NCBI RefSeq assembly: GCF_002943525.1
Contig: NZ_CP025394.1
Location: forward strand, 4,588,001-4,652,000
DNA from: Kitasatospora sp. MMS16-BH015
GTDB lineage: Bacteria; Actinomycetota; Actinomycetes; Streptomycetales; Streptomycetaceae
Reading direction: 5' to 3'
Length of the DNA: 64,000 nucleotides
Of this stretch, positions 1 through 64,000 are shown in pieces (the stretch's first letter is position 1; each line of letters begins with the position of its first letter). Both the position numbers and the translations under genes were made by a program. The notes beneath the pieces were generated by a model. That model saw nothing but the letters and a program-made list of their open reading frames with translations, ran no database searches and was not told where the DNA came from.

Positions 1-9
1 GCTGTAGCC

Positions 10-834
10 CTACAGCTCCGCGAGGAGCTGCTCGACCACCGCCGCCACGCCGTCCTTGTCGTTGCTGACGGTGTGCCGGGAGACGGCGGCCAGCACCTCG
101 GGGTGGGCGTTGGCCACGGCGTAGGAGTGGCCGGCCCAGGCGAGCATCTCCAGGTCGTTGGGCATGTCGCCGAAGGCCACCACCTCGGTGCGGTCGATGC
201 CCTGCTCGCGGCACCAACTCTCCAGCGTGCTGGCCTTGGTGACGCCGAGTGCGCTGATCTCGACCATCGCCACCGGCGCCGAGCGAGTGATCTCGGCCAG
301 GTGGCCGGCCGCCCGGCGGGCCTCGGCCAGGAAGGTGTCCGGGTCGAGGGTGGGGTGCTTGGCGAGCACCTTGAACAGCCCGGCCACCCGCCCGTCGGCG
401 ATCAGCTCCTCGGCCGGGGCGACCTCGTGCTCCACGTCGTCGCCCCACATCCGCAGCTCGTACTCCGGCTCCCGCGCCCAGCCCTGCGGGTGCTCGAACG
501 CGAAGGAGACGCCCGGCAGTTCGGCGCGCATGGCGGTCACGATGGCCAGCACGGCCCCGGCCGTCAGCGGGAAGCTCTCCAGCAGCTCGCCGCGCCGCAC
601 GTCCACGATCGCCCCGCCGTTGGAGCAGATCGCCACGCCGTGGCCGCCGATGTGCGGGCTGACCTGCTGCATCCAGCGCGGTGGGCGGCCGGTCACGAAG
701 ACCACCTGGATGCCCGCCGCTTCGGCCGCCGCCAGGGCGGCGGCGGTGCGGTCGGAGACGGTGCCGCCCGCGCAGAGCAGCGTGCCGTCGAGGTCGGTGG
801 CGATCAGGCGGGTGCGGGGCGAAGAGGTGGTCAC
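10..834 (-). CDS. HAD-superfamily (Cof-type) phosphatase
   Basis: Predicted cytoplasmic HAD hydrolase of about 274 residues that dephosphorylates small phosphorylated metabolites; the substrate cannot be told from sequence. Motif I is near the N-terminus (ATDLDGTLL, nucleophile Asp plus acid Asp), motif II is VFVTGRP, and motif IV is FGDMPNDLEML near the C-terminus. The C2-type cap lies between motifs II and IV, as in Cof-like enzymes. A GTG start at 834 is preferred to the GTG at 852 because GGAAGA lies about 7 nt upstream of it. The gene stands alone and looks intact. Confidence 0.85.
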   Translation of the reverse strand: MTTSSPRTRLIATDLDGTLLCAGGTVSDRTAAALAAAEAAGIQVVFVTGRPPRWMQQVSPHIGGHGVAICSNGGAIVDVRRGELLESFPLTAGAVLAIVTAMRAELPGVSFAFEHPQGWAREPEYELRMWGDDVEHEVAPAEELIADGRVAGLFKVLAKHPTLDPDTFLAEARRAAGHLAEITRSAPVAMVEISALGVTKASTLESWCREQGIDRTEVVAFGDMPNDLEMLAWAGHSYAVANAHPEVLAAVSRHTVSNDKDGVAAVVEQLLAEL

Positions 835-923
835 CCGTCCATCTTCCCGCACGCCGTTCGAACGGCTCCGCCCGCGGGCCGGGCGGTGCCGTTCCAGGGG
901 TGGGCCGGTTCACGGCCCAGGGG

Positions 924-1853
924 TCAGCTCACCTTGAGGGTGAGGGCGGCGGTGTGCAGGGTGCCGGCGGTCTGGAACTGCAGGAACAGCCGCCAGTCAC
1001 CGGCCTTCGGCAGCTCGGCGTGGAACGGCAGGCTCGGGCCGCCGGTGCCGGTGCCGGTGCCGACCGGCGTCTGCGGGTGCAGGTGGGCGAAGGCCTGGTC
1101 ACCCGCGTGGAAGGCGGTCAGGTGGGCGTAGGTGTCCAGGTACGGCTGGAGGTCGGTGACCGGCCTGCCGTCCTTGCTCACCGTCACGGTGAGCGGCACC
1201 GCCTGCCCCGCGACCGGCTTGCCCGCCACCGTCACGGTGTACCCGTCCACGGTGGTGCTCTCCGCGGCGGCCGGCAGGGGGGTGTCCGCCGCCTGCCCCG
1301 GCACGGTCAGCGGCCGGCTCAGCACCATCATGGTGCCCTTGCCCGGCCCCTCGGCCGGGGTCAGCTGGGTGTAGACCCGCCAGGCGCCGGGCCGGAGCGC
1401 GGCCAGCGGGGCCGTCCAGGTGCCGTCGGCGGCCATGGTCGGGTGCAGGTGCTGGAAGCCGGAGAGGTCCGAGCGCACCGCGTAGAAGTGCAGGTCCTTG
1501 GTCTGCTCGGCGGTGAAGGCGGTCAGCGGGGCGCCGCCCGGAGCGGTGATCCTGAACGTGAACGCGCCCGGCGTTCCGGCGGCGGGCAGCCCGCCGATCG
1601 GGTCCAGCCGGTAGCCGGCCTGCTCGGCGGCCAGGCCGTCACCGTCGGTGGCGTTGCCGCCCATCGCGCTCATGTCGTGGGTGGCGCTGTTGCTCGCGCC
1701 GCTGCTGGTGCTCATGCCGGGCATGCCGCCCATGTCGGCCTTGCTGTCGCCGCTGCCGCTGCCGCTGCCGCCGGAGCCGCAGGCGGCGAGGGTCAGGGCG
1801 AGAGCGGTGGTGGCGGCGAGGCTGGTCAGGGTACGGCGAACTGGCTTACGCAT
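924..1853 (-). CDS. Met/His-rich lipoprotein, possibly copper-associated
   Basis: A 309-residue secreted lipoprotein with an N-terminal hydrophobic segment ending in the lipobox LAAC, then a Gly/Ser linker and a Met-rich stretch (MGGMPGM, MSAMGG). Two homologous-looking beta-rich halves follow, each with an HLHP motif (FQHLHP and FAHLHP). His/Met-rich extracytoplasmic proteins of this kind are often associated with copper. The upstream DUF6153 gene on the same strand is also His-rich and is preceded by a CsoR-like inverted repeat. The copper link is inference. Start ATG 1853 follows GGATCC/AGGATCC-like purines. Confidence 0.65.
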   Translation of the reverse strand: MRKPVRRTLTSLAATTALALTLAACGSGGSGSGSGDSKADMGGMPGMSTSSGASNSATHDMSAMGGNATDGDGLAAEQAGYRLDPIGGLPAAGTPGAFTFRITAPGGAPLTAFTAEQTKDLHFYAVRSDLSGFQHLHPTMAADGTWTAPLAALRPGAWRVYTQLTPAEGPGKGTMMVLSRPLTVPGQAADTPLPAAAESTTVDGYTVTVAGKPVAGQAVPLTVTVSKDGRPVTDLQPYLDTYAHLTAFHAGDQAFAHLHPQTPVGTGTGTGGPSLPFHAELPKAGDWRLFLQFQTAGTLHTAALTLKVS

Positions 1854-1929
1854 GGTGGATCCTCAGGGGTGTGCGTGCGGTGAACGGGGACGCGTGACCC
1901 GAACCCCACTGGGGCCCGGGCGGGCCCGA

Positions 1930-2328
1930 TCACGTCCGCGCGACGCACACCTTGAGCAGCAGGTCTTCGGGCGGGGCCCGCGACCCCTCGGCGCCGTCCA
2001 CCACCGCACCGCCGCCCAGCGCGGGCAGCGCTGCGGGCACGGTGATCGGCGCGGGGCCGGGCGTGGCCACCGGCTGCCCGTCCCGACCGGGCGTGGCCAG
2101 GCAGACCTCCCCGGCGTGCCCGTGCCCGCCCTCGCCGGGCGCGGCCTCCGGGCCCTCGGTCGACCGGTCGGCGACCATGGCGTGGTGCGGCATGCTCCGC
2201 ACCGTCTCCGCGCTCGTCCGATGGCAGCCGGAGGCGGCCGAGGCGGGGCTCCCGTGCATCAGGAACAGCCCGGCCAGCACGGCGCAGAGCACGTAAAGCC
2301 GGGTGAGGGCGCGTCGTTCGCGTGCCAT
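1930..2328 (-). CDS. DUF6153-like small secreted/membrane protein
   Basis: About 132 residues, starting MARERRALTRLYVL. The start at 2328 is chosen because it puts a signal-type hydrophobic segment (about residues 8-30) at the N-terminus; the frame is open further upstream but low in coding character. The mature part holds His pairs (MPHHAM, GHGHAG) and a conserved Cys near each end (SGCHRTS and LLKVCV). It resembles the actinobacterial DUF6153 family of unknown function. It is co-directional with the downstream Met/His-rich lipoprotein (76 bp gap) and may share its promoter. Confidence 0.6.
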   Translation of the reverse strand: MARERRALTRLYVLCAVLAGLFLMHGSPASAASGCHRTSAETVRSMPHHAMVADRSTEGPEAAPGEGGHGHAGEVCLATPGRDGQPVATPGPAPITVPAALPALGGGAVVDGAEGSRAPPEDLLLKVCVART

Positions 2329-2387
2329 GCCTCGCCTCCCGTGCCGTTCCCGTGCTGTTCCCGTGCCGTGGTCCGTTCCGCTCGACG

Positions 2388-2404
2388 ATACCCCCAGCCG
2401 GTAT
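2388..2404. promoter_or_regulatory. CsoR-like inverted repeat
   Basis: The sequence is ATACC-N7-GGTAT, a perfect 5-bp inverted repeat 60 bp upstream of the DUF6153 start. Actinobacterial CsoR copper-sensor operators are pseudo-palindromes of this ATACCC...GGGTAT form. No csoR gene is visible in the window, so the assignment rests on motif and context only. Confidence 0.4.
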
Positions 2405-2427
2405 AGGGTCACCAGTGGCCCCGGCGG

Positions 2428-3009
2428 TCAGGAGTGCCACAGCTCCTTGATCGCGGTGATCTCGCCCTTCGCGTTCTGGGTGATCTCGTACGCCGGGAAG
2501 TTCGAGCAGCTCAACGGCGGCTGCACGTTCGCCCCGCCGTCCAGGCAGTCCCCGATGTGTACCCACAGGTCCCCGACCAGCACGTCCCGGTACGTCCCGT
2601 CGTCCAGCACCAGCTGCGCCTTGGCCCCCGCTGCGAACTGGAAGGTCTCCGGGGCCTTGTCCCCCACGAAGTGCCCGCCCCCGGGGTCACACGCGAACTG
2701 CGCCACCTTCGCGAACATGATCGCCTGCTTCGGCCGCGCCCCCGGGATCACCACCTTGTCCCCGGCCTTCACCGTCGGCTCCGTACAACTCACCCCGGGC
2801 GCGTCCCCGGCCGCCTGCGACTTCCCCGGCACCGGCGCCGGCGTCCCCGTGGCGGTGGGTACCGCCGGGGCCGTCGGCGCGGCCGTCACCGTCACCGTGG
2901 CCACCGGAGCCGGCCCGGCCTGGGAGCTGCCCTTCTCCGGCCCGCACCCGACCACCCCCACGGCTGCCAGCAACACCCCGGCCGCAACCGCCATCCCCCG
3001 ACGTGCCAT
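2428..3009 (-). CDS. hypothetical lipoprotein
   Basis: A 193-residue predicted lipoprotein. It starts MARRGMAVAAG and has a hydrophobic signal with the lipobox VVGC. A Thr/Ala/Pro-rich linker (about residues 35-70) is followed by a compact globular domain with five or so cysteines (SCTEP, FACDPG, IGDCLDG, LSCSN) that could form disulfides outside the cell. I do not recognise the family. The start at 3009 is chosen for the signal peptide; the open frame extends upstream without coding features. The downstream end lies 24 bp from the CsoR-like repeat. Confidence 0.65.
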   Translation of the reverse strand: MARRGMAVAAGVLLAAVGVVGCGPEKGSSQAGPAPVATVTVTAAPTAPAVPTATGTPAPVPGKSQAAGDAPGVSCTEPTVKAGDKVVIPGARPKQAIMFAKVAQFACDPGGGHFVGDKAPETFQFAAGAKAQLVLDDGTYRDVLVGDLWVHIGDCLDGGANVQPPLSCSNFPAYEITQNAKGEITAIKELWHS

Positions 3010-3165
3010 CAGAACTCCCGTTTCTCGGCCGTACCGGTCACCAGCCCGCCAGGCTATCGGCCTCCGAGAACTCCGAAATACCCGGGCAGTTCTCGATTCC
3101 CGGCCCTCCTGTCGCCGCCCCGGGCTACGGTCGTCCGTACGTACGACCACGGGGGTGGGCTTCGG

Positions 3166-6100
3166 ATGAGCAACCAGATCGTCAAAGCACTCGAACACGC
3201 GGCGGAGAAGATCGGCACGGCCATCGCCAAGGACGCCGGCAAGGCCGTCAAGGACCTCTACCACTCCGCCGGCCAGAACCTGAAGAAGGTCGCCGCCAAC
3301 GTCCGCGAGGTCGAGGAGAAACACGCCAAGGACCTCGCCAAGACCTTCGAACACGACACCAAGGGCGTCCCCCACCCCCGCTCGGGCGGTGGCACGGGCC
3401 CGAAGGGCCACGACCACCCCAAGGGCCGCGGCCGCGACCAGGTCAAGGACCCCCGCACCGAGGGCCGCGACCACACCTCCCGCAAATGCCCCGGCGAGCC
3501 CGTCGACATCGCCACCGGCCGGATGTTCATCGACCAGACCGACGCCTCACTGCCCGGCTCGCTGCCGCTCCACTTCACCCGCAGCTTCGAATCCGGCCTG
3601 CGCACCGGCCGCTGGATGGGCACCAAATGGCTCTGCCCCTTCGACGAACGCCTCGAACTCGACGAGGCCGGCGTCGTCCACATCCGCCCCGACCGCATCA
3701 CCCAGGCCTACCCCCACCCCGAACCCGGCGACCCGGTCCTCGCCTCGGCCGGCTCCCGCCACCAACTCGACCGCACCGACGACACGTTCACCGTCACCGA
3801 CCCCGCCACCGGCCTGGTCAAGGAATTCACCCCCACCCCCGACGGCACCGAGGCCCTCCTCACCACCGTCCGCGACCGCCACGGCCGCCACTACACCCTC
3901 ACCTACGACCCCGACGGCACCCCACTCGCCATCACCCACTCCGGCGGCTACCGCCTGAACGTCACCGTCGAACACACCCGCATCACCGCCCTCCGCCTGG
4001 CCACCCCCGACGGCGACGTGATGCTCATGCGCTACGGCTACACCGACGGCCACCTCACCGCCGTCTACAACTCCTCCGGCAAGCCCATGCGCTTCGCCAA
4101 CGACACCGCAGGCCGCATCCTCTCCTGGACCGACCGCAACAACTCCCAGTACCGGTACACCTACGACCCCTTCGACCGCGTCACCGACGAAGGCGGCACC
4201 ACCGGCGCCCTCCGCTTCACCTTCACCTACGCCGACCCCGACCCGGCCACCGGCCTGCGCACCCACACCGAGACCAACGCCCTCGGCCACACCACTACCT
4301 ACCTGATCAACCACCACGCCCAAGTCACCGCCGTCACCGACGCCTTGGGCCACACCACCAGCTACGAACGCGACGACTACGACCGCCTGTTGAGCGAGAC
4401 CGACCCCCTCGGCCGCACCACCCGCTACACCTACGACGGCGCCGGCGACCTGATCACCATCACCCGCCCCGACGGCGAACAGGCCACCGCCACCTACCTC
4501 GACCACCTCAGCCTGCCCACCGAGATCACCGAACCCGGCGGCGCCACCTGGCACCAGACCTACGACGAGAACGGCCTCCGCACAGCCCTCACCAACCCCC
4601 TCGGCGCCACCACCCACTACACCTACGACGACCACGGCCACCTCGCCACCGTCACCGACGCCCTCGGCCACACCACCCGGATCCGCTGCAACCCGGCCGG
4701 CCTCCCCGTCGAGATCACCGACCCCACCGGCTCCGTCACCCGCTACCAGCGCGACGCCTTCGGCCGCACCACTGCCGTTGTCGATCCGATGGGTGCTACC
4801 ACGAAGCTGGGCTGGACCTCTGAGGGGCGTCTCTCGTCCCGCACCACCGCTGACGGTGCCACCGAGACCTGGGCTTACGACGGTGAGGGCAACATGATCG
4901 CCCACACCGACCAACTCGGGCGGGTCGCCGCGTACGAGTACACCCACTTCGAGACCCTCGCCGCCCGCACCACCCCCGACGGCGCCCGCTACACCTTCGC
5001 CCACGACGCGCACATGCAACTCACCACCGTGACCGACCCCCTCGGCCGACAGTGGACCTACGACTACGACCGCGCCGGGCGTCTCGTCGGCGAGACCGAC
5101 TTCGACGGGCGAGCCGTCAGCTACCAACTCGATGCGGCCGGCCAGGCAGTCGCCCGCACCAACGCCCTGGGCGAGCAGATCCGGTACACGTACGACGCCC
5201 TCGGCCGGGCCAGCACGAAGGAATCCGACGGTCGTACCACCCTCTACCGGTACGACGCTACCGGGAACCTGATCGGAGCTGTCGACCCCGACACCGAACT
5301 GATCCGCACGCTGGACGTCCTCGGCAACCTGTTGTCCGAGAGTGTCAACGGACGCACCATCACGTTCGGTCGCGACGTTCTCGGTCGCCGTACCAGCCGC
5401 CGTACCCCGACCGGTCACCGGACCTCCTGGACCTACGATGCTGCCGGCCGGCCGAGCTCGCTCGGTACCTCGGGCGGTGACATCGGCTTCACCTATGACG
5501 AGGCCGGGCGCGAACACGAGCGCACCATCGCGAACCACCTGACTCTCACCAGCGTCTGGGACGACCGGCACCGCCTCACCGGACAGACCCTCAGCACCCC
5601 GTCCACCGTCCTACAGCAGCGCGGGTACACCTACCGAGCGGACGGCAACCTAGTCGGTGTCGACGACCTGCTGGCTGGTCCGCGTGTCTTCGAGCTTGAC
5701 CCAGCCGACCGCATCACAGCGGTCCGAGCCGCCGACTGGTCCGAGACCTATGCCTATGATCCGGTCGGTAACCTCACCGAGGCTGACTGGCCCGCCACCC
5801 GGGGGACACGGGCCTCGCTGGGAGCGCGTACCTACCTCGGCACACGACTCACCACGGCCGGACGGATCCGCTACGAACACGACGCCGCAGGGCGCACCAC
5901 CCTGCGGCAGGTCACTCGACTGTCACGCAAGCCGGACAGCTGGCACTACTCCTGGGACGGCGAGAATAGGCTCGCCGGTGTCACCACCCCTGACGGCACC
6001 CGGTGGCGCTACCGTTACGACCCCCTCGGTCGGCGGATCGCCAAGCAGCGCATGGGCGCGGACGGCGCGACGGTCGAGGAACAGACCGACTTCACCTGGG

Positions 6101-6930
6101 ACGGTGCCAACCTCGCCGAGGAGACCACCCGAGCACCCCACCTGCCGGGGCCGTACACCCTCAGCTGGGACCACGACGGTCTCCGGCCGCTCGCCCAGAC
6201 CGAAACCCTCACCACCGCGACGGTGACCGAGGACGGCCAGAGTGAGGTCGAGCGCCGCTTCTTCGCCATCGTCACCGACCTCATCGGCACACCGACCGAA
6301 CTCGTCGACCCGGCCACCGGAGTCATCGCCTGGCGTGCCACCTCGACCGTCTGGGGGCACACCACCTGGCCGACGGACAGCACCACCTACACACCGCTCC
6401 GGTTCCCCGGCCAGTACTTCGACCCCGAGACCCGGCTCCACTACAACGTGCACCGCTACTACGACCCGGAAACCGCTCGCTACACCAGCCCCGACCCGCT
6501 CGGCCTGTTCCCCGCTCCCAACCCCGACACCTACGTCACCAATCCGCACCTGCGCAGCGACCCGCTCGGGCTCTCCCCGCACGACCACGCCACGGACGGC
6601 GATGTCGTACGGCTGTTCAAGGCTCCGCAGAAGGGCACGGGGGAGCAGCAGTACCGGAACGGTTACCAGAAGGACGACTTCCCGGGCGGTCCGCACGACC
6701 CCTACATGGACGGCAAGGCGTACTTCGCCAAGGAGGAGCGCGGGCTGGCCGACAAGTACGCCAAGCACTACGGGGAGGGAGTCATGGAGATCCAGATCCC
6801 GGTGGCCGAATACAATCGGCTGTTCCAGCAGTACGAGGCGAAGTACGAGGGCGGCCCGCTCATCGAAGTGCCCATTCCGAACACCGCACTTGAAGAGCTG
6901 AACAAATTCCCGAGGTTCTGGCACAGATGA
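3166..6930 (+). CDS. RHS/YD-repeat polymorphic toxin
   Basis: A 1254-residue RHS protein with no signal peptide. Residues 1-75 form a charged helical N-terminus (MSNQIVKALEHA). About 105-180 resemble the DUF6531 RHS-associated domain (CPGEPVDIATGRMF). About 190-1080 consist of YD repeats (for example TRYTYDGAGDL, YEYDP-type), ending in the RHS core signature RYYDPETARYTSPDPLGL at about 1095-1112. The last 115 residues form a variable C-terminal toxin. It has VVRLFKAP, GKAYFAKEERGLADKYA and LIEVPIPN blocks that resemble the R, Y and E elements of ADP-ribosyltransferase-like toxins, which is a tentative reading. The ATG at 3166 is the start because an almost identical start region recurs at 10879. 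The next gene overlaps it by 4 bp. Confidence 0.88.
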   Translation: MSNQIVKALEHAAEKIGTAIAKDAGKAVKDLYHSAGQNLKKVAANVREVEEKHAKDLAKTFEHDTKGVPHPRSGGGTGPKGHDHPKGRGRDQVKDPRTEGRDHTSRKCPGEPVDIATGRMFIDQTDASLPGSLPLHFTRSFESGLRTGRWMGTKWLCPFDERLELDEAGVVHIRPDRITQAYPHPEPGDPVLASAGSRHQLDRTDDTFTVTDPATGLVKEFTPTPDGTEALLTTVRDRHGRHYTLTYDPDGTPLAITHSGGYRLNVTVEHTRITALRLATPDGDVMLMRYGYTDGHLTAVYNSSGKPMRFANDTAGRILSWTDRNNSQYRYTYDPFDRVTDEGGTTGALRFTFTYADPDPATGLRTHTETNALGHTTTYLINHHAQVTAVTDALGHTTSYERDDYDRLLSETDPLGRTTRYTYDGAGDLITITRPDGEQATATYLDHLSLPTEITEPGGATWHQTYDENGLRTALTNPLGATTHYTYDDHGHLATVTDALGHTTRIRCNPAGLPVEITDPTGSVTRYQRDAFGRTTAVVDPMGATTKLGWTSEGRLSSRTTADGATETWAYDGEGNMIAHTDQLGRVAAYEYTHFETLAARTTPDGARYTFAHDAHMQLTTVTDPLGRQWTYDYDRAGRLVGETDFDGRAVSYQLDAAGQAVARTNALGEQIRYTYDALGRASTKESDGRTTLYRYDATGNLIGAVDPDTELIRTLDVLGNLLSESVNGRTITFGRDVLGRRTSRRTPTGHRTSWTYDAAGRPSSLGTSGGDIGFTYDEAGREHERTIANHLTLTSVWDDRHRLTGQTLSTPSTVLQQRGYTYRADGNLVGVDDLLAGPRVFELDPADRITAVRAADWSETYAYDPVGNLTEADWPATRGTRASLGARTYLGTRLTTAGRIRYEHDAAGRTTLRQVTRLSRKPDSWHYSWDGENRLAGVTTPDGTRWRYRYDPLGRRIAKQRMGADGATVEEQTDFTWDGANLAEETTRAPHLPGPYTLSWDHDGLRPLAQTETLTTATVTEDGQSEVERRFFAIVTDLIGTPTELVDPATGVIAWRATSTVWGHTTWPTDSTTYTPLRFPGQYFDPETRLHYNVHRYYDPETARYTSPDPLGLFPAPNPDTYVTNPHLRSDPLGLSPHDHATDGDVVRLFKAPQKGTGEQQYRNGYQKDDFPGGPHDPYMDGKAYFAKEERGLADKYAKHYGEGVMEIQIPVAEYNRLFQQYEAKYEGGPLIEVPIPNTALEELNKFPRFWHR

Positions 6931-7196
6931 CAGACACAGCAGAGTGGGAAGCCGCGAAGCGCGATTTCCCGATCGGTCACCCGGTGACGGGCCGCATCGC
7001 CGCGGTCCGCCCCTTCGGCATGTTCGTCGCCCTCCCGGGCCGACCAGAAGTCATCGCGGTCCTCGACGCGATCTCGTACCACCCCGACCAGGACCCGATT
7101 CCTCCGGAGCAGTGGCCCGGGGTGGGTGAGGAGATCGGCGCCGTGGTCTCGAGCCACGCCGAGCACAACCACCAGATCAAGCTCCGGGTCGGCTGA
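6927..7196 (+). CDS. S1-domain protein, candidate immunity protein of the RHS toxin
   Basis: An 89-residue cytoplasmic protein that is almost entirely one S1/OB-fold-like domain: IGHPVTGRIAAVRPFGMFVAL, then the strand ending VGEEIGAVVSSHAEHNHQIKLRV. Its ATG overlaps the RHS stop codon (ATGA), so translation is probably coupled. There is no clear ribosome binding site of its own. Position and size are those of immunity genes in polymorphic toxin systems. An S1 fold in that role is unusual, and the function is inferred from context only. Confidence 0.6.
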   Translation: MTDTAEWEAAKRDFPIGHPVTGRIAAVRPFGMFVALPGRPEVIAVLDAISYHPDQDPIPPEQWPGVGEEIGAVVSSHAEHNHQIKLRVG

Positions 7197-7244
7197 TCGA
7201 GAACCACCCGGACCAGTGCAACCCCTCCTGAACGAGGAGCGACC

Positions 7245-7708
7245 GTGGACGTCCTGCTCACCGGGGGAGTCCCGGCCGTCGTCGGGCCGGCGCCAGCCGG
7301 CTGTCCGCGGCCTCAACTTCTCCTCGACCGGGATACCGACCTGCTGAGCAGTCTCGCCCTCCACGTGCCCGACCGGCCGGCCGAGTCGGCCGCCGGGGGA
7401 GCCGAGCTTCCACCTCTGACGAGCGGTACGTTGCGTCTGGGTGAGACCCGGCAGTTCCACCTCGCTACCACCACCGTTCGCAGCTTCTTCCGGCGGCCCA
7501 GGACGACCCCGATCTCGCCACCGCTCTGGCCGGGTTCCTCACCCTCGCTGCCACTCCGGCCTTGGAGGCCCTGTTCGACGGCGACCCCCAAGCACGCTCG
7601 CTGCTGGAACGGATCCGTGCAGGGACCTCCCACACGGCCGGCGACCGAGCCCGCCGGGCCGTGCTGCGGACCCGGATCGACGAGCTCGCCGCAGATCTGT
7701 ACGACTGA
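7245..7708 (+). pseudogene. frameshifted hypothetical ORF
   Basis: Coding-like sequence starts at GTG 7245 (MDVLLTGGVPAVVG), reads through to about 7480, and continues in another frame (from LLPAAQDDPDLATALAGF) to a natural stop ending DELAADLYD at 7708. Neither frame alone gives a sensible protein beyond that point. I do not recognise the family. It lies between the RHS island and an IS element that also carries indels. A real relic is therefore more likely than a functional gene, but a sequencing error in a C-rich run cannot be excluded. Confidence 0.4.
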
Positions 7709-7733
7709 GGAGTGGGGGCTGGGCTGGGCCCCG

Positions 7734-7739
7734 CCTAGG
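7734..7739. repeat. left target-site duplication of IS481-family element
   Basis: CCTAGG directly abuts the left terminus of the insertion sequence. The same six bases abut the right terminus. Confidence 0.75.
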
Positions 7740-8818
7740 TGTACTCGGCCGACACGTTGGTGACAGGGCCGGTCGGTAGTTGATCAGCAAGGGACCTCCG
7801 GGCGTAGTGGAGTTTGCCGTCTTCACTCACCTCGGAGGTCCTGGTGCCCCACGCTAATGCCCGGCTGACCTTTCACGGCAGATGCCTGCTGGTACGCCGT
7901 GTCGTCCTCGACGGGCGGCCGGTCGCGCACGTTGCGAAAGAACTGGGCGTCTCCCGGCAGTGCGCCCACCGCTGGGTCAACCGCTACCGGGCCGAGGGCA
8001 GGGCCGGCCTGCACGACCGCTCAAGCCGCCCCCCACCGGTGCCCGCGCCACACACCCGCAGCCGTCGAACAGCAGGTCCTGACCGCCCGCCAGGAACTGC
8101 GGTGCGGCCCCGACGGCCTGGCCGAGCACACGGGCGTCCCCGCCCGCACCGTCAGCCGCATCCTGCGACGCCACCACATCCCGCCCCTGTCCGCCTGCGA
8201 CCCGCTGACCGGACAGGTAATCCGCGCCACCCGGTCCAGCGCCGAACGCTACGAACACGCCCGGCCCGGGGACATGATCCACCTCGACGTGAAGAAGCTC
8301 GGGAAGATCCCCGACGGCGGCGGCCACCGCGCCCACGGCCGCAGCGAAGCAGTCCGCGGGCGCGGCCTGGGCTACGACACGTCCACGCCGCCGTCGACGA
8401 CCACAGCCGCCTGGCCTACGCCGAGATCCTCACCGACGAAAAGGGCACCACCTGCGCGGGCTTCCTCACCCGAGCGGCGGAGTTCTTCCGCGCCCACGGC
8501 ATCACCCGCATCGAAAGGGTCATGACCGACAACGCCAAGAACTACCGCATCTCGCACGACTTCCAGGCCGCCTGCCAGGCCCTCGGCGCCCGCCAGAAGT
8601 TCACCCGGCCGCACTGCCCCTGGACCAACGGCAAGGTCGAACGCTTCAACCGCACCCTGCAGACCGAGTGGGCCTACCGGCAGGTCTTCACCAGCAACGA
8701 CCGACGCGCAGCCGCACTCGCGCCATGGCTCGACTTCTACAACACTGGCCGCCGACACAGCGCGCTCGGCGGCCAGCCCCCGATCACCCGACTGTCACCA
8801 ACCTCATGACCAAGTACA
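7740..8818 (+). mobile_element. IS481-family insertion sequence (1079 bp, degenerate)
   Basis: The element starts TGTACT and ends AGTACA. Its terminal inverted repeats of about 27 bp share TGTACTYGGYC at the tip and GTTGGTGACAG inside. It is flanked by a 6-bp duplication CCTAGG and holds one transposase reading frame with two compensating frameshifts. The right copy of the duplication supplies the stop codon of the neighbouring LLM oxidoreductase gene, so the insertion fell exactly at that gene's 3' end without truncating it. Confidence 0.88.
7844..8809 (+). pseudogene. IS481 transposase, two frameshifts
   Basis: About 321 codons if repaired. It has an N-terminal HTH (VAKELGVSRQCAHRWVNRY) and an rve/DDE integrase core with MIHLDVKKLG, VDDHSRLAYAE and WTNGKVERFNRTL carrying the D, D and E. 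An extra base in the C-run at about 8029-8034 moves the frame by +1. A missing T near 8378 (GYD-YVHAAV reads as GYD-T) restores it, leaving about 346 bp out of frame. As it stands no full transposase is made. GTG 7844 follows CGGAGGTCCTG. Confidence 0.85.
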
Positions 8819-8824
8819 CCTAGG
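8819..8824. repeat. right target-site duplication of IS481-family element
   Basis: CCTAGG is identical to the copy at 7734-7739. Read on the minus strand it contains the TAG stop of the adjacent oxidoreductase gene. Confidence 0.75.
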
Positions 8825-9707
8825 CCAGCTGGGCCAGGCCCTCGGTGGCGATCTGTTCGAAGACGGCGAGGTCGTTGGCGAAGATCGAGTCGGGAACGGG
8901 CCAGTGGATGACCAGTTCGGTGATGCCGATCTCCTGGTAGCGGCCGGCCCAGTCGACGAAGGCGTCGAGGGACTGGAGGGGCTTCTCGGCGGTGGAGCCC
9001 TGGAGCAGCACCTTCTCGAGGCCGGCGACGTCACGGCCGACGGCCTCGCAGGCGGTGGTCAGCTTGGCGAGCTGCGCCGCGATCACCTCGGGGGCCTGCT
9101 CGACCGGGACGTCGGCCGGGCCCCTGGGGTCGCCGTAGGTGACCCAGCCCTGGCCGTGCTCGGCGGCCAGCTTGAGGCCGCGGGGGCCGGTGGCGGCCAC
9201 GTAGAAGGGCAGCCGGGGCGTCTGGACGCACCCGGGGATGTTCCGGGCCTCGACCGCCGAGTAGTGGGTGCCCTCGCGGGTGGTGGCGTCGGTGGTCAGC
9301 AGCTCGTCCAGCAGCGGCAGGAACTCGGCGAACCGGTCGGCCCGCTCCCTCGGCGACCAGGCCTCCTGCCCCATCGCGGTGGCGTCGAACCCGGTGCCGC
9401 CGGCCCCGATCCCGAGCGTGACCCGCCCACCGGAGACGTCGTCCAGGGTGATGAGCTCCTTGGCCAGCGTCACCGGATGCCGGAAGTTCGGCGAGGTCAC
9501 CAGCGTGCCGAGTCGAATTCGCTCGGTCGCGCACGCGGCCGCGGTCAGCGTCGGCACCGACCCGAACCACGGCTCGTCCCGGAAGGACCGCCAGCTCAGG
9601 TGGTCGTACGTATAGGCGGCGTGGAACCCGAGGTCCTCGGCCCGCTGCCAGATCTTCTGCCCCTCGCTCCACCGGTGGATGGGGAGGATCACCGTGCTCA
9701 GTCGCAT
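8820..9707 (-). CDS. LLM-class (F420-dependent type) oxidoreductase
   Basis: A 295-residue luciferase-like TIM-barrel protein. The signatures are MRLSTVILPIHRW at the N-terminus, RIRLGTLVTSPNFRHP, LDDVSGGRVTLGIGAGG and FYVAATGPRGL. Family members use F420 or FMN; the substrate is unknown. Start ATG 9707 is preferred over an upstream in-frame codon at 9740 because the conserved first beta strand begins there. The stop TAG lies in the target duplication of the IS481 element, so the 3' end is intact although the insertion is immediately downstream and may have removed the native terminator. Confidence 0.85.
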   Translation of the reverse strand: MRLSTVILPIHRWSEGQKIWQRAEDLGFHAAYTYDHLSWRSFRDEPWFGSVPTLTAAACATERIRLGTLVTSPNFRHPVTLAKELITLDDVSGGRVTLGIGAGGTGFDATAMGQEAWSPRERADRFAEFLPLLDELLTTDATTREGTHYSAVEARNIPGCVQTPRLPFYVAATGPRGLKLAAEHGQGWVTYGDPRGPADVPVEQAPEVIAAQLAKLTTACEAVGRDVAGLEKVLLQGSTAEKPLQSLDAFVDWAGRYQEIGITELVIHWPVPDSIFANDLAVFEQIATEGLAQLA

Positions 9708-9787
9708 ACAGGCGACCCTACGGGAGCTGGCGCCACGCACGCAGTAGCTGCGGGCCGGAAGCTACGTCACGCTCACACATCATGTAC

Positions 9788-9793
9788 TACACT
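9788..9793 (+). promoter_or_regulatory. possible -10 box for a leaderless toxin-antitoxin transcript
   Basis: TACACT lies so that transcription would begin at or next to the antitoxin ATG at 9800. No Shine-Dalgarno sequence precedes that ATG. No convincing -35 hexamer is seen (a GTCACG-like sequence at about 9766). Confidence 0.3.
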
Positions 9794-9799
9794 TCTGCT

Positions 9800-10081
9800 A
9801 TGGACACGCCTCGCCCCGGCAAGACCCGAGTCACCAGCGTCTCCCTGCAGGCCGAGACCTTGGAGGCGATTCGCGCGCGCGCTGGCAGGCAGGGCGTCTC
9901 CTCCTATATCGAAGAGGCCGTGCAGCGACACCTCCAGCGTGAGGTCATCGACGAGTACATTGCAGCCTCCGAGGCCGAGCACGGCCCGGTCGACGCGGCC
10001 GAGGTGGCGGCCAAAGCTGAACGCATCCGCGCACACCATGCCGCTCACCGTGGAGACGCCGCCCCGGCCGACGCCGCGTGA
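9800..10081 (+). CDS. VapB-like antitoxin (ribbon-helix-helix type)
   Basis: About 93 residues. The N-terminal RHH-like DNA-binding segment is TRVTSVSLQAETLEAIRARA followed by GVSSYIEEAVQRHL. The charged Ala-rich C-terminal tail would wrap the toxin. Family members repress their own promoter and neutralise the partner nuclease. The start at 9800 (MDTPRPGKTR) is taken rather than the in-frame ATG at 9782 because a -10-like box overlaps that region. The PIN-domain gene overlaps the stop codon (GTGA). Confidence 0.75.
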   Translation: MDTPRPGKTRVTSVSLQAETLEAIRARAGRQGVSSYIEEAVQRHLQREVIDEYIAASEAEHGPVDAAEVAAKAERIRAHHAAHRGDAAPADAA

Positions 10082-10470
10082 GCGGCACCCTCGTACTTGA
10101 CAGCGAGGCACTGTCCAAGCTCTCCCGCCGGCAGCGCGACATGACCACTTGGCTGGATGTTGCACGAACGCTGGACCTCCTGGTCGTGACGAGCGCGGCG
10201 ACACTGGTCGAAGCACGTGACCCCAAGGTGCCCCAGGCGGCGTTCGACCACGCCGTGTCCCTGGCCAAGGTGCGGCCGATCACGGAAGAGATCGCACGGG
10301 CGGCGAGCAAGCTGCTCGCGGCCGAGGGACTGCACGGCCATAAGTACGCCATCGACGCAATGCTGGCAGCGACCGCGCATCTCGAGCGCGGCGATGTGAC
10401 GATCGTGACAAGTGACCCGGAGGACCTGCGTCGGCTGTGTCACCGCCGCATCGCGATCGAGTCGATCTGA
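10078..10470 (+). CDS. VapC-like PIN-domain toxin
   Basis: A 130-residue PIN-domain protein, a predicted Mg-dependent ribonuclease toxin. Acidic residues fit the PIN pattern: LVLDSEALSKL (first Asp), TLVEARDPK (Glu), KYAIDAMLAATA (Asp) and IVTSDPEDLRRL (last Asp). The GTG start overlaps the antitoxin stop by 4 bp, a coupled arrangement typical of type II toxin-antitoxin pairs. The RNA target is not predictable. It sits at the edge of the accessory island. Confidence 0.8.
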   Translation: MSGTLVLDSEALSKLSRRQRDMTTWLDVARTLDLLVVTSAATLVEARDPKVPQAAFDHAVSLAKVRPITEEIARAASKLLAAEGLHGHKYAIDAMLAATAHLERGDVTIVTSDPEDLRRLCHRRIAIESI

Positions 10471-10984
10471 CGTCTTCGCCCCCAGCGGTTCGGTTCCCAC
10501 AGCGCGATGTCGGAAGTCGCTATTGATGAGCCGTCACCCCTCGGCACGCACATCGCTCTTGGGGACTTGGCTTGCCGATGACGTGAGCTATGTATGCTCT
10601 TGCGCATCCGATTCGCGGAGACTCGGATGCACAGCGATGCCATGCGGGCCCGGTACCCGAGGCAGCTGAGCGCGGGTGTAGAGCACCCACTCCGCACATC
10701 CATTGGTGTGGTCTCACGATGTCTGCGACCGAAGCGCTGACCGGGCGGTGACGAGGTGTCAGCATGCCTGGAACCAATCGCACGAAGGCGGCGCGCGTTC
10801 GGATTCGCTACACGGGCGAGACCAGGGAGGCAGCCGAAGCCGGTGCGTGTTCCAGCGCGCGCACGATCTGATTGCTCATCCGAAAGCCCCCCGTGGCTAC
10901 ACGTACCGGAGACGGTAGTCGTGGTGGCCGCCGGGGGGCGTCGGGTTCGCGAGTTGCCCGGGAATGTCCGGGGTGTGGGCGGGG
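10471..10984. other. gene-free stretch with an inverted RHS 5'-end relic
   Basis: No credible gene was found here on either strand. The part from about 10800 to 10915 carries, on the minus strand, a diverged copy of the start of the RHS gene and of its leader (listed separately). The remaining 330 bp (10471-10800) show nothing I can assign. Confidence 0.6.
10808..10879 (-). pseudogene. relic of RHS gene 5' end
   Basis: On the minus strand the first codons read MSNQIVRALEHA, matching the RHS start at 3166 (MSNQIVKALEHA), before a stop 24 codons in. The similarity continues upstream into the leader: GTACGTGTAGCCACGGGGG here against GTACGTACGACCACGGGGG there, and both share TTCGGATGAGCAA. It is therefore a truncated second rhs copy in inverted orientation, not a functional gene. 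A short functional peptide is unlikely. Confidence 0.65.
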
Positions 10985-11737
10985 TCAGGCCTGGGGGCGG
11001 AGGCGGAGGCCGTGCATGCCGTTGTCCACGGCCAGGGTGGTGCCGACGGTGGCGGTGGCGTAGGGGCCGGCCAGGTAGGCGATGGCGTGGGCGATCTCTT
11101 CGGGGGTGACCAGGCGGCCGGTGGGCTGGAAGGCGTCGAGGGCGGCGCGGGCGGCGACCGGGTCGGGGGTGTCCTGGAGGGAGCGGCCGATCCAGGGGGT
11201 GTCGGCGGAGCCGGGGGCCACGCAGTTGACCCGGATGCCCTCGCGGACGTGGTCGGCGGCCATGGCCAGGGTGAGGGCCTGCACGGCGCCCTTGGTGGCG
11301 GAGTAGAGCACGCGCTGCTGCACCCCGGCCCAGGCCACGATCGAGCAGGTGTTGACGATCGCCGCGGCCGGCGAGCGCCGCAGGTGCGGCACCGCGTGCC
11401 GGGCCACCCGCACCATCCCGATCACGTTGACGTCCAGGACGCGGGCCCACTCCTCGTCGCTGTTGGCGGTGACGTCCCCGATCGCGCCGATTCCGGCGTT
11501 GTTGACCACCACGTCGAGCCGGCCGTACCGCTCGACCACGGCGGCCACGGCGGCCTGCACCTGGGCGTCGTCGGTGACGTCCACCTGCACGCCGAGGACG
11601 CCCTCGGGCAGCCCCTCCGGCTTGAGGTCGAGCGCGGCCACCCGGGCGCCCCGCTCCTGCAGCAGCTTCGCGGTGGCCAGGCCGATGCCGGAGGCACCGC
11701 CGGTGACCAGGGCGACCAGCCCGTCGAACTCGCTCAC
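10985..11737 (-). CDS. short-chain dehydrogenase/reductase (SDR)
   Basis: A 250-residue classical SDR with an N-terminal nucleotide-binding TGGASGIG, NNAGIG, and the catalytic Ser and Tyr-x3-Lys in NTCSIVAWAG...VLYSATKGA. The Asp after the second strand (ALDLKPEG) favours NAD(H). It catalyses alcohol/ketone interconversion on an unknown substrate. Its GTG start overlaps the stop of the aminotransferase gene by 4 bp, so the two are co-translated. It probably marks the left part of the biosynthetic cluster and may act on the same intermediate as the aminotransferase. Confidence 0.85.
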   Translation of the reverse strand: MSEFDGLVALVTGGASGIGLATAKLLQERGARVAALDLKPEGLPEGVLGVQVDVTDDAQVQAAVAAVVERYGRLDVVVNNAGIGAIGDVTANSDEEWARVLDVNVIGMVRVARHAVPHLRRSPAAAIVNTCSIVAWAGVQQRVLYSATKGAVQALTLAMAADHVREGIRVNCVAPGSADTPWIGRSLQDTPDPVAARAALDAFQPTGRLVTPEEIAHAIAYLAGPYATATVGTTLAVDNGMHGLRLRPQA

Positions 11738-12939
11738 GGGGCCAGCACCTCCGCGATCATGTCGACGCCGAGGTCGATCTCCTCGCGGGTGACGACCAGC
11801 GGCGGGGCGACCCGCAGGTGGCCGCGGGCCTCCTTGCAGAGCAGGCCGCGCTCGGCCAGCCGCTCGGTGACCCTGCGGTCCGCCCAGCGCTCCTCGGCGA
11901 TCTGGACGCCGGCCCAGAGGCCGCGTCCGCGCACCTCGGTGACGCCGTCCAGCTCGTTCAGCCGGGTGTGCAGGTGGGCGCCGAGCTCGCGCGAGCGCTC
12001 CTGCAGCTCGCCGGTGGCCAGCAGCCGTACCGCCGCCAGGCCGACCGCGCAGGCCAGCGGGTTGCCGCCGAAGGTGGAGCCGTGGTCGCCGTGCCCGATC
12101 ACCCGGAGCACGTCGGCCCGGCCGATCAGCGCGGAGAGCGGCAGCAGGCCGCCGCTCAGGCTCTTGCCGAGGGTGTAGAGGTCGGCCTTGACGCCCTCGT
12201 GGTCCAGGGCCAGGGTGTCGCCGGTGCGGGCCAGGCCGCACTGCACCTCGTCGGCGATGAAGAGCGTGTTGCTGTCGTCGCAGAGCTGCCGGACCTCGTT
12301 GAGGTAGCCCTTGGGCGGGACGACGATCCCGGCCTCGCCCTGCACCGGCTCCAGCAGGATCGCCGCGGTGTTCTCGGTGACCGCGCCGCGCAGCGCCTTG
12401 ATGTCGCCGAACGGCACGGTCTTGAAGCCGGGGGTGAACGGGCCGAAGCCGGCCTTGTGGTTCTCGTGCGAGGAGAAGGAGATGATCGAGATGGTCCGCC
12501 CGTGGAAGTTGGAGGCGGCCACGATCACCTCGGCGGCGCCGTCCGGCACGCCCTTGACCTGGTAGGCCCACTTGCGGGCCACCTTGATGGCGGTGTCGAT
12601 CGCCTCGCCGCCGGAGTTGGACGGCATCACCATCTCGGTGCCGGTCAGCTCGGCCAGCTCGCGGCAGAACGGCCCGTACTGGTCGTTGTGGAAGGCCCGG
12701 GTGCTCAGCGTGATCCGGTCGAGCTGGGCCTTGGCCGCCGCGACCAGGGCCGGGTGGCGGTGGCCGAAGTTGAGCGCGGAGTACCCGCCGTGGAAGTCGA
12801 GGTAGCGCCGGCCCTCGGAGTCGGTCACCCAGGCACCCTCTCCTTCGGAGAGCACGACCGGGAACGGCACGGAGTCGGGGCCGCCCCAGCGGGCGGCGAG
12901 GTCCATGTGGTCCTGGGCGGAGAGGAGGTCCGCAGTCAT
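11734..12939 (-). CDS. rocD: ornithine aminotransferase-like class III aminotransferase
   Basis: A 401-residue PLP-dependent class III aminotransferase, closest in character to ornithine-oxo-acid transaminase: GHRHPALVAAAKAQLD, SNSGGEAIDTAIKVAR, LLEPVQGEAGI, FIADEVQCGLARTG, and PLP-lysine in YTLGKSLSGG. It would move the delta-amino group of ornithine, or an analogous omega-amine, to 2-oxoglutarate. Its position between an SDR and a methyltransferase at the cluster edge, away from arginine genes, suggests a secondary-metabolite role; this is inference. The start is ATG 12939. Confidence 0.8.
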   Translation of the reverse strand: MTADLLSAQDHMDLAARWGGPDSVPFPVVLSEGEGAWVTDSEGRRYLDFHGGYSALNFGHRHPALVAAAKAQLDRITLSTRAFHNDQYGPFCRELAELTGTEMVMPSNSGGEAIDTAIKVARKWAYQVKGVPDGAAEVIVAASNFHGRTISIISFSSHENHKAGFGPFTPGFKTVPFGDIKALRGAVTENTAAILLEPVQGEAGIVVPPKGYLNEVRQLCDDSNTLFIADEVQCGLARTGDTLALDHEGVKADLYTLGKSLSGGLLPLSALIGRADVLRVIGHGDHGSTFGGNPLACAVGLAAVRLLATGELQERSRELGAHLHTRLNELDGVTEVRGRGLWAGVQIAEERWADRRVTERLAERGLLCKEARGHLRVAPPLVVTREEIDLGVDMIAEVLAP

Positions 12940-12968
12940 GGGGCGATGCTCCTTGTGTCTGAGGTCGA

Positions 12969-13032
12969 TGGGCCCGGCGGGCTTGGTGCGCGTCGCCGGG
13001 CGCCCTGGGCCCGGCGGGCTTGGTGCGCGTCG
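12969..13032. repeat. 27-bp direct repeat, period 37 bp
   Basis: Two perfect copies at 12969-12995 and 13006-13032 (core GGCCCGGCGGGCTTGGTGCG) fill the gap between the methyltransferase stop and the aminotransferase start. Each is GC-rich and could fold. No function is apparent. Confidence 0.8.
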
Positions 13033-13044
13033 GCGGAGCGGGGC

Positions 13045-13815
13045 TCAGGCCTTGCGGCCGACCGCGCCGTGGATCGGGAGGACGAAGTCCGTGGCCACCG
13101 CCCCGGCGTCCGGGTGCCACTCGGCGGCGGGCACCACGCCGGGGTCGAGCAGCTCGAAGCCCTCGAACAGGCCGGCGATCTGGGCCGCCGAGCGCAGGTG
13201 CATGTCCTCGGTGGCCCGGGCCAGCACCTCGGGGCTGTTCTCCGGGCGCCAGGGGAGGTCCGAGGCGACGTGCGAGATGACCAGGTGGCTGCCGGCCGGC
13301 AGGGCGTCCCGCAGCACGGCGGTGATCCGCGCCGGGTCGGCCTCCTCCGGCACGAAGTGCAGGACGGCGGCCAGGATGCAGGCCACCGGCCGGCCGGCCT
13401 CGATCAGGGCCCGGACGGCCGGCTGCGCCAGGATCGCCTCGGGCTCGCGGATGTCGGCCGGCACGAAGGCGGCCCGCGGCTCCTCGGCGATCAGTGCGCG
13501 GGTGCGCTCGCCGACGGTGGGGTCGAGGTCGCAGTAGACCACCGAGCCCTCGGGGTGCGCGGCGAGCACGGTCTCGTGGGTGTTCGGCGACAGCGGGAAG
13601 CCGGAGCCGATGTCGATGAAGCGGTCGATGCCGCGGGCGCTCAGCCACCGCACGGCCCGGGAGAGGAAGGCGCGGTTCTCCTGCATCGCGGCGATCAGGT
13701 CGGGGGCCTGGAGCCGGATCCAGAAACCGGCCGCGCGATCGGTCTCGAAACCGCTGTCGCCGCCGATGAAGTTGTCGTAGACACGGGCCTGTGCGGCATT
13801 GATCTCGATGGTCAT
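13045..13815 (-). CDS. SAM-dependent methyltransferase, DUF574 (PF04672) family
   Basis: 256 residues. Characteristic features of this actinobacterial family are the N-terminal INAAQARVYDNFIGGDSGFE, the SAM motif FIDIGSGFPLSPNTHE, VVYCDLDPTV, and the late segment ILAAVLHFVPEE. The substrate is unknown; many copies sit in secondary-metabolite clusters. It is read first in a leftward group with the aminotransferase and SDR (106 bp gap containing a direct repeat). It diverges from the esterase-like gene to its right. Confidence 0.85.
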   Translation of the reverse strand: MTIEINAAQARVYDNFIGGDSGFETDRAAGFWIRLQAPDLIAAMQENRAFLSRAVRWLSARGIDRFIDIGSGFPLSPNTHETVLAAHPEGSVVYCDLDPTVGERTRALIAEEPRAAFVPADIREPEAILAQPAVRALIEAGRPVACILAAVLHFVPEEADPARITAVLRDALPAGSHLVISHVASDLPWRPENSPEVLARATEDMHLRSAAQIAGLFEGFELLDPGVVPAAEWHPDAGAVATDFVLPIHGAVGRKA

Positions 13816-14057
13816 GGCGCGGCGTGCTTCCCCTCGGAGTCCAGGCGGCGGACTGCGCGGTCCGGCTGCGCAATCCGGTGCGGCGAACTAGATGCTGGCA
13901 CGGGCCCGGCGCGCGCGAGGTAAGCGGAATCCTTACCGGCCAGGGGCCGGGTCAGCGAAATGCGTCCGCCGGAATGCACCTGTCGCGGAGGCGGCCCGGG
14001 GCAGGGCGCCCGTACCGTGGCGCACCGTTGACACCTCTGGAATTCGGGGAGTTTTGC
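13816..14057. promoter_or_regulatory. divergent intergenic region
   Basis: 242 bp between the divergently read methyltransferase and alpha/beta hydrolase genes, and so likely to hold both promoters. A TTGACA hexamer occurs near 14030 but is too close to the hydrolase ATG for a normal leadered promoter. No operator could be defined. Confidence 0.35.
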
Positions 14058-14996
14058 ATGCCGCTTCATCCGGTCGTCGAGGGCATCAGGAACTTTCGCG
14101 TTGCCACCGGCTTCACCCCGCTCTACACCATGTCGGTGGAGGACGCCCGGACGGCGGACGCCGCGACCGAGGCCACCGCCTGGGACTGGACCACGCAGCC
14201 GGAGGAGGTCTTCGACCTGGACATCCCCGGCCCGGCCGGCCCGCTGACCCTGCGGGTCTACCGCCCGGTCACCGACAGCACCGGGCCGCTGCCGGTGCTG
14301 ATGTACTTCTTCGGCGGCGGCTTCGTGGTCGGCACCCTGCAGACCTCGGACGCGTTCTGCCGCGCGCTCTCCGACCTGTCCGGCTGCATGATCGTCTCGG
14401 TGGGCTACCGGCTGGCGCCGGAGCACCCCTTCCCCGCCGCGCCCGAGGACTGCTACGCCGCCACCGCCTGGGTGGCCGAACACGCCGGTGAGTTCGGCGG
14501 GGACGGCTCCCGGCTCGCGGTCGCCGGCGACAGCAACGGCGGCACGCTGGCCGCCGTGGTCTCGCTGATGGCCCGGGACCGCAAGGGACCGGAGATCACC
14601 GCCCAGGTGCTGGTCTACCCGGCGCTGCAGTACGGCTCGGACACCGCCTCGATGCGCGAGAACGTCGACCCGATGTTCTTCAACGGCATCTCGGTGCCGT
14701 GGTTCTGGAGCCTCTACCTGGCCGACCCGGCCGACGGTGCCTCCCCCTACGCCTCGCCGCTCAACGCGGCGGACCACTCCGGGCTCCCGGCGGCGCTGAT
14801 CGTCACGGCCGAGTACTGCCCGCTGCGGGACGAGGGCGAGGCGTACGCCAAGGCGCTCGCGGACGCCGGCACCACGGTGGACTTCCGGCCGCACGCCGAC
14901 CTGCCGCACGGCTTCCTCTCGATGGCCTCGGTGCTGCCCGAGGGCAAGCAGGCGCTGCTCGGGGTGGCCGACTTCCTGCGCACGCGGCTGGCCTGA
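14058..14996 (+). CDS. alpha/beta hydrolase, HSL (hormone-sensitive lipase-like) family
   Basis: A 312-residue esterase or lipase-type enzyme. The oxyanion motif usually written HGGG is FFGGGF here. The nucleophile elbow is GDSNGG, the acid lies in the AEYCPLRDEGE region, and the histidine is in DLPHGF. Loss of the first His of HGGG is unusual and may alter activity. The ATG at 14058 gives the standard N-terminus (MPLHPVVEGI). A strong hairpin follows the stop. A role in hydrolysing or transferring an acyl group of the cluster product is possible. Confidence 0.8.
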   Translation: MPLHPVVEGIRNFRVATGFTPLYTMSVEDARTADAATEATAWDWTTQPEEVFDLDIPGPAGPLTLRVYRPVTDSTGPLPVLMYFFGGGFVVGTLQTSDAFCRALSDLSGCMIVSVGYRLAPEHPFPAAPEDCYAATAWVAEHAGEFGGDGSRLAVAGDSNGGTLAAVVSLMARDRKGPEITAQVLVYPALQYGSDTASMRENVDPMFFNGISVPWFWSLYLADPADGASPYASPLNAADHSGLPAALIVTAEYCPLRDEGEAYAKALADAGTTVDFRPHADLPHGFLSMASVLPEGKQALLGVADFLRTRLA

Positions 14997-15011
14997 CCGG
15001 CCGTAAGGCGG

Positions 15012-15074
15012 GGAGCGAGGCTCCCGGTGGGGTGGGCGACCGAGTCGCCCGGGCCCGGCCGGGAGCCTCGCTCC
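15012..15074. terminator. strong hairpin after hydrolase gene
   Basis: A 16-bp perfect stem (GGAGCGAGGCTCCCGG paired with CCGGGAGCCTCGCTCC) enclosing a second small hairpin (GGGCGAC/GTCGCCC), between the hydrolase stop and the ATP-grasp gene. Confidence 0.6.
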
Positions 15075-15190
15075 GTGCTCGGCCGACGAGTTCGGTTTCT
15101 TCGGCAGGAATCTTCCGGCGCGCCGCGTGCCGGCATCACCGCGCGTGTGGTCGCGCACGCCTTCTCGCAATCCCCCCCGGAGGTCACGTC

Positions 15191-16381
15191 ATGAAATCCG
15201 TGCTCGTCCTGTCCTGGATAGCCATCGGCAACGTGCCCGCAGCGGTCCGGGAGATCCGCGCCCGCGGCCTTCGACCGGTGCTGGTCTCCAACCTGCCGGC
15301 GGACCCGAATGCCGGGCTCTGCGAGGACCACGTGGTCTTCGACTGGGACGGCGAGGAGCTGCCGGCCTTGCTCGCGCGGATCGAGGAGCGCGGGATCACA
15401 CCGATCGCGGTGGTCAGCATGGTCGAGAAGCTGATCGAGTGGAGCATCGCGCTCACCACGCACTACGACCTGCCGGGCGGCGGCCCGGCCCGGCAGGTGC
15501 TGGTCAGCAAGTACGCCGTCCGGGAGCACCTGCGGGCGACGGGGCGTTCGGCGATCAGGTTCACGGGTGACCCGCTGGCGGTGGACTTCTTCCCCGCCAT
15601 CCTCAAGCCCGCGCGGGAGTCCTCGGCCTCCTACCTGGTCAAGCGGGTGGACGACCGCGAGGAACTGCTGGCCCATCTGGCCGACTTGGAGCGGGCCGGC
15701 AAGGGCGGGGTGGAGCTGATCGCCGAGGAGTTCCTGGACGGGGTCGAGTTCTCGGTGGACGGCCCCGTGCTCGGCGGCCGCTTCCACCCGCTGCTCGCGG
15801 TGGAGAAGCCCGACCACGACGACCTGCGCCACCACGACGCCGGCCTGGAACTGCACCCGCCGCAGCGGGAGTTCGTCCGCGCGGGCGTCCGGGAGCTCAG
15901 TGAGGTGGTGAGCGGGCTCTGCGCCGACCGCGGCCTGGACCAGGTCTGGCTGCACTTCGAGGGCCGCAGCACGGCGGCGGGCCGCACCGAGCTGATCGAG
16001 ATCAACCTGCGGGCCGGGGGCGGGCAGATCCCGCACGTGCTCGGCGAGTTGTACGGCATCGACGTGTACGCGGTGATCGTCGCGATGGCGCTGGGCGAGT
16101 ACACGCCGGAGCAGGTGCCCGCACCGCGCGAGCGGCCGATGCTCGGCTGGTTCGACGTGGAGGCCAAGGAGGTCGGCACGGTCGAGGTGGCCACCACCGA
16201 GGCGGAGCTGCTCGCCCTGCCCGGGGTGCTCGACGTCAATCTGGCCCACGGCTACCGGGTCACCCGGCTGGACCAGGAGAACTTCTTCCTCTCCTTCACG
16301 ATGGCCGCCGACTCGGTGGACCAGCTGCGCGAGCACGCGGCCCGGGTGCTGGACACCCTGGAGTACGCGGTCCGGCCGTAG
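15191..16381 (+). CDS. ATP-grasp carboxylate-amine ligase
   Basis: 396 residues. The N-terminal pre-ATP-grasp domain (MKSVLVLSW...RPVLVSNLP) is followed by ATP-grasp strands FPAILKPARESSASYLVK (ATP-binding Lys) and IAEEFLDGVEFSVD. The Mg/ATP site is ELIEINLRAGGG, and the C-terminal region resembles amino-acid ligases of natural-product pathways. It would join a carboxylate, as acyl phosphate, to an amine. It is separate from the carrier-protein ligase at 29261 and is therefore a candidate for peptide or amide bond formation without the NRPS. ATG follows GGAGGTCACGTC. Confidence 0.82.
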   Translation: MKSVLVLSWIAIGNVPAAVREIRARGLRPVLVSNLPADPNAGLCEDHVVFDWDGEELPALLARIEERGITPIAVVSMVEKLIEWSIALTTHYDLPGGGPARQVLVSKYAVREHLRATGRSAIRFTGDPLAVDFFPAILKPARESSASYLVKRVDDREELLAHLADLERAGKGGVELIAEEFLDGVEFSVDGPVLGGRFHPLLAVEKPDHDDLRHHDAGLELHPPQREFVRAGVRELSEVVSGLCADRGLDQVWLHFEGRSTAAGRTELIEINLRAGGGQIPHVLGELYGIDVYAVIVAMALGEYTPEQVPAPRERPMLGWFDVEAKEVGTVEVATTEAELLALPGVLDVNLAHGYRVTRLDQENFFLSFTMAADSVDQLREHAARVLDTLEYAVRP

Positions 16382-16399
16382 CCGCGGGGGTACGCATGA

Positions 16400-16429
16400 G
16401 GCCCGGTCCGCCGAGTAGTGGACCGGGCC
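16400..16429. terminator. bidirectional hairpin terminator
   Basis: A perfect 10-bp stem GGCCCGGTCC/GGACCGGGCC with a 10-nt loop lies between the convergent ATP-grasp and cysN genes. Confidence 0.65.
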
Positions 16430-16441
16430 TTCGTCGTCGGG

Positions 16442-17749
16442 TCAGTGCTCCGCCGAGACCATGCCCGCCGTCAGGGTGGTGCCGTCGGCCTCGTCCACCA
16501 GCAGGAAGGAGCCGGTGCGGCGGTGCTCGGTGTAGTCGTCCAGCGGCAGCGGCGCCGCGGTGCGCAGCGTGACGCGGCCGATGTCGTTGGCGTGCAGGGC
16601 CTCGGGGCCCGGCTCGCGGCGCAGGGTCTGCAGGTCGAGCACCGAGTCGAGCGAGCGGACCAGGGCCTTGACGGTGGCGGTGCCGTGCCGCAGCAGCACC
16701 CGGTCGCCGGCCCGCAGCGGGCGGTCGGCGAGGTGGCAGACGGTGGCCGTGACCTCCTGGGTGACCCGGGGGGCCCGCTCGACGGCCGCGATCAGGTCGC
16801 CGCGCGCGAGGTCGATCTCCTCGGCCAGCCGGATCGTCACCGAGTCCTCGGCCAGGGCGAGTTCGACGTCCTGCTCGCCGAGCCGGTCGATCCCGGCGAT
16901 GGTGGTCCGCCGGCCGGCCGGCAGCAGCACCACCTCGTCACCCGGGCGGAAGACCCCGGAGGTGACCTGGCCCGCGTAGCCGCGGTAGTCGCGGAACTCC
17001 TCGCGCTGCGGGCGCAGGACGTACTGCACCGGCATCCGGGCGGGGGAGTCGGCCGGGTCGCCGTCGAGTTCGACGGTCTCCAGGTGCTCGAGCAGGGTCG
17101 GGCCGCCGTACCAGTCGGTGTGCGCGGAGGGCTCGACCACGTTGTCCCCGCGCAGGGCGCTGATCGGGATCGCGGTCACGGCGGGCACGCCGAGCTCCCG
17201 GGCGTAGGCGGTGAACTCCTCGGCGATGGCGGCGAAGACGTGCTCCTGGTAGTCGACCAGGTCCATCTTGTTGACGGCCAGGACGACGTGCGGCACCCGC
17301 AGCAGAGCGGCCACGGCGGCGTGCCGGCGGGTCTGCTCGACCACGCCGTGCCGGGCGTCCACCAGCACCACGGTGAGTTGGGCGGTGGAGGCGCCGGTCA
17401 CCATGTTGCGGGTGTACTGCACGTGGCCGGGGGTGTCGGCGAGGATGAACCGCCGTGCGGGAGTGGCGAAGTAGCGGTAGGCCACGTCGATGGTGATGCC
17501 CTGCTCGCGCTCGGCGCGCAGGCCGTCGGTGAGCAGCGCCAGGTCGGCGCCGTCCAGGCCGCGCTCGCGGGAGACCCGCTCCACGGCGTCGAGTTGGTCG
17601 GCGAAGACCTGCTTGGTGTCGTGCAGCAGCCGGCCGACCAGGGTCGACTTGCCGTCGTCCACCGAGCCGGCCGTGGCGAGCCGAAGCAGCGCGGCGGGGG
17701 CGGCGGCCTCGCCGAAGTCTGCTTCGGTGGCGTGCAGTTCGGTCGTCAT
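16442..17749 (-). CDS. cysN: sulfate adenylyltransferase subunit 1 (GTPase)
   Basis: A 435-residue GTP-binding subunit of ATP sulfurylase. It shows G1 AGSVDDGKST, G3 DTPGHVQYTRNM, G4 NKMD, and two EF-Tu-like beta-barrel domains behind. It drives formation of adenylyl sulfate by CysD. It is read after cysD (2-bp gap) and cysC, and with them makes PAPS. No PAPS reductase or sulfite reductase is present nearby, and a sulfotransferase is. The trio therefore probably supplies sulfate donor for the cluster rather than cysteine synthesis. Confidence 0.93.
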   Translation of the reverse strand: MTTELHATEADFGEAAAPAALLRLATAGSVDDGKSTLVGRLLHDTKQVFADQLDAVERVSRERGLDGADLALLTDGLRAEREQGITIDVAYRYFATPARRFILADTPGHVQYTRNMVTGASTAQLTVVLVDARHGVVEQTRRHAAVAALLRVPHVVLAVNKMDLVDYQEHVFAAIAEEFTAYARELGVPAVTAIPISALRGDNVVEPSAHTDWYGGPTLLEHLETVELDGDPADSPARMPVQYVLRPQREEFRDYRGYAGQVTSGVFRPGDEVVLLPAGRRTTIAGIDRLGEQDVELALAEDSVTIRLAEEIDLARGDLIAAVERAPRVTQEVTATVCHLADRPLRAGDRVLLRHGTATVKALVRSLDSVLDLQTLRREPGPEALHANDIGRVTLRTAAPLPLDDYTEHRRTGSFLLVDEADGTTLTAGMVSAEH

Positions 17750-17751
17750 GG

Positions 17752-18708
17752 TTAGAAGTACCCCTCGCGCTTGCGGTCCTCCATGGCAGCCTCGGACAGC
17801 TTGTCGTCGGCCCGGGTCGCGCCGCGCTCGGTGAGCGTCGAGGCGGCGATCTCCGCGATGATCTCGGTCAGCGTCGCGGCGTCGGAGTCGACGGCGCCGG
17901 TGCAGGACATGTCGCCGACGGTGCGGTAGCGCACCCGGCGGGTCTCGACCCGCTCGCCCTCGGCGGGGCCGCCCCACTCGCCGGCGGTGAGCCACATGCC
18001 GTGGCGGGAGAACACCTCGCGCTGGTGGGCGAAGTAGATCTCGGGCAGCTCGATCCCCTCGCGCTCGATGTACTGCCAGACGTCCAGCTCGGTCCAGTTG
18101 GAGAGCGGGAAGACCCGGACGTGCTCGCCGGGGCTGTGCCGCCCGTTGTAGAGCGACCAGAGCTCGGGGCGCTGGCGGCGCGGGTCCCACTGGCCGAACT
18201 CGTCGCGCAGCGAGAAGACCCGCTCCTTGGCCCGGGCCTTCTCCTCGTCGCGGCGGCCGCCGCCGAACAGCGCATCGAAGCGGTGGGTGGCGATCGCGTC
18301 CAGCAGCGGGACGGTCTGCAGCGGGTTGCGGGTGCCGTCCGGGCGCTCGCGCAGCCGGCCGTCGTCGATGAAGTCCTGCACCCTGGCCACGTCGAGCCGC
18401 ACGCCGGTCGCGGCCACCACGCGGTCGCGGTAGGCCAGCACCTCGGGGAAGTTGTGGCCGGTGTCCACGTGCAGCAGGCCGAACGGCACCTTCGCGGGCC
18501 AGAACGCCTTGGCCGCCAGGTGCAGCATGACGATCGAGTCCTTGCCGCCGGAGAAGAGCAGCACCGGCCGCTCGAACTGGGCGGCGGCCTCCCGGAAGAC
18601 GTGCACCGCCTCTGCCTCGAGCGCGTCCAGGTGGGTGCGGGCGGGTGCCCCGGTGCGGGCGGGTGTCCCGGTGTCGGCGGGTGTCCCGGTACGGGTCGCG
18701 GTCGTCAT
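17752..18708 (-). CDS. cysD: sulfate adenylyltransferase subunit 2
   Basis: A 318-residue PP-loop enzyme: SGGKDSIVMLHLAAKAF, HVDTGHNFPE, RRDEEKARAKER and SNWTELDVWQYI. With CysN it converts sulfate and ATP to adenylyl sulfate. The first 25 residues hold a Thr/Gly/Ala tandem (TGTPADTGTPARTGAPA) not typical of the family. It overlaps cysC by 4 bp. The stop is TAA. Confidence 0.93.
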   Translation of the reverse strand: MTTATRTGTPADTGTPARTGAPARTHLDALEAEAVHVFREAAAQFERPVLLFSGGKDSIVMLHLAAKAFWPAKVPFGLLHVDTGHNFPEVLAYRDRVVAATGVRLDVARVQDFIDDGRLRERPDGTRNPLQTVPLLDAIATHRFDALFGGGRRDEEKARAKERVFSLRDEFGQWDPRRQRPELWSLYNGRHSPGEHVRVFPLSNWTELDVWQYIEREGIELPEIYFAHQREVFSRHGMWLTAGEWGGPAEGERVETRRVRYRTVGDMSCTGAVDSDAATLTEIIAEIAASTLTERGATRADDKLSEAAMEDRKREGYF

Positions 18709-19250
18709 GCCAGGCCCCTCGTGGTCAGGAAGGCGTGCAGTGCGGCGGCGGATTCGGCCACCGACTGCCGCTGGGTCTCGATGCGCAGGTCCGGGTGCTC
18801 GGGTGCCTGGTACGGGTCGTCCACGCCGGTCAGGTGGGCGATCTCGCCGGCGGCCTGCTTGGCGTACAGGCCCTTGACGTCCCGCTCGGAGCAGACCTCG
18901 ACCGGGGTGGCGACGTGGATCTCCAGGAAGTCGGTGCCGGCCTTGTCGTGCTGCTCGCGGACGGCGGCGCGGGAGGTGGCGTAGGGGGCGATCACCGGGG
19001 CGAGCACCTTGACGCCGTGCGAGGCGAGCTTCTGGGCGACGAAGCCGATCCGGGTCACGTTGGTGTGCCGGTCCTCCTCGGTGAAGCCCAGGCCCTTGGA
19101 GAGGAACTCGCGGATCTCGTCGCCGTCCAGCACCTCCACCTGGTGGCCCTCGGCGCGCAGCCGCTCGGCCAGGGCGAGGGCCAGCGTGGTCTTGCCCGCG
19201 CTGGGCAGCCCGGTCAGCCACACGGTGGCGCCGCGTTCGGTGGCGCTCAT
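18705..19250 (-). CDS. cysC: adenylylsulfate kinase
   Basis: A 181-residue APS kinase: Walker A TGLPSAGKTT, LDGDEIREFL, RIGFVAQKLASHGV and VKGLYAKQAAGEIAHLTG. It makes PAPS, the donor for sulfotransferases. It is translationally coupled to cysD downstream and to the LysZ-like kinase upstream (overlaps of 4 bp), which ties PAPS supply directly to the carrier-protein pathway operon. Confidence 0.93.
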   Translation of the reverse strand: MSATERGATVWLTGLPSAGKTTLALALAERLRAEGHQVEVLDGDEIREFLSKGLGFTEEDRHTNVTRIGFVAQKLASHGVKVLAPVIAPYATSRAAVREQHDKAGTDFLEIHVATPVEVCSERDVKGLYAKQAAGEIAHLTGVDDPYQAPEHPDLRIETQRQSVAESAAALHAFLTTRGLA

Positions 19251-20092
19251 GCCGGCACCGCCGCAGCCTCGGCCAGGTGCACGGTGGTGCCGGCCCCGGC
19301 CAGGGCCGCGCTGACCGGGCGCTCGGTGCGGCCGTCGGCGATCCGTACGGTGGGGACCCCGCCGGCCAGCGCCTCGCGGGCGGCGATCAGCTTGAGCGCC
19401 ATGCCGCCGGTGGCGGAGGGGTCGGGGGCGCCGGTAGCGGCGATCCGCAGGCCGGCGCGGAGGCTGGCCGGGTCGGCCGGGTCGGCCAGCACGCCGGGGG
19501 CGCCGGTGAGCAGCAGCAGCTGCTCGGCGCCGAGGGCGGCGGCCAGCGCGGCGGCGGCCCGGTCGGCGTCCACGTTGACCGGGCGGTCGTGTTCGTCGAT
19601 GGCCGGCGGGGAGACCACCGGCACGAAGCCGGCCGCCAGCAGGGCCTGCGGCAGGGTGGGGTCGACGGTGGTGATCCGGCCGCTCTGGTTGTCCCGGACC
19701 AGCACGGTGCGGCCCTCGACCACGGCCCGGACGGCCGCCTTGCGGCGGGCTCGCAGCAGGCCGCCGTCCAGGCCGGTCAGGCCGACGGCGGGCACCCGGT
19801 GGCGGGCCAGCTCGGCCACCAGCCGGGGCTTGACCGCCCCGGCCAGGGCGAGCACGACCACCTCGAGGGTCTCGGGGTCGGTGTAGCGGGTGGAGACGCC
19901 GTCGGGGGCGGTCAGGGTGCGGTGCGGGACGCCGAGCCGGCCGCCCAGGCGGGCGATCTCGCCGGAGCCGCCGTGCACCAGGAGGACGGAGTGGCCCTGG
20001 TGGACCAGGCCGGCCAGGTCGGCGCAGATGCCTGCGGCGTCGACGGCGGGGTTGCCGCCGACCTTGACGACGGTCAGGGGTTGGGTGGTCAC
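19247..20092 (-). CDS. lysZ: LysZ/ArgB-type kinase acting on carrier-bound glutamate or aminoadipate
   Basis: A 281-residue amino-acid kinase: VVKVGGNP at the N-terminus, VLLVHGGSGEIARLG, TGLDGGLLRARR, and VNVDADRAAAALA. It would phosphorylate the side-chain carboxylate of the amino acid attached to the amino-group carrier protein. Its neighbours (LysY-type reductase upstream, carrier protein, LysX and LysK) favour this over N-acetylglutamate kinase. GTG 20092 is chosen because the first beta strand follows. It overlaps cysC by 4 bp. Confidence 0.85.
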   Translation of the reverse strand: MTTQPLTVVKVGGNPAVDAAGICADLAGLVHQGHSVLLVHGGSGEIARLGGRLGVPHRTLTAPDGVSTRYTDPETLEVVVLALAGAVKPRLVAELARHRVPAVGLTGLDGGLLRARRKAAVRAVVEGRTVLVRDNQSGRITTVDPTLPQALLAAGFVPVVSPPAIDEHDRPVNVDADRAAAALAAALGAEQLLLLTGAPGVLADPADPASLRAGLRIAATGAPDPSATGGMALKLIAAREALAGGVPTVRIADGRTERPVSAALAGAGTTVHLAEAAAVPA

Positions 20093-20115
20093 GCTCTCTC
20101 CGGTTCGGCCGGGGG

Positions 20116-21144
20116 CTACAGCGGGTGGAGGCCGGGGAAGGTCAGGCCGAGGTGCTCGGGCAGGCCCATCCGGACGTTGAGGCACTGCACGGCGTTGCCG
20201 GCCCCGCCCTTGACCAGGTTGTCCAGGGCGCCGATGGTGGTCAGCCGGCCCTGCTCCTCGTCCACGGCGAAGCCCACGTCGCAGAAGTTCGACCCCAGCA
20301 GGATCTTCGGGTCGGGGTAGCGGTGGATGCCGCGCTGGTGCGCGACCACCCGGACGAAGGGCTCGTCCGCGTACTGCACCCGGAAGGCCCGGCGCACCGC
20401 CTTGCTGTCCACGCCGGGGCGCAGCGTGGCGTGGCAGAGCGTCTGGGCGCCGCGCACGGCCTCGACCCCGGTGGCGGTCATCGCGGTGGGCAGGCCCAGG
20501 TGGCGGGCGATCTCGGCCTCGTGCCGGTGCCGGGTGGGGGCGAAGACCCGCATGGCGCCGCTGCGTTCGGCGTGCAGGTTGGCCGGGCCCGCGGTGGCCC
20601 CCGAGCCGCTGGAGCCGGTCCGGGCGTCGACCTGGGCACCCCGGTCAAGGTCGATCAGGTCGTGCGCCACCAGCGGGTGGAGGGCGAGCACGGCGGCGGT
20701 GGCCATGCAGCCGGGCACGCTGATCAGGTCGGCGGTGCGCAGCCGCTCCCGGTAGAGCTCCGGCAGGCCGGGCACGAAGGCCTCCAGCAGCTTGGGGGCG
20801 AGGTGGTCCTCGCCGTAGTACTGCCGGAAGACCTCGGGATCGGCCAGCCGGAAGTCGCCGGTCAGGTCGAGCACCACGCCGGCCCGGTCGCGCCACTGCT
20901 CGATCTGGGTCATCGCCACCCGGTGCGGCAGGGCCAGGAAGACGGCGTCGCTCTCCGGCACCTCCTCGGCCGAGCAGAAGGCCAGGTCGGTGACGGAGCG
21001 CAGGTTCGGGTGCACCCCGTCGATCCGCTTTCCGGGGAAGCGCGAGGAGACCGCGCCCACCAGCTCGAACTCGGGGTGCCCCAGCAGCAGCCGCAGCAGC
21101 TCCCCGCCGATGTAGCCGGCCGCGCCGACCACGCTCACTCGCAC
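20116..21144 (-). CDS. lysY: LysY/ArgC-type reductase of carrier-bound acyl phosphate
   Basis: 342 residues. NADPH-binding VVGAAGYIGGELLRLLLGHP lies at the N-terminus. The catalytic Cys is in SVPGCMATAAVLALHPL, followed by the TGSSGSGATAG loop and HRHEAEI. It would reduce the acyl phosphate made by the adjacent LysZ-type kinase to the semialdehyde while the substrate stays on the carrier protein. GTG 21144 is chosen because GGAGG lies 5 nt upstream; a TTG at 21156 is the alternative. Confidence 0.87.
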   Translation of the reverse strand: MRVSVVGAAGYIGGELLRLLLGHPEFELVGAVSSRFPGKRIDGVHPNLRSVTDLAFCSAEEVPESDAVFLALPHRVAMTQIEQWRDRAGVVLDLTGDFRLADPEVFRQYYGEDHLAPKLLEAFVPGLPELYRERLRTADLISVPGCMATAAVLALHPLVAHDLIDLDRGAQVDARTGSSGSGATAGPANLHAERSGAMRVFAPTRHRHEAEIARHLGLPTAMTATGVEAVRGAQTLCHATLRPGVDSKAVRRAFRVQYADEPFVRVVAHQRGIHRYPDPKILLGSNFCDVGFAVDEEQGRLTTIGALDNLVKGGAGNAVQCLNVRMGLPEHLGLTFPGLHPL

Positions 21145-21186
21145 AACGTCCTCCAACCTGCAGGGGTCTGATCGTGGTTCGGTGGG

Positions 21187-23085
21187 TCAGCCGGCGTGGT
21201 CGGCGGCCAGGATGCCGAAGTTGCGGCGGGCGATCGACACGGCGAGGTCCTGCACGGCGTAGGCCGAGACGTAGTAGCCGTGCGGCGCGATGTCGGGGGT
21301 GAGGGTCAGCGTGAAGACGGCCTCGCCGGTGCCGTCGGCGCCGATCTTGACCTTCCGCAGGTCCGGCACGATGCTGCAGCCGGAGCGCCCGTAGCTGGCG
21401 AAGAACAGGCCGAGCCGCAGGATGCCGGGGCGGGCCTCGCGCACGGCCACCCGGACCTCGTTGGTGGTGCCCTGGCGGGCGCCGTCCTCGGCGTGGACGA
21501 GCAGCGAGGGGGAGTCGGGCAGCCGGAAGGCCACGTCGCCGCAGCGGGTGCAGACGATGCCCTCGGTGTCGAGCACGGTGGGCACCAGGGCGTTGCGCCG
21601 GTACCGCTCGGCGGGCCGGCCGCACTGGCAGCGCACGTGGGCGAGGCTGGCCAGGTCGATCCGGCTGCGCTCGCCGAAGTAGCCGAAGCAGTTGCTGAGT
21701 TCGTTCTCCGGGTCCTTGACGAACTGGGTGGCGATGGCCATGTCCAGCGACTGGAGGTCGTCCAGCAGGCCGCGGATCACCGGGGTGCGGTCCTGGTTCA
21801 CCGCGAGGTCGCGGCGGGAGACCTGGCCCTCCACCTTGGTGGCGAGCTTGCCCAGGCGGGCGCGGAGCGGGTTGTTGGGGGAGAGCGCCCCGCCGGCCAG
21901 GTAGGCGGTGAGCCGGGCCGAGGTGGTGAGCAGCAGTTGCTCCGGCTCGACGGTGGGCAGTGCGGGCACGGCGCCGGAGTCCTCGGCCAGGCCGAACTGC
22001 ACGTAGGCGGGGTAGGGCTCGGAGGTGCAGATGCTCGTGTTGAGCGCGGTCACGGAGGCGGTGCCGGTGAGCGCGGCCTCCGTCCAGACGAGGTTCTCCG
22101 GGCGGGTGGAGCCGTGCACGGTGATCGCGCCGACCACGTTGCGGGCGGTGCCGTCGATCGCGTTCAGCATCAGCTGGTACTTGGGGTCGTAGACCGTGGC
22201 GTCGGCGAACGGGCTGTTGTTGCAGGAGCTCAGCACCACCTCGGCGGTGCGGATCTCGCGCAGCTGGATGAGCTTGTCCACCGGCTTGTAGCAGGTGGAG
22301 GTGGCGCAGATCGGGGCGACCATCTCGAGGTTGCGGCCGACCGTCTCGTTCAGGCCGCAGATGGTGTAGTCGGCGAGGTTGAGCGAGTCGTCCTTGCCGT
22401 GGCCCTGGAGCATCAGCCGGCGCCAACGGGTGCCGAGGATCTCGGACCTGACGTCCACCGACTCCAGCTCGGCCTCGTTGCGCAGGTGGACGCCGCTGCG
22501 GGTGAAGCCGCGGTCCACGGCCGTGAAGAGGCCGAACTCCTCGACGTCATCGGCGGGTTCGAGGTACTGCTTGGCGGTGAACCAGGCCAGCGAGGCGGCG
22601 TCCCGGCCGGTCAGGAAGACCAGCTTCAGCTCGGGGCGGGTGCCGGCGGCGCGCACCAGCGGCCAGATCAGGTCCACCGTGAAGTGCTCGTAGAGGCCGG
22701 CGATCACCAGCGAGACGGGCTGCCCGCCGGCGGCCGGGGCGAGGCGCTCCAGCAGGGCGGGGGCGAGCTCGGCCTCGTCCAGCCACTCGGCCGCGCAGGG
22801 GGTGATCAGCGCGCGCAGGCCGGCCGGCAGGGTCTGCGGGGCGAGCAGCACGCCGTGGGTGCGGGGGGCGGGACGGCGGACCGCTCCGTACACCTCGGCC
22901 GCGCGCTCGGCGGAGGCGGCCAGGTCGGTGCGGCCGCCGGTCCAGACCGGGACGGCGGTGGGCGCCTCGGCGGCGAGGAAGGCGTCGACGGCGGCGGTGT
23001 ACGAGCCCGCGTCGTCGAGGACCGAGAACGGCGAGGTCATCAGGGTGGCCGTCCCGGCGCCGGGACCGTGGGGCTCGGACTGCAT
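21187..23085 (-). CDS. caspase/CHAT-like protein with C-terminal zinc ribbon, function unknown
   Basis: A 632-residue soluble protein that I cannot name. Residues 222-240 (LMLQGHGKDDSLNLADY) and 280-290 (AEVVLSSCNNS) resemble the His-Gly and strand-Cys elements of clan CD peptidases (caspase/CHAT type), giving a predicted H229/C288 dyad. A zinc ribbon follows at C486, C488, C512 and C515 (RCQCGR, VCTRCG), and a C-terminal beta domain after that. It lies between the carrier protein and its reductase in the same operon. The start is ATG 23085 with AAAGGAG upstream. It might process or recognise the carrier protein, or it may be a non-peptidase scaffold. Confidence 0.6.
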   Translation of the reverse strand: MQSEPHGPGAGTATLMTSPFSVLDDAGSYTAAVDAFLAAEAPTAVPVWTGGRTDLAASAERAAEVYGAVRRPAPRTHGVLLAPQTLPAGLRALITPCAAEWLDEAELAPALLERLAPAAGGQPVSLVIAGLYEHFTVDLIWPLVRAAGTRPELKLVFLTGRDAASLAWFTAKQYLEPADDVEEFGLFTAVDRGFTRSGVHLRNEAELESVDVRSEILGTRWRRLMLQGHGKDDSLNLADYTICGLNETVGRNLEMVAPICATSTCYKPVDKLIQLREIRTAEVVLSSCNNSPFADATVYDPKYQLMLNAIDGTARNVVGAITVHGSTRPENLVWTEAALTGTASVTALNTSICTSEPYPAYVQFGLAEDSGAVPALPTVEPEQLLLTTSARLTAYLAGGALSPNNPLRARLGKLATKVEGQVSRRDLAVNQDRTPVIRGLLDDLQSLDMAIATQFVKDPENELSNCFGYFGERSRIDLASLAHVRCQCGRPAERYRRNALVPTVLDTEGIVCTRCGDVAFRLPDSPSLLVHAEDGARQGTTNEVRVAVREARPGILRLGLFFASYGRSGCSIVPDLRKVKIGADGTGEAVFTLTLTPDIAPHGYYVSAYAVQDLAVSIARRNFGILAADHAG

Positions 23086-23142
23086 GAGGTGGTGCTCCTT
23101 TGGGGAGGGGGTGCTGCGGGGCGTGCGGGCGGGCCGGAACGC

Positions 23143-23179
23143 GGCTCGCCCCCGGCGTACGGGGTACCGGGGGCGAGCC
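23143..23179. terminator. intra-operon hairpin after the carrier-protein gene
   Basis: A perfect 13-bp stem GGCTCGCCCCCGG/CCGGGGGCGAGCC lies in the 109-bp gap between the carrier protein stop and the caspase-like gene. It could stop or weaken transcription, or stabilise the upstream mRNA, so that more carrier protein is made than downstream enzymes. Confidence 0.55.
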
Positions 23180-23194
23180 GCTGGCCGGTGGGGG

Positions 23195-23374
23195 CTACTC
23201 GCCCCAGTCCTCCTCGACCTCGGGGGCGAGGGCGAGCACGGTCGGGTCGAGGGCGACGATCTCCAGCTCGCTGCGGCAGCCGCCGCACTCGACGATCTCG
23301 TTGAGCCGGGCGGAGGCGCCGATGGAGACCGGCTCCTCGCACTCCGGGCAGGGCTGAGCGGTCAGCGTGGTCAC
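23195..23374 (-). CDS. lysW: LysW-type amino-group carrier protein (AmCP)
   Basis: A 59-residue protein. It has a zinc-ribbon N-terminus with CPEC at residues 9-12 and CGGC at 30-33, an acidic body, and the diagnostic C-terminal EDWGE. The terminal Glu gamma-carboxylate takes the amino group of the substrate, protecting and carrying it through the pathway. Lysine and arginine routes of Thermus and archaea use such proteins. In actinomycetes they serve secondary metabolism such as vazabitide A. GTG 23374 overlaps the stop of the transketolase C-terminal subunit gene by 4 bp. Confidence 0.93.
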   Translation of the reverse strand: MTTLTAQPCPECEEPVSIGASARLNEIVECGGCRSELEIVALDPTVLALAPEVEEDWGE

Positions 23375-24339
23375 GAGACGTGTTCCTTTCGGTGGGTGGT
23401 TCCGGAGCGGGCCGCGGTGTCGAGGGCGGTACGGACCGCCCTCACCACCCGCTCCGCGGTGAGGTCGTAGTGCGCGATCAGGTGTTCCTGGTTGCCCACC
23501 TGGTCGACAAAGGTGTCCGGTACGCCCAGGCGCAGCACCCGCACCGGCGCGCGCTCGGCCAGCGTCTCGGCGACGGCGCCGCCGAGGCCGCCGCCGCGCC
23601 AGTGCTCCTCCAGGGTGACCACCAGGTCGGCCGGGCCGGCCGCGGCGACCAGCGCCTCGGTGTCCAGCGGGCGCAGGGTGTGCATGTTGAGCACGGTGGC
23701 CTCGATGCCGTGCCCGGCGAGCTCCTCGGCCGCCGCGAGGCAGGCGAGCACCGGGTAGGCGCCGCAGGCGGCCAGCACCACGTCGCCGCCCTCGCGCAGG
23801 GTCTGCGCCTTGCCGATGACGGGCGGCGGGCCGGGCGGCAGCGCCGGGGTGGCCTTGCGGCCGAGCCGCACGTAGAGCGGGCCGGGCAGGTGCAGGCTCT
23901 GCTCCAGCACGGCCTCGGTGGCGGCGGCGTCGGCCGGCACCACCACGGTCATCCCGGGCAGCACCCGCATCACCGCGAGGTCCTCCAAGGCCTGGTGGGT
24001 CGGGCCGAGGTGGCCGGCGGCCAGGCCGCCGTGGGTGGCCATGATCCTGACCGGCAGCCCGTTGTAGGCGATGTCGATCTTGATCGCCTCCAGCGCCCGG
24101 GAGGTGGCGAAGGCGGCCATGGTGTTGACGAACGGCACCCGCCCGCAGGCCGCCATCCCGGCGGCCATCCCCATCAGGTTCTGCTCGGCGATGCCGAGGT
24201 TGAGGTACTGCTCGCCGGCCGCGGCCACCTGCTCCGCGCCGAACAGGCCGGTGTCGGAGTCCAGGCAGATCAGCTCGGGGTGGCGGGCCAGCAGCGGGAT
24301 CAGGGCGTCCCGGTACGCCTCGCGGGTCGCGCGGCTCAT
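23371..24339 (-). CDS. transketolase, C-terminal (pyrimidine/TKC) subunit
   Basis: 322 residues. The pyrimidine-binding domain (LGIAEQNLMGMAAGMAACG, VNTMAAFATSRALEAIK) is followed by the C-terminal transketolase domain (VVLAACGAYPVLACLAAAEEL, LEEHWRGGGLG). It forms the active TPP enzyme with the N-terminal subunit encoded just upstream (overlap 4 bp). In AmCP-dependent azabicycle pathways a split transketolase adds a two-carbon ketol unit to the carrier-bound semialdehyde. It overlaps the carrier protein gene. Confidence 0.9.
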   Translation of the reverse strand: MSRATREAYRDALIPLLARHPELICLDSDTGLFGAEQVAAAGEQYLNLGIAEQNLMGMAAGMAACGRVPFVNTMAAFATSRALEAIKIDIAYNGLPVRIMATHGGLAAGHLGPTHQALEDLAVMRVLPGMTVVVPADAAATEAVLEQSLHLPGPLYVRLGRKATPALPPGPPPVIGKAQTLREGGDVVLAACGAYPVLACLAAAEELAGHGIEATVLNMHTLRPLDTEALVAAAGPADLVVTLEEHWRGGGLGGAVAETLAERAPVRVLRLGVPDTFVDQVGNQEHLIAHYDLTAERVVRAVRTALDTAARSGTTHRKEHVS

Positions 24340-25184
24340 GCCGTGGCCTCCGTGGCCCGCAGCGCGTTGCGCGCCCGGGAGTGGTTGCGGGGCGAGAGGG
24401 TGACGTAGTGGCTCGCGGCCCGGCCGGCCAGGAAGGGCAGGCCCTGGCCCTTGACCGTGCGGGCCAGCAGCACGCTCGGCTTGCCGGGCTCCCAGGGGCC
24501 GGCGCCGAGGTGCTCGGCGAGCAGCGCCGGGTCGTGCCCGTCCACCTCGCGCACCGACCAGCCGAAGCTGCTCCAGCGCTCGGCCAGCGGCTCCATCGGG
24601 GCGATGCCCTCGGTCGGGCCGGTCAGCTGGAGGCCGTTGCAGTCCACGATCGCGACCAGCCGGTCCAGGCCCAGACTGGCGGCGGCGATGGCCGCCTCCC
24701 AGACCGAGCCCTCCTGGAGCTCGCCGTCGCCCAGCAGCACGAAGCTGCGCGAGGTGCGGCCCGCGTACCGGTTGGCCAGCGCGAAGCCGCAGGCCAGCGG
24801 GAGGCCGTGGCCCAGCGAGCCGGTCGGCAGCTCCACCCCGGGCACCGCGCGGACGGGGTGGCCCATCAGCCGGCTGCCGGGACGGCCGAACTCGGCCAGC
24901 TCCTCGACCGGGAAGTACCCGCGCTCGGCCAGGGTGGCGTAGAGCGCGAGGGCCGCGTGGCCCTTGCTGAGCAGGAAGCGGTCACGGTCCGGGTCCGCCG
25001 GTCGGAGCGGGTCGGCGTTCATGACCGAGAAGTAGAGCGCGGTGAGCACGTCGGTGCAGGAGAGGCCGCCGCCGAGGTGGCCGCCCTCGGGCCCGGCGCA
25101 CATGTCCACCACGTGCCGGCGGATCCGGGCGGCGACGGCCGCCAGGGTCTCGGGCTCGGCGCGCTCCAGCAGGGCGCCGGTCAT
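24336..25184 (-). CDS. transketolase, N-terminal (TPP) subunit
   Basis: A 282-residue TPP-binding half: [47 protein letters not shown], and the TPP motif [15 protein letters not shown]...IVDCNG. It pairs with the C-terminal subunit. Start ATG 25184 overlaps the stop of the DegT-type aminotransferase gene by 4 bp, so aminotransferase, both transketolase halves and carrier protein form one coupled block. Confidence 0.9.
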
Positions 25185-26476
25185 GACGCCGCCTTGGCGA
25201 GGGTGGCGACCATGTCCCTGTTGGCCCAGACCTTCTCGAAGGCGTCGGCGTAGAGCGCGAGCAGCCAGCCGGCGTCCGGGTTGAGGTGGCGCTTCTGGAT
25301 GGTCAGCGAGTCGGCGATGACCGCGCGGGTCACCGGGTACCCCTCGCCGGAGGCGGTGCCGGGCGCGCCGGTGACGGCCCACGGGTGGCCGGAGCCGAAG
25401 CCGAGCCGCTCCACGAAGACCTTCTGGTCGGGCAGCGGCATCAGCTGGTACTGCGACATCGGCACGCCCTCGGCGCGCAGCAGCCGGCGCAGCGCCCCGC
25501 GCAGCGCCTGCGGGCGCACCCCCTCCAGGCCGAAGGCGGCCGGGTCGAAGCGGAAGCGCAGGATGTGCCAGACGTGGGTGGTGTCCGGCAGCGCGGTGGG
25601 CACCACCAGGCCGGGCAACTCGGCCAGCCGGCCCAGGAATTCGGTGACGTTGCGCTGGCGGCGCTGCTCGTAGTCGTCGAAGCGGGCCAGCTGGGAGCTG
25701 GTGAACGCGGCCTGGATGGCGTTCATCTTGTGGTTCCAGCCCAGGCCGTAGGAGACGTAGTCGCGGTCGCGGCCGGCCTCGATCACCTCGCCGAACTGGC
25801 GGCCCCGGCGCATCGCCTCCGCCAGCTCGGTGCTGCCGGTGACCAGCAGGCCGCCCTCGCCGCAGGTCGGGATGTTCTTGGTGACCTGGAGGCTGAAGGA
25901 GCCGGCGTCGCCGATCCCGCCGACCGGGCGGCCGCGGTGGGTCGCGCCGGGGGCCTGGGCGGCGTCCTCGACGACCGCGAGGTGGTACTTCCTCGCGATC
26001 GCCATGATCCGGTCCATGTCGGCGGGGGCGCCGTGCAGGTGCACCGGGATGATCGCCTTGGTCCGGGGGGTGATCCGGCGCTCGACGTCGTCCGGGTCGA
26101 TGTTGAAGGTGACCGGGTCGATGTCGGCGAAGACCGGGACGGCCATCTGGTGCACCGGGGCGAGCCCGGTGGCGATGAAGGTCAGCGCGGGCACGATCAC
26201 CTCGTCGCCCGGGCCGATGCCGAGCGCGGCCAGCGCGAGGGAGAGCGCGGCGGTGCCGTTGGACACCGCGACGCAGTGCTCGAAGCCGAACCGCTCGGCC
26301 CAGCCCCGCTCCAGCTCGGAGACCGCGTTGACGCCGTCGGTGTCGGAGACCAGCCTCGGGCCGTCCAGCGCGTCCAGGACGGACTTGCGGTCCTCGTCCT
26401 CGATCAGCGGCCACTGCACGCCACGTCGGTCCTTCGGCACGGCCGCCGTGCCACCGAACGCTGCCAGCTTGCTCAT
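25181..26476 (-). CDS. DegT/DnrJ/EryC1-type PLP aminotransferase
   Basis: A 431-residue fold-type I aminotransferase of the sugar-aminotransferase family: [42 protein letters not shown], and PLP-lysine in [17 protein letters not shown]. In the proposed pathway it aminates the ketone left by the transketolase step, giving the second amino group (C6) of the diamino-dihydroxyheptanoate. The start is ATG 26476. It overlaps the transketolase N-subunit gene. Confidence 0.87.
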
Positions 26477-26519
26477 CAGTTGTCTCTCCGGGAGGTCACG
26501 AGGGTCGGTGCGGGCGCGG

Positions 26520-27563
26520 TCACAGCCGGGCCGCCACGGCGCCGACGGCGTCGACCGCCCGGGTGTAGGCGGCGCGCAGCAGGGTGGTGTGGCGCGCGAG
26601 GTCGGGGGTGGCGGCGCGCGGGTCACCGAGCCCGTGCGCGCCGGTGAACCGGAGCCCGGTCCAGGCGTGCGCCACCGTCTCCACCGCGCGGCCGGCCGCG
26701 GCCAGCGCCGGGTCGCCCCACCGGTGGCCGCAGCGGCGCAGCAGCTCGCCGTGGAGCGAGGCCTGGGCCTGCATGGCCCAGCCGAACGGGTAGAGCTCGC
26801 GCAGCGCGGCGGCCTCGCCGGCCCCGGCGCGGGCCAGCAGCTCGGCGGCGAACAGGTCGAAGCCGGGCAGGCCGGTGCGGTGCGGGCCGGCCGTGGTGAA
26901 CAGCTCGGCGTCGGCGCGCAGGAAGCGGCCCAGCCGCCCGGGGGTGAGCGGCTCCGGCACGGACTCCAGCCGCACGTCCAGGCAGCGCCGGCCGATCCGG
27001 GAGTCGCTGAAGAAGGCGTCCTGGACGTCGGTCGGGTTCTCCGAGCCCCAGCTGGCCAGGAACTTCTCGATCGGGACGGCCCCCCGGAAGCCGGGCGGCA
27101 TCGCGTCCGAGACGTAGACCAGGCCGCGCAGCTCGTCCAGCCCGTAGACCAGCACCTGGTGGGCGGCGTGCACGTCCCCGTAGGCGGGGCGGAAGGGCAG
27201 GTGGAAGTTGTCCACGGCGGCGATCACCGGCCGGTCCTCGGCCAGCGCGGCGCGCACCTCGCGCCAGAGGTCCTGCTCGTCGGCCGGCTGCCACCAGCGC
27301 GCGCGCAGCGCGTGGTGCGGGGCCAGCGCGGCGCCCAGGTCCACCCGGCCGTCGGCGTCCGGCAGGCACGGGTAGTAGAACTCCTCGTGCCGCACCTCGC
27401 CGGGCAGGTGCAGGAACCGCCAGCCCGCGCCGAGCACCTCCAGCGGATCGGCGCCGCCGCGCAGCAGCACCGAGGCGGTGGTGGACTGCAGGCAGCTGAT
27501 CAGGTCGCGGTACCAGAGCTCGGGTTCCGGGCCCTTCAGCGTGTACGAGCGCTTGGCCGTCAT
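26520..27563 (-). CDS. BtrH_N-like protein, candidate AziU3-type aziridine-forming subunit
   Basis: 347 residues, no signal or membrane segment. The N-terminal half resembles the papain-like BtrH N-terminal fold: [22 protein letters not shown] supplies an early Cys, [13 protein letters not shown] and [15 protein letters not shown] supply His, and [13 protein letters not shown] follows. The C-terminal half is helical. It directly follows a 194-residue gene (1-bp gap) and precedes the aminotransferase. In azinomycin biosynthesis AziU3 with AziU2 closes the aziridine by sulfate elimination. The pairing and PAPS/sulfotransferase context suggest the same job, but I could not align the proteins. 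Confidence 0.55.
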
Positions 27564-27564
27564 C

Positions 27565-28149
27565 TCAGAGCTCCGTCCGCTGGAGGGTGACCGCGAAGAC
27601 GTGCACCGCGACGTTGCGCGGCAGCAGGAGGCCGGTCAGGTCGACCCGCCGGGTCACCGCCACCCGCTGCGACCACATCACCGCGGGCACCCCGCGCTGC
27701 ACGTGCTGCGGATAGTGCATGGTCAGGCTCTCGAACGCCTTGACCTCGCCGAACCAGGCCGGGGCCGCCCAGAAGTCGGAGACCCGCAGCGGCTCGGCGT
27801 CCACCGAGCCGTCGGCGAAGGTCAACTCGACGGTGTCCTCGCAGCGCCGCTCGGAGGCGGCCAGCAGGTGGATCCAGTCGTAGCGGTCCCGGGGGACCTC
27901 CAGGTACTGGCCGGCACAGCGGACGTTGTCCGGCCCCTGGCAGACCGGCGGGAAGTCGAAGGGGACGCCGTCCACCTCGACCAGGCTCCCCCCGGCGGGC
28001 AGGTACTCCGCCGCGAAGGAATTCCGCCACACGTTGAACGCACCCGCACCGGTGTCGGTCGCCGCGGAAACGGCGGTGTTGTTCCGGTGCCCGGATATGT
28101 CGATCCGGTCGTACTGCCGGGCGGCGGTGGACGCCGATGTCCCCGTCAA
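27565..28149 (-). CDS. hypothetical protein, candidate AziU2-type partner
   Basis: About 194 residues of unrecognised family, rich in aromatic residues (FNVWRNSFAAEYLP, YDWIHLLAASERR, FWAAPAWFGEVKAFESL). It ends one base before the BtrH_N-like gene, so the two are coupled and likely form a complex. TTG 28149 is preferred because GAGGTG lies 6 nt upstream; GTG 28179 is an alternative. The AziU2 role is inferred only from size, order and the sulfate-activating neighbours. Confidence 0.5.
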   Translation of the reverse strand: MTGTSASTAARQYDRIDISGHRNNTAVSAATDTGAGAFNVWRNSFAAEYLPAGGSLVEVDGVPFDFPPVCQGPDNVRCAGQYLEVPRDRYDWIHLLAASERRCEDTVELTFADGSVDAEPLRVSDFWAAPAWFGEVKAFESLTMHYPQHVQRGVPAVMWSQRVAVTRRVDLTGLLLPRNVAVHVFAVTLQRTEL

Positions 28150-28258
28150 GTGACCCACCTCGCTGGAAAGGCTTTTCACGGCTCGAACGTAGTCTGCTGA
28201 CCGGCGCGGATCGTCCCTCTGGTGATTACCCCGCACACCCGGGACGGCCGCGCGGCGA

Positions 28259-29005
28259 TCACCCGGCCTGCTCCGCGCCGAGCGGCTCGAGGGCGACGGC
28301 GCGCAGCTTCTCGTAGTACGGCTGGTGGTGGTCGCGGTAGCCGCGCAGCACCGGGTCGGCCTCGACCTTCGCGGCGCCGTCGGTGCGGCGGCGGGCGAAG
28401 CCGGTGGTCTCGCTGGTCGACTGGTGCCACTTGCTGGTCGACTGCCACTCCGAGCGCATGCCGGACTGCCAGTTCAGCGCCTCGGGGCGGTAGTCGATGC
28501 CGACGGCCGCGCAGTAGGCGCGCACCGTCTCGGCCGGCCGGTCGAGCAGGTCGTCCGAGTCCACCACCACCGGGGTGCGGCCGGTGGCCTCCTGCACGGC
28601 GGTGAAGATCTCGTACAGCCGGGCGAAGCCGATCTCCTCAAGCCCCAACTCCGGGTTGAGCTCGTGGTGCGAGGCGATCGCCTCGGCCGGGTCCCGGATG
28701 ATGAAGGTGTGGGTGGCGCCGGTCAGGAAGGCTCGGTCTGCGAGCAGCTCGGGGTAGTGGAAGTCCGTGGTGTCCTTGAAGAACACCGGCTGCTCCGCGG
28801 CCATCGCGCGCAGCCGGGCCAGCACCTCCAGCTCGCTGTGCACCGGGGTGCCGCCCACCTCGACCTCGCCGAAGTCGACCACCCGGGAGAGCGGCTCGTG
28901 CACCACGGCGTGGTCGCCGCGCTCGGTCATCATCCGGGCGAAGGCGGTCGAGCGGCAGCGCGGCGCGCTCCACAGTGCGATCACCGGAATCCGCAGGTCT
29001 CCCAC
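28259..29005 (-). CDS. PAPS-dependent sulfotransferase
   Basis: 248 residues. The PAPS 5'-phosphosulfate loop is LWSAPRCRSTAFARMM at the N-terminus. FIIRDPAEAIASHHE is the 3'-phosphate-binding region. RPEALNWQSGMRSEWQ and YYEKLRA lie at the C-terminus. It would sulfate a hydroxyl of the carrier-bound amino acid so that it becomes a leaving group for aziridine closure. Co-location with cysN/cysD/cysC supports in-cluster PAPS supply. The start is GTG 29005. Confidence 0.83.
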   Translation of the reverse strand: MGDLRIPVIALWSAPRCRSTAFARMMTERGDHAVVHEPLSRVVDFGEVEVGGTPVHSELEVLARLRAMAAEQPVFFKDTTDFHYPELLADRAFLTGATHTFIIRDPAEAIASHHELNPELGLEEIGFARLYEIFTAVQEATGRTPVVVDSDDLLDRPAETVRAYCAAVGIDYRPEALNWQSGMRSEWQSTSKWHQSTSETTGFARRRTDGAAKVEADPVLRGYRDHHQPYYEKLRAVALEPLGAEQAG

Positions 29006-29260
29006 GACGTGGCCCCTCTCGCTCTCGCGGCGGTGAATCCGGCCGCGGCTCAGTCGAATACCGGCTCAGAATGGCACGGCGCCGACCGGGGCCGGGTAAT
29101 CAGAATTCGCAATCGCGGACAGCCCGGTAAACGCGGTGCGCGCCGCGGATTGCGCTTGGCGCGGACGCGGGGGCGGGCCGTGCGGGCCTAGTTTTCCTTT
29201 TCACGCGGCAGGCCCGATCTGTCGCCCGACCCGTCAGCGGTCCCCTTATCCGGAGGTCAC
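29006..29260. promoter_or_regulatory. divergent control region of the two halves of the pathway
   Basis: 255 bp separate the leftward block (sulfotransferase through cysN) from the rightward block (lysX, lysK, NRPS). It must hold promoters for both. The AT-richer CTAGTTTTCCTTTTC near 29191-29205 is a candidate -10/upstream region for the rightward genes. No operator was identified with confidence. Confidence 0.4.
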
Positions 29261-30142
29261 GTGTCAGCGACGCCCGAGCGCCCAGACGCCAGCAGGATCG
29301 CCGTGCTCGCCAGCCGGGTCGGCGCGGACGAGAAGCGGCTGTTCGACGCCTTCGACCGGCGCGGCGTCCCCTTCGAGCACCTCGACCCGCGCCGGCTCTG
29401 GTTCCCGGCCGGGCAGCGCGAGCTGCCCTGGGGCCTCGCGCTGAACCGGGAGATCGGCCAGACCCGGGCGGCCTACGCGGCCCGCTGCCTGGCCGCCGCC
29501 GGGGTCGAGGTGCTCAACAGCGTGACCGCGACCGAGGTCTGCGGCGACAAGTGGCTCACCACCCAGGCCCTGGAGGCCGCCCGGGTGCCGACCCCGCGCA
29601 CCGCGCTGGGCCTCACCCCGGAGGCCGCGCTGGCCGCGCTGGACGAATCCATCGGCTACCCGGCGCTGATCAAGCCGCTGGTCGGCTCCTGGGGCCGGCT
29701 GGTCGTCCAACTCCCCGACCGGGCGGCGGCCGAGGCCGTGCTGGAGTACGCCGGCGCGCTCACCGGCCCGCAGTCGCACCTGGGTTACGTGCAGGAGCTG
29801 ATCGACAAACCCGACCGGGACATCCGGGTGATCGTGGTCGGCGGGCAGGTGGTCGGCGCGATCTACCGCACTGGCGAGGGCCTGCGCACCAACGTGGCCC
29901 TCGGCGGCAGGGCGCTGCCCTGCGAGGTGACCCCGGAGATCGAGAAGCTCTCCCTCGAGGCCGCCGCCGCCGTCGGCGCGGACATCGCCGGGGTCGACCT
30001 GATCGAGGCCGGCGACGGCCGGCTGCTGGTGCTGGAGGTCAACCACCGGGTGGAGTTCTCCGGCTTCCAGGCCGCCCTCGGCGACCGGGTCAGCGTCGCC
30101 GACCACATCCTCGACCACCTCCTGGAACGGGCAGCGCGATGA
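29261..30142 (+). CDS. lysX: LysX-type ligase that loads the amino-group carrier protein
   Basis: A 293-residue RimK/LysX-family ATP-grasp enzyme: CGDKWLTTQALEAARVPTPR, YPALIKPLVGSWGRLV, YVQELIDKPDRDIRVIVVGG, and LEVNHRVEFSGFQ at the metal/ATP site. It forms the isopeptide bond between the carrier protein's terminal Glu and the amino group of glutamate or aminoadipate. GTG 29261 follows CCGGAGGTCAC. It overlaps the LysK-type hydrolase by 4 bp. Confidence 0.9.
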   Translation: MSATPERPDASRIAVLASRVGADEKRLFDAFDRRGVPFEHLDPRRLWFPAGQRELPWGLALNREIGQTRAAYAARCLAAAGVEVLNSVTATEVCGDKWLTTQALEAARVPTPRTALGLTPEAALAALDESIGYPALIKPLVGSWGRLVVQLPDRAAAEAVLEYAGALTGPQSHLGYVQELIDKPDRDIRVIVVGGQVVGAIYRTGEGLRTNVALGGRALPCEVTPEIEKLSLEAAAAVGADIAGVDLIEAGDGRLLVLEVNHRVEFSGFQAALGDRVSVADHILDHLLERAAR

Positions 30143-31257
30143 ACTGGGCCTTCACCAGCTCCGGCAAGGTCACCGAGACCTACGCCGCCGGGCTGCTCCG
30201 CCGCATGCTGGAGATCCCCTCCTGTTCGTACCACGAGCGGGAGTTGGCCGACTTCCTGGCCGAGGAGATGACCGGCCTGGGCTACCGGACGCACATCGAC
30301 GAGGCCGGCAACGTGATCGGGGTGATCGAGCACGGCCCCGGCCCCACGGTCATGCTGCTCGGGCACCTGGACACCGTCGCGGGCCACGTCCCGGTCCGCT
30401 CCGAGGACGGCCGGCTGTACGGCCGCGGCGCGGTGGACGCCAAGGGCCCGCTGGCCGCGATGGTCTGCGCCGCGGCCGGCGCCGTCGACTTCCCCGGCAC
30501 CCTGGTGGTGATCGGCGTTGTCGAGGAGGAGACTCCGCGCTCGCGCGGCGCGATGGCCGTCCGGGCCCGCCAGCAGCGGCCGGACGCGCTGGTGATCGGC
30601 GAGCCGAGCGGCTGGTCGAGCGTGGTGCTCGGCTACAAGGGCAAGCTCGACCTGCGCTACACCGTCAAGTGCGCGGCCACCCACCCGAGCAACCCGGTGC
30701 CCAAGGCCTCCGAACTGGCCGTGGCCTGCTGGAACGCACTGGTCGAGCTGCTCGGCCCCGACGCGAGCCACGCCGTCTTCGACCGGCCCGGCGCCACGCT
30801 CTGCCAGCTCAACGCCGACCTGACCACGGCCACCGTGGACCTGAGCGTGCGCACCCCGCCCGGTTTCGACGACGAGGGGCTGGTCCGCGCGCTGCGCGAG
30901 CGGCTGCCCGAGGGCGAGCTCAAGGTGCTCAACTCGGTGGCCGCCTGCCGGGTGGGCCGGGCCGACCCGGCCGTCCGCGCCCTGGTCACCGGCATCCGCC
31001 GGCTGCACGCCCAGCCCCGGCTGGTGCTCAAGACGGCCACCTCGGACATGAACACCCTGGCCGAGGAGTGGGACATCCCGATGGCCACCTACGGCCCCGG
31101 CGACAGCAGCCTCGACCACGCCGACGACGAGCACATCCTGCTGGCCGACTACCTGCGCGGCATCGACGTGCTCACCATCGCCCTCTCCGAGCTGGCCCAC
31201 CTCCCGGCCCGCGACCGGGCGGCCGCCGCCCCGCAGCCGCTGAGGAGCGTCAAGTGA
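30139..31257 (+). CDS. lysK: LysK-type M20 hydrolase releasing product from the carrier protein
   Basis: A 372-residue zinc aminoacylase of family M20. Metal ligands are in [13 protein letters not shown] (His, Asp), [13 protein letters not shown] (Asp), [11 protein letters not shown] (Glu pair) and [12 protein letters not shown] (His). It cleaves the amide that holds the finished amino acid on the carrier protein. ATG 30139 overlaps the lysX stop. The last codons (PLRSVK) are repeated at the ends of the two mini-genes that follow. Confidence 0.9.
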
Positions 31258-31412
31258 CGGATCTGTGCGGTTGGTTGGCGGGGCAGTGGGCTGTCGAGCG
31301 TGGGGTGGGTAGCGCCGTGCGGTCGTTGAGGAGTGTCAAGTGACCGATCTGTGCGGGTGGTTCGCGGGGCAGTTGGCTGTCGTGCGCGGGGTGGGTAGCG
31401 CCGTGCGGTCGT
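31241..31412. repeat. two tandem 86-bp repeats plus the start of a third
   Basis: Units at 31241-31326 and 31327-31412 are about 90% identical, and the first 24 bases of a third copy run into the NRPS start. Each copy begins TGAGGAGCGTCAAGTGACC (small variations), which holds a ribosome binding site, a stop and an overlapping GTG start. Confidence 0.9.
31254..31343 (+). CDS. mini-gene 1, 29-residue peptide
   Basis: GTG 31254 overlaps the lysK stop (GTGA) and has GAGGAG at good spacing. The peptide begins [12 protein letters not shown] and ends [11 protein letters not shown], with one Cys and a basic C-terminus, and its stop overlaps the next GTG. It is produced by the 86-bp tandem duplication. 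It may be expressed as a coupled link between lysK and the NRPS, or be no more than a scar. No family is recognised. Confidence 0.45.
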   Translation: MTDLCGWLAGQWAVERGVGSAVRSLRSVK

Positions 31413-31425
31413 TGAGGAGCGTCAA

Positions 31426-31429
<4 letters not shown>
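31340..31429 (+). CDS. mini-gene 2, 29-residue peptide
   Basis: Near copy of mini-gene 1 ([12 protein letters not shown] start, same [11 protein letters not shown] end). It differs at three residues plus several silent sites. GTG 31340 overlaps the previous stop, and its own stop overlaps the NRPS GTG at 31426. Frame and both overlaps are kept in the copy, so translation can run by re-initiation from lysK to the NRPS. Confidence 0.45.
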
Positions 31430-35451
<4,022 letters not shown>

Positions 35452-35462
35452 GGAGGAGACCC

Positions 35463-36617
35463 ATGCGGTTCGGATTCACCGAGGAGCAGCAGCGGTACCG
35501 GGCGCGGGTGCGCGCGGCGCTGCGCGCACCCGAGGTGCGCGCAGCCGCGGCGGCGGCCACCGGGGTGGACGGCGTCGAGCCGGACGCCCGCCCGCTCTAC
35601 CGGCTGCTCGGCGGCCTCGGCCTGCTCGCCGTGCACTGGCCGGTCGAGTACGGCGGCGCCGGGCGCCCGCTCACCGACGCGGCGATCGTGGCCGAGGAGC
35701 TGGTGCGGGCCGGCGTGCCGGACACCTTCCACGTCAACACCGTGCAGATCGTCGGTCAGTTCCTGCTGATGGCGGGCACCGAGGAGCAGAAGCTCCGGTA
35801 CCTCCCGGCGATGGCCCGGGGCGAGAGCTTCGCCTCGGTGCTCTACACCGAGCCCGAGGCCGCCTCCGACCTCGGTGCGCTGCGCGCGGTGGCCGAGCCC
35901 GAGGGGGACGGCTACCGGATCACCGGCACCAAGGTGTTCAGCCTCAAGACCCGGTTCGTCGACCTCGGTCTCTGCGCGGCCCGCACCACCCCGGGCGCGG
36001 GCAAGTACCAGGGCATCAGCCTCTTCCTGGTCGACCTGACCGCCCCCGGCGTCACCGTCTCGCTGATCCCCGGCCTCGGCGACGAGCACTTCCACCGGGT
36101 CGACCTGGACGGCGTCCCGGTCGCCGCCGGCGACCTGCTCGGCCCGCGCGACGAGGGCTGGCCGCTGCTGGGCGAGGCCCTGGCCATCGAGCGCACCGGG
36201 CTCGACTACCACCTCAAGGCCGAGCGCTGGTTCGACACCGCGCTGGACGCCCTGGTCGCCGCCGACCCGGCCGCCGGGCACCCGGACCAGCTGGAGCGGA
36301 TCGGCCGTTTCCACGGCGCCCTGTCGGCCGACCACGCCCTCTCCTGGGAGGTCATCACCGGCCTCGCGGCCGGCCGGGTCGACCAGCTCGCCACGGCCGT
36401 GGCCAAGTACCACAGCAGCGAGCTCGCGCAGTCCGTCGCGCACTGGGCCGTCGGCGTGCCGACCCCCGCCCAGCGGGCCGACCGCACCCCGGCGGCCCTG
36501 ATCCTGGACTCCGCCCACCGCGAGGCCCCCGGCCTCACGCTCTCGGCCGGCACCTCCGAGGTGATGCTCCAGATCGTGACCACCGCGTTCGACTCCACCG
36601 GACAGGAAGAGTACTGA
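35463..36617 (+). CDS. acyl-CoA dehydrogenase family protein 1
   Basis: A 384-residue FAD enzyme: N-terminal helices MRFGFTEEQQRYRARVRAAL, YTEPEAASDLGALRAVA (FAD/substrate signature), GYRITGTKVFSL, and C-terminal LSAGTSEVMLQIV. In such clusters these enzymes oxidise carrier- or CoA-bound acyl groups. It starts 12 bp after the NRPS with GGAGGAG upstream of ATG 35463. It is followed by a second family member after 2 bp, so the two probably work as a heteromer. Confidence 0.87.
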   Translation: MRFGFTEEQQRYRARVRAALRAPEVRAAAAAATGVDGVEPDARPLYRLLGGLGLLAVHWPVEYGGAGRPLTDAAIVAEELVRAGVPDTFHVNTVQIVGQFLLMAGTEEQKLRYLPAMARGESFASVLYTEPEAASDLGALRAVAEPEGDGYRITGTKVFSLKTRFVDLGLCAARTTPGAGKYQGISLFLVDLTAPGVTVSLIPGLGDEHFHRVDLDGVPVAAGDLLGPRDEGWPLLGEALAIERTGLDYHLKAERWFDTALDALVAADPAAGHPDQLERIGRFHGALSADHALSWEVITGLAAGRVDQLATAVAKYHSSELAQSVAHWAVGVPTPAQRADRTPAALILDSAHREAPGLTLSAGTSEVMLQIVTTAFDSTGQEEY

Positions 36618-36619
36618 CA

Positions 36620-37816
36620 GTGGACCTGCTCCCCGACCCGCTCTTCACCGAGCTGCGCACCACCCTCCGCAAGGCCCTGGCCGGTCTCGCCCCCCTCCCC
36701 GACCTGCACGGAGCTCCGGTCGCCGACGGCGCCCAAGGCCCCACCCGGCCGGTCCTCGACACCCTGTCGGCGGCCGAGTTCGAACGCCCCGCCTCGGCCG
36801 GCGGCCTCGGCCTGGGCCTCACCGCGGGGGCGCTGGTGAGCGAGGAGCTCGGCCGCGCGGCCTGCGGCAACTCCTACCGGGCCGGGGCACTGGCCGCCTC
36901 GCTGGGCGTTCCCGGCGGTGCGGTGGCCCCGGCCGGGACCGGGGGCGGCCTGCTCGCGGCACCGGTGGCCGAGGGCTGGGAGCTGACCGGAGCGGCCACG
37001 GCGGAGGAGGCGGGCGCAGACCGCTTCCTGGTGCTCGTGCGGGCGGCTGACGGAGAGTTCTTCGCCGAGGTGGAGCGCGGAGCGGCGGGCGTGACGGTGG
37101 CGGACGGGTGCTGGCCGCCCGTCCTGCGGCTCGACCGCACCCCGGTCGCGGCCCTCCTGCCGGCCGGAGCTTCGGGCGGGGCGCCGGCCGAGCTGTCGGG
37201 CGGAGTGCCGGCCGGGTCCTCCGCCGGGGCGTCAGCCGGGGTTTTCGGGGCGGCGTCGGTGGCTGGCGGGGGCGTGCACGGTGTGTCGGGTGGGGCGGCT
37301 GCGCCGAGCGGCGGAGCCGTGTTCGCGGGGCTGGACGAGTCGGCCGTGGGGCCGCTCGCGCGGGCGCGGGTGCGGCAGGCGGCCTACCTGCTGGGGATCG
37401 CGGCCGGGGCGCACCGGGAGGCGGTCGAATACGCGGGCCACCGGCGGCAGTTCGGGACTCGGCTGCGCGACCTGCCGGCCGTCTCGTTCCCGCTGGCCCG
37501 GGGGTTGGTGAGCCTGCGCGCGACCAGGGCGGCGGTGTACCGGGCCGCCTGGCTGGTCGACGCCGAGCCGGCCGCCGCCGGTACGGCGCCGGCCGAGGCG
37601 CTGGCGACGGCGGCGGAGACGGCCCGCGAGGTGGTGCGGGGAGCCATGCAGACCTGCGGGGTGCGGGCGATGACCACGGAGCTCGGCCTGCACCGCTACT
37701 ACCGCCTGACCGCGGCCGAATCCGTCCGCTACGGCGACCCGGCCGCGCTCTGGCGCGAGGTCGGTGCGGCCCGCCTCCGCGAGGCGAAGGAGCGGGCGGC
37801 GGTACAGCCGGCCTGA
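36620..37816 (+). CDS. acyl-CoA dehydrogenase family protein 2, divergent
   Basis: A 398-residue partner of the preceding enzyme. The N-terminal half keeps LVSEELGRAACGNSYRAGA. The C-terminal helical domain has RARVRQAAYLLGIAAGAHREAVEYAGHRRQFG and QTCGVRAMTTELGLHRYYR. About 60 residues of Gly/Ala/Ser-rich low-complexity sequence (DNA about 37160-37330) sit between the halves and are not normal for the family. It may be a non-catalytic or structural subunit. GTG 36620 lies 2 bp after the previous stop. Confidence 0.8.
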   Translation: MDLLPDPLFTELRTTLRKALAGLAPLPDLHGAPVADGAQGPTRPVLDTLSAAEFERPASAGGLGLGLTAGALVSEELGRAACGNSYRAGALAASLGVPGGAVAPAGTGGGLLAAPVAEGWELTGAATAEEAGADRFLVLVRAADGEFFAEVERGAAGVTVADGCWPPVLRLDRTPVAALLPAGASGGAPAELSGGVPAGSSAGASAGVFGAASVAGGGVHGVSGGAAAPSGGAVFAGLDESAVGPLARARVRQAAYLLGIAAGAHREAVEYAGHRRQFGTRLRDLPAVSFPLARGLVSLRATRAAVYRAAWLVDAEPAAAGTAPAEALATAAETAREVVRGAMQTCGVRAMTTELGLHRYYRLTAAESVRYGDPAALWREVGAARLREAKERAAVQPA

Positions 37817-37858
37817 CCGGCCTGACCGGCCGTCGGAAGTGTTCAGACGCGAAGACCC

Positions 37859-37901
37859 GCGAAGACCGGGGCGGGCCGTGGTGGCCCGCCCCGGTCTTCG
37901 C
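37859..37901. terminator. very strong bidirectional terminator
   Basis: A perfect 19-bp stem (GCGAAGACCGGGGCGGGCC with its complement) and a 5-nt loop GTGGT lie between the convergent dehydrogenase and response-regulator genes. It closes the NRPS operon. Confidence 0.85.
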
Positions 37902-37913
37902 GGTGCGGCGGCT

Positions 37914-38615
37914 TCAGCTGGCCTGGAGTGCCCGGTCGCCGCCGAAGGCGGGGCGGTCGGCGGAGTGGATCAGGCCGGTGCGGTAGGCGAGGGAGACGAG
38001 TTCGGCGCGGTCACGGACGCCGAGCTTGGTGCGGACCCGGTAGAGATGGGTGCGCACGGTGGCCTCGCCGATGATGAGTTCACTGGCGACCTCCTCGGTG
38101 GACATGCCGAGGGCCACCATGCGGGTGACCTCCCGCTCGCGGGGGGTCAGTTCGGTCACCTCGGGGCAGGCCACCGGCTCCTGGGGCTCGGGCTGGGCTC
38201 GGAACCAACGGACCAGGCGCTCGGCCACGCTGGGGGCGAGCAGGGTCTGGCCGGCCGCCGCGGCCTGGATCGCGGTGATCAGCTCCTGCGGGCTGGCGGC
38301 CTTGCCGAGCAGACAGCTCGCGCCGGCGTGCAGCACGTCGCTCACCGTCTTGTCGCTGTGGGACGCGGTGAACACCACGACGTTGGGGGAGTCCTCCTCC
38401 TTGCCGAGCCGCCGGATCAGCTCGAGGCCGGAGATGGTCTGGAGGTCCAGGTCGGTGACCACCACGTCCGGGCGCAGGGTGCGCACCAGCACGATGGCCT
38501 CCATCCCGTTCTGGGTGGTGCCGATGACGTCGATCTCGGGCACCGCGTCGAGGATGGTCCGCAGACCGTCCGCGATGACGGGCAGTTGGTCACAGATGAG
38601 CACCCTGATGGTCAT
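37914..38615 (-). CDS. NarL/LuxR-type response regulator
   Basis: 233 residues. The receiver domain carries the phospho-acceptor Asp in VVVTDLDLQ, VVVFTASHSD, and Lys in LLGKAASP. The C-terminal LuxR HTH is LTPREREVTRMVALGMSTEEVASELIIGE. The acidic pocket after the first strand reads ICDQLP with one Asp instead of the usual acidic pair, so phosphorylation may be weak. No sensor kinase lies beside it. ATG 38615 is the conserved start (MTIRVLICDQ). It is likely a cluster-situated regulator. Confidence 0.85.
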   Translation of the reverse strand: MTIRVLICDQLPVIADGLRTILDAVPEIDVIGTTQNGMEAIVLVRTLRPDVVVTDLDLQTISGLELIRRLGKEEDSPNVVVFTASHSDKTVSDVLHAGASCLLGKAASPQELITAIQAAAAGQTLLAPSVAERLVRWFRAQPEPQEPVACPEVTELTPREREVTRMVALGMSTEEVASELIIGEATVRTHLYRVRTKLGVRDRAELVSLAYRTGLIHSADRPAFGGDRALQAS

Positions 38616-38650
38616 TGCGTGAACCCCTCCAAGCCCTCGGAACCGGGGTT

Positions 38651-38827
38651 TCAGTCGTTGCCGTGGTTGCCGCCGGGCAGCCTCGGCACGCCGGCGGCGG
38701 GGGCGTCGGCGACGACCGGCGGCCGCTTGGCCGTCGGCGCGGCCTGGGTGACGGAGGAGGCGGCGACACCACCCAACAGAGCACCGAGCACCAGGGCCGA
38801 GGTGACGGAGAGTGCGGTGAGACGCAT
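38651..38827 (-). CDS. small secreted peptide, unknown
   Basis: 58 residues. It has a classical signal peptide (MRLTALSVTSALVLGALLGG...AASSVTQAA) and a short mature part rich in Pro, Ala and Gly that ends PGGNHGND. GAAGGAG precedes ATG 38827 at proper spacing. It lies between the two regulators and reads the same way. A signalling or regulatory peptide is conceivable, but nothing in the sequence proves it. Confidence 0.6.
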   Translation of the reverse strand: MRLTALSVTSALVLGALLGGVAASSVTQAAPTAKRPPVVADAPAAGVPRLPGGNHGND

Positions 38828-38958
38828 GGACGGACTCCTTCGTGGGGAGGTGGTCTGTTCGGCTTCGCTTCCGCTCATGCTGGCCATCGGCCTTCCCAGC
38901 CCGTTCCCCTCTGGACACCCGGCCGATACCCGGCCCGGGCCGGCCGGCGGGGCCGGCC

Positions 38959-41900
38959 TCACCAGGCCGTCTCCGGCACCTTCATCAGGGTGAACAGCCG
39001 TTCGGCAGAGGCTTGGTGACGCCGCGCCAGCACGAAGTCCCCCTGGGCCCCGGTGGTCCGGGCCAGGCCCCGGAGCGCGCAGGCCTCGTCGTACCGCAGC
39101 TCCATCCGGCAGGCGATCTCGTGGGCCAGCAGCTGCTGGGCCCGGGCCGGCGCCAGCTCGCCCTGCGCGTACCGGACCCGGCCGACCGTGAGGTGCACGG
39201 CGGCCCGGTGGATGTCGTCGATGCTGCCGGCCGCCCGGGCCAGCGCGTGGTCGGCGCTGTCCGCCGCCTCCGCCAGCCGGCCGAGCCGGACCAGGGCGTC
39301 GGCCCGGCGGGCCAGCACCAGCGGGAGCACCGAGGGGAGGTTGATCCGTTCGCAGCGCTCCAGCGCCTCCTCGGCCCGCTCCAGCGCCTCCTCGTGGCGG
39401 CCGAGGCCCTCCACCGCCAGCGAGAGGTTGCTCAGCGCGTCGACCGAGAGCGGGACCTCCTGGATCGAGTCGAAGATCGCCACCGCCCGCTCGGCCGCCT
39501 CCGCGGCCTCCTCGAAGCGGCCCATCCGCACCTTGATCAGGCCGAGCATGCTGAGCGAGGAGCCGTCCAGCCGGGTCAGCCCGAGCTCCCGGGCCCGGCG
39601 GTTGACCTCCTGGTTGAGCTCCAGCGCCCGCTCCAGCTCGCCCATGCTGTTGTACGCCTGCCCGAGCCGGGCCTGGCAGGCGGCCTCGCTGAGGTCGTCG
39701 GCCATCTGCCGGGAGAGCTCGGCGGCCTCCTCCAGCCTGGCCACCGCGTCGCTCAGCCGGCCGAGCCGCCACATGCCCATGCCGAGGTTGGTGAGGTTGA
39801 GCCTGGTCAGCGACCGGTCGCCGAGGCGCCGGGAGGCGGCCACCGCCTTCTCCAGGGCCGCGTTCGCGCTGGCGTCGTAGGCGCGGATGCTGGAGTGGAA
39901 GCCCAGCTCGCGCGGCAGTCGCGCGGCGTGCCAGTAGAGGCCCTCGGTGTAGGCGGCGTCCACCGCCGCGAGCATCCCGTCCCGGTGCTGGTCGAGCCAG
40001 AGCAGCGCCTTGTCCTTGTGGTCGAAGGCCGGGCCCGCCGGCTCGGCCGGCTGCTCCTCCCCGTCCTCCCGGTAGCGGCGCCGGCCGGGGAAGAGCACGT
40101 CGCCCGCCCGCTCGGCCATCAGCACGTAGTGGTCGAGCAGCCGGCGCACCGCCTGCCCGTCCTCGGTGGCCTTCTCCGCCTGGGCGACGCGCTGGACGAA
40201 GCTGCGCACCAGGTCGTGCAGGGCGTACACCCCGGGCTCCCGGGCCTCCAGCAGCCGGACGTCGACCAGCTCCTCCAGGACGTCCTCGGCGGTCAGCACG
40301 TCGGTGTCCAGCAGCGCGGCGGCCTCGGCGGCGTCCAGGTACCGGCCCGGGTGGTGGCCCAGCAGCCGGAAGGCCGTCCGCTGCTCGGCGGGCATCGACT
40401 GGTACGAGAGCAGCAGCGCCCCGGCCACGCCCCGGCCCTCGCTGGTGAGTTCGTCGAGCCGGCGGCTGTGGTCGCGCAGCCGCTCGACCAGGTGCTGGAC
40501 GGTCCAGTGCGGGCGGTTGGCCAGCCGGGCGGCGGCGATCCGGACGGCCAGCGGGAGGCCGCCGCAGAGCCGGAGCAGCTCGCGGGCCGCCTCCGGCTCG
40601 CGGGCGACCCGCTCGGGGCCGAGGGTGTTGCGCAGGATCTCCTTGCTGTCCGGCTCCGGGAGCGCGCCCACCGAGCGCCACCGGACACCGTCCAGCCCCG
40701 TCAGCCGGGGGCGGCTGGTGACCAGCACCAGGCTGTCGGAGGCGGCCGGCAGCAGGCCCCGGACCTGCTCGGAGGAGGCGGCGTTGTCCAGGACGAGCAG
40801 CAGCCGCCGCCCGCGCACGAAGGACTGCCAGCGCGCGGCCCGGCCGGCCGGCACGGTGGGGATCTCCTCGCTGGGGATGCCGGCCGCGGCCAGCAGATCG
40901 CCCTGGGCGTGGAAGGCGCTCAGCGGGTGCTGGCCCGGGGTGAAGCCGTGCAGGTCGATGAAGAGGCAGCCGTCCGGGTACCGCGCGGCCAGCAGGTGGG
41001 CGGCCCGCACCGCCAGCGCCGTCTTGCCGCTGCCGCCCATGCCGTCCAGGGCCAGCACGGTCGAGATGCCCGGCACGGCCCGCTCCGCGGCCTCGGCGAC
41101 CCACTGCAGCTCGGTGCCGCGGCCGGAGAAGTCGCGCACGTCGAAGGGGAGCGCGTACGGCGCCTCGGCGGCGGCCGGGGCGGTGACCACGGCGGCGGGA
41201 CGCTGGGCGGGGGAGAGGTTCTGCCGCAGGATCCGCTCCTGCAGCTCGGTGAGTTCGGCGCCCGGGTCGATGCCCAGCTCCTCCGCGAGGTGGCGCCGGG
41301 CGCGGGCGAACTCGTCCAGGGCGGCGGCCTGTTGGCCCGAGTGGTAGAGGGCGAGCATCAGCCGGCTGCGCAGCGATTCGCGCAGCGGGTGGTCCTCGAC
41401 CAGCCGCCGCAGCTCGCCGGTGACGGCGGCGGCCTCGCCGGCCTCGATGCACAGGTCGTAGAGCTGCTCGGCGGCGCCGAGCCGCTGCTCCTCCAGCGCG
41501 GTGGAGGCCGCGTCGATCACCGGGCCGCCGGCCCCGGAGAGCACCGGCCCGCGCCAGAGCGCGAGCGCCGCGCGGAACCGCGCCACGGCCTGGCCCGGGT
41601 CGCCGGCCTCCAGCGCCTCCCTGGCCTGGGTGAGCAGCTGCTGATGGCGCAGCAGGTCCAGCTGGTCGGGGCCCACCACGGCGCGGTAGCCGGGGCCGTC
41701 GGTGAGGATGAGCTCGGGGCCGCGCGGGATCCGGCCGCGCAGTTTGGCCACGGTCTTGCGCACCTGGTGCTCGGCGCTGTCCGGCGGGTCCTCGTTCCAC
41801 CCGGCCGCGACCAGCCGGGAGACCGGCACCACCCGGCCGGCCTCCAGCAGCAGCATCACCAGGACGCGTCGCTGCAGCGCCCCGCTGACCAGCACGGATT

Positions 41901-41991
41901 CCCCACCACTGCGGATCTCCAGCGAACCGAGCACCGCGAACTCCGCAGCCTCCTGACCCTCCTGGGCCCCCCTCGACGTCGCGGCCGACAC
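38959..41991 (-). CDS. AfsR/SARP-family transcriptional regulator
   Basis: About 1010 residues: N-terminal OmpR-type winged helix (FAVLGSLEIRSGGESVLVSG...RRVLVMLLLEAGRVV), bacterial transcriptional activation domain (YDLCIEAGEAAAVTGELRRL), NB-ARC ATPase with Walker A DGMGGSGKTALAVRA, and a C-terminal TPR array (for example LGQAYNSMGELERALELNQE). Such proteins activate antibiotic clusters from direct-repeat sites near -35. GTG 41991 has GGAGGGG about 7 nt upstream; an in-frame ATG at 42051 is less likely. Likely cluster activator. Confidence 0.9.
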   Translation of the reverse strand: MSAATSRGAQEGQEAAEFAVLGSLEIRSGGESVLVSGALQRRVLVMLLLEAGRVVPVSRLVAAGWNEDPPDSAEHQVRKTVAKLRGRIPRGPELILTDGPGYRAVVGPDQLDLLRHQQLLTQAREALEAGDPGQAVARFRAALALWRGPVLSGAGGPVIDAASTALEEQRLGAAEQLYDLCIEAGEAAAVTGELRRLVEDHPLRESLRSRLMLALYHSGQQAAALDEFARARRHLAEELGIDPGAELTELQERILRQNLSPAQRPAAVVTAPAAAEAPYALPFDVRDFSGRGTELQWVAEAAERAVPGISTVLALDGMGGSGKTALAVRAAHLLAARYPDGCLFIDLHGFTPGQHPLSAFHAQGDLLAAAGIPSEEIPTVPAGRAARWQSFVRGRRLLLVLDNAASSEQVRGLLPAASDSLVLVTSRPRLTGLDGVRWRSVGALPEPDSKEILRNTLGPERVAREPEAARELLRLCGGLPLAVRIAAARLANRPHWTVQHLVERLRDHSRRLDELTSEGRGVAGALLLSYQSMPAEQRTAFRLLGHHPGRYLDAAEAAALLDTDVLTAEDVLEELVDVRLLEAREPGVYALHDLVRSFVQRVAQAEKATEDGQAVRRLLDHYVLMAERAGDVLFPGRRRYREDGEEQPAEPAGPAFDHKDKALLWLDQHRDGMLAAVDAAYTEGLYWHAARLPRELGFHSSIRAYDASANAALEKAVAASRRLGDRSLTRLNLTNLGMGMWRLGRLSDAVARLEEAAELSRQMADDLSEAACQARLGQAYNSMGELERALELNQEVNRRARELGLTRLDGSSLSMLGLIKVRMGRFEEAAEAAERAVAIFDSIQEVPLSVDALSNLSLAVEGLGRHEEALERAEEALERCERINLPSVLPLVLARRADALVRLGRLAEAADSADHALARAAGSIDDIHRAAVHLTVGRVRYAQGELAPARAQQLLAHEIACRMELRYDEACALRGLARTTGAQGDFVLARRHQASAERLFTLMKVPETAW

Positions 41992-42088
41992 CCTGTTGTC
42001 CCCTCCCCTAGCAGAGCCGAGCCCCCCTTCACCGCGACAGTAGAACACCATGAATGACTACACCAGGTTGCGTAATGGCAGATTCCGG

Positions 42089-43102
42089 TCACGGCCCGGA
42101 CGGCCTGACCTCCGCGATCAGGTCCCGGCGGGCCTCGGCCACGCGCGCCCGGGTGAGCTCCGGAGTCTCCCCCTCGACCACCACGTAGGCGCGGTGGGAG
42201 CGCCGGTCGCCGACCGGGGCGACCGGGTCGCCGGCCCGGTACGGGAAGCGCGCGCCGCACACCCACGGGCTGACGGCGATCTCCTCGGTGCCGGTGTAGG
42301 TCTCCAACCGGCCCTCGGGCAGCAGGAAGAAGCCGACCTCCGCGTACCGCTCGGCCGGCCCCACCACCGGCCGGCTGCCGAGCAGCCCGGCGAAGAGCGC
42401 CCGCTCCGGGTCGCAGCCGCGGGCGATCTCGATCAGCAGCGGGATGCGGTCGCCGGCCGGCTGCGCCCGGCAGGAGACCACCCGGGGCCCCAGCGGCAGC
42501 AGGGCCACCTGGCTGTGGGCCGGCCCGGACCGGTACCCGCTGGCGGTCAGCAGCTGCTTGACCGCCGCCGTGACCTGTCGGGCCGTCCGCTCGGGCAGCG
42601 GGGCCGGGTGGAGATGGCCCGTCAGGTGGAAGTCCGGTGCCCCGGTGGTGCGTTGGGCGGTCAGGCCGATCAGGTGGTGGGTGCCGTCCACCGTCAGGGT
42701 CTGCACGCTGACCCGGGGGGCCTCGGCGGGGGCCGCGACCGCCTCGCAGCCGCGCAGCCGCTCGTGCACCTGCGGCGGGTTCGGGGTCAGCCCCAGCCGC
42801 CAGGCCTCCCGGGCGACCGGCAGCACCGAGCTGCCGTGCCCGCAGTGCAGCACCACGTCCAGGTCGTGGGTGCGTGCCGTCCGCGCGATCAGGGCGCGCA
42901 GCGCGTCCTCGTCACCGAAGTCGGCGAGCAGCAGCTCCTCGGAGAACTCCTCGAGCAGCGGCCGGAAGTCCTCGTCGAGCAGCGCGGGATCCCAGAGCGA
43001 CCAGATCCGGAAACCCAGTTCGGTTCCCTTGCGCACCAGTTGATGGCTCGGCATCACCAGCAGCAATCTGAACTGCGAGCTTCTCTCGGAGTGTGCACGC
43101 AT
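42089..43102 (-). CDS. ATP-grasp-like protein with degenerate active site
   Basis: 337 residues. The order of elements follows biotin-carboxylase-like ATP-grasp ligases: an N-terminal domain (LLLVMPSHQLVRKGTELGF), NPPQVHERLRGCEA where a Lys usually follows NPP-x, HLIGLTAQRTTGAPDFHLTG, and a late block LLPLGPRVVSCRAQPAGDRI, corresponding to the HVE-type and N-R-GGD metal site. Several catalytic residues, including the N-R-GGD acids and Asn, appear changed. It may be a ligase with altered chemistry or a non-catalytic homologue. ATG 43102 follows GTGGGGGTC. Confidence 0.6.
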   Translation of the reverse strand: MRAHSERSSQFRLLLVMPSHQLVRKGTELGFRIWSLWDPALLDEDFRPLLEEFSEELLLADFGDEDALRALIARTARTHDLDVVLHCGHGSSVLPVAREAWRLGLTPNPPQVHERLRGCEAVAAPAEAPRVSVQTLTVDGTHHLIGLTAQRTTGAPDFHLTGHLHPAPLPERTARQVTAAVKQLLTASGYRSGPAHSQVALLPLGPRVVSCRAQPAGDRIPLLIEIARGCDPERALFAGLLGSRPVVGPAERYAEVGFFLLPEGRLETYTGTEEIAVSPWVCGARFPYRAGDPVAPVGDRRSHRAYVVVEGETPELTRARVAEARRDLIAEVRPSGP

Positions 43103-43142
43103 GACCCCCACTGTGCACAGCCCGGTTCCCGCGCCGTTCCCC

Positions 43143-44474
43143 TCAGCTTCCCTCGATCACCGGGGTGTCGGCCGCATCGCCGTCTGCCGCCGGGGCGACG
43201 AAGAGCGGGCGGGAGCCGAAGGCCAGGGCCGCGACCACCAGCATGGCCAGCACCACGCCGAGGAAGGGGGCCCAGGTGCCGTAGGCACCGAGCACGAGGC
43301 CGCCGAGCTGGGAGCCGATCGCCGAGCCGCCGACGGTGACCGTGATCGCCCAGGTGTACGCCTCGGTGACGTAACCCTCGCGCGCGGTACGGGAGATGAG
43401 CTCGTAGGAGAGCGCTGTCGCCGGGGCCTCCAGCAGGCCGAGGGCGACCAGGGCCACGCTCATCGACCAGTTGTCCCAGGCCACCAGTACCAGGGCGGAG
43501 GCCACCCCGAGGGCCAGCAGGGCCCAGGCGAAGACCGTCTCGGTGGGCTGGCGGAAGGTGCGGCTGCCGTACCAGAGCCCGCCGAGGATGCCGCCGACGC
43601 CCCAGACCCCGAAGACCAGGCCGATCTGGTTGGCCGAGCCGTGGGTCTCGACGAAGGTGGGCACCGCGACGTTGTAGGCGCCGGTGGCCAGCCCGGCGGT
43701 GAAGAGCAGCACCAGTAGCCGGACCAGCGGCCTGGAGCGGAGGGCGCCCAGCGGGTCGCGCTTGCCGGTGACGGGGGCCACCTTGCGGCCCCGGGAGGCC
43801 CGGGTCAGGGCGAAGCCGAGCGCCCCGATGCCGGTGAGCACCCCGCCGACCACCAGGGCCGAGCCCGCGTCGCCCCAGATCAGCACCAGGCTGAGCAGCA
43901 GCGGCCCGCCGATGGTGAAGGCCTCGCCGAGCACCGCCTCCAGCGAGAGGCCGACCCGCTCGGTGTTGCCCGGCGCGCTCCAGAGCGAGCGGATGCAGCC
44001 GCTGATCGGCGGGATCGCGGCGCCGGCCACGACCGCGCAGGCCAGCTGCAGGGTCAGCGCCTTCGGGTCGGCGAGCACGAAGCCGATCAGCGCCAGCGGG
44101 TTGACCAGGCCGGTGATCAGCAGCACCGGCGGCTGCCCGTACCGGTCGACGAACCGGGCCACGAACGGCGCCAGCAGGGCGGCGCCGATGCTGTAGGCGG
44201 AGAGCATCAGGCCGGCCTGGAAGTAGCTGAGCCCCCGTCCGGTGGAGAAGACCACCATGGAGACCGAGATCAGGTAGAGCGGGAGCCGGCCGAGCACGCT
44301 CCAGAACAGCGGGGCGCGCATGACCTTGTCGCGGATCGCCGCCGCGAACGGGTTCTTGACGGCGGCGGGCTCGGCGGCCGGCTCGGCGGCGGGCTCGGTG
44401 GGCTCGGCCGCGGGGGCTGCCGAGGGCTCCAGGGCGTCGGCGTCCTGCGCGGCTTCGGAGGCGGTGGGCGGCAT
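43143..44474 (-). CDS. MFS transporter, likely exporter of the cluster product
   Basis: A 443-residue integral membrane protein with about 12 hydrophobic segments and a long Ala/Glu/Pro-rich cytoplasmic N-terminus (PAAEPTEPAAEPAAEPAA). Recognisable MFS features are FQAGLMLSAYSIGAALLAPF and a D-RYG loop (ARFVDRYGQPP) after the second helix. It lies between the ATP-grasp-like gene and the PPTase gene within the cluster, reading the same way. Export or self-resistance is the likely role. Confidence 0.85.
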   Translation of the reverse strand: MPPTASEAAQDADALEPSAAPAAEPTEPAAEPAAEPAAVKNPFAAAIRDKVMRAPLFWSVLGRLPLYLISVSMVVFSTGRGLSYFQAGLMLSAYSIGAALLAPFVARFVDRYGQPPVLLITGLVNPLALIGFVLADPKALTLQLACAVVAGAAIPPISGCIRSLWSAPGNTERVGLSLEAVLGEAFTIGGPLLLSLVLIWGDAGSALVVGGVLTGIGALGFALTRASRGRKVAPVTGKRDPLGALRSRPLVRLLVLLFTAGLATGAYNVAVPTFVETHGSANQIGLVFGVWGVGGILGGLWYGSRTFRQPTETVFAWALLALGVASALVLVAWDNWSMSVALVALGLLEAPATALSYELISRTAREGYVTEAYTWAITVTVGGSAIGSQLGGLVLGAYGTWAPFLGVVLAMLVVAALAFGSRPLFVAPAADGDAADTPVIEGS

Positions 44475-44524
44475 GGGGGCTCGCAATTCTCGCGGGCGCG
44501 GCCTCCCGGGCGGAGGCCGCACGG

Positions 44525-45253
44525 TCAGCTGGCTGGTGCCGGGGCGGTGGGCCGCCCCGGGGCGTGCACGGCCGCGGCCCGGGCGCCGCGGACCAGGCTC
44601 TCGCCGCTGCGCACGGCCAGCGGCGACCGGGGGCCGCGTACCGCGACCGCCCCCACGTACGGGGCGGGCAGCGGCAGGTCCCGGAGGGTGTACTCCGCCG
44701 GACGGCCGAGTTCGGCGGGGAGGGTGAGCGGGGTCGTGCCGTCCAGTTCGATCCGCCCGGGGTGCACGGCCAGGCCCTGTCCGCCGGTCTTGAGCAGGGC
44801 CTCCTTGCGGGTCCAGCGCCGGGCGAAGTCCGGGTAGTCGCGGCATTCGGCCAGCTCCCGGGCGCAGAGGCCGGAGAGCGCGGCGGCCGACGGGGCCGGG
44901 GCGGCGGTGGCGTCCTCCACGTCCACCCCGACCGGGTGGTCCGCGACGGCGAGCACCGCGAGCCCGCCCACGTGCGAGAGCGAGAACTCCGGCCGGGGGC
45001 CGGCCGTGGCCAGCACCGGCTTGCCGTGCGCCGGGTCCGCGCAGTGCGCGCAGGCTCGGTCGAAGCGCAGCTCGGCCGGGCTCAGGCCGAGCCGCTCGCC
45101 GAGCACCAGGCGGGTCAGCACCCAGGCGGCGAGGAAGCGGTGCCGGTCCGCCGGGAGGGCGATCCGCTGCCGACGGCTGCGCTCGGGCCCGTCGAGCAGC
45201 CCGGCGAGCGACTCGGGCACCCGGTCGACACCGACGTACCAGACCTCGGCCAT
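44525..45253 (-). CDS. Sfp-type 4'-phosphopantetheinyl transferase
   Basis: 242 residues. The signatures are HPVGVDVEDAT (Mg ligands) and FARRWTRKEALLKTGGQGL. It transfers phosphopantetheine from CoA to carrier-protein serines, here the NRPS PCP and perhaps the stand-alone ACP encoded upstream. The C-terminus carries an extra Ala/Pro tail. A hairpin separates it from the ACP gene. Confidence 0.92.
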   Translation of the reverse strand: MAEVWYVGVDRVPESLAGLLDGPERSRRQRIALPADRHRFLAAWVLTRLVLGERLGLSPAELRFDRACAHCADPAHGKPVLATAGPRPEFSLSHVGGLAVLAVADHPVGVDVEDATAAPAPSAAALSGLCARELAECRDYPDFARRWTRKEALLKTGGQGLAVHPGRIELDGTTPLTLPAELGRPAEYTLRDLPLPAPYVGAVAVRGPRSPLAVRSGESLVRGARAAAVHAPGRPTAPAPAS

Positions 45254-45275
45254 GACGTGCTCCGCTCTGCGCCGG

Positions 45276-45308
45276 CCGGAGCGCCACGGACGGGCCGTGA
45301 CGCTCCGG
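45276..45308. terminator. hairpin between ACP and PPTase genes
   Basis: An 8-bp outer stem CCGGAGCG/CGCTCCGG with a second 5-bp stem CACGG/CCGTG inside lies in the 74-bp gap. It may end the diiron oxygenase-ligase-ACP transcript. Confidence 0.5.
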
Positions 45309-45327
45309 GGCGGCTCTGCTCCGTGGG

Positions 45328-45582
45328 TCAGACCGCCGGGGTGGCCGCAGCCGCCGGGGCGAGGAACTTCTCGTTGATCCGGTCGAGGGTGCGGAAGTCG
45401 TCGATCTTCAGGTTCGCGACGTCGATCCGGTCCCCGGTGAGGTCCTCCAGGAGCGCGACGAACTCGAGGAACGAGACCGAGGCGATGAGCCGCGACTCGA
45501 TCAGATCGGTGTCCCCGGCGACCTCGGTCTCCAGGTCCGGGTGCTTGCTCCGGATCCAGCTGATGATTTCGTCCATGTCCAT
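45328..45582 (-). CDS. stand-alone acyl/aminoacyl carrier protein
   Basis: An 84-residue four-helix carrier protein (MDMDEIISWIRSKHPDLE start). Helix II begins IESRLIASVSFLEFVALLED. The attachment motif DSL is ASV, so the Asp before the serine is lost though the Ser remains. Its neighbour is an aminoacyl:carrier-protein ligase, as in known stand-alone CP/ligase pairs that load glycine or alanine. Modification by the nearby PPTase is expected but the altered motif leaves doubt. Confidence 0.8.
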   Translation of the reverse strand: MDMDEIISWIRSKHPDLETEVAGDTDLIESRLIASVSFLEFVALLEDLTGDRIDVANLKIDDFRTLDRINEKFLAPAAAATPAV

Positions 45583-45601
45583 ACCTTCCTGAAGCCGCCG
45601 G

Positions 45602-46426
45602 CTACGCCGCGGACTGGTGGATCGCGGCGAGCGCGGTGCGCGCGTCGCCGTGCGCCTGGAGCAGCACGTGGACCCAGCGCTCCACACCGAAGGCCAGGCA
45701 GCCGCTGAAGGCGGACTCGCCCTCGAAGGAGATGCCAAGGCGCTCCCCGAAGAAGTTGCGGTGCCGGTTGACCGAGGCGATGGCGGTGCCGTCGGCCGCG
45801 ACGAACTCGTACTTCACCGGGTCCATCTGGTTGAGCAGCGACCGCGAGCCGTCACCGAGGTAGAACGGGTCGGTGGCCGGCTCGTGGCTCACCTTGACCC
45901 CGAGCTCCTCGGCCAGCGCCAGCACGAGCTCGGTGGAGCGGGCCAGGTGCTCCAGCACGCCGTCCCGGCTGCCGACGTACAGGGCCTCCCGCATGTGGAA
46001 GGAGCGGAGCCGGCGCAGGCCGTCGTAGTGGTCCTCGTTCCGGAAGCAGCGGCCGATCGAGGTCACCACCTCCGGGGCCTGAAGGGCGCGCTCGCGCAGG
46101 TGCAGCAGCAGGCCGTAGCAGGTGGCGGTGGGCAGGCAGGTGCCGGTGGAGACCAGGCCCTGCTCGGCGGCGGGCAGCTCGGCCTCGCCCCGGGCCAGCT
46201 CCTCGCGGGCCGGCTCGGTGAGGGTGGCCACCGGGAGGGCGAGGTGCGGGAAGTTGCGGAAGAAGTCGAGGCGGGCCAGCTGCTCCACGGGCAGCAGGGC
46301 CGGGCCGGCCACCGGCCGGGCCCCGAGGGTGGTGGCGATCTGCTGGAACCTCTCCTCGACGGCCGCGAAGAGGGCGGCCTCGTCGGATTCGAGGACCGTG
46401 ATTCCAGGGGCGAGGAACGTCGGCAT
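45602..46426 (-). CDS. amino acid:[carrier protein] ligase (atypical seryl-tRNA synthetase-like)
   Basis: 274 residues, the class II synthetase catalytic core without a tRNA-binding arm: motif 2 region SIGRCFRNEDHYDGLRRLRSFHMRE, likely Zn ligands in GTCLPTATCY and FSGCLAFGVERW, and motif 3 AFGVERWVHVLLQAHG. Family enzymes activate a small amino acid (Gly or Ala) as adenylate and load it on the adjacent carrier protein. It lies 19 bp upstream of the ACP gene on the same strand. The tRNA synthetase role is excluded by size and missing domain. Confidence 0.85.
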   Translation of the reverse strand: MPTFLAPGITVLESDEAALFAAVEERFQQIATTLGARPVAGPALLPVEQLARLDFFRNFPHLALPVATLTEPAREELARGEAELPAAEQGLVSTGTCLPTATCYGLLLHLRERALQAPEVVTSIGRCFRNEDHYDGLRRLRSFHMREALYVGSRDGVLEHLARSTELVLALAEELGVKVSHEPATDPFYLGDGSRSLLNQMDPVKYEFVAADGTAIASVNRHRNFFGERLGISFEGESAFSGCLAFGVERWVHVLLQAHGDARTALAAIHQSAA

Positions 46427-46452
46427 GGGATCTCCCGTCGGGGGCGGAGGCG

Positions 46453-47325
46453 TCAGGCGAACAGGCCGATGCGGCGGTAGAAGTTGACGGTGCGCCGGGT
46501 GATCCGGGCCGTGGCCTCGGCCCGCGCCGGGTCGGCCATCACGGCGGCCCGGAAGCGGCCGGGCTCGGGGATGCCGGCGTCCGCGTAGGCGTCCCGGCTG
46601 CAGAGCATCTGCATGATCAGGTCGATGTAGCCGCGCAGGTACTGCGCGACCTCCTCGACCTCCTCGGCGGTGTGCTTGCGGCGCACCTCGTCGAGCAGCG
46701 CCGAGACCAGCTGGCCGCCGAAGGCGATGTGCCGGGACTCGTCGCGGTGGTGGATCCGGTTGACCGCGCGCACCGTCTCGGGGAGGCTCTCGTCCGAGGC
46801 CATCCGGGCGTTGTAGTGGTCGCCGATCATCTCGAAGATGAGGATCTGGCTGAAGACGATGAAGTTGTTCATCTCCGGCGAGCGCTCCGCCGCCGGGAAG
46901 ACCATCCGGCGGTCCGGGTAGATCCGGCCGGCGTAGCGCAGGCAGAACTCGGCGAAGAACCACATGTGTTCGTTCTCTTCGCCGATGAAGTGGTGGAAGT
47001 ACGGCGTCGGGATCTCGTAGCCCGGCGTGTGGATCCGGCGCATCACCTCGATCAGCAGCTCGCGGATGCCGTGCGCGATCATGCTGTAGAGGTTGACGCT
47101 CTCCCAGCGGGAGAGCTCCAGCAGCTGCTCCGGCGTCAGCTCCCGCTCCATGGCGGTGCCGTGCACGGAGAGCAGGTCACGGCTCATCCACAGGTCGGCG
47201 GGCTCGACCGACTCCGGCCACTCGAAGGTGCGGTAGGGGTTGTAGTAGTCGTCGACGGAGGCATCTATCAGGCGCTGTACGGCCCGAGTGAATTCTTCCG
47301 TCCACTCAATCGTCGACGCTGACAC
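46453..47325 (-). CDS. AurF-like diiron oxygenase
   Basis: A 290-residue all-helical protein with carboxylate/His ligands spaced as in diiron N-oxygenases: RWESVNLYS, GEENEHMWFFAEF (E..H), LIFEMIGDHYNARM (E, H) and HHRDESRHIAFGG (H, DE, H). It might N- or C-oxygenate the amino acid on the adjacent ACP. GTG 47325 is preferred because GCGGAGGTCAC sits just upstream, the same leader as lysX. It is the first gene of the leftward oxygenase-ligase-ACP group and probably the right edge of the cluster. Confidence 0.82.
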   Translation of the reverse strand: MSASTIEWTEEFTRAVQRLIDASVDDYYNPYRTFEWPESVEPADLWMSRDLLSVHGTAMERELTPEQLLELSRWESVNLYSMIAHGIRELLIEVMRRIHTPGYEIPTPYFHHFIGEENEHMWFFAEFCLRYAGRIYPDRRMVFPAAERSPEMNNFIVFSQILIFEMIGDHYNARMASDESLPETVRAVNRIHHRDESRHIAFGGQLVSALLDEVRRKHTAEEVEEVAQYLRGYIDLIMQMLCSRDAYADAGIPEPGRFRAAVMADPARAEATARITRRTVNFYRRIGLFA

Positions 47326-47455
47326 GTGACCTCCGCAGTAGGACCCTCTGGCTGACCGGTCGAACAACCGGGTGAACAGGCTCAGTGGGACGCTACGCCG
47401 GAGGCCCCGTGGGGCACGTCCGCGACGATGTCAGTCCTGGGGCAACACCGCGCGC

Positions 47456-47474
47456 AGCCGCCGTGGCGGCGGCT
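47456..47474. terminator. weak hairpin
   Basis: AGCCGCC/GGCGGCT stem of 7 bp with a 5-nt loop, just beyond the 3' end of the LamG-like gene. Confidence 0.35.
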
Positions 47475-47492
47475 AAGCGGCTCGCTTACCCG

Positions 47493-48410
47493 TCACCGGG
47501 TCAGCCAGCCGGACTTGGCGGCGGGGGTGGTGGGTTCGCCCTTGGCGAGGTGGGCCATCTGGTCGGCGGGCAGGGCCTGGGGCCAGATCCGGACCTCGGC
47601 GATCGCGCCGTCCCAGAAGTCCACCCAGTGGGACTTGTAGCGGGCCCGGCCGATCTCGATCGGGCCGCCGGTGGTGAAGATGCCCGGGACGGGGGTGGTC
47701 TGGGTGAGGACGCCGTCCACGTAGAGCGCGATGGTCTTGGCCTTGGCGTCGTACACACCGGCCAGGGCCGTCCACCGGCCGACGGCGGCCGGGGCGATCG
47801 AGTAGGCCATCTTGGTCTTGCCGGTGGCGCCGGCGGTCTGCACCTTGAACACCCACTTGTCGGGCGCCGTGACGGCGGAGTCCTCCCGCCCCAGGTAGAG
47901 CGAGAAGAAGCCGTCGCTGCCCTGGGAGACGGCGGCCCGGGTGTTCTCGGCGGCGTCGTTGCGCACCACGGCCGAGACGGTGAAGCTGTCGCCGGTGTCC
48001 ACCACGGCGCTCTTCACCTCGGCGTAGCCCTCGTGGTCGGCGTGCACGCTCAGCGCCGGCCCGGTGTGCCCGGCCGGCTGGCCGACCTGCACGGCGTTGC
48101 CCAGGTGCAGGCCGCTGACGTGCGGGGCCGCCGAGGCGGAGGCCGAGGCGGAGGGGGCCGCGCCGCTCGCGGCCGGGGCGGCGGCCGGGGCCGCCGTGCT
48201 CCCGTCCTTGCCCGGGCCCGGGTGGCCGGCGCCCTGGACCACCACGGCCAGCGCCACGGCTCCGGCCAGGGCCACCGCCCCGCCGCCGATCGCGGCGATC
48301 CGCACCCGCTTCTTCCTCCGCACCTCGCGCTCGTGCGCCTCCGCCAGCGCGGCCCAGTCCGGCTCGCCGCCGCCGAAGGTGCCGCCCGGAACGCCCCAGC
48401 CGTCGCCCAT
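47493..48410 (-). CDS. LamG/concanavalin-like domain membrane protein
   Basis: 305 residues. A cytoplasmic N-terminus with a basic stretch (REVRRKKRVR) precedes one membrane helix (IAAIGGGAVALAGAVALAVVV), then a Ser/Ala linker. The rest is a laminin-G-like jelly roll (GDSFTVSAVVRND, KTIALYVDGVLTQT, GPIEIGRARY, WDGAIAEVRIWPQAL). Such domains bind carbohydrate or protein outside the cell. There is no catalytic signature. It appears unrelated to the cluster. Confidence 0.8.
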   Translation of the reverse strand: MGDGWGVPGGTFGGGEPDWAALAEAHEREVRRKKRVRIAAIGGGAVALAGAVALAVVVQGAGHPGPGKDGSTAAPAAAPAASGAAPSASASASAAPHVSGLHLGNAVQVGQPAGHTGPALSVHADHEGYAEVKSAVVDTGDSFTVSAVVRNDAAENTRAAVSQGSDGFFSLYLGREDSAVTAPDKWVFKVQTAGATGKTKMAYSIAPAAVGRWTALAGVYDAKAKTIALYVDGVLTQTTPVPGIFTTGGPIEIGRARYKSHWVDFWDGAIAEVRIWPQALPADQMAHLAKGEPTTPAAKSGWLTR

Positions 48411-48511
48411 AACCGCTCTCCTTGTCAGGCGCTCACCAACCGTCGCACTCTAGGGCCTCCCTTACGGACCGGTCGGCGGTGGGGCCGCAGGAGGACAGCG
48501 GGCACCCGGCC

Positions 48512-48991
48512 TCAGGGGATGTCGACGGTCAGGGTGAAGGTCTGCTGGTCGGGGGCGCAGGGCTTGGCCTCGCCGCAGCTGGTGCGGTGGGCGGTGATCT
48601 GCGCGGTGCCGGGGGCCTTGGCGGTGAAGCCGCCGACCACGGTGCCGCAGCCGGAGCCCGGGTGGCAGTTCGGCAGGTCGGTGCCGGGCGTCGCGACGGT
48701 GACGGCGGCCAGCAGCGCCGGGGCCGAGCTGACCGGGCGGGACCAGTAGGTGCTGTGCAGGTCCAGGTGGAGCGTGGCGTCGACGGCCAGGTGCACGGTG
48801 GTGCCGTTGGCGTGCTCGTCCAGCACCAGGGGCTGCGCGGGCGTGCTCGGGGTGGTGACGCCCGGCACGGAGGCGGCCGGGGCGGTGGGGCCCGAGCGGG
48901 CGGGTGTGGTGGTGGTCGAGCCGCAGGCGGTCAGGGTGGCGGCGGCGAGCAGGGCGAGGGCGGCGGCGCGGCGCGGCAGGGTGGTCTTCAA
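48512..48991 (-). CDS. hypothetical lipoprotein
   Basis: 159 residues from TTG 48991, which has TTGGAG upstream at suitable spacing and gives a signal with lipobox LTAC. The mature domain is beta-rich with four Cys (PNCHPGSGCG, RTSCGEAKPC). The C-terminal strand FTLTVDIP and the preceding GTAQITAHR recall a beta-sandwich or inhibitor-like fold. The function is unknown. Confidence 0.6.
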   Translation of the reverse strand: MKTTLPRRAAALALLAAATLTACGSTTTTPARSGPTAPAASVPGVTTPSTPAQPLVLDEHANGTTVHLAVDATLHLDLHSTYWSRPVSSAPALLAAVTVATPGTDLPNCHPGSGCGTVVGGFTAKAPGTAQITAHRTSCGEAKPCAPDQQTFTLTVDIP

Positions 48992-49103
48992 CGGGGGCTC
49001 CAAGGGTCTCGGTCTCGGGGGCCGGCGCGAATGGGACGCAGCGGGGGGCGATTCGGATCCCTCGCCGATGCGGCGGGCCGGCCGCCTCGTCCGGAGAACG
49101 CGG

Positions 49104-49134
49104 CCGGGGTGGGCCTGGATCAGGCCCACCCCGG
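49104..49134. terminator. strong terminator after the metalloprotease gene
   Basis: A perfect 14-bp stem CCGGGGTGGGCCTG/CAGGCCCACCCCGG with a 3-nt loop, downstream of the minus-strand stop at 49165. Confidence 0.75.
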
Positions 49135-49164
49135 TGCTGTGCGGTCAGACGTGCGGCGTCAGCG

Positions 49165-51081
49165 TCAGGAGACGGTCACGTCGTCGAAGTAGGTGTAGGT
49201 GGCGTCGCCGGCGTAGTTGTCGTCGACGTTGGTCAGGGTCAGCGTGTAGCTGTGGCCCGGGGTCAGGGTGCCGCTGGCGGTCTTCCAGCCGGCGCCCAGG
49301 GTGCAGGTCTTGGCCAGGACGGTCACCGTGGTGCCGGCGGTGTTGTCCTTGAGGGTGGCGGTCGCCCAGTCGTACGTCACGGTGTCGTTGCAGGTGACGT
49401 TGTAGCCGAAGCTGACCTTGGAGCTGCCGGTGGGGGCGGTGAAGGTCTGGGCGACGGAGGAGGTGGTGGTCGGGTTGGCGGAGCCGAGGAGCGCGCCGTA
49501 GCTGCCGGTGTGGGCGGCGGAGGAGCTCGCGGCGGCGGTGCCGGTCGCGGTCCAGCTGCTCAGGCTGCCGGTCTCGAAGCCGCCGTTGGTGACACCGCCG
49601 GTGACGACGGAGCCGACCGTCCAGGTGAAGGTGGTCGAGCCCTTGGCGCCGGTGGTGTCGGTCGCGGTGACGGTCACCGAGGAGGTGCCGGCCGTGGTGA
49701 CGGTGCCGGAGATCAGGCCGGTCGAGGAGATCGACAGGCCGGCCGGGAGGCCGGTGGCCGAGTAGGTCAGGGTCTGGCCGGAGGCCGAGTCACTGGCGCT
49801 GACCTGGAGCGAGGCGGCGGTGTTGACCGTGGTGCTCTGGGCGCCCGGGTTGGTCACCGTCACGACGTTGCCGTGGTTCAGGATGGCGTGCGAGATGGCG
49901 CAGGAGTTGGTGTCGTTCGACCAGCTGGCCTGCTCGGCGAAGGTGCCGTAGGAGCCGAAGCTCACGTTGGCCGCGCCGCCGGTGGTGCCGGGCTTGAGCC
50001 AGGCGCACTCGTCGGAGTTCTCCTGGCCGTTGTACGAGCTGCCGGAGACGTGGTTGGTCCAGCCGCCCGCCGGGTTCTGGTCCGACATCATCTCGTGCCA
50101 CTCGTGGCCGAGGGTCATCGTGTAACCATCCAGCGTACCGGGCGAGTTGACGAAGCCGACGCCGCAGTTCGCACCCTGGTCGATGTTGTACGGCTGGTTC
50201 GAGAAGGCGAGGTCGCCGTAGGGCGAGGACGCCGCACCGCCGGTGAGGGTGGTGTCGCCGTTCCAGTCGTGCCAGGCGCAGTAGCCCGTGGTCGGGTTCT
50301 GGTAGTCGTCCGGGTTGGTGCCGTGGGGCGACAGGATGACGTAGTACGCGTCGCGGTTGGACGCCGCCGTGGTGTTGCCGAAGTGCGCGGCCGCGTTGAC
50401 GGCCTCGACACCCAGCTGGTGGCCGGTGGCCTGGGCCGGCGAGGCGGCCGCGTTGTCGTACCAGACACCGGAGAGCACGCCACCGGCCTGGTACGGGATG
50501 AAGTTGGCGTTCGCGGGGCAGCTGGTGGCACCGGTGGCCACGCCGGCGCCGTCGCACCACTGGGTCAGCTCGGCCGACCAGGTCTCGCCGTTGGTGCCGA
50601 TGCCCTTGAACATCTGCTGGGTGGCGCCCGCCGCACCGGCCGAGTCGCCTGAGAACTTGGCGTTGCCGTTGGCGTCGGTGGTCTGGGTGCCCCACTGGTT
50701 CCCGTAGAAGACCAGGTAGACCTTGGAGTGGCCGCTCTGGACGCCGATGCCGTCGACACCGCCGCCGTAGGAGAGGGTCTGCTGGCCGGTGGCCGCCGCG
50801 TGCGGCTGGGCCGCGATCTGGGCGCGCTTCTTGGCCGCGTACTGCTGCATGCCCGGAATCTTGCTGCCGGTCATCTGCGGGCTGAAGGGGTTGAACTCGT
50901 TGTGGATGCCCGACGCCGTGGCGGCGTGGTGGTGGGCCATGCCGGAGACGGCCGGGGCGTTGCCGGTGGAGGCCAGCGCCGGGGTCGCGACGCTGGCCAG
51001 ACCGGCCGCCGCGAGGGTCAGCGAAGCGATGCCGGTGAAAGCCACCAGCCGCTTGCGGGAAGTCGTGGGGGAACCACCCAT
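49165..51081 (-). CDS. secreted HExxH metalloprotease-like protein with Ig-type domain
   Basis: 638 residues. The signal peptide (RKRLVAFTGIASLTLAAAGL) is followed by a large exported domain with the zinc motif TLGHEWHEMMSD at about residue 324. An immunoglobulin-like putative-Ig domain (NTAASLQVSASDSASGQTLT, GLPAGLSISSTGLISGT) follows. The C-terminal beta domain (GGFETGSLSSW to TYFDDVTVS) resembles carbohydrate-binding modules. ATG 51081 is chosen for the signal peptide. It is likely an extracellular peptidase; the substrate is unknown. Confidence 0.8.
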   Translation of the reverse strand: MGGSPTTSRKRLVAFTGIASLTLAAAGLASVATPALASTGNAPAVSGMAHHHAATASGIHNEFNPFSPQMTGSKIPGMQQYAAKKRAQIAAQPHAAATGQQTLSYGGGVDGIGVQSGHSKVYLVFYGNQWGTQTTDANGNAKFSGDSAGAAGATQQMFKGIGTNGETWSAELTQWCDGAGVATGATSCPANANFIPYQAGGVLSGVWYDNAAASPAQATGHQLGVEAVNAAAHFGNTTAASNRDAYYVILSPHGTNPDDYQNPTTGYCAWHDWNGDTTLTGGAASSPYGDLAFSNQPYNIDQGANCGVGFVNSPGTLDGYTMTLGHEWHEMMSDQNPAGGWTNHVSGSSYNGQENSDECAWLKPGTTGGAANVSFGSYGTFAEQASWSNDTNSCAISHAILNHGNVVTVTNPGAQSTTVNTAASLQVSASDSASGQTLTYSATGLPAGLSISSTGLISGTVTTAGTSSVTVTATDTTGAKGSTTFTWTVGSVVTGGVTNGGFETGSLSSWTATGTAAASSSAAHTGSYGALLGSANPTTTSSVAQTFTAPTGSSKVSFGYNVTCNDTVTYDWATATLKDNTAGTTVTVLAKTCTLGAGWKTASGTLTPGHSYTLTLTNVDDNYAGDATYTYFDDVTVS

Positions 51082-51567
51082 GGGTGAGGGAGCCTCTCTC
51101 AATGACCACCCGCGCACCGGTGGGCCCGACGGGCGGTCGCTTGCCTGGGACAGGTGCCGACGGGCTGGGCACGGGCGGTCGGGGAGCCCGCGCGAGGAAG
51201 CGTGCGCGGAATCCCCCGCAAGGAATTCCGTGCCGACCAGGAGGTGATGGCACATCACCCAGTGGGGCTGGTCCGCCGTCTGCGGCCTGAAGCAAAGCAG
51301 AGGGCATGATCGGCGGTCAATGGGAAACTTTCAGAGGATTCTCAGAAGTTACGTTCTCCCTGGTCAGGGATGGTTTAGTGGCCATTTGCAACGCGCGTAG
51401 TCATACAGTTTATTGATTCGCTGAAATCTGTTCAGTGACATTCGAGGCGATTTAGCGAGCGATTTTTTGCCGTATTTTGGAAGTGCCGCCCGGAGGTCGT
51501 CCGCGCGTGGGGGACAACGAAACGGTGGGGTTGTTCGTGGAGGTGGGTGACGAGGGAGAGGTGAGGG
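51082..51567. other. 486-bp divergent intergenic region, partly AT-rich
   Basis: No gene was found. It separates the metalloprotease (leftward) from the sigma-factor gene (rightward). From about 51310 to 51480 the base composition is clearly more AT-rich than its surroundings, as expected for promoters; no -35/-10 pair could be fixed. It also holds the palindrome listed at 51244. Confidence 0.5.
51244..51258. promoter_or_regulatory. palindrome GTGATG-GCA-CATCAC
   Basis: A perfect 6-bp inverted repeat with a 3-nt spacer, 163 bp upstream of the metalloprotease start. It has the form of a dimeric repressor site. No regulator is assigned. Confidence 0.3.
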
Positions 51568-52095
51568 GTGGACTGGGACGAAGTCGCGGGGCAGCTGCTG
51601 CGGAGCAGGGGCGACGCGCTGAAGCGGTACGGGTACCTGCTCTGCGGGGACCGCGCGGAGGCCGAGGACCTGGTGCAGGAGGCGCTGGTGCGGGTGTTCG
51701 CGAAGCCGCGCCGGACATGGGCCGTGGAGTCGGCGGAGCCGTACGTGCGGCGGGCCATGCTCAACCGGTACCTCGACCAGCACCGCCGGCGGGCGCGCTG
51801 GGCCCGGCTGCTGCCCCGGCTGGCGGAGCCCACCAGCGGGGGCGACTTCGCCGGGGCGAGCGGTCGGCGGCTGGACGTGGTCAGCGCCCTCGGCACGCTC
51901 TCGCCCCGGCAGCGGGCCTGCGCCGTCCTCCGGTTCTACGAGGACCTGTCGGTGGCGGAGGTCGCGGCCCGGCTGGGGTGCGGCGAGGGCACGGTCAAGC
52001 GCCACCTGAGCGAGGCGGTGGCCCGGCTCGGCGCGGTGCTGACCCTCGACGAGCCGGTGGCGGACGGACAACTCCAGGGAGGCGGCAATGGCTGA
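51568..52095 (+). CDS. SigE-family ECF RNA polymerase sigma factor
   Basis: 175 residues. Region 2 has LKRYGYLLCGDRAEAEDLVQEALVRVF and YVRRAMLNRYLDQHRRR. Region 4 has LSPRQRACAVLRFYEDLSVAEVAARLGCGEGTVKRHL. This matches the SigE/ECF41-neighbouring family common in streptomycetes. GTG 51568 is preceded by GAGAGGTGAGGG. The next gene overlaps by 8 bp and encodes a single-pass membrane protein in the place of an anti-sigma factor. Confidence 0.9.
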   Translation: MDWDEVAGQLLRSRGDALKRYGYLLCGDRAEAEDLVQEALVRVFAKPRRTWAVESAEPYVRRAMLNRYLDQHRRRARWARLLPRLAEPTSGGDFAGASGRRLDVVSALGTLSPRQRACAVLRFYEDLSVAEVAARLGCGEGTVKRHLSEAVARLGAVLTLDEPVADGQLQGGGNG

Positions 52096-52576
52096 ACAGC
52101 AGGACGTGGTCGGACAGTTGCTGCGCGAAGCGGCGGAGGAGGCGGGTCCCTTGGAGCTCGGCGTGGAGCAGCTGACCGGAAGCGTCCGGCGCCGCCGACT
52201 GGCCCGCGCCGGCGCGGCGGGCCTGGCGATCGGCTGCCTGGCGGCGGGGGCGGTGCTCACCGTCCAGGCCCTCCGCCCGAGCGAGGTGGCGGTGGCCGCC
52301 AAGCCGCCGGTGGTGACGGCCCGGCCGACGCCGGGGCCGAGCGGGGAGGTCAACTGCACCGGGAAGTCGACGGATCCGCTGATGAAAGGGTGGGAGTCCT
52401 GCCAGTACATCGGGCTGACCCTGGAGCAGGGCCGGGCCCAGGCCGCGACGGAGCACCGCGACTTCGTGATCGTCTGGCGCGACGGGGTCAGCTACCCCAT
52501 CACCATGGAGCTCCGGCCCACCCGGGTGACGGTGAAGGTCGAGCACGACCGCATCACCCAGGCTCTGATCGGCTGA
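52088..52576 (+). CDS. single-pass membrane protein coupled to ECF sigma factor
   Basis: 162 residues. The cytoplasmic N-terminus of about 55 residues is followed by a membrane helix (AGLAIGCLAAGAVLTVQAL) and an extracytoplasmic domain with two Cys (VNCTGKSTD, WESCQYIG). The gene overlaps the sigma gene by 8 bp, the usual arrangement for a regulator of the sigma factor. The N-terminal part lacks a clear zinc-anti-sigma motif, so that role is inferred from position. Confidence 0.6.
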   Translation: MAEQQDVVGQLLREAAEEAGPLELGVEQLTGSVRRRRLARAGAAGLAIGCLAAGAVLTVQALRPSEVAVAAKPPVVTARPTPGPSGEVNCTGKSTDPLMKGWESCQYIGLTLEQGRAQAATEHRDFVIVWRDGVSYPITMELRPTRVTVKVEHDRITQALIG

Positions 52577-52642
52577 CCCCGCACTCGGCCTGCATATGAT
52601 CCGTGCGGATTTTCGAGCGCGGAGACGGACGGGGAGACGGTC

Positions 52643-54388
52643 ATGAAGAGGATTCACCGGGCGGGGCTGGCCGGGGCGGCGGCGATGGTGATCGCGGGGA
52701 TGCTGCCGGTGCAGGCGGCCCACGCGGTCGGGCCGGTGCTGGGCGTGCAGGGCGCCCAGTGCCCGGTGGGGGCAGGCGAGCACTGGTACGACTGGAGTTC
52801 GCAGCCCCTGGTGGTGAAGGCAGGCGAGGACGACGCCCAGACCTGCCGGGTCGGGATCAACGTGGGCTCGGAGGGGGCCAAGGCCCTCACGTTGGGCCTG
52901 ACGGTCTCCGCGCAGACGGTGGCGGCCACCGGGTACACGGCCGAGCAGTTGAGCCGGATGATCTCCGTCCAGGCCCACTTCATGCCGGCCGGCGGTGTCG
53001 GCTCCTCCACGGAGGACGGCCGCTGGGTGGTGAACGGCGACGGCTCGCTCACCCTGCAGCTCGCCGCGCACGACGTGCGCGGCGGCTACACCCCGGGGCT
53101 GGACTACGACCTCTACTTCTCGGTCGCCCCCGCGCTGAAGTCCTTCGGCCTCAAGGCCGGTCTGGAGCTCTCCACCGACGGCGGTGCCCCGCAGTGGCAG
53201 CGTGACGTGCTGCTCTCGGTCGTCGGCAACGGCCACAGCGTCGACTTCGCGCCCAAGAGCACGTTCGAGCCGCTCACCCCGGCCCGGCTGTTGGACACCC
53301 GGAACGGGACGGGCGTGGCCCGGGGCAAGGTGGGCCCGGGCGGCACGGTCGCGCTCCAGGTGGCCGGCCGGGGCGGGGTGCCGGCGACCGGGGTCAGCGC
53401 GGTGGTGCTGAACGTGACGGCGACCAACCCGACGGCCCCTGGCTACGTCACGGTGTACCCGCACGGCAAGGCGCGCCCGACCGCCTCCAACCTCAACTTC
53501 ACCGCCGGGAAGACCGTCCCGAACCAGGTGACCGTGCCGGTGGTGGACGGCAAGGTCAACCTCTACAACGCCTTCGGCACCACCGACCTGGTCGCCGACG
53601 TCAACGGCTACTACACCCCGGGCGACTCGGGTGGCCGCTTCACCGGTCTCGACAATCCGGCCCGGCTGCTGGACACCCGGAACGGGACGGGCGTGGCCCG
53701 GGGCAAGGTGGGCCCGGGCGGCACGGTCGCGCTCCAGGTGGCCGGCCGGGGCGCGGTGCCCGCCACCGGGGTCAGCGCGGTCATCCTGAACGTGACGGTG
53801 ACCAACCCGACGGCCGCCGGGTACGTCACGGTGTACCCGTACGGCGCGTCCCGCCCGCTCGCCTCGAACCTCAACTTCACCACCCGGCAGACCGTCCCGA
53901 ACCAGGTCACCGTGCCGGTGGTGGACGGGAAGATCGATCTCTACAACGCCTTCGGCACCACCGACCTGGTCGCCGACGTGAGCGGCTACTACTCGGGTGA
54001 GGGTTCGGTCTTCGTGCCGACCGGCCCGGTCCGGATCCTGGACACCCGCGACGGCACGGGCGGCCTGCTCGGCACCATCCCCGGCGGTCACGGGATCGGG
54101 GTCTCCTACCACCTCTGGGAGTACGGGGTGCCGTTCTACGGCGCCCGTGGCGCGGTGCTGAACGTCACCGCCACCAACCCGACCGCGCCGAGCTTCCTGA
54201 CCGTCCGGGGCGGCTACGAGGGGCAGCCCTACACGCCGATCACCACCTCGAACCTCAACTTCGGCGCCGGCGAGACCGTCGCCAACGCCGTGACCACCGG
54301 TGACAACTACGGCGGCTTCAGCATCGACAACCACACGGGCCGGGTGGACGCGGTCGCCGACCTGGCCGGCTACTTCCTGAACGGCTGA
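52643..54388 (+). CDS. secreted repeat protein (RLLDTRNGTG repeats)
   Basis: 581 residues. A signal peptide (RAGLAGAAAMVIAGMLPVQAAHA) is followed by an N-terminal beta domain to about residue 210. Three related domains come next, each starting RLLDTRNGTG or RILDTRDGTG and ending DLVADVNGYY, DLVADVSGYY or AVADLAGYF. Such repeats are common in actinobacterial surface and secreted proteins of unknown role. The first two are nearly identical in DNA, suggesting recent duplication. ATG 52643 follows GGGGAGACGG. Confidence 0.82.
   Translation: MKRIHRAGLAGAAAMVIAGMLPVQAAHAVGPVLGVQGAQCPVGAGEHWYDWSSQPLVVKAGEDDAQTCRVGINVGSEGAKALTLGLTVSAQTVAATGYTAEQLSRMISVQAHFMPAGGVGSSTEDGRWVVNGDGSLTLQLAAHDVRGGYTPGLDYDLYFSVAPALKSFGLKAGLELSTDGGAPQWQRDVLLSVVGNGHSVDFAPKSTFEPLTPARLLDTRNGTGVARGKVGPGGTVALQVAGRGGVPATGVSAVVLNVTATNPTAPGYVTVYPHGKARPTASNLNFTAGKTVPNQVTVPVVDGKVNLYNAFGTTDLVADVNGYYTPGDSGGRFTGLDNPARLLDTRNGTGVARGKVGPGGTVALQVAGRGAVPATGVSAVILNVTVTNPTAAGYVTVYPYGASRPLASNLNFTTRQTVPNQVTVPVVDGKIDLYNAFGTTDLVADVSGYYSGEGSVFVPTGPVRILDTRDGTGGLLGTIPGGHGIGVSYHLWEYGVPFYGARGAVLNVTATNPTAPSFLTVRGGYEGQPYTPITTSNLNFGAGETVANAVTTGDNYGGFSIDNHTGRVDAVADLAGYFLNG
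53283..54038. repeat. tandem 378-bp coding repeat (126 residues)
   Basis: Units 53283-53660 and 53661-54038 have long identical blocks (for example CACCCGGAACGGGACGGGCG). A third, diverged unit follows from about 54027. Confidence 0.85.
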
Positions 54389-54572
54389 CGACCGGGTGGC
54401 AGCGGGTAGGGGAGCCCGCTGCCTGCGGCGTTGCGGTTCGATTACGAAGGTGCCCGGTTTGGCTGGGCATCGTGGGGAGTGTCTGGGTAAAGGCGTTGGT
54501 GGGGAGGGGGCGGGGCTCCCATAATTCCGGGGCGCGGTTGCGCAGGGTCTCGGGTCGTGGTGGGGGAGTGGC

Positions 54573-55391
54573 GTGTCGGTGCCAGAGGGCGTGAGCCCGG
54601 TCGAGGACGCGGAGAGTGGGGCGGCGCGGGCCGCCGCGGTCCGGCCGCGTCCGCGCAGGGCGGCGGTGGCGCTGGCCGTGGCCGGGCTGCTGGCCGTGAC
54701 GGCGGTGAGCGCGACCGTCACGGTGGCGGTCGGCAGGCCGGCCGGACGCAAGCCGGTGGCTGCGGCCAAGTCGGCTGCGCCGACGGTGAGTTCTTCACCC
54801 AGTGCCGGCCCGACCCCGAGCCCGGCGGTGACCCCGACCCAGTCGGCCGCCCCGGCGCCCGCGCCGAGCTCCACCGTGCACGGCACGGTGGACGGCAGCA
54901 CCCACGGCGGCGACCTGCGCTACTTCCTGCTGCCGCTGCCCGACGGCGCCGAGGTCTACGGCTCCGCCGACGGGCTCAGCCTCAGCCAGAAGGACGTGTC
55001 GGCCGAGTTCGGCAACGCCGACCAGATGGGCCAGGTGCTCGACTCCTACGGCTACCAGGACGACGCGGCCACCCGCCACTACCGCACGGCCGACGGCCGC
55101 CAGGACGTCACCACCCGGCTGCTTCGCTTCAAGTCCCGCCAGATGGCGAAGGAGTTCGCCCGGGGGATGAGCTTCAAGAAGGGCGACTCCTTCGAGATCG
55201 ACGGTGACGGCGATGCCCAGGGCGTCCAGCTGACGCCCGAACAGCAGGCCTGGACAGGCGAGTTGATCGGAGTCAGCTCGGTCGGCGACGTGGAGTACGA
55301 GGTTACGGTGATGGTGAAGGGCACGCCGGACAAGGCGCTGCTGGTGGACGCGATGAAGCGTCAGCGGGATCGGCTGGCCAGCGGTGGCTGA
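54573..55391 (+). CDS. single-pass membrane protein, paralogue 1
   Basis: 272 residues. A short cytoplasmic part (RPRPRRAA) precedes a membrane helix (VALAVAGLLAVTAVSATVTV) and a Pro/Ser/Thr linker. The globular extracytoplasmic domain starts DLRYFLLPLPDGAEVYG and ends DKALLVDAMKRQRDRLA. The -DLR-LL-PMP/LP- opening and the C-terminal helix recur in the next three genes. The function is unknown. It overlaps the next gene by 8 bp. Confidence 0.75.
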   Translation: MSVPEGVSPVEDAESGAARAAAVRPRPRRAAVALAVAGLLAVTAVSATVTVAVGRPAGRKPVAAAKSAAPTVSSSPSAGPTPSPAVTPTQSAAPAPAPSSTVHGTVDGSTHGGDLRYFLLPLPDGAEVYGSADGLSLSQKDVSAEFGNADQMGQVLDSYGYQDDAATRHYRTADGRQDVTTRLLRFKSRQMAKEFARGMSFKKGDSFEIDGDGDAQGVQLTPEQQAWTGELIGVSSVGDVEYEVTVMVKGTPDKALLVDAMKRQRDRLASGG

Positions 55392-56193
55392 GGAGGGCCG
55401 GATGGCCGAGGAGGTTCGCGTGCCGGAGGCAGAACAGCCCGAGCTGGGGCAGCCGCAGCCGGAGCAGCAGGCGGGAGCCGAGGAGCGGCCGCAGCCGGGC
55501 CGGAAGCCGGTCGGGTGGGTGCGGCTGCTGGTGGCCGCCGCGCTGCTCGGGCCGCTGCTCGGGGCCGGCGTGGGCTATGCGGTGCAGGCCGGCCGTCCGG
55601 CCACCCCGCTGCCGCCGCTGCAGGTCGCGCTGCCCGCGCACCCGACCGCCGTGCTGGACGCCAAGGCGGCGGCCGAGGCTGCGCCCAAGCCGCTGAACAT
55701 CGACGGTGACCTGCGGAAGCTGCTGATCGCCAAGCCCGGTGACGCCGAGGACTGGGACAACTTCGGCCGCGGCGACATGAGCGGTTGGATCAGCGTCGGC
55801 GAGAAGGCGATGACCTACGGCGGGGCCGACCGGAAGTTCAGCTCGCTGCTGACCCAGGGCTTCCGCCGGGACGCGATCGTCAGCTGGCGGAAGGGCGAGG
55901 TCAAGTACTCGGTGGAGCTGATCCAGTACACCGACGGGCACGCCGCCCAGGCGGTGGACGCGGTCTTCGGCTCGCCGGGCGGCTCGCACCCGATCGACGG
56001 GACGGTCAGCGGCTACTACGCCGCGCCCAACACCCCGGAGCAGTACGCGGAGAGCACCGAGAAGTACTACCTGGGCACCGCCGTGGCCCACCGGGGCGAC
56101 GTGGTCATGATGATCAACGTCTTCTCCCCGAACCAGGTGGACGAGAACGAGCTCAAGGACCTCGCCAAGCGGCAGTGGGAGCGGTTGGTATGA
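55384..56193 (+). CDS. single-pass membrane protein, paralogue 2
   Basis: 269 residues. Charged Glu/Pro-rich N-terminus, one helix (LLVAAALLGPLLGAGVGYAV), then an exported domain (DGDLRKLLIAKPGDAEDWDN to DLAKRQWERLV). It lacks a long linker. GTG 55384 overlaps the previous stop, with ATG 55402 as an alternative. Same architecture as its neighbours; unknown function. Confidence 0.72.
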   Translation: MAEEGRMAEEVRVPEAEQPELGQPQPEQQAGAEERPQPGRKPVGWVRLLVAAALLGPLLGAGVGYAVQAGRPATPLPPLQVALPAHPTAVLDAKAAAEAAPKPLNIDGDLRKLLIAKPGDAEDWDNFGRGDMSGWISVGEKAMTYGGADRKFSSLLTQGFRRDAIVSWRKGEVKYSVELIQYTDGHAAQAVDAVFGSPGGSHPIDGTVSGYYAAPNTPEQYAESTEKYYLGTAVAHRGDVVMMINVFSPNQVDENELKDLAKRQWERLV

Positions 56194-57074
56194 CCGAGGA
56201 GACGACGACAGCAGCGGCCGAGGAGATGGCGGCCGAGGCGACGGTGGCCTCGGCCGAGGCGACTCCGGCAGCAGCCCAAGCCGATCCGACCGTGCAGGCC
56301 GCGCAGGCCGCCCAAGCCGCTCCGACCGCCCCGGCCGCCCGGCGCGGCGGCTTCGCGCTGCGGGCCGGGGCAGCCGTGCTGGCCGCCGCGCTGCTCGGGG
56401 TCGGCATCGGGGAGGGGATCCTCAAGGTCGCCTACCCGGAGCCGAGCGGATCGGTCGCCGCGGCGCCCGCCCCGGCGCCGAGCGCCTCGGCGCCCCCGGC
56501 CTTCGGTGCCAAGTCGGACGGTACGCACTTCGGTTCGCTCCGCGACCTGCTCGCGCCGATGCCGGCCGGCTACCTGCCGGGCCCGGACGCTGGCGCGTAC
56601 GGCAACGACACCGAGCTGACCGAGGACCAGCGCAAGTCCTGGGTCGAGGACTCGGTGCTCGGCCTGCCCGCCAAGCTCCAGCAGGGCGTGCGGGACCACT
56701 GGAAGGAGCTGCGGCTCAAGGGCGCGGGCGTGCGCAGCTACACCTCCACCGGGGACGACCTGGTGGTCACGGTCTGGCTGCTCCAGTACCACCAGGACGC
56801 GGTCAAGGCGGACAACGCCTTCGTCGAGGCGCTCGGCTCGGACTCCGGCCTGTTCCGCACCGGCCCCGACGTGCCCGGGCACGCCGAGGCGCACTGCTAC
56901 CTGCCGTACGCCGCACCGGGCGACGCGATCGACAGCCTGGTCTGCTCGGCCGCCGAGGGCGACCTGCGGGTGGAGATGCGGGTCGAGGGCGTCGCCCCGC
57001 TGCCCAAGAGCAAGGCCGTCACCCTCTTCACCCAGCAGCTCGACCGGCTGGCCCGCCCAGGAGCACAGGCATGA
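56190..57074 (+). CDS. single-pass membrane protein, paralogue 3
   Basis: 294 residues. Ala/Glu-rich N-terminus, one helix (AGAAVLAAALLGVGIGEGIL), linker, exported domain (FGSLRDLLAPMPAGYLPG to LFTQQLDRLARPG) with two Cys (EAHCYLPYA, LVCSAAE). The ATG overlaps the stop of paralogue 2 (ATGA). Unknown function. Confidence 0.72.
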   Translation: MTEETTTAAAEEMAAEATVASAEATPAAAQADPTVQAAQAAQAAPTAPAARRGGFALRAGAAVLAAALLGVGIGEGILKVAYPEPSGSVAAAPAPAPSASAPPAFGAKSDGTHFGSLRDLLAPMPAGYLPGPDAGAYGNDTELTEDQRKSWVEDSVLGLPAKLQQGVRDHWKELRLKGAGVRSYTSTGDDLVVTVWLLQYHQDAVKADNAFVEALGSDSGLFRTGPDVPGHAEAHCYLPYAAPGDAIDSLVCSAAEGDLRVEMRVEGVAPLPKSKAVTLFTQQLDRLARPGAQA

Positions 57075-58108
57075 CCGACCAGCACCCCGCCCAGCACCCC
57101 GATCAGCACCCCGCCCAGCACCCCGATCAGCACCCCGCCCAGCAGGCCGCCGAGCACCCCGTGCGGGACATCGAGGAGATCGAGGAGAGCGAGAGCGGCA
57201 CCGGAGAGGCTCCCGCCGCCGACCTGTTGGCGGCCGAGCCGCGCCGGGCGCGGCCGGGGCTGCTGCGCTGGGGCGCCGCCGCGCTGGTGCTGCTGCTCAC
57301 CGGGGCCGGTGCCGCCTTCGCGGTGACCGCCCCCGAGCGGACCGACCTGCCGGGCCTGCGCACCCCGAACGACGGCCGGTACGCCTTCGCGCCGCTCAGC
57401 CTGCCGCCGCTGCCGCCGGGCCGCCCGGCCTTCACGTCGGCCGGTTCGGCCGGCCACCACTACGCGGACCTGCGGCAGTTGCTGCTGCCGATGCCCAAGG
57501 GCGCCACCCCGGTGGTGCTGCCCGGCCGGGGCGCGGGCAACCCCGCTCCGACCGGTGCCTCGCCGAGCGCCGGTGCCACCGCGAGTCCCAAGCCCACCGC
57601 CACCCCGAGCGCCCCGACCACCCCGGCCGGCTCGCCCACCGGCGCCCGGCCGGCCGACGGGCTGGTCGGCAAGGTCGGCTGCACCGATTACGCGGCCCGC
57701 GACCTGCACCCGGCCCAGGTCACCGCGCTGCTCACCGAGGCGGCCTGCCGCTCGGCGGCCGAGCGGGTCTGGACCGGGCCGGACGGCACCCGGGCCGAGC
57801 TCTGGCTGCTGCGGTTCGGCTCGGGCGACGAGGCCGGGGCGTTCTACCTGAAGGCGGCCTCGGACGACCCGATCGAGCTGCCCGGTCTCAAGGACGTGGA
57901 CAACGGCTTCGTGCAGCTCAACGCGATGACCGCCTCGGCGCTGCGGGCCACCGCGAAGACCGCCGGGCCGGGTCAGGACCCGGTCGGCCGGGTCGCGTAC
58001 CTGCGGGTGGGCGACGTGTACGCGCTGGTGGCGCTGACCAACCCGAAGGGCGTCCCGGCGCAGGCCTTCCGGCAGGTGACGATGGATCAGGACGACCTGC
58101 TGCAGTAG
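57071..58108 (+). CDS. single-pass membrane protein, paralogue 4
   Basis: 345 residues. It begins with tandem QHPAQHPD octads, then an acidic stretch (DIEEIEESESG), a helix (GAAALVLLLTGAGAAFAV), Pro/Thr linkers and an exported domain (YADLRQLLLPMPKGATPV to AFRQVTMDQDDLLQ) with two Cys (KVGCTDYA, EAACRSA). The ATG overlaps paralogue 3's stop. It is the last gene of the four-gene unit. Confidence 0.72.
   Translation: MTDQHPAQHPDQHPAQHPDQHPAQQAAEHPVRDIEEIEESESGTGEAPAADLLAAEPRRARPGLLRWGAAALVLLLTGAGAAFAVTAPERTDLPGLRTPNDGRYAFAPLSLPPLPPGRPAFTSAGSAGHHYADLRQLLLPMPKGATPVVLPGRGAGNPAPTGASPSAGATASPKPTATPSAPTTPAGSPTGARPADGLVGKVGCTDYAARDLHPAQVTALLTEAACRSAAERVWTGPDGTRAELWLLRFGSGDEAGAFYLKAASDDPIELPGLKDVDNGFVQLNAMTASALRATAKTAGPGQDPVGRVAYLRVGDVYALVALTNPKGVPAQAFRQVTMDQDDLLQ
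57080..57127. repeat. 24-bp tandem repeat in coding sequence
   Basis: Two perfect units and part of a third, each coding QHPAQHPD (CAGCACCCCGCCCAGCACCC core), near the start of paralogue 4. Confidence 0.85.
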
Positions 58109-58128
58109 CGCGGCGAGCAGCGCGGCGG

Positions 58129-58144
58129 CGACCCTTAGGGGTCG
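58129..58144. terminator. short hairpin after the four-gene unit
   Basis: CGACCC/GGGTCG stem of 6 bp with a TTAG loop, 20 bp after the last stop. Weak. Confidence 0.35.
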
Positions 58145-58231
58145 GGGGCCCGGGTGTCATCCGCAAGGAGCACTCGGGCTTCGTCATCGCAGCTCATGTA
58201 CGCGCGCCGGCCCGGCCGTTAGGTTGGGCAG

Positions 58232-59203
58232 GTGTCCACTGTCATCAAGACGGACGGCCTCACCAAGAGGTTCCCCCGGGTCACTGCCCTCGACCAGCTC
58301 ACCGTAGCGGTGCAGCCCGGGGTGGTCGGCCTGGTGGGGGCGAACGGCGCGGGCAAGTCCACTCTCATCAAGATCCTGCTCGGGCTCTCCCCGGCCACCT
58401 CCGGCACCGGGCAGGTGCTCGGGTTGGACATCGCCACCGAGGGCCCGGCCATCCGCGAGCGGGTCGGGTACATGCCCGAGCACGACTGCCTGCCGCCGGA
58501 CGTGTCGGCCACCGAGTTCGTGGTGCACATGGCCCGGATGTCCGGCCTGCCGGCCGCCGCCGCGCGCGAGCGGACGGCCGACACGCTGCGGCACGTCGGC
58601 CTGTACGAGGAGCGGTACCGCCCGATCGGCGGGTACTCCACCGGCATGAAGCAGCGGGTCAAGCTGGCCCAGGCCCTGGTGCACGACCCGCAGTTGGTGC
58701 TGCTCGACGAGCCGACCAACGGGCTCGACCCGGTCGGCCGGGACGAGATGCTGGCGTTGATCCGCCGGGTGCACACCGAGTTCGGCATCTCGGTGCTGGT
58801 CACCACCCACCTGCTCGGCGAGCTGGAGCGCACCTGCGACCACCTGGTGGTGATCGACGGCGGCAAGCTGCTGCGCTCCTCCTCCACGGCCTCCTTCACC
58901 GAGGCCACCCAGCTGCTCGCGGTGGAGGTCACCGACCACCCCGAGGACCGCACCCTGGACGCCGAGGCGGCCGTCCGCGACCGCCTGACCGCCGCCGGGC
59001 TGAGCGTCTCGGCGGACGGCTCGCGGGTGCTGCTGGTCGAGCTCGCGGGGGATTCCACCTACGACACCGTCCGGGACACCGTGGCCGAGCTCGGCCTGGG
59101 CCTGGTCCGGCTCGAGCAGCGCCGCCACCGGGTCGCCGAGATCTTCACCAGCGACCGTACGGACGCCGACCAGCCGAGCGGAGGGGCGCAGGATGTCGCC
59201 TGA
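58232..59203 (+). CDS. ABC transporter ATPase 1
   Basis: 323 residues. Walker A GANGAGKST, signature YSTGMKQRVKLAQAL, Walker B LVLLDEPTNGLDP and H-loop VLVTTHLLGELE. The C-terminal extension is typical of ABC-2 exporters. It pairs with the permease that overlaps it by 11 bp. Start GTG 58232. The substrate is unknown. Confidence 0.92.
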   Translation: MSTVIKTDGLTKRFPRVTALDQLTVAVQPGVVGLVGANGAGKSTLIKILLGLSPATSGTGQVLGLDIATEGPAIRERVGYMPEHDCLPPDVSATEFVVHMARMSGLPAAAARERTADTLRHVGLYEERYRPIGGYSTGMKQRVKLAQALVHDPQLVLLDEPTNGLDPVGRDEMLALIRRVHTEFGISVLVTTHLLGELERTCDHLVVIDGGKLLRSSSTASFTEATQLLAVEVTDHPEDRTLDAEAAVRDRLTAAGLSVSADGSRVLLVELAGDSTYDTVRDTVAELGLGLVRLEQRRHRVAEIFTSDRTDADQPSGGAQDVA

Positions 59204-60098
59204 GACGAAGAGCGCGGGCCGCCCCGACACCGGGGTGATCCACGACATCGGGTACCGCTCGTACCAGGGCCCGCGGCTGGGCCGCGGCTACGCGACCCGC
59301 TCGCTCTACACCCAGAGCCTGCGGGCGGCCTTCGGCCTCGGCCGCTCGGGCAAGTCCAAGGTGGTGCCGATGCTGATGCTCGGCCTGCCGGTGCTGGTGG
59401 CGGGGATGCTGGTCGCCTTCGCGATCATGTCCAAGCTGCCCCAGCTGGGCGTGGACTACCCCGCCTTCCTGGCTGTCACCGGTCTGCTGGTGCAGATCTT
59501 CGTGGCCGCCCAGGCACCGGTGCTGCTCTCCCGCGACCTGCGGCACCACACCATGCCGCTCTACTTCTCCCGCCCGATCACCCGGCAGGACTACGTGCGG
59601 GCGAAGTTCGCCGCGATGGTCAGCGCGATGATGATCGTGATGGGGCTGCCGCTGCTGGTGATGTTCGTCGGCTCGCTGCTGGCCGGGATGGACTTCGGCC
59701 ACAACCTCGGCCACTTCCTGATCGGCCTGCTCACCGCGCTGCTCTACGCGCTGCTGTACTCGGCGGTCGCGCTGCTGATCGCGGCGAGCACCCCGCGCCG
59801 GGGCTTCGGGGTGGCGGCGATCATGGGCGTGCTGGTGATCAGCCGGATCGTGGCCCAGATCGTCTTCGGCCTGAGCGGCGGCTTCGACCTGCACCCGGCC
59901 GAGTCGGCCGACTGGGCCGGGCTGCTCTCGCCGTCCATGCTGGTCGACTCCTTCGTCACCCAGCTCTTCGGCCTGGCCGACGACGCCCGGGCGATGCACG
60001 CCCCCGGCACCCTCGGCCTGGTGGTCTTCGCCGCCGAGATGCTCGTCCTGGTGGTGGGCGCCTACGGGCTCACCGGCCGCCGCTACCGGAAGATCTGA
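59193..60098 (+). CDS. ABC-2 type permease 1
   Basis: A 301-residue protein with about six membrane helices (for example MLMLGLPVLVAGMLVAFAI, LIGLLTALLYALLYSAVALL, GLVVFAAEMLVLVVGAYGL). The N-terminus is hydrophilic (VIHDIGYRSYQGPRLGRGYA). It forms the membrane part for the preceding ATPase and overlaps its gene. Confidence 0.87.
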   Translation: MSPETKSAGRPDTGVIHDIGYRSYQGPRLGRGYATRSLYTQSLRAAFGLGRSGKSKVVPMLMLGLPVLVAGMLVAFAIMSKLPQLGVDYPAFLAVTGLLVQIFVAAQAPVLLSRDLRHHTMPLYFSRPITRQDYVRAKFAAMVSAMMIVMGLPLLVMFVGSLLAGMDFGHNLGHFLIGLLTALLYALLYSAVALLIAASTPRRGFGVAAIMGVLVISRIVAQIVFGLSGGFDLHPAESADWAGLLSPSMLVDSFVTQLFGLADDARAMHAPGTLGLVVFAAEMLVLVVGAYGLTGRRYRKI

Positions 60099-60107
60099 GG
60101 GCCCGGC

Positions 60108-61025
60108 ATGGCTGTCATCACCATCGACAAGGTCTCCCGCTGGTTCGGCAACGTGGTCGCCGTCAACGACGTCTCGATGACCATCGGCCCGGGCGTGACC
60201 GGCCTGCTCGGCCCCAACGGCGCCGGCAAGTCCACCCTGATCCACCTGATGAGCGGCTTCCTCGCCCCCTCGGCCGGGGCGGTCACCCTGGACGGCGCGC
60301 GGATCTGGCGCAACCAGGAGGTCTACCGCTCGATCGGCCTGGTGCCCGAGCGCGAGTCCATGTACGACCAGCTGACCGGCTGGGAGTTCGTGCTGGCCAA
60401 CGCCGAGCTGCACGGCCTGCCCGACCCGGGCGCGGCGGCCAGGCGGGCGATCGGCCTGGTCGAGATGGAGTACGCCCAGGAGCGGAAGACCGGCACCTAC
60501 TCCAAGGGCATGAAGCAGCGGGTCAAGATGGCCTCCGCGCTGGTGCACGACCCGGCGGTGCTGCTGCTCGACGAGCCGTTCAACGGCATGGACCCGCGCC
60601 AGCGGCTCCAGCTGATGGAGCTGCTGCGCCGGTTCGGCGCCGACGGCCGCACCGTGCTCTTCTCCTCGCACATCCTGGAGGAGGTGGAGCAGCTGGCCCG
60701 CCACATCGAGGTGATCGTGGCCGGCCGGCACGCGGCCTCCGGCGACTTCCGGGAGATCCGCCGGCTGATGACGGACCGTCCGCACCGGTACCTGGTGCGC
60801 TCCAGCGACGACCGCCGGCTGGCCGCCGCCCTGATCGCCGACGGCTCCACCGCCGGGATCGAGCTGGACTACCAGGAGCGGGCGCTGCGCATCCAGGCGA
60901 TCAACTTCCAGGGCTTCACCACCCTGCTGCCGAAGGTCGCCCAGGAGGCGGGCATCCGGCTCTACACCGTCTCCCCGGCCGACGAGTCGCTGGAGAGCGT
61001 CTTCTCCTACCTCGTCGCCTCCTGA
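60108..61025 (+). CDS. ABC transporter ATPase 2
   Basis: 305 residues. Walker A GPNGAGKST, signature YSKGMKQRVKMASAL, Walker B VLLLDEPFNGMDP and SSHILEEVEQLA. It is 9 bp after permease 1 and pairs with permease 2. The two ATPases are paralogues, so the four genes look like a duplicated export unit. Confidence 0.92.
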   Translation: MAVITIDKVSRWFGNVVAVNDVSMTIGPGVTGLLGPNGAGKSTLIHLMSGFLAPSAGAVTLDGARIWRNQEVYRSIGLVPERESMYDQLTGWEFVLANAELHGLPDPGAAARRAIGLVEMEYAQERKTGTYSKGMKQRVKMASALVHDPAVLLLDEPFNGMDPRQRLQLMELLRRFGADGRTVLFSSHILEEVEQLARHIEVIVAGRHAASGDFREIRRLMTDRPHRYLVRSSDDRRLAAALIADGSTAGIELDYQERALRIQAINFQGFTTLLPKVAQEAGIRLYTVSPADESLESVFSYLVAS

Positions 61026-61080
61026 CCCAGCCTCCTGGCCTCGCAGCCTCCTGACCCCCGCCCCGGAAGGGACCGTTACC

Positions 61081-61797
61081 GTGAACACCACCGTCGCCCG
61101 GCTGACCGTGCGCGGTCTGCTGGGCAGCCGCCGCGGCGTCCTGCTGCTGATCGTCCCGGTCGTCCTGCTGCTGATCTCGGTGATCGGGCGGAGCACCGGC
61201 GCCGACAAGCACGACCTCGCCGTGAGCGTGCTCGGCCAGCTCGGCCTGGGCACCCTGGTGCCGATCCTCGGCCTGATCATCGGCACCGGCGTGATCGCCA
61301 CCGAGATCGACGACGGCTCGATCGTCTACCTGCTGGCCAAGCCGCTGCCCCGCTGGCAGATCATCACCACCAAGCTCGCGGTGGCGATCGGCACCACCTG
61401 GCTGGTCGCGGCCGTGCCGATGCTGGTCAGCGGCCTGATCCTGTACGGCACCCAGGAGGGCCTGGCGGCCGGGTATTTCCTCGGCACCCTGGTCGCCGGG
61501 GCCGCGTACAGCGCCGTCTTCCTGATGCTCGGCGTGGTCACCCGGCACGCCGTGGTGGCCGGCCTGGCCTACGCGCTGATCTGGGAGAGTCTGATCGGCA
61601 GCTACGTGGACGGCGCCAAGACGCTCTCCATCCAGCAGTGGGGCCTCTCGATCGCCAAGGCCACCGCGAGCGAGGACGCCCTCACCGCGCACGTCTCGCT
61701 CGGCGCGGCCGTCCCGCTGCTGGTGATCGTCACGGTGGCGGCCACCGTGCTGGCCTCGGTCAAGCTGGCCGGGCTCACCCTCGCCTCGGACGAGTGA
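61081..61797 (+). CDS. ABC-2 type permease 2
   Basis: 238 residues with about six helices (VLLLIVPVVLLLISVIG, ILGLIIGTGVIATEIDDGSI, WLVAAVPMLVSGLIL, LLVIVTVAATVLASVKLAGL). The segment DDGSIVYLLAKPLPRW is typical of ABC-2 permeases. GTG 61081 follows GGAAGGGACC. Last gene of the export unit. Confidence 0.87.
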   Translation: MNTTVARLTVRGLLGSRRGVLLLIVPVVLLLISVIGRSTGADKHDLAVSVLGQLGLGTLVPILGLIIGTGVIATEIDDGSIVYLLAKPLPRWQIITTKLAVAIGTTWLVAAVPMLVSGLILYGTQEGLAAGYFLGTLVAGAAYSAVFLMLGVVTRHAVVAGLAYALIWESLIGSYVDGAKTLSIQQWGLSIAKATASEDALTAHVSLGAAVPLLVIVTVAATVLASVKLAGLTLASDE

Positions 61798-61862
61798 GCC
61801 GCGTGAGCGCTGAGCGCTGTCGCCGCGTGCGCGCTGTCGCCGCGTGAGCTCTCTGGCCGCGT

Positions 61863-61911
61863 GAGCGCGGCGGGCCCGGTGCACCCCCGTGGCGCCGGGC
61901 CCGCCGCGCTC
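61863..61911. terminator. strong bidirectional terminator
   Basis: A perfect 17-bp stem (GAGCGCGGCGGGCCCGG with its complement) and a 15-nt loop lie between the convergent permease and epimerase genes, touching the epimerase stop codon. Confidence 0.8.
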
Positions 61912-62902
61912 AGTCCAGGCCGAGCAGCTGCCGCTCGCGCTCCGGGTCGAGCCCGAGCACCGGGCGGTCCGGCCGCTGCGGGGCGACGCCGCCCAGCGCG
62001 CTGAGCCAGGCCCAGGTGTCGGCCACCGTCTCCGTCACCGGGCGGCAGCGCAGACCGGCGGCCAGCGCGTTCTCGGTCACCGTCCGGTAGAGGAAGTCGT
62101 GGTACTTCCCGGGCGGGGCCCAGACCGGCAGGTCCATCCAGGGCGCGACGCCGGCGGCCAGGATCGGCTCCGGGTCCGTCCAGCGCAGCTCGGCGTCCGA
62201 GCCGGTCACCGCCACGCAGGCCTCCAGCAGCTCCCGCATGCTCGCGTGCCCGGTGCGGCTGGCCAGGTTGTACGGGCCGCTCAGGCCGGCCACCGCCGCG
62301 TCCAGCGACCAGACGGCCAGGTCGCGCACGTCCACGTACTGCAGCGGCAGCTCCGCCGGGCCCGGCGCCAGCACCGGGCCGCCGCGGGCGATCCGGTTGA
62401 GCCACCAGGGCAGCCGGCCGATGTCCTCGCCGGGGCCGAGGATCAGGCCGCTGCGCACCAGCAGCGAGCGCTCGGCGCCGAAGGCGGCCTCCACGGCCAG
62501 CTCCCCGCCCCGCTTGGCGGCGGCGTACTCGGCCCCCACCTCGTCGTCCGGCGAGGCCGGTACGGCCACGCCCGCCTCGGCCGCCGCGTGGTCCACCGGC
62601 TCGGCGTAGACCGAGCAGCTGGAGACGTAGACGTACCGCCCCACCCGGTCGGCCAGGGCCGCCGCCGAATCCCGGACGGCGCTCGGGCGGGCGCTCCAGG
62701 TGTCCACCACCAGATCCCACTCGCCGCCGGCCAGCGCGGCCAGGCCGTCCGGGGCCGTCCGGTCGCCGTGCAGCACGGTGGCCCCCGCCGGGGTGGGCTT
62801 GCTGCCCCGGTGCAGCACGGTCACGGACCAGTCCCGGGCCACGGCCTCCTCGACGACGGCGCGTCCGACGAAGCCTGTCCCTCCGAGCATCAGAAGTCGC
62901 AT
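61910..62902 (-). CDS. NAD-dependent epimerase/dehydratase (extended SDR)
   Basis: 330 residues. The Rossmann motif MLGGTGFVGRAVVEEAV is followed by VVDTWSARP, VYVSSCSVYAEP (Ser/Thr region) and EYAAAKRGGE (Tyr-x3-Lys), then LQYVDVRDLAVW. The substrate is unknown; it could act on a nucleotide sugar or other metabolite. Start ATG 62902 gives MRLLMLGGTG. Confidence 0.82.
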   Translation of the reverse strand: MRLLMLGGTGFVGRAVVEEAVARDWSVTVLHRGSKPTPAGATVLHGDRTAPDGLAALAGGEWDLVVDTWSARPSAVRDSAAALADRVGRYVYVSSCSVYAEPVDHAAAEAGVAVPASPDDEVGAEYAAAKRGGELAVEAAFGAERSLLVRSGLILGPGEDIGRLPWWLNRIARGGPVLAPGPAELPLQYVDVRDLAVWSLDAAVAGLSGPYNLASRTGHASMRELLEACVAVTGSDAELRWTDPEPILAAGVAPWMDLPVWAPPGKYHDFLYRTVTENALAAGLRCRPVTETVADTWAWLSALGGVAPQRPDRPVLGLDPERERQLLGLD

Positions 62903-62945
62903 GCGGTCAATCTCGCGCACCGACCGGGCCCCCGTACAGCGAAAT

Positions 62946-62978
62946 CTGCCGTCAGCCGAACGGTCCGGCTGACGGCAG
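62946..62978. terminator. terminator after MFS gene
   Basis: A perfect 13-bp stem CTGCCGTCAGCCG/CGGCTGACGGCAG with a 7-nt loop, just beyond the minus-strand stop at 62993. Confidence 0.75.
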
Positions 62979-62992
62979 AGGGCTCCCGGTGA

Positions 62993-64000
62993 TCAGAGCG
63001 AGCGGTCGCGGCCCGCGCCGAAGCCCGCCACGGCGGCGACGCCGGCCAGTACCAGCATCAGCACCAGGGTGACGTTCCAGCCGCCGGTCAGCTGGTGCAG
63101 GGCGCCCGCGCCGACCGGGCCGGCCGCGGCCACCAGGTAGCCGACCGCCTGGCTCATGCCGCCCAGCTGGGCGGCGCCGGCGGCGCTGCGGGTGCGCAGC
63201 ACGATGAAGGCCAGGCCCAGGCCCAGCGAGCCGCCCTGGGCGACGCCGAGCACCGCCGCGCAGACCCAGGCGCCGGAGACCGGGGCGACCAGCAGACCGG
63301 TGATGCCCAGCGCGCTGAGCGAGGCCATGCCCACCGCGAGCCAGCTCTGGTGGGTCAGGCGGCCGGCGATCATCGGCACCAGGAAGGCGCCGACCACCTG
63401 GAGCAGGTTGCTGAAGGCGAAGACCAGGCCGGCCTGGCCGCGGTCCATGCCGTGCTCGGCCAGGATGGTCGGCATCCAGGCGACCAGGATGTAGACCAGC
63501 AGCGAGGAGATGCCCATGAAGATGCTGATCTGCCAGGCCAGCCGGGCGCGCCAGATGCCCTCGATCGGCTTGGCCGGCCCGGGGGTGGCCTGAGCCGTGG
63601 CCTGGGCCGTGGTCTGGGCGGCGGCCGGGACGGGCAGGGCCCGGGCTCGGAGCACCTGCGGCAGCCAGGCCACCGCGGCGATCAGCGCGAGCAGCGACCA
63701 GGCGCCCAGCGAGGCCTGCCAGCCGCCGCCGAGCACCTTCTCCAGCGGCACCGAGACACCGGCGGCCAGCGTGGCGCCGACCAGCATCGCGGTGGAGTAG
63801 ACCCCGGTCATGGTCGCGGCCCGCTGCGGGAACTCGCGCTTGACCAGGCCCGGCATCGAGACGTTCAGGACGGCGATCGCCACGCCGATCACCACGCAGC
63901 CCGCGTACAGCGCGCCCACCGAGGGCAGCACCCGCAGCAGCACGCCCGCGCCCAGCACCAGCACGGCGCCGAGCACCACCCGCTCGGTGCCGAACCGGCG
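62993..64000 (-). CDS. MFS transporter, CynX/NimT-like, cut by window end
   Basis: At least 335 residues; the 5' end lies beyond the window, as the frame is open to base 64000 (RRFGTERVVLGAVLVLGAG). About ten hydrophobic segments are visible, including LPQVLRARALPVPAAAQ as a central loop and GTRSAAGAAQLGGMSQAVGYL-like sequence typical of the CynX (cyanate/nitroimidazole) branch. The central loop has an Ala/Thr/Gln repeat. The substrate is unknown. Confidence 0.82.
   Translation of the reverse strand, partial: RRFGTERVVLGAVLVLGAGVLLRVLPSVGALYAGCVVIGVAIAVLNVSMPGLVKREFPQRAATMTGVYSTAMLVGATLAAGVSVPLEKVLGGGWQASLGAWSLLALIAAVAWLPQVLRARALPVPAAAQTTAQATAQATPGPAKPIEGIWRARLAWQISIFMGISSLLVYILVAWMPTILAEHGMDRGQAGLVFAFSNLLQVVGAFLVPMIAGRLTHQSWLAVGMASLSALGITGLLVAPVSGAWVCAAVLGVAQGGSLGLGLAFIVLRTRSAAGAAQLGGMSQAVGYLVAAAGPVGAGALHQLTGGWNVTLVLMLVLAGVAAVAGFGAGRDRSL

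Follow-up and report, generated by a model that had tools for sequence, protein, structure and literature searches.

That demethylblasticidin S is leucylated for self-resistance is a proposal dating from 2000. The modification lowers toxicity 20-fold, and BlsL acts efficiently only after the beta-amine has been leucylated; the activity of a leucyl-demethylblasticidin S (LDBS) synthetase could not be demonstrated, and the cited blasticidin papers name no enzyme for the reaction (PMC5572114). Leucine is taken off by PepN (PMC4664946). Natural product enzymes that depend on aminoacyl-tRNA, as covered by a January 2026 review, comprise GNAT-fold proteins (DhpH-C, VlmA), CDPS, PEARLs, AcmF and SbzA, none of them caspase-like (PMC12945691). 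In the azabicycle route, diamino-dihydroxy-heptanoic acid, probably made on the amino-group carrier protein AmCP, is sulfated and then closed to the aziridine (PMC9570651).

The protein considered here is encoded in a 64,000-nucleotide stretch of Kitasatospora sp. MMS16-BH015 DNA, analysed as a whole and called the window. It is homologous over its full length to the hypothetical protein BlsK of blasticidin S-type clusters (44-49% identity), a name that rests on gene order and not on comparison with the S. griseochromogenes reference sequence. The two share C288, C243, C260, C265 and a cysteine ribbon (window numbering); an MFS exporter adjoins BlsK, and an ATP-grasp ligase lies near. BlsK differs in standing among cytosine and beta-arginine genes, not AmCP genes.

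A BlsK relative in an azabicycle-type cluster

The features of the window that bear on the analysis are as follows.

15191..16381, plus strand: ATP-grasp ligase (ATP-grasp_4; 62-79% identity in L001, L002, L003 and L007)
19247..20098, minus strand: LysZ-type kinase
20116..21156, minus strand: LysY-type reductase
21187..23085, minus strand: BlsK-family protein, probably caspase/CHAT-like, 632 aa (homology, alignment; no Pfam, NCBIfam or PDB sequence match)
21541..21630, minus strand: zinc-ribbon-like CxC...CxxC (C486, C488, C512, C515)
22222..22224, minus strand: C288 codon, aligned with the CHAT catalytic Cys (hhalign)
22399..22401, minus strand: H229 codon (His-Gly motif)
23195..23374, minus strand: AmCP, LysW-type amino-group carrier (CPEC...CGGC sequence, conservation)
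23371..25184, minus strand: two-subunit transketolase, DADH pathway
28259..29005, minus strand: sulfotransferase, azabicycle pathway (Sulfotransfer_5)
29261..31257, plus strand: LysX/RimK ligase and LysK-type hydrolase, for AmCP loading and release (RimK, LysX_preATP_grasp; LysK assigned from sequence)
43143..44474, minus strand: BlsJ-family MFS exporter (MFS_1; co-occurrence with the BlsK relative, 52-80% identity in genomes that have it)

The original prediction of a 632-residue protein encoded between the carrier and its reductase is borne out, with the open reading frame on the minus strand. Its GC content by codon position (0.70/0.51/0.98) is typical of the adjoining genes. Since it begins 109 bp past the AmCP stop, ends 30 bp ahead of LysY and shares one strand with both, co-transcription of the three genes is plausible. 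Single-protein searches of Pfam, NCBIfam and PDB sequences gave zero matches, and relatives in public plasmid records are called 'hypothetical protein' or have no feature there.

The surrounding cluster is of the azabicycle AmCP type, with LysX/RimK, LysZ, LysY, LysK, the two-part transketolase, a DegT aminotransferase and the sulfotransferase, and it also holds CysN/D/C, a BtrH-like protein and an NRPS; this gene content fits the published route (PMC9570651). Positions 42089-47325 carry a LAL-type ligase, a phosphopantetheinyl transferase, an ACP, a truncated SerRS-like amino acid:carrier-protein ligase and an AurF-like N-oxygenase, that is, a second amino acid activating unit, which the nearly identical cluster of G381 has as well.

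Distribution of the family and its tie to an exporter

About 36 usable sequences were obtained from seven named genomes, genus and family surveys, a class survey and plasmid records. Blasticidin S-type loci contribute 17 of them (three partial, cut by contig ends), plus the decayed L006. Their operon order is CGA synthase, BlsE, BlsF, BlsG, DegT, ATP-grasp ligase with LAL_C2, MFS exporter, BlsK relative, BlsL-like methyltransferase and BlsM-like hydrolase, and in all 17 the gene stands between BlsI-BlsJ and BlsL-BlsM, exactly the blsK position. The identity of BlsL is supported by a published reverse primer, which encodes a C-terminal CFYKD where the proteins here end in CFLKD. The window gene lies outside a BlsJ-BlsL interval, its BlsJ-like MFS relative being about 20 kb away, and its cluster is of the AmCP azabicycle type; the window protein is thus a BlsK relative in another type of cluster and not a positional BlsK.

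Directly downstream of blsM, L021 carries an M1-family peptidase gene (11982-13376) whose product has a hydrophobic N-terminus, and the same place is occupied by such a gene in L017-L020, L022, L023, L055, L057, L058, L061 and L191. Alongside housekeeping PepN, this peptidase is a candidate for taking off the leucine cap outside the cell.

Relatives also occur in arginomycin-like loci (L062, L063 and L188, the last with annotated beta-methylarginine genes), in an uncharacterised cluster (L004, L005), in loci with NRPS, dioxygenase and ATP-grasp genes (L024, L187, L189) and in L064 and L065; L067, L068 and L186 hold distant relatives, and none was found on viral contigs. In L187 (9248-10961) the BlsK relative is disrupted by a stop and frame changes, with an NRPS and an ATP-grasp gene adjoining. 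In a Bombilactobacillus that came from a stingless bee, a plasmid (L190) bears two MFS genes and, at 6355-6852, a BlsK-like fragment in split reading frames (32% over 165 aa), a possible distant transfer.

The original prediction saw the protein as recognising, clipping or gating the carrier or its enzymes and proposed a survey of whether homologues always accompany AmCP genes. They do not. In the window the gene is indeed flanked by AmCP and LysY, and in L001, L002, L003 and L007, the other azabicycle-type carriers of the gene, it comes after AmCP, but about 30 relatives, mostly in blasticidin S-type operons, sit in clusters without detected AmCP: in the gene-bearing loci tested beyond the azabicycle group, tblastn detected neither AmCP nor transketolase, LysY or LysZ. 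Conversely, among 16 other azabicycle loci gathered by marker gene AmCP was seen in 13 and a relative of the window protein in none, and the family survey returned no match to it in the genomes of those loci. This two-way distribution is in substance what had been named as speaking against a link with AmCP, and since a LysK-type enzyme already covers carrier release, a factor specific to AmCP is highly improbable. The ribbon, once thought to recall that of the carrier, is kept in relatives of the blasticidin type that have no AmCP in their vicinity and is therefore no adaptation to it. By this analysis AmCP is a neighbour of the window protein and not its functional partner; that reading was rejected on the distribution across clusters, which corrects the idea of a caspase-like processing factor in AmCP pathways.

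A firmer association is found with the exporter, a BlsJ relative with 39-47% identity in blasticidin and arginomycin-like loci. In whole-genome searches it was present in 5/5 gene-positive azabicycle genomes (59-100% identity, window included) and in 0/11 gene-negative ones, where the best copies reach at most 38% (Fisher P 2e-4, with the relatedness of the genomes ignored). The cluster of G381 nearly matches that of the window, with the same SDR, aminotransferase, methyltransferase, esterase, LAL, ACP, amino acid:carrier-protein ligase, AurF-like oxygenase, NRPS, acyl-CoA dehydrogenase and AmCP set, and among the genes compared it is without only three: the BlsK relative, the exporter and the ATP-grasp ligase. 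Relative to G381, the window cluster has gained these three. Ligase and exporter are both found in L001, L002, L003 and L007, and the ligase is absent from the G381 stretch. From the co-occurrence and the comparison with G381, the window protein belongs with the exporter and, in most clusters, with a peptide ligase. Elsewhere in the same genome (6675001-6695000, L205, at 7910-10466) lie a second exporter copy (80-83%) and an ATP-grasp relative (53%) of the window ligase, without a BlsK relative.

These genomes are rich in CHAT proteins, and the gene might be imagined to be a remnant or to encode something unrelated, such as a CHAT protein of the defence type that was trapped in the cluster. 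The same operon position in many species, the invariant motifs described below and the mostly biosynthetic-looking loci make this very unlikely.

Conserved residues and the clan CD question

Conservation was counted in a 36-sequence alignment of the BlsK family, with residues numbered as in the window protein. The residues singled out by the original prediction are real and conserved: C288, within EVVLSSCNNSP, is present in 36/36; H229, within QGHGKDDS, is His in 33/36, with Asn replacing it in L024, L189 and the decayed L187; and the cysteines of the ribbon (C486-x-C488, C512-xx-C515) are kept in 35/35 where covered. Motifs so widely retained among relatives are not due to chance. The dyad of a His-Gly and a strand-end Cys is accordingly present in the window protein, its His missing in three of the 36 sequences. 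L024 (9975-11834) and L189 (11902-13716) encode intact relatives with Asn at H229, both beside NRPS, TauD-like dioxygenase, ATP-grasp and MFS genes, and constitute a natural test of the need for the histidine.

Three further cysteines between His and Cys, C243, C260 and C265, which the original prediction did not mention, are likewise found in 36/36. Their invariance makes a metal site near the active site likely, and because they are as invariant as C288, the latter could be a fourth zinc ligand.

Sequence comparison lends some support to the suspicion of a clan CD fold. When the family profile was aligned by hhalign with CHAT domains gathered from actinomycete genomes, C288 came to stand opposite the catalytic Cys of CHAT (15 sequences gave P 1.5e-4 and 19 gave 3.5e-5; probability 52-72%, the upper value with the P of 3.5e-5), while column-shuffled and reversed controls gave P ~0.7 or worse. 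The match is weak but specific. The endings of distant members, FVLFGDPD or ILVIGDPE, resemble those of CHAT-type domains. The single-protein Pfam scan was empty, a profile search of PDB sequences reached a best E of 0.39, which is chance-like, and AlphaFold models built with eight homologues were of low confidence both for the whole window protein (pLDDT 43) and for residues 40-372 (pLDDT 38). A C-terminal beta-sandwich (~523-630) was alone good enough for structure comparison and gave generic Ig-like matches. The window protein is probably a CHAT/caspase-type member of clan CD, as far as H229/C288, the profile match and the GDP endings indicate. It shares with CHAT peptidases (PF12770, clan CD) the Cys position, the His-Gly motif and, in distant members, the GDP ending; unlike them, the BlsK family matches no Pfam model, has an inserted C243...C260...C265 element, carries a putative C-terminal zinc ribbon and an Ig-like beta-sandwich, and does not keep His strictly.

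Two rival functions were weighed. Clan CD members are mostly peptidases, often specific for Arg or Lys, and blasticidin and arginomycin-type products have arginine-derived residues; the protein might hence be a self-resistance or proofreading peptidase or amidase that cleaves, within the producing cell, either the antibiotic or an intermediate peptide. This is unlikely: removal of a cap in the cytosol would unmask the toxin in its producer, PepN already takes leucine off (PMC4664946), and the described pathway needs no further peptidase step. Somewhat less doubtful, though still a minority option, is a non-catalytic escort: a caspase-like fold, no longer catalytic and stabilised by two zinc sites, would bind the mature antibiotic and hand it to the BlsJ-family exporter. 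The tight coupling to the exporter suits such a role, as do Asn at H229 in two intact and one decayed homologue and the complete conservation of C243, C260, C265 and C288 (all 36/36), as expected of a Cys4 zinc site; against it, H229 persists in 33/36, even in very distant members whose endings are CHAT-like, C288 lines up with the nucleophile of CHAT, and leucylation in blasticidin S biosynthesis would be left without a gene.

Capping of antibiotics as a proposed role

Most likely the window protein caps the completed antibiotic, or handles it in some other way, so as to protect the producer. The mechanism preferred here, to which about even credence is given, is that it is a cytosolic caspase-like acyl-transfer enzyme which, ahead of export, shields an amine of the antibiotic with an aminoacyl cap, and that in blasticidin producers its counterpart is the LDBS synthetase. 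A BlsK-family protein would then be a cytosolic caspase/CHAT-like enzyme with added, putative zinc sites, whose substrate would be the finished or nearly finished antibiotic and not AmCP. C288, assisted by H229, would hold the aminoacyl group, presumably as a thioester, and transfer that group onto an amine of the peptidyl product, whose capped form would be less toxic; the capped form would leave through the co-inherited BlsJ-family exporter, and a peptidase outside the cell would strip the cap.

For blasticidin the argument runs by elimination. All conserved operon genes but blsK and blsF have been assigned a step, and BlsF is related to CGA synthase, so BlsK is likely the missing LDBS synthetase; alternatively, BlsI could perform two ligations. 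An analogous role is inferred for the window protein, where a comparable reaction may belong to the azabicycle pathway. Several observations count against capping: the clusters do not all have an ATP-binding motif or a dedicated donor enzyme in common, a coherent NRPS/dioxygenase subgroup has Asn in place of H229, three other cysteines are as invariant as C288, and the models are of low confidence, as noted above.

It is tempting, though only tentatively so, to go further and regard the BlsK family as a new class of aminoacyltransferases with a caspase/CHAT fold that bears zinc sites; such enzymes would form aminoacyl-Cys from an activated donor such as aminoacyl-tRNA, would supply the missing LDBS synthetase, and would move between unrelated clusters as a module with the exporter and often a ligase. 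The resemblance to the aminoacyl-tRNA-dependent transferases (GNAT-fold DhpH-C and VlmA, CDPS, PEARLs, AcmF, SbzA) lies only in the proposed outcome, an amino acid placed on an antibiotic amine. Aminoacyl-tRNA is no more than a possible donor.

Candidate evidence on the donor was considered and rejected. As a donor system, the window's ACP and amino acid:carrier-protein ligase are not specific, since G381 has both without a BlsK relative. A tRNA link suggested by L067, where an ArgRS stands beside the distant homologue and a tRNA gene is present, was also set aside: two FemAB-like transferases there explain both, and ArgRS copies elsewhere without a CHAT gene further undercut this support. ARAGORN tRNA calls in L054 and L056 were left out, as they overlap or abut coding genes.

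In L067, segments 6764-8542, 8551-10815, 12181-13221, 13921-15174, 15293-15379 and 18221-19486 hold the distant BlsK relative, an ArgRS paralogue, the two FemAB-like transferases, a LAL-type ligase and the tRNA gene. The tRNA scores 38.2 bits, above the Rfam cut-off, and combines a tRNA-Leu-like D-arm and a long variable arm with an anticodon arm like that of tRNA-Arg(UCU), which suggests a dedicated chimeric tRNA for peptide biosynthesis.

The analysis supplies a single testable candidate for the LDBS synthetase. If the proposed role is true, the caspase-like fold would join the enzymes that attach amino acids to antibiotics, and the BlsK family would form part of a portable protection-and-export module useful in genome mining.

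Follow-up and report, generated by a model that had tools for sequence, protein, structure and literature searches.

The sequence analysed here (the window) is a 64,000-nt stretch of Kitasatospora sp. MMS16-BH015 (NZ_CP025394.1, positions 4,588,001 to 4,652,000). As a sequence-only reading had proposed, three intact frames were located on the minus strand within 45328–47325. In this order, they encode a ferritin-like diiron oxygenase (FDO) of the AurF/CmlI type (46453..47325, GTG start, 290 aa), an aminoacyl:carrier-protein ligase with a class II SerRS-like core (45602..46426, ATG start, 274 aa) and a stand-alone ACP with ASV replacing DSL (45328..45582, ATG start, 84 aa). The unbroken frames are followed on the same strand by a gene for an Sfp-type PPTase, the likely partner of the ACP (44525..45253), which matched PF01648 with 34.2 bits (cut-off 25) and contained WTRKEALLK. 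The intergenic gaps were 26 bases between FDO and ligase, 19 bases between ligase and ACP, and 74 bases between ACP and PPTase. Removal of five duplicates left 94 unique FDO loci, and in 92 of them the FDO gene was accompanied by those for the ligase and the ACP. This recurrence supports the earlier view that the three genes form a unit.

The FDO matched the AurF family (PF11583) with 107.1 bits (cut-off 29.6). Since a single-sequence search of the PDB gave no match at E ≤ 0.001, a predicted structure was used. The AF2 model (pLDDT 89.8) was structurally most similar to CmlI (Z 21.5) and AurF (Z 20.6), followed by R2 subunits (17.6), and its best Foldseek match was AurF (E 2.8e-4). R2lox and stearoyl-ACP desaturase, which belong to the wider fold, were also among the structure matches. 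The FDO profile reached AurF only at E 0.79–0.83. Residues E117, H120, E165, E196, H199 and H192 were kept in 34/34 aligned FDOs, and E89 in 33/34. These residues likely supply six metal ligands plus the additional, seventh His of N-oxygenases, in the pattern reported for Dob3 (PMC12154687). H192, E196 and H199 were assigned through a profile alignment to AurF that was weak (E 0.79), and E89, E117, H120 and E165 solely from their spacing and the helix geometry. The FDO thus resembles the arylamine N-oxygenases AurF and CmlI in Pfam family, predicted fold, likely metal ligands and the extra His, but was 12% identical to them in structural alignments. While the substrate of AurF and CmlI is an aryl amine, that of the FDO is expected to be a carrier-bound aliphatic amino acid.

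The ligase matched PF00587 with 36.2 bits (cut-off 29.3) and aligned with the Bradyrhizobium Gly:carrier-protein ligase (4H2W, E 7.5e-18; 3MEY, E 2.3e-17). In the alignment to this protein (Bll0957, 3MEY/4H2W), the zinc-site Cys, Glu and Cys were kept. We take the zinc ligands of Bll0957 to be C131, E176 and C279. The system of Bll0957 and its carrier protein (3MEY, 4H2S–4H2Y) shares the class II SerRS-like core and the zinc-site residues with the ligase, and its carrier 4h2u_D was weakly matched by the model of the window ACP (E 0.025). Unlike Bll0957, the window ligase is shorter (274 aa), is coupled to a diiron enzyme and scored below the NCBIfam equivalog for aa-ACP ligases (NF005479, 100.6 bits vs a cut-off of 357).

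The ACP matched no Pfam family at E ≤ 0.001, PF00550 included, and its model had no Foldseek match at E ≤ 0.001. Its assignment as a carrier is based on PCP/ACP matches (profile E 2.3e-6). In the AF2 model (pLDDT 79.6), Ser35 opens a helix spanning residues 35–49, i.e. it lies at the start of helix II, and this Ser was invariant in 34/34 aligned ACPs. The motif reads ESRLIASVSFLEF, with ASV at 45475–45483 (codons GCC TCG GTC). ASV was also present in five Streptomyces loci and two further genomes, and hence in 8/8 distinct genomes with the DADH-type clusters of this clade; in the Streptomyces loci, its Ala codon was GCG vs GCC in the window. Because of this recurrence in eight orthologous clusters, a sequencing error was ruled out as its cause. 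With a stricter motif pattern, the 94 unique FDO loci yielded DSL in 78, ASV in six, and DSM and ESL in one each, the motif being unread in eight. This genome has a second triad, whose carrier has DSL. In a quick FDO tree, the ASV/ESL loci formed one clade (SH-aLRT 100), which grouped with NMO-linked FDOs (100).

Among 70 of the 73 PF00550 domains of this genome (three were left out), the residue preceding Ser was D in 38, H in 17, N in 12, and A, T and G in one each. The sequence-only reading was thus right that the ACP keeps the Ser and lacks the Asp before it, but its premise that this Asp occurs in nearly all carrier proteins did not hold here. Nor does the loss of Asp alone make pantetheinylation doubtful, as had been suggested, since other residues took its place in 32/70 domains and an orthologous PPTase (72%) adjoins a DSL carrier in a sister cluster (G267). 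In six relatives, PPTase orthologues (64–66%) were located after the ACP. The dN/dS values of the ACP (0.41–0.60) indicated looser constraint than those of the FDO (0.12–0.24); none of the six comparisons of ACPs reached 1. We regard ASV as a carrier variant that is tolerated and has become fixed, with an Sfp-type PPTase acting on it. The eight natural ASV carriers constitute a set for testing the dependence of PPTases on the Asp before Ser.

A glycine-to-nitronate system was reportedly published by He and Ryan in 2021 (Nat Chem). As papers citing He and Ryan 2021 describe this chemistry, the triad does not look new in kind. In the accessible parts of these sources, a glycine-derived nitronate is either O-methylated toward enteromycin or denitrified by an NMO (PMC11035981), and a diiron oxygenase is described together with a nitronate O-methyltransferase (PMC9967187). 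Of the 94 unique FDO loci, 65 had an LCM methyltransferase nearby (two of these also an NMO), 18 had only an NMO and 11 had neither. Because of these partner genes, the loci with an LCM methyltransferase or NMO would correspond to the published glycine-nitronate system, as far as it is described in those texts. The ASV/ESL clade accounted for seven of the 11 loci with neither partner. When 336,740 bases from the window and from six relatives were searched by tblastn with a single LCM and a single NMO query, only two NMO fragments were returned (67 and 44 residues; E 0.13 and 0.41), so neither published nitronate fate appears to be encoded nearby. One strong NMO match was located elsewhere in the genome.

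The window shares the co-located FDO, ligase and ACP with the glycine-nitronate system, as described in the available text (PMC11035981, PMC9967187, PMC12154687). It differs in that no LCM methyltransferase or NMO was found nearby, and by an Sfp-type rather than AcpS-type PPTase, the ASV carrier, a PF04672 methyltransferase and the DADH-type cluster setting. While the chemistry is known, the odd carrier, the swapped helper enzymes and the cluster setting look new. Three other systems were set aside. The lipothrenin cluster encodes the AurF-like LitN, and its gene table, in the part available, contains no SerRS-like ligase (PMC10616846). Valanimycin is described with the SerRS paralogue VlmL and a tRNA-dependent transferase (available text of PMC2922099), and the window ligase aligned best to a carrier-protein ligase. 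Dob3 is a hydrazone oxidase of the same enzyme family as the FDO, according to the accessible text (PMC12154687); no lysine N-oxygenase or MetRS/cupin protein of that system was found among the scanned window genes (approximately 8.8–51 kb).

Gene-by-gene comparison with six triad-bearing relatives placed the triad in a conserved biosynthetic gene cluster (10985..47325). The cluster encodes a LysW-like amino-group carrier with an EDWGE end (23195..23374, minus strand), located by a tblastn search in which the G267 LysW-like protein served as query (76% over 59 aa), and a LysX-type ATP-grasp ligase (29303..30142, plus strand; profile scans began at 29261). The latter matched PF08443 and PF22626, exceeded the cut-off of TIGR00768 and was slightly under the equivalog cut-off of TIGR02144 (268.3 vs 275.6), broader models being passed. 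A LysZ-type kinase and a LysY/ArgC-type reductase (19247..21138, minus strand) were identified with NF010659 (249.8 bits, cut-off 223) and TIGR01850 (340.3, cut-off 233.6). LysK also passed broader models and was slightly under the equivalog cut-off of NF003367 (353.9 vs 363). The gene set of LysW (AmCP)/DADH clusters, comprising LysW with EDWGE, LysX, LysZ, LysY and LysK, is thus present. The cluster additionally encodes sulfate activation (CysD/N/C), a sulfotransferase, a transketolase pair and a BtrH_N-type core protein (26520..27563, minus strand; PF14399, 92.1 bits), for which 77–78% orthologues were found in 5/6 relatives searched and none in the Nonomuraea genome. The cluster was conserved around the triad in the six relatives and, over the available sequence, in S. 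bambusae.

LysW (AmCP)/DADH clusters produce azabicyclohexane compounds such as azinomycin and vazabitide A, according to the available text of a review (PMC9570651). As described there, clusters of this type share LysW, LysX, LysZ, LysY, LysK, CysD/N/C, the sulfotransferase and the transketolase pair with the window, which differs by the addition of the triad, its PPTase and the PF04672 methyltransferase. In the literature consulted on nitronates, azabicyclic compounds and ficellomycin/vazabitide, with thin coverage of subscription journals, no report joined nitronate and azabicyclic chemistry. Among the observations that the sequence-only reading had named as refuting it was that no related cluster contains the triad. 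It is not refuted in this respect: seven related DADH-type clusters have the triad, and in another ten it was not detected.

The SAM-dependent methyltransferase (13045..13815, minus strand; PF04672, 247.7 bits) is a candidate O-methyltransferase for the product of the triad. Within the stretches taken, a PF04672 gene was present in 8/8 DADH-type clusters with the triad and 0/10 without it; on the single tree used, no more than two changes may be needed to explain this co-occurrence. The gene lay between approximately 1 kb (S. adustus) and approximately 31 kb (window) away from the triad. With this candidate methyltransferase in the window, and with a methyltransferase or NMO near 83 of the 94 FDO loci, the previous proposal that the triad is self-contained is not supported. 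In a core tree, from which S. bambusae was left out for having too few genes, the window and G267 clusters were sisters (100/100). The G267 cluster lacked both the triad and the PF04672 gene in the 60 kb taken, and there a ketosynthase-ACP (KS-ACP) module adjoins the same PPTase. With another carrier module at the same spot in a sister cluster, such clusters swap acyl-unit cassettes. We read the triad as an exchangeable cassette of this kind, which would make a nitronate-type glycyl group for an azabicyclic amino acid.

Taken together, the triad is probably a glycine N-oxidation cassette that this clade has incorporated into a LysW/DADH-type cluster, where it would serve as an acyl-unit module open to exchange. 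The adjoining Sfp-type PPTase would prime the ACP. The ligase would adenylate an amino acid, with glycine as the most likely one, and load it onto the pantetheine arm. The FDO would then oxidise the glycyl amine on the ACP, giving a product at the level of a nitronate (or oxime). The PF04672 methyltransferase would most likely cap this product, e.g. as an O-methyl nitronate, replacing the LCM-type enzyme of the known systems, and the acyl group would be passed to the azabicyclic/DADH amino acid. A nitrogen-oxidising cassette of a known kind would thereby be tied to an aziridine-type cluster family, and the PF04672 enzyme would be a candidate for another type of nitronate methyltransferase, the second, which can be tested with purified protein.

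The nitronate or nitroacetyl group on the ACP might instead escape both methylation and denitrification and be transferred unchanged or in oxime form to the azabicyclic amino acid, with the PF04672 enzyme acting elsewhere (in regulation or at another site). We consider this third fate possible but unlikely. In its favour, neither an LCM methyltransferase nor an NMO was found nearby, and a Nonomuraea relative (L060) that contained the triad, PPTase and NRPS gave no PF04672 match in 20.9 kb. The aldoxime of akazaoxime is likewise ascribed to a diiron oxygenase in the available text (PMC9967187). The co-occurrence of the PF04672 gene with the triad speaks against this third fate, though the distance between them varies.

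It is more doubtful still that another amino acid (Ala, Ser or Val) is loaded, or that the FDO catalyses C–H oxidation or desaturation rather than N-oxygenation. The distance of the ligase from the solved Gly:carrier-protein ligase and its score below the NCBIfam cut-off would allow the former, and the structural matches to R2lox and stearoyl-ACP desaturase the latter. Against both stand CmlI and AurF as the top structural matches, the N-oxygenase His in 34/34 FDOs and the nitronate-processing enzymes adjoining the relatives. Together with the likely metal ligands and the Gly:CP-type ligase, these observations make N-oxygenation of a carrier-bound amino acid, as first proposed from the sequence, the best reading. 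Finally, it is very unlikely that the ASV carrier stays unpantetheinylated, with the triad decaying or the ACP serving as a non-loading scaffold: the ACP has the higher dN/dS, and its Asp-to-Ala and Leu-to-Val changes fall at a site presumably contacted by AcpS-type PPTases, but the Ser is invariant, ASV is fixed in 8/8 genomes that retain ligase and FDO, dN/dS stays below 1, an Sfp-type PPTase directly follows the ACP gene, and carriers lacking the Asp are common in this genome.

For the joining of the N-oxidised glycyl unit to the azabicyclic amino acid, two genes were considered. An NRPS (C-A-T-TE; 31426..35451, plus strand) has a C domain lacking the second His of HHxxxDG. This His was lost in all nine sequences read (G386 was left out), which makes the domain a weaker candidate for the joining step. 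The A-domain code, read by eye at what we take to be the GrsA positions, was D V F D F G G V T, for which we know of no specificity. The other gene (42089..43066, minus strand; scanned as 42089–43111) encodes a relative of ATP-grasp ligases that lacks the central ATP-grasp part and keeps LAL_C2, its only match (43.3 bits). The shortening was evident from an alignment with the 422- and 432-aa ligases of two other clusters (G216 and G139) and from the domains of the G216 protein. Intact ATP-grasp genes were likewise present in triad clusters, so the shortened protein is not a simple replacement. A gene for this LAL_C2 protein was present in 9/9 clusters with an acyl-carrier module. Tentatively, and with low confidence, we suggest that the PF04672-capped, N-oxidised glycyl unit could be joined without a working C domain by the LAL_C2 protein, a former ATP-grasp dipeptide ligase that would take the carrier thioester, with the carrier module (triad or KS-ACP) as a plug-in. 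The LAL_C2 protein would then be a candidate ATP-free amide-forming enzyme that can be tested with purified protein.

The AurF/CmlI-type diiron oxygenase (FDO; 46453–47325; PF11583, 107.1 bits), the aminoacyl:carrier-protein ligase (45602–46426; PF00587, 36.2 bits) and the stand-alone ACP (45328–45582) were found on the minus strand where the sequence-only reading had placed them, as confirmed by coordinates and the two Pfam matches. The ACP gene was followed on the same strand by an Sfp-type PPTase gene (44525–45253; PF01648, 34.2 bits). No family matched in a Pfam scan of the ACP, which was identified from its matches to peptidyl carrier proteins (E 0.0032 with the single sequence, 2.3e-6 as a profile) and from a predicted fold that matched carrier proteins (best E 0.003), with Ser35 opening a helix. 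An AlphaFold2 model of the FDO (mean pLDDT 89.8), built on 34 aligned sequences out of 99 FDO gene calls, was predicted to be closest to CmlI (Z 21.5) and AurF (Z 20.6), followed by ribonucleotide reductase subunits (17.6). H192, E196 and H199 were aligned with the AurF motif by a weak profile match (E 0.79), and E89, E117, H120 and E165 were assigned from spacing and helix geometry. All were invariant in the 34 aligned FDOs except E89, present in 33. The ligase retained Cys, Glu and Cys at positions aligned with those of Bll0957 that we take to be its zinc site. The triad is best read as a cassette for N-oxidation of glycine, of the nitronate-forming kind already known, and its clade as set apart by the ASV carrier, the PPTase of Sfp type, an alternative methyltransferase and the DADH-type cluster that hosts it; carrier priming, the substrate, its oxidation level and the methylation and transfer steps are our inferences.

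The triad was then sought elsewhere, using related loci (best 80 of 181) and a search for the ligase in 70 genomes of the genus, 42 of which had a match at E ≤ 1e-10, the weaker matches being possibly non-triad. The resulting set of 100 stretches plus the window left 94 unique FDOs. Ligase and ACP accompanied 92 of these, bearing out the earlier proposal that the three genes form a unit. Recurrent neighbours, identified on representatives, were AcpS, an LCM methyltransferase (PF04072) and a nitronate monooxygenase (NMO; PF03060). The methyltransferase was present in 65 of the 94 loci (2 also with NMO) and NMO only in 18; neither was present in seven loci of the ASV/ESL clade and four others, two of them on short stretches. 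According to passages of PMC11035981 and PMC9967187, a nitronate derived from glycine is either O-methylated on the way to enteromycin or denitrified by NMO; a passage of PMC12154687 refers to the same work. The triad loci probably correspond to the glycine-nitronate system of He and Ryan 2021, a link drawn through citing papers. Many methyltransferase-type triads (L035, at G000:C1 ~7.11–7.13 Mb in the window's own genome; several of L084–L132) were followed by a set for SAM recycling, with genes resembling MetK, PfkB, MetH, MetF and SAHase as judged by reading representative sequences. In the NMO-type loci L036–L039, L042, L062 and L065–L068, the gene directly upstream of the FDO encoded a free-standing protein that resembles condensation domains (cluster c6; one sequence was read to name it). 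Two stretches without FDO (L040:9413–12303 and L041:8186–10599) carried a ligase–ACP pair with a neighbouring dioxygenase of PhyH type (identified by a scan of L040), which suggests another carrier-bound oxidation.

Around the attachment serine, the 94 loci read DSL (78), DSM (1), ASV (6) or ESL (1, Nonomuraea), with 8 unread. ASV was also present in two further genomes, G127 and G386, and thus in eight distinct genomes together with the window's and five named Streptomyces. The Ala codon was GCC in the window versus GCG in the five named relatives. The departure from Asp is genuine and fixed in this clade. The premise that Asp precedes the serine in nearly all carrier proteins fails: in the 70 PF00550 domains read, out of 73 in the window's genome, the preceding residue was D in 38, H in 17, N in 12, and A, T and G in one each. 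A second triad in this genome (G000:C1 ~7.12 Mb) was of the methyltransferase kind, with DSL and AcpS.

The Asp before the serine is probably a contact of AcpS. An AcpS-type gene, of which one representative passed TIGR00516 (69.7 bits, cut-off 59.8), lay in the stretch compared in 58/65 methyltransferase loci, 8/18 NMO-only loci and 0/11 others. The ASV/ESL clade had an Sfp-type PPTase in its place in six of seven loci; in the seventh (L057), the contig stops just past the ACP. With looser clustering, Sfp-type homologues were also found beside DSL/DSM carriers in L082 and in L041, whose stretch contained no FDO. The pairing of Sfp-type PPTase with ASV/ESL carriers is a correlation from few events, since these fall mostly in one clade. 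In G267, a sister cluster without the triad, the PPTase orthologous to that of the window (72%) adjoined a DSL-type carrier, suggesting that this family accepts both kinds.

Genes 10985–47325 of the window form a LysW-type cluster, with a LysW-like amino-group carrier protein (23195–23374) between a transketolase and a 632-aa gene (21187–23085). The cluster also encodes LysX, LysK, LysZ, LysY, CysD/N/C, a sulfotransferase, a transketolase pair, a DegT aminotransferase, a BtrH_N protein, an NRPS (31426–35451) with a C domain, two acyl-CoA dehydrogenase-like proteins and a SARP regulator. Most cluster genes were found at 54–89% identity in S. niger, S. purpureus, S. adustus, Streptomyces sp. PKU-EA00015, G127 and G386, each with triad and PPTase in rearranged order; the S. 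bambusae cluster was compared in part. None of the six had the 632-aa gene or the MFS gene adjoining the PPTase, and only S. niger and S. adustus had the ATP-grasp gene at 15191. Neither Pfam nor NCBIfam matched the 632-aa protein, and of the 18 clusters compared the window shared it with G267 alone (80%). No LysW-type cluster surrounded the Nonomuraea ESL locus in the stretch compared. The C domain lacked the second His of HHxxxDG in all nine sequences read, with or without triad. Comparison of five sequences showed a conserved A-domain pocket.

In a tree built from a concatenation of seven core proteins (17 of the 18 clusters), the window and G267 were sisters (100/100) within the triad-bearing group, and the triad label therefore requires two changes. 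The G267 genome had no FDO match at E ≤ 1e-20, and the 60 kb examined contained neither triad ligase nor ASV carrier. Its PPTase had as neighbours an enoyl-CoA hydratase, a ketosynthase, a protein matching no Pfam family and a carrier protein, with a reductase slightly beyond. A BtrH_N search of 394 genomes of the family gave matches in 30. Nine, including the window's own, reached at least 76% identity, four with an ASV-type FDO and five without, three of the latter having an FDO of ~50% identity elsewhere. The stretches of G216, G139 and G361 contained no homologue of triad or PPTase, and had a full-length ATP-grasp ligase (domains scanned for G216 only). The triad probably supplies an acyl unit and is exchangeable for other modules.

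A LAL_C2 protein (42089–43066), a relative of ATP-grasp ligases, was present at 68–78% in all nine clusters with an acyl-carrier module (eight triad clusters, window included, and G267); none of the nine others compared had it at this level. Set against the G216 and G139 ligases, which are full-length, it lacks the central ATP-grasp part. Since triad clusters contain further ATP-grasp genes matching that core, we can only propose that the shortened protein acts in thioester-dependent transfer. A PF04672 methyltransferase (13045–13815) was found in the same eight triad-bearing clusters versus none of the ten without triad, G267 among them, within stretches of 20 to 78 kb; it was absent from the Nonomuraea locus and ten other ligase–ACP loci tested. 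In the window it lies ~31 kb away from the triad, compared with ~1 kb in S. adustus and ~3 kb in S. purpureus.
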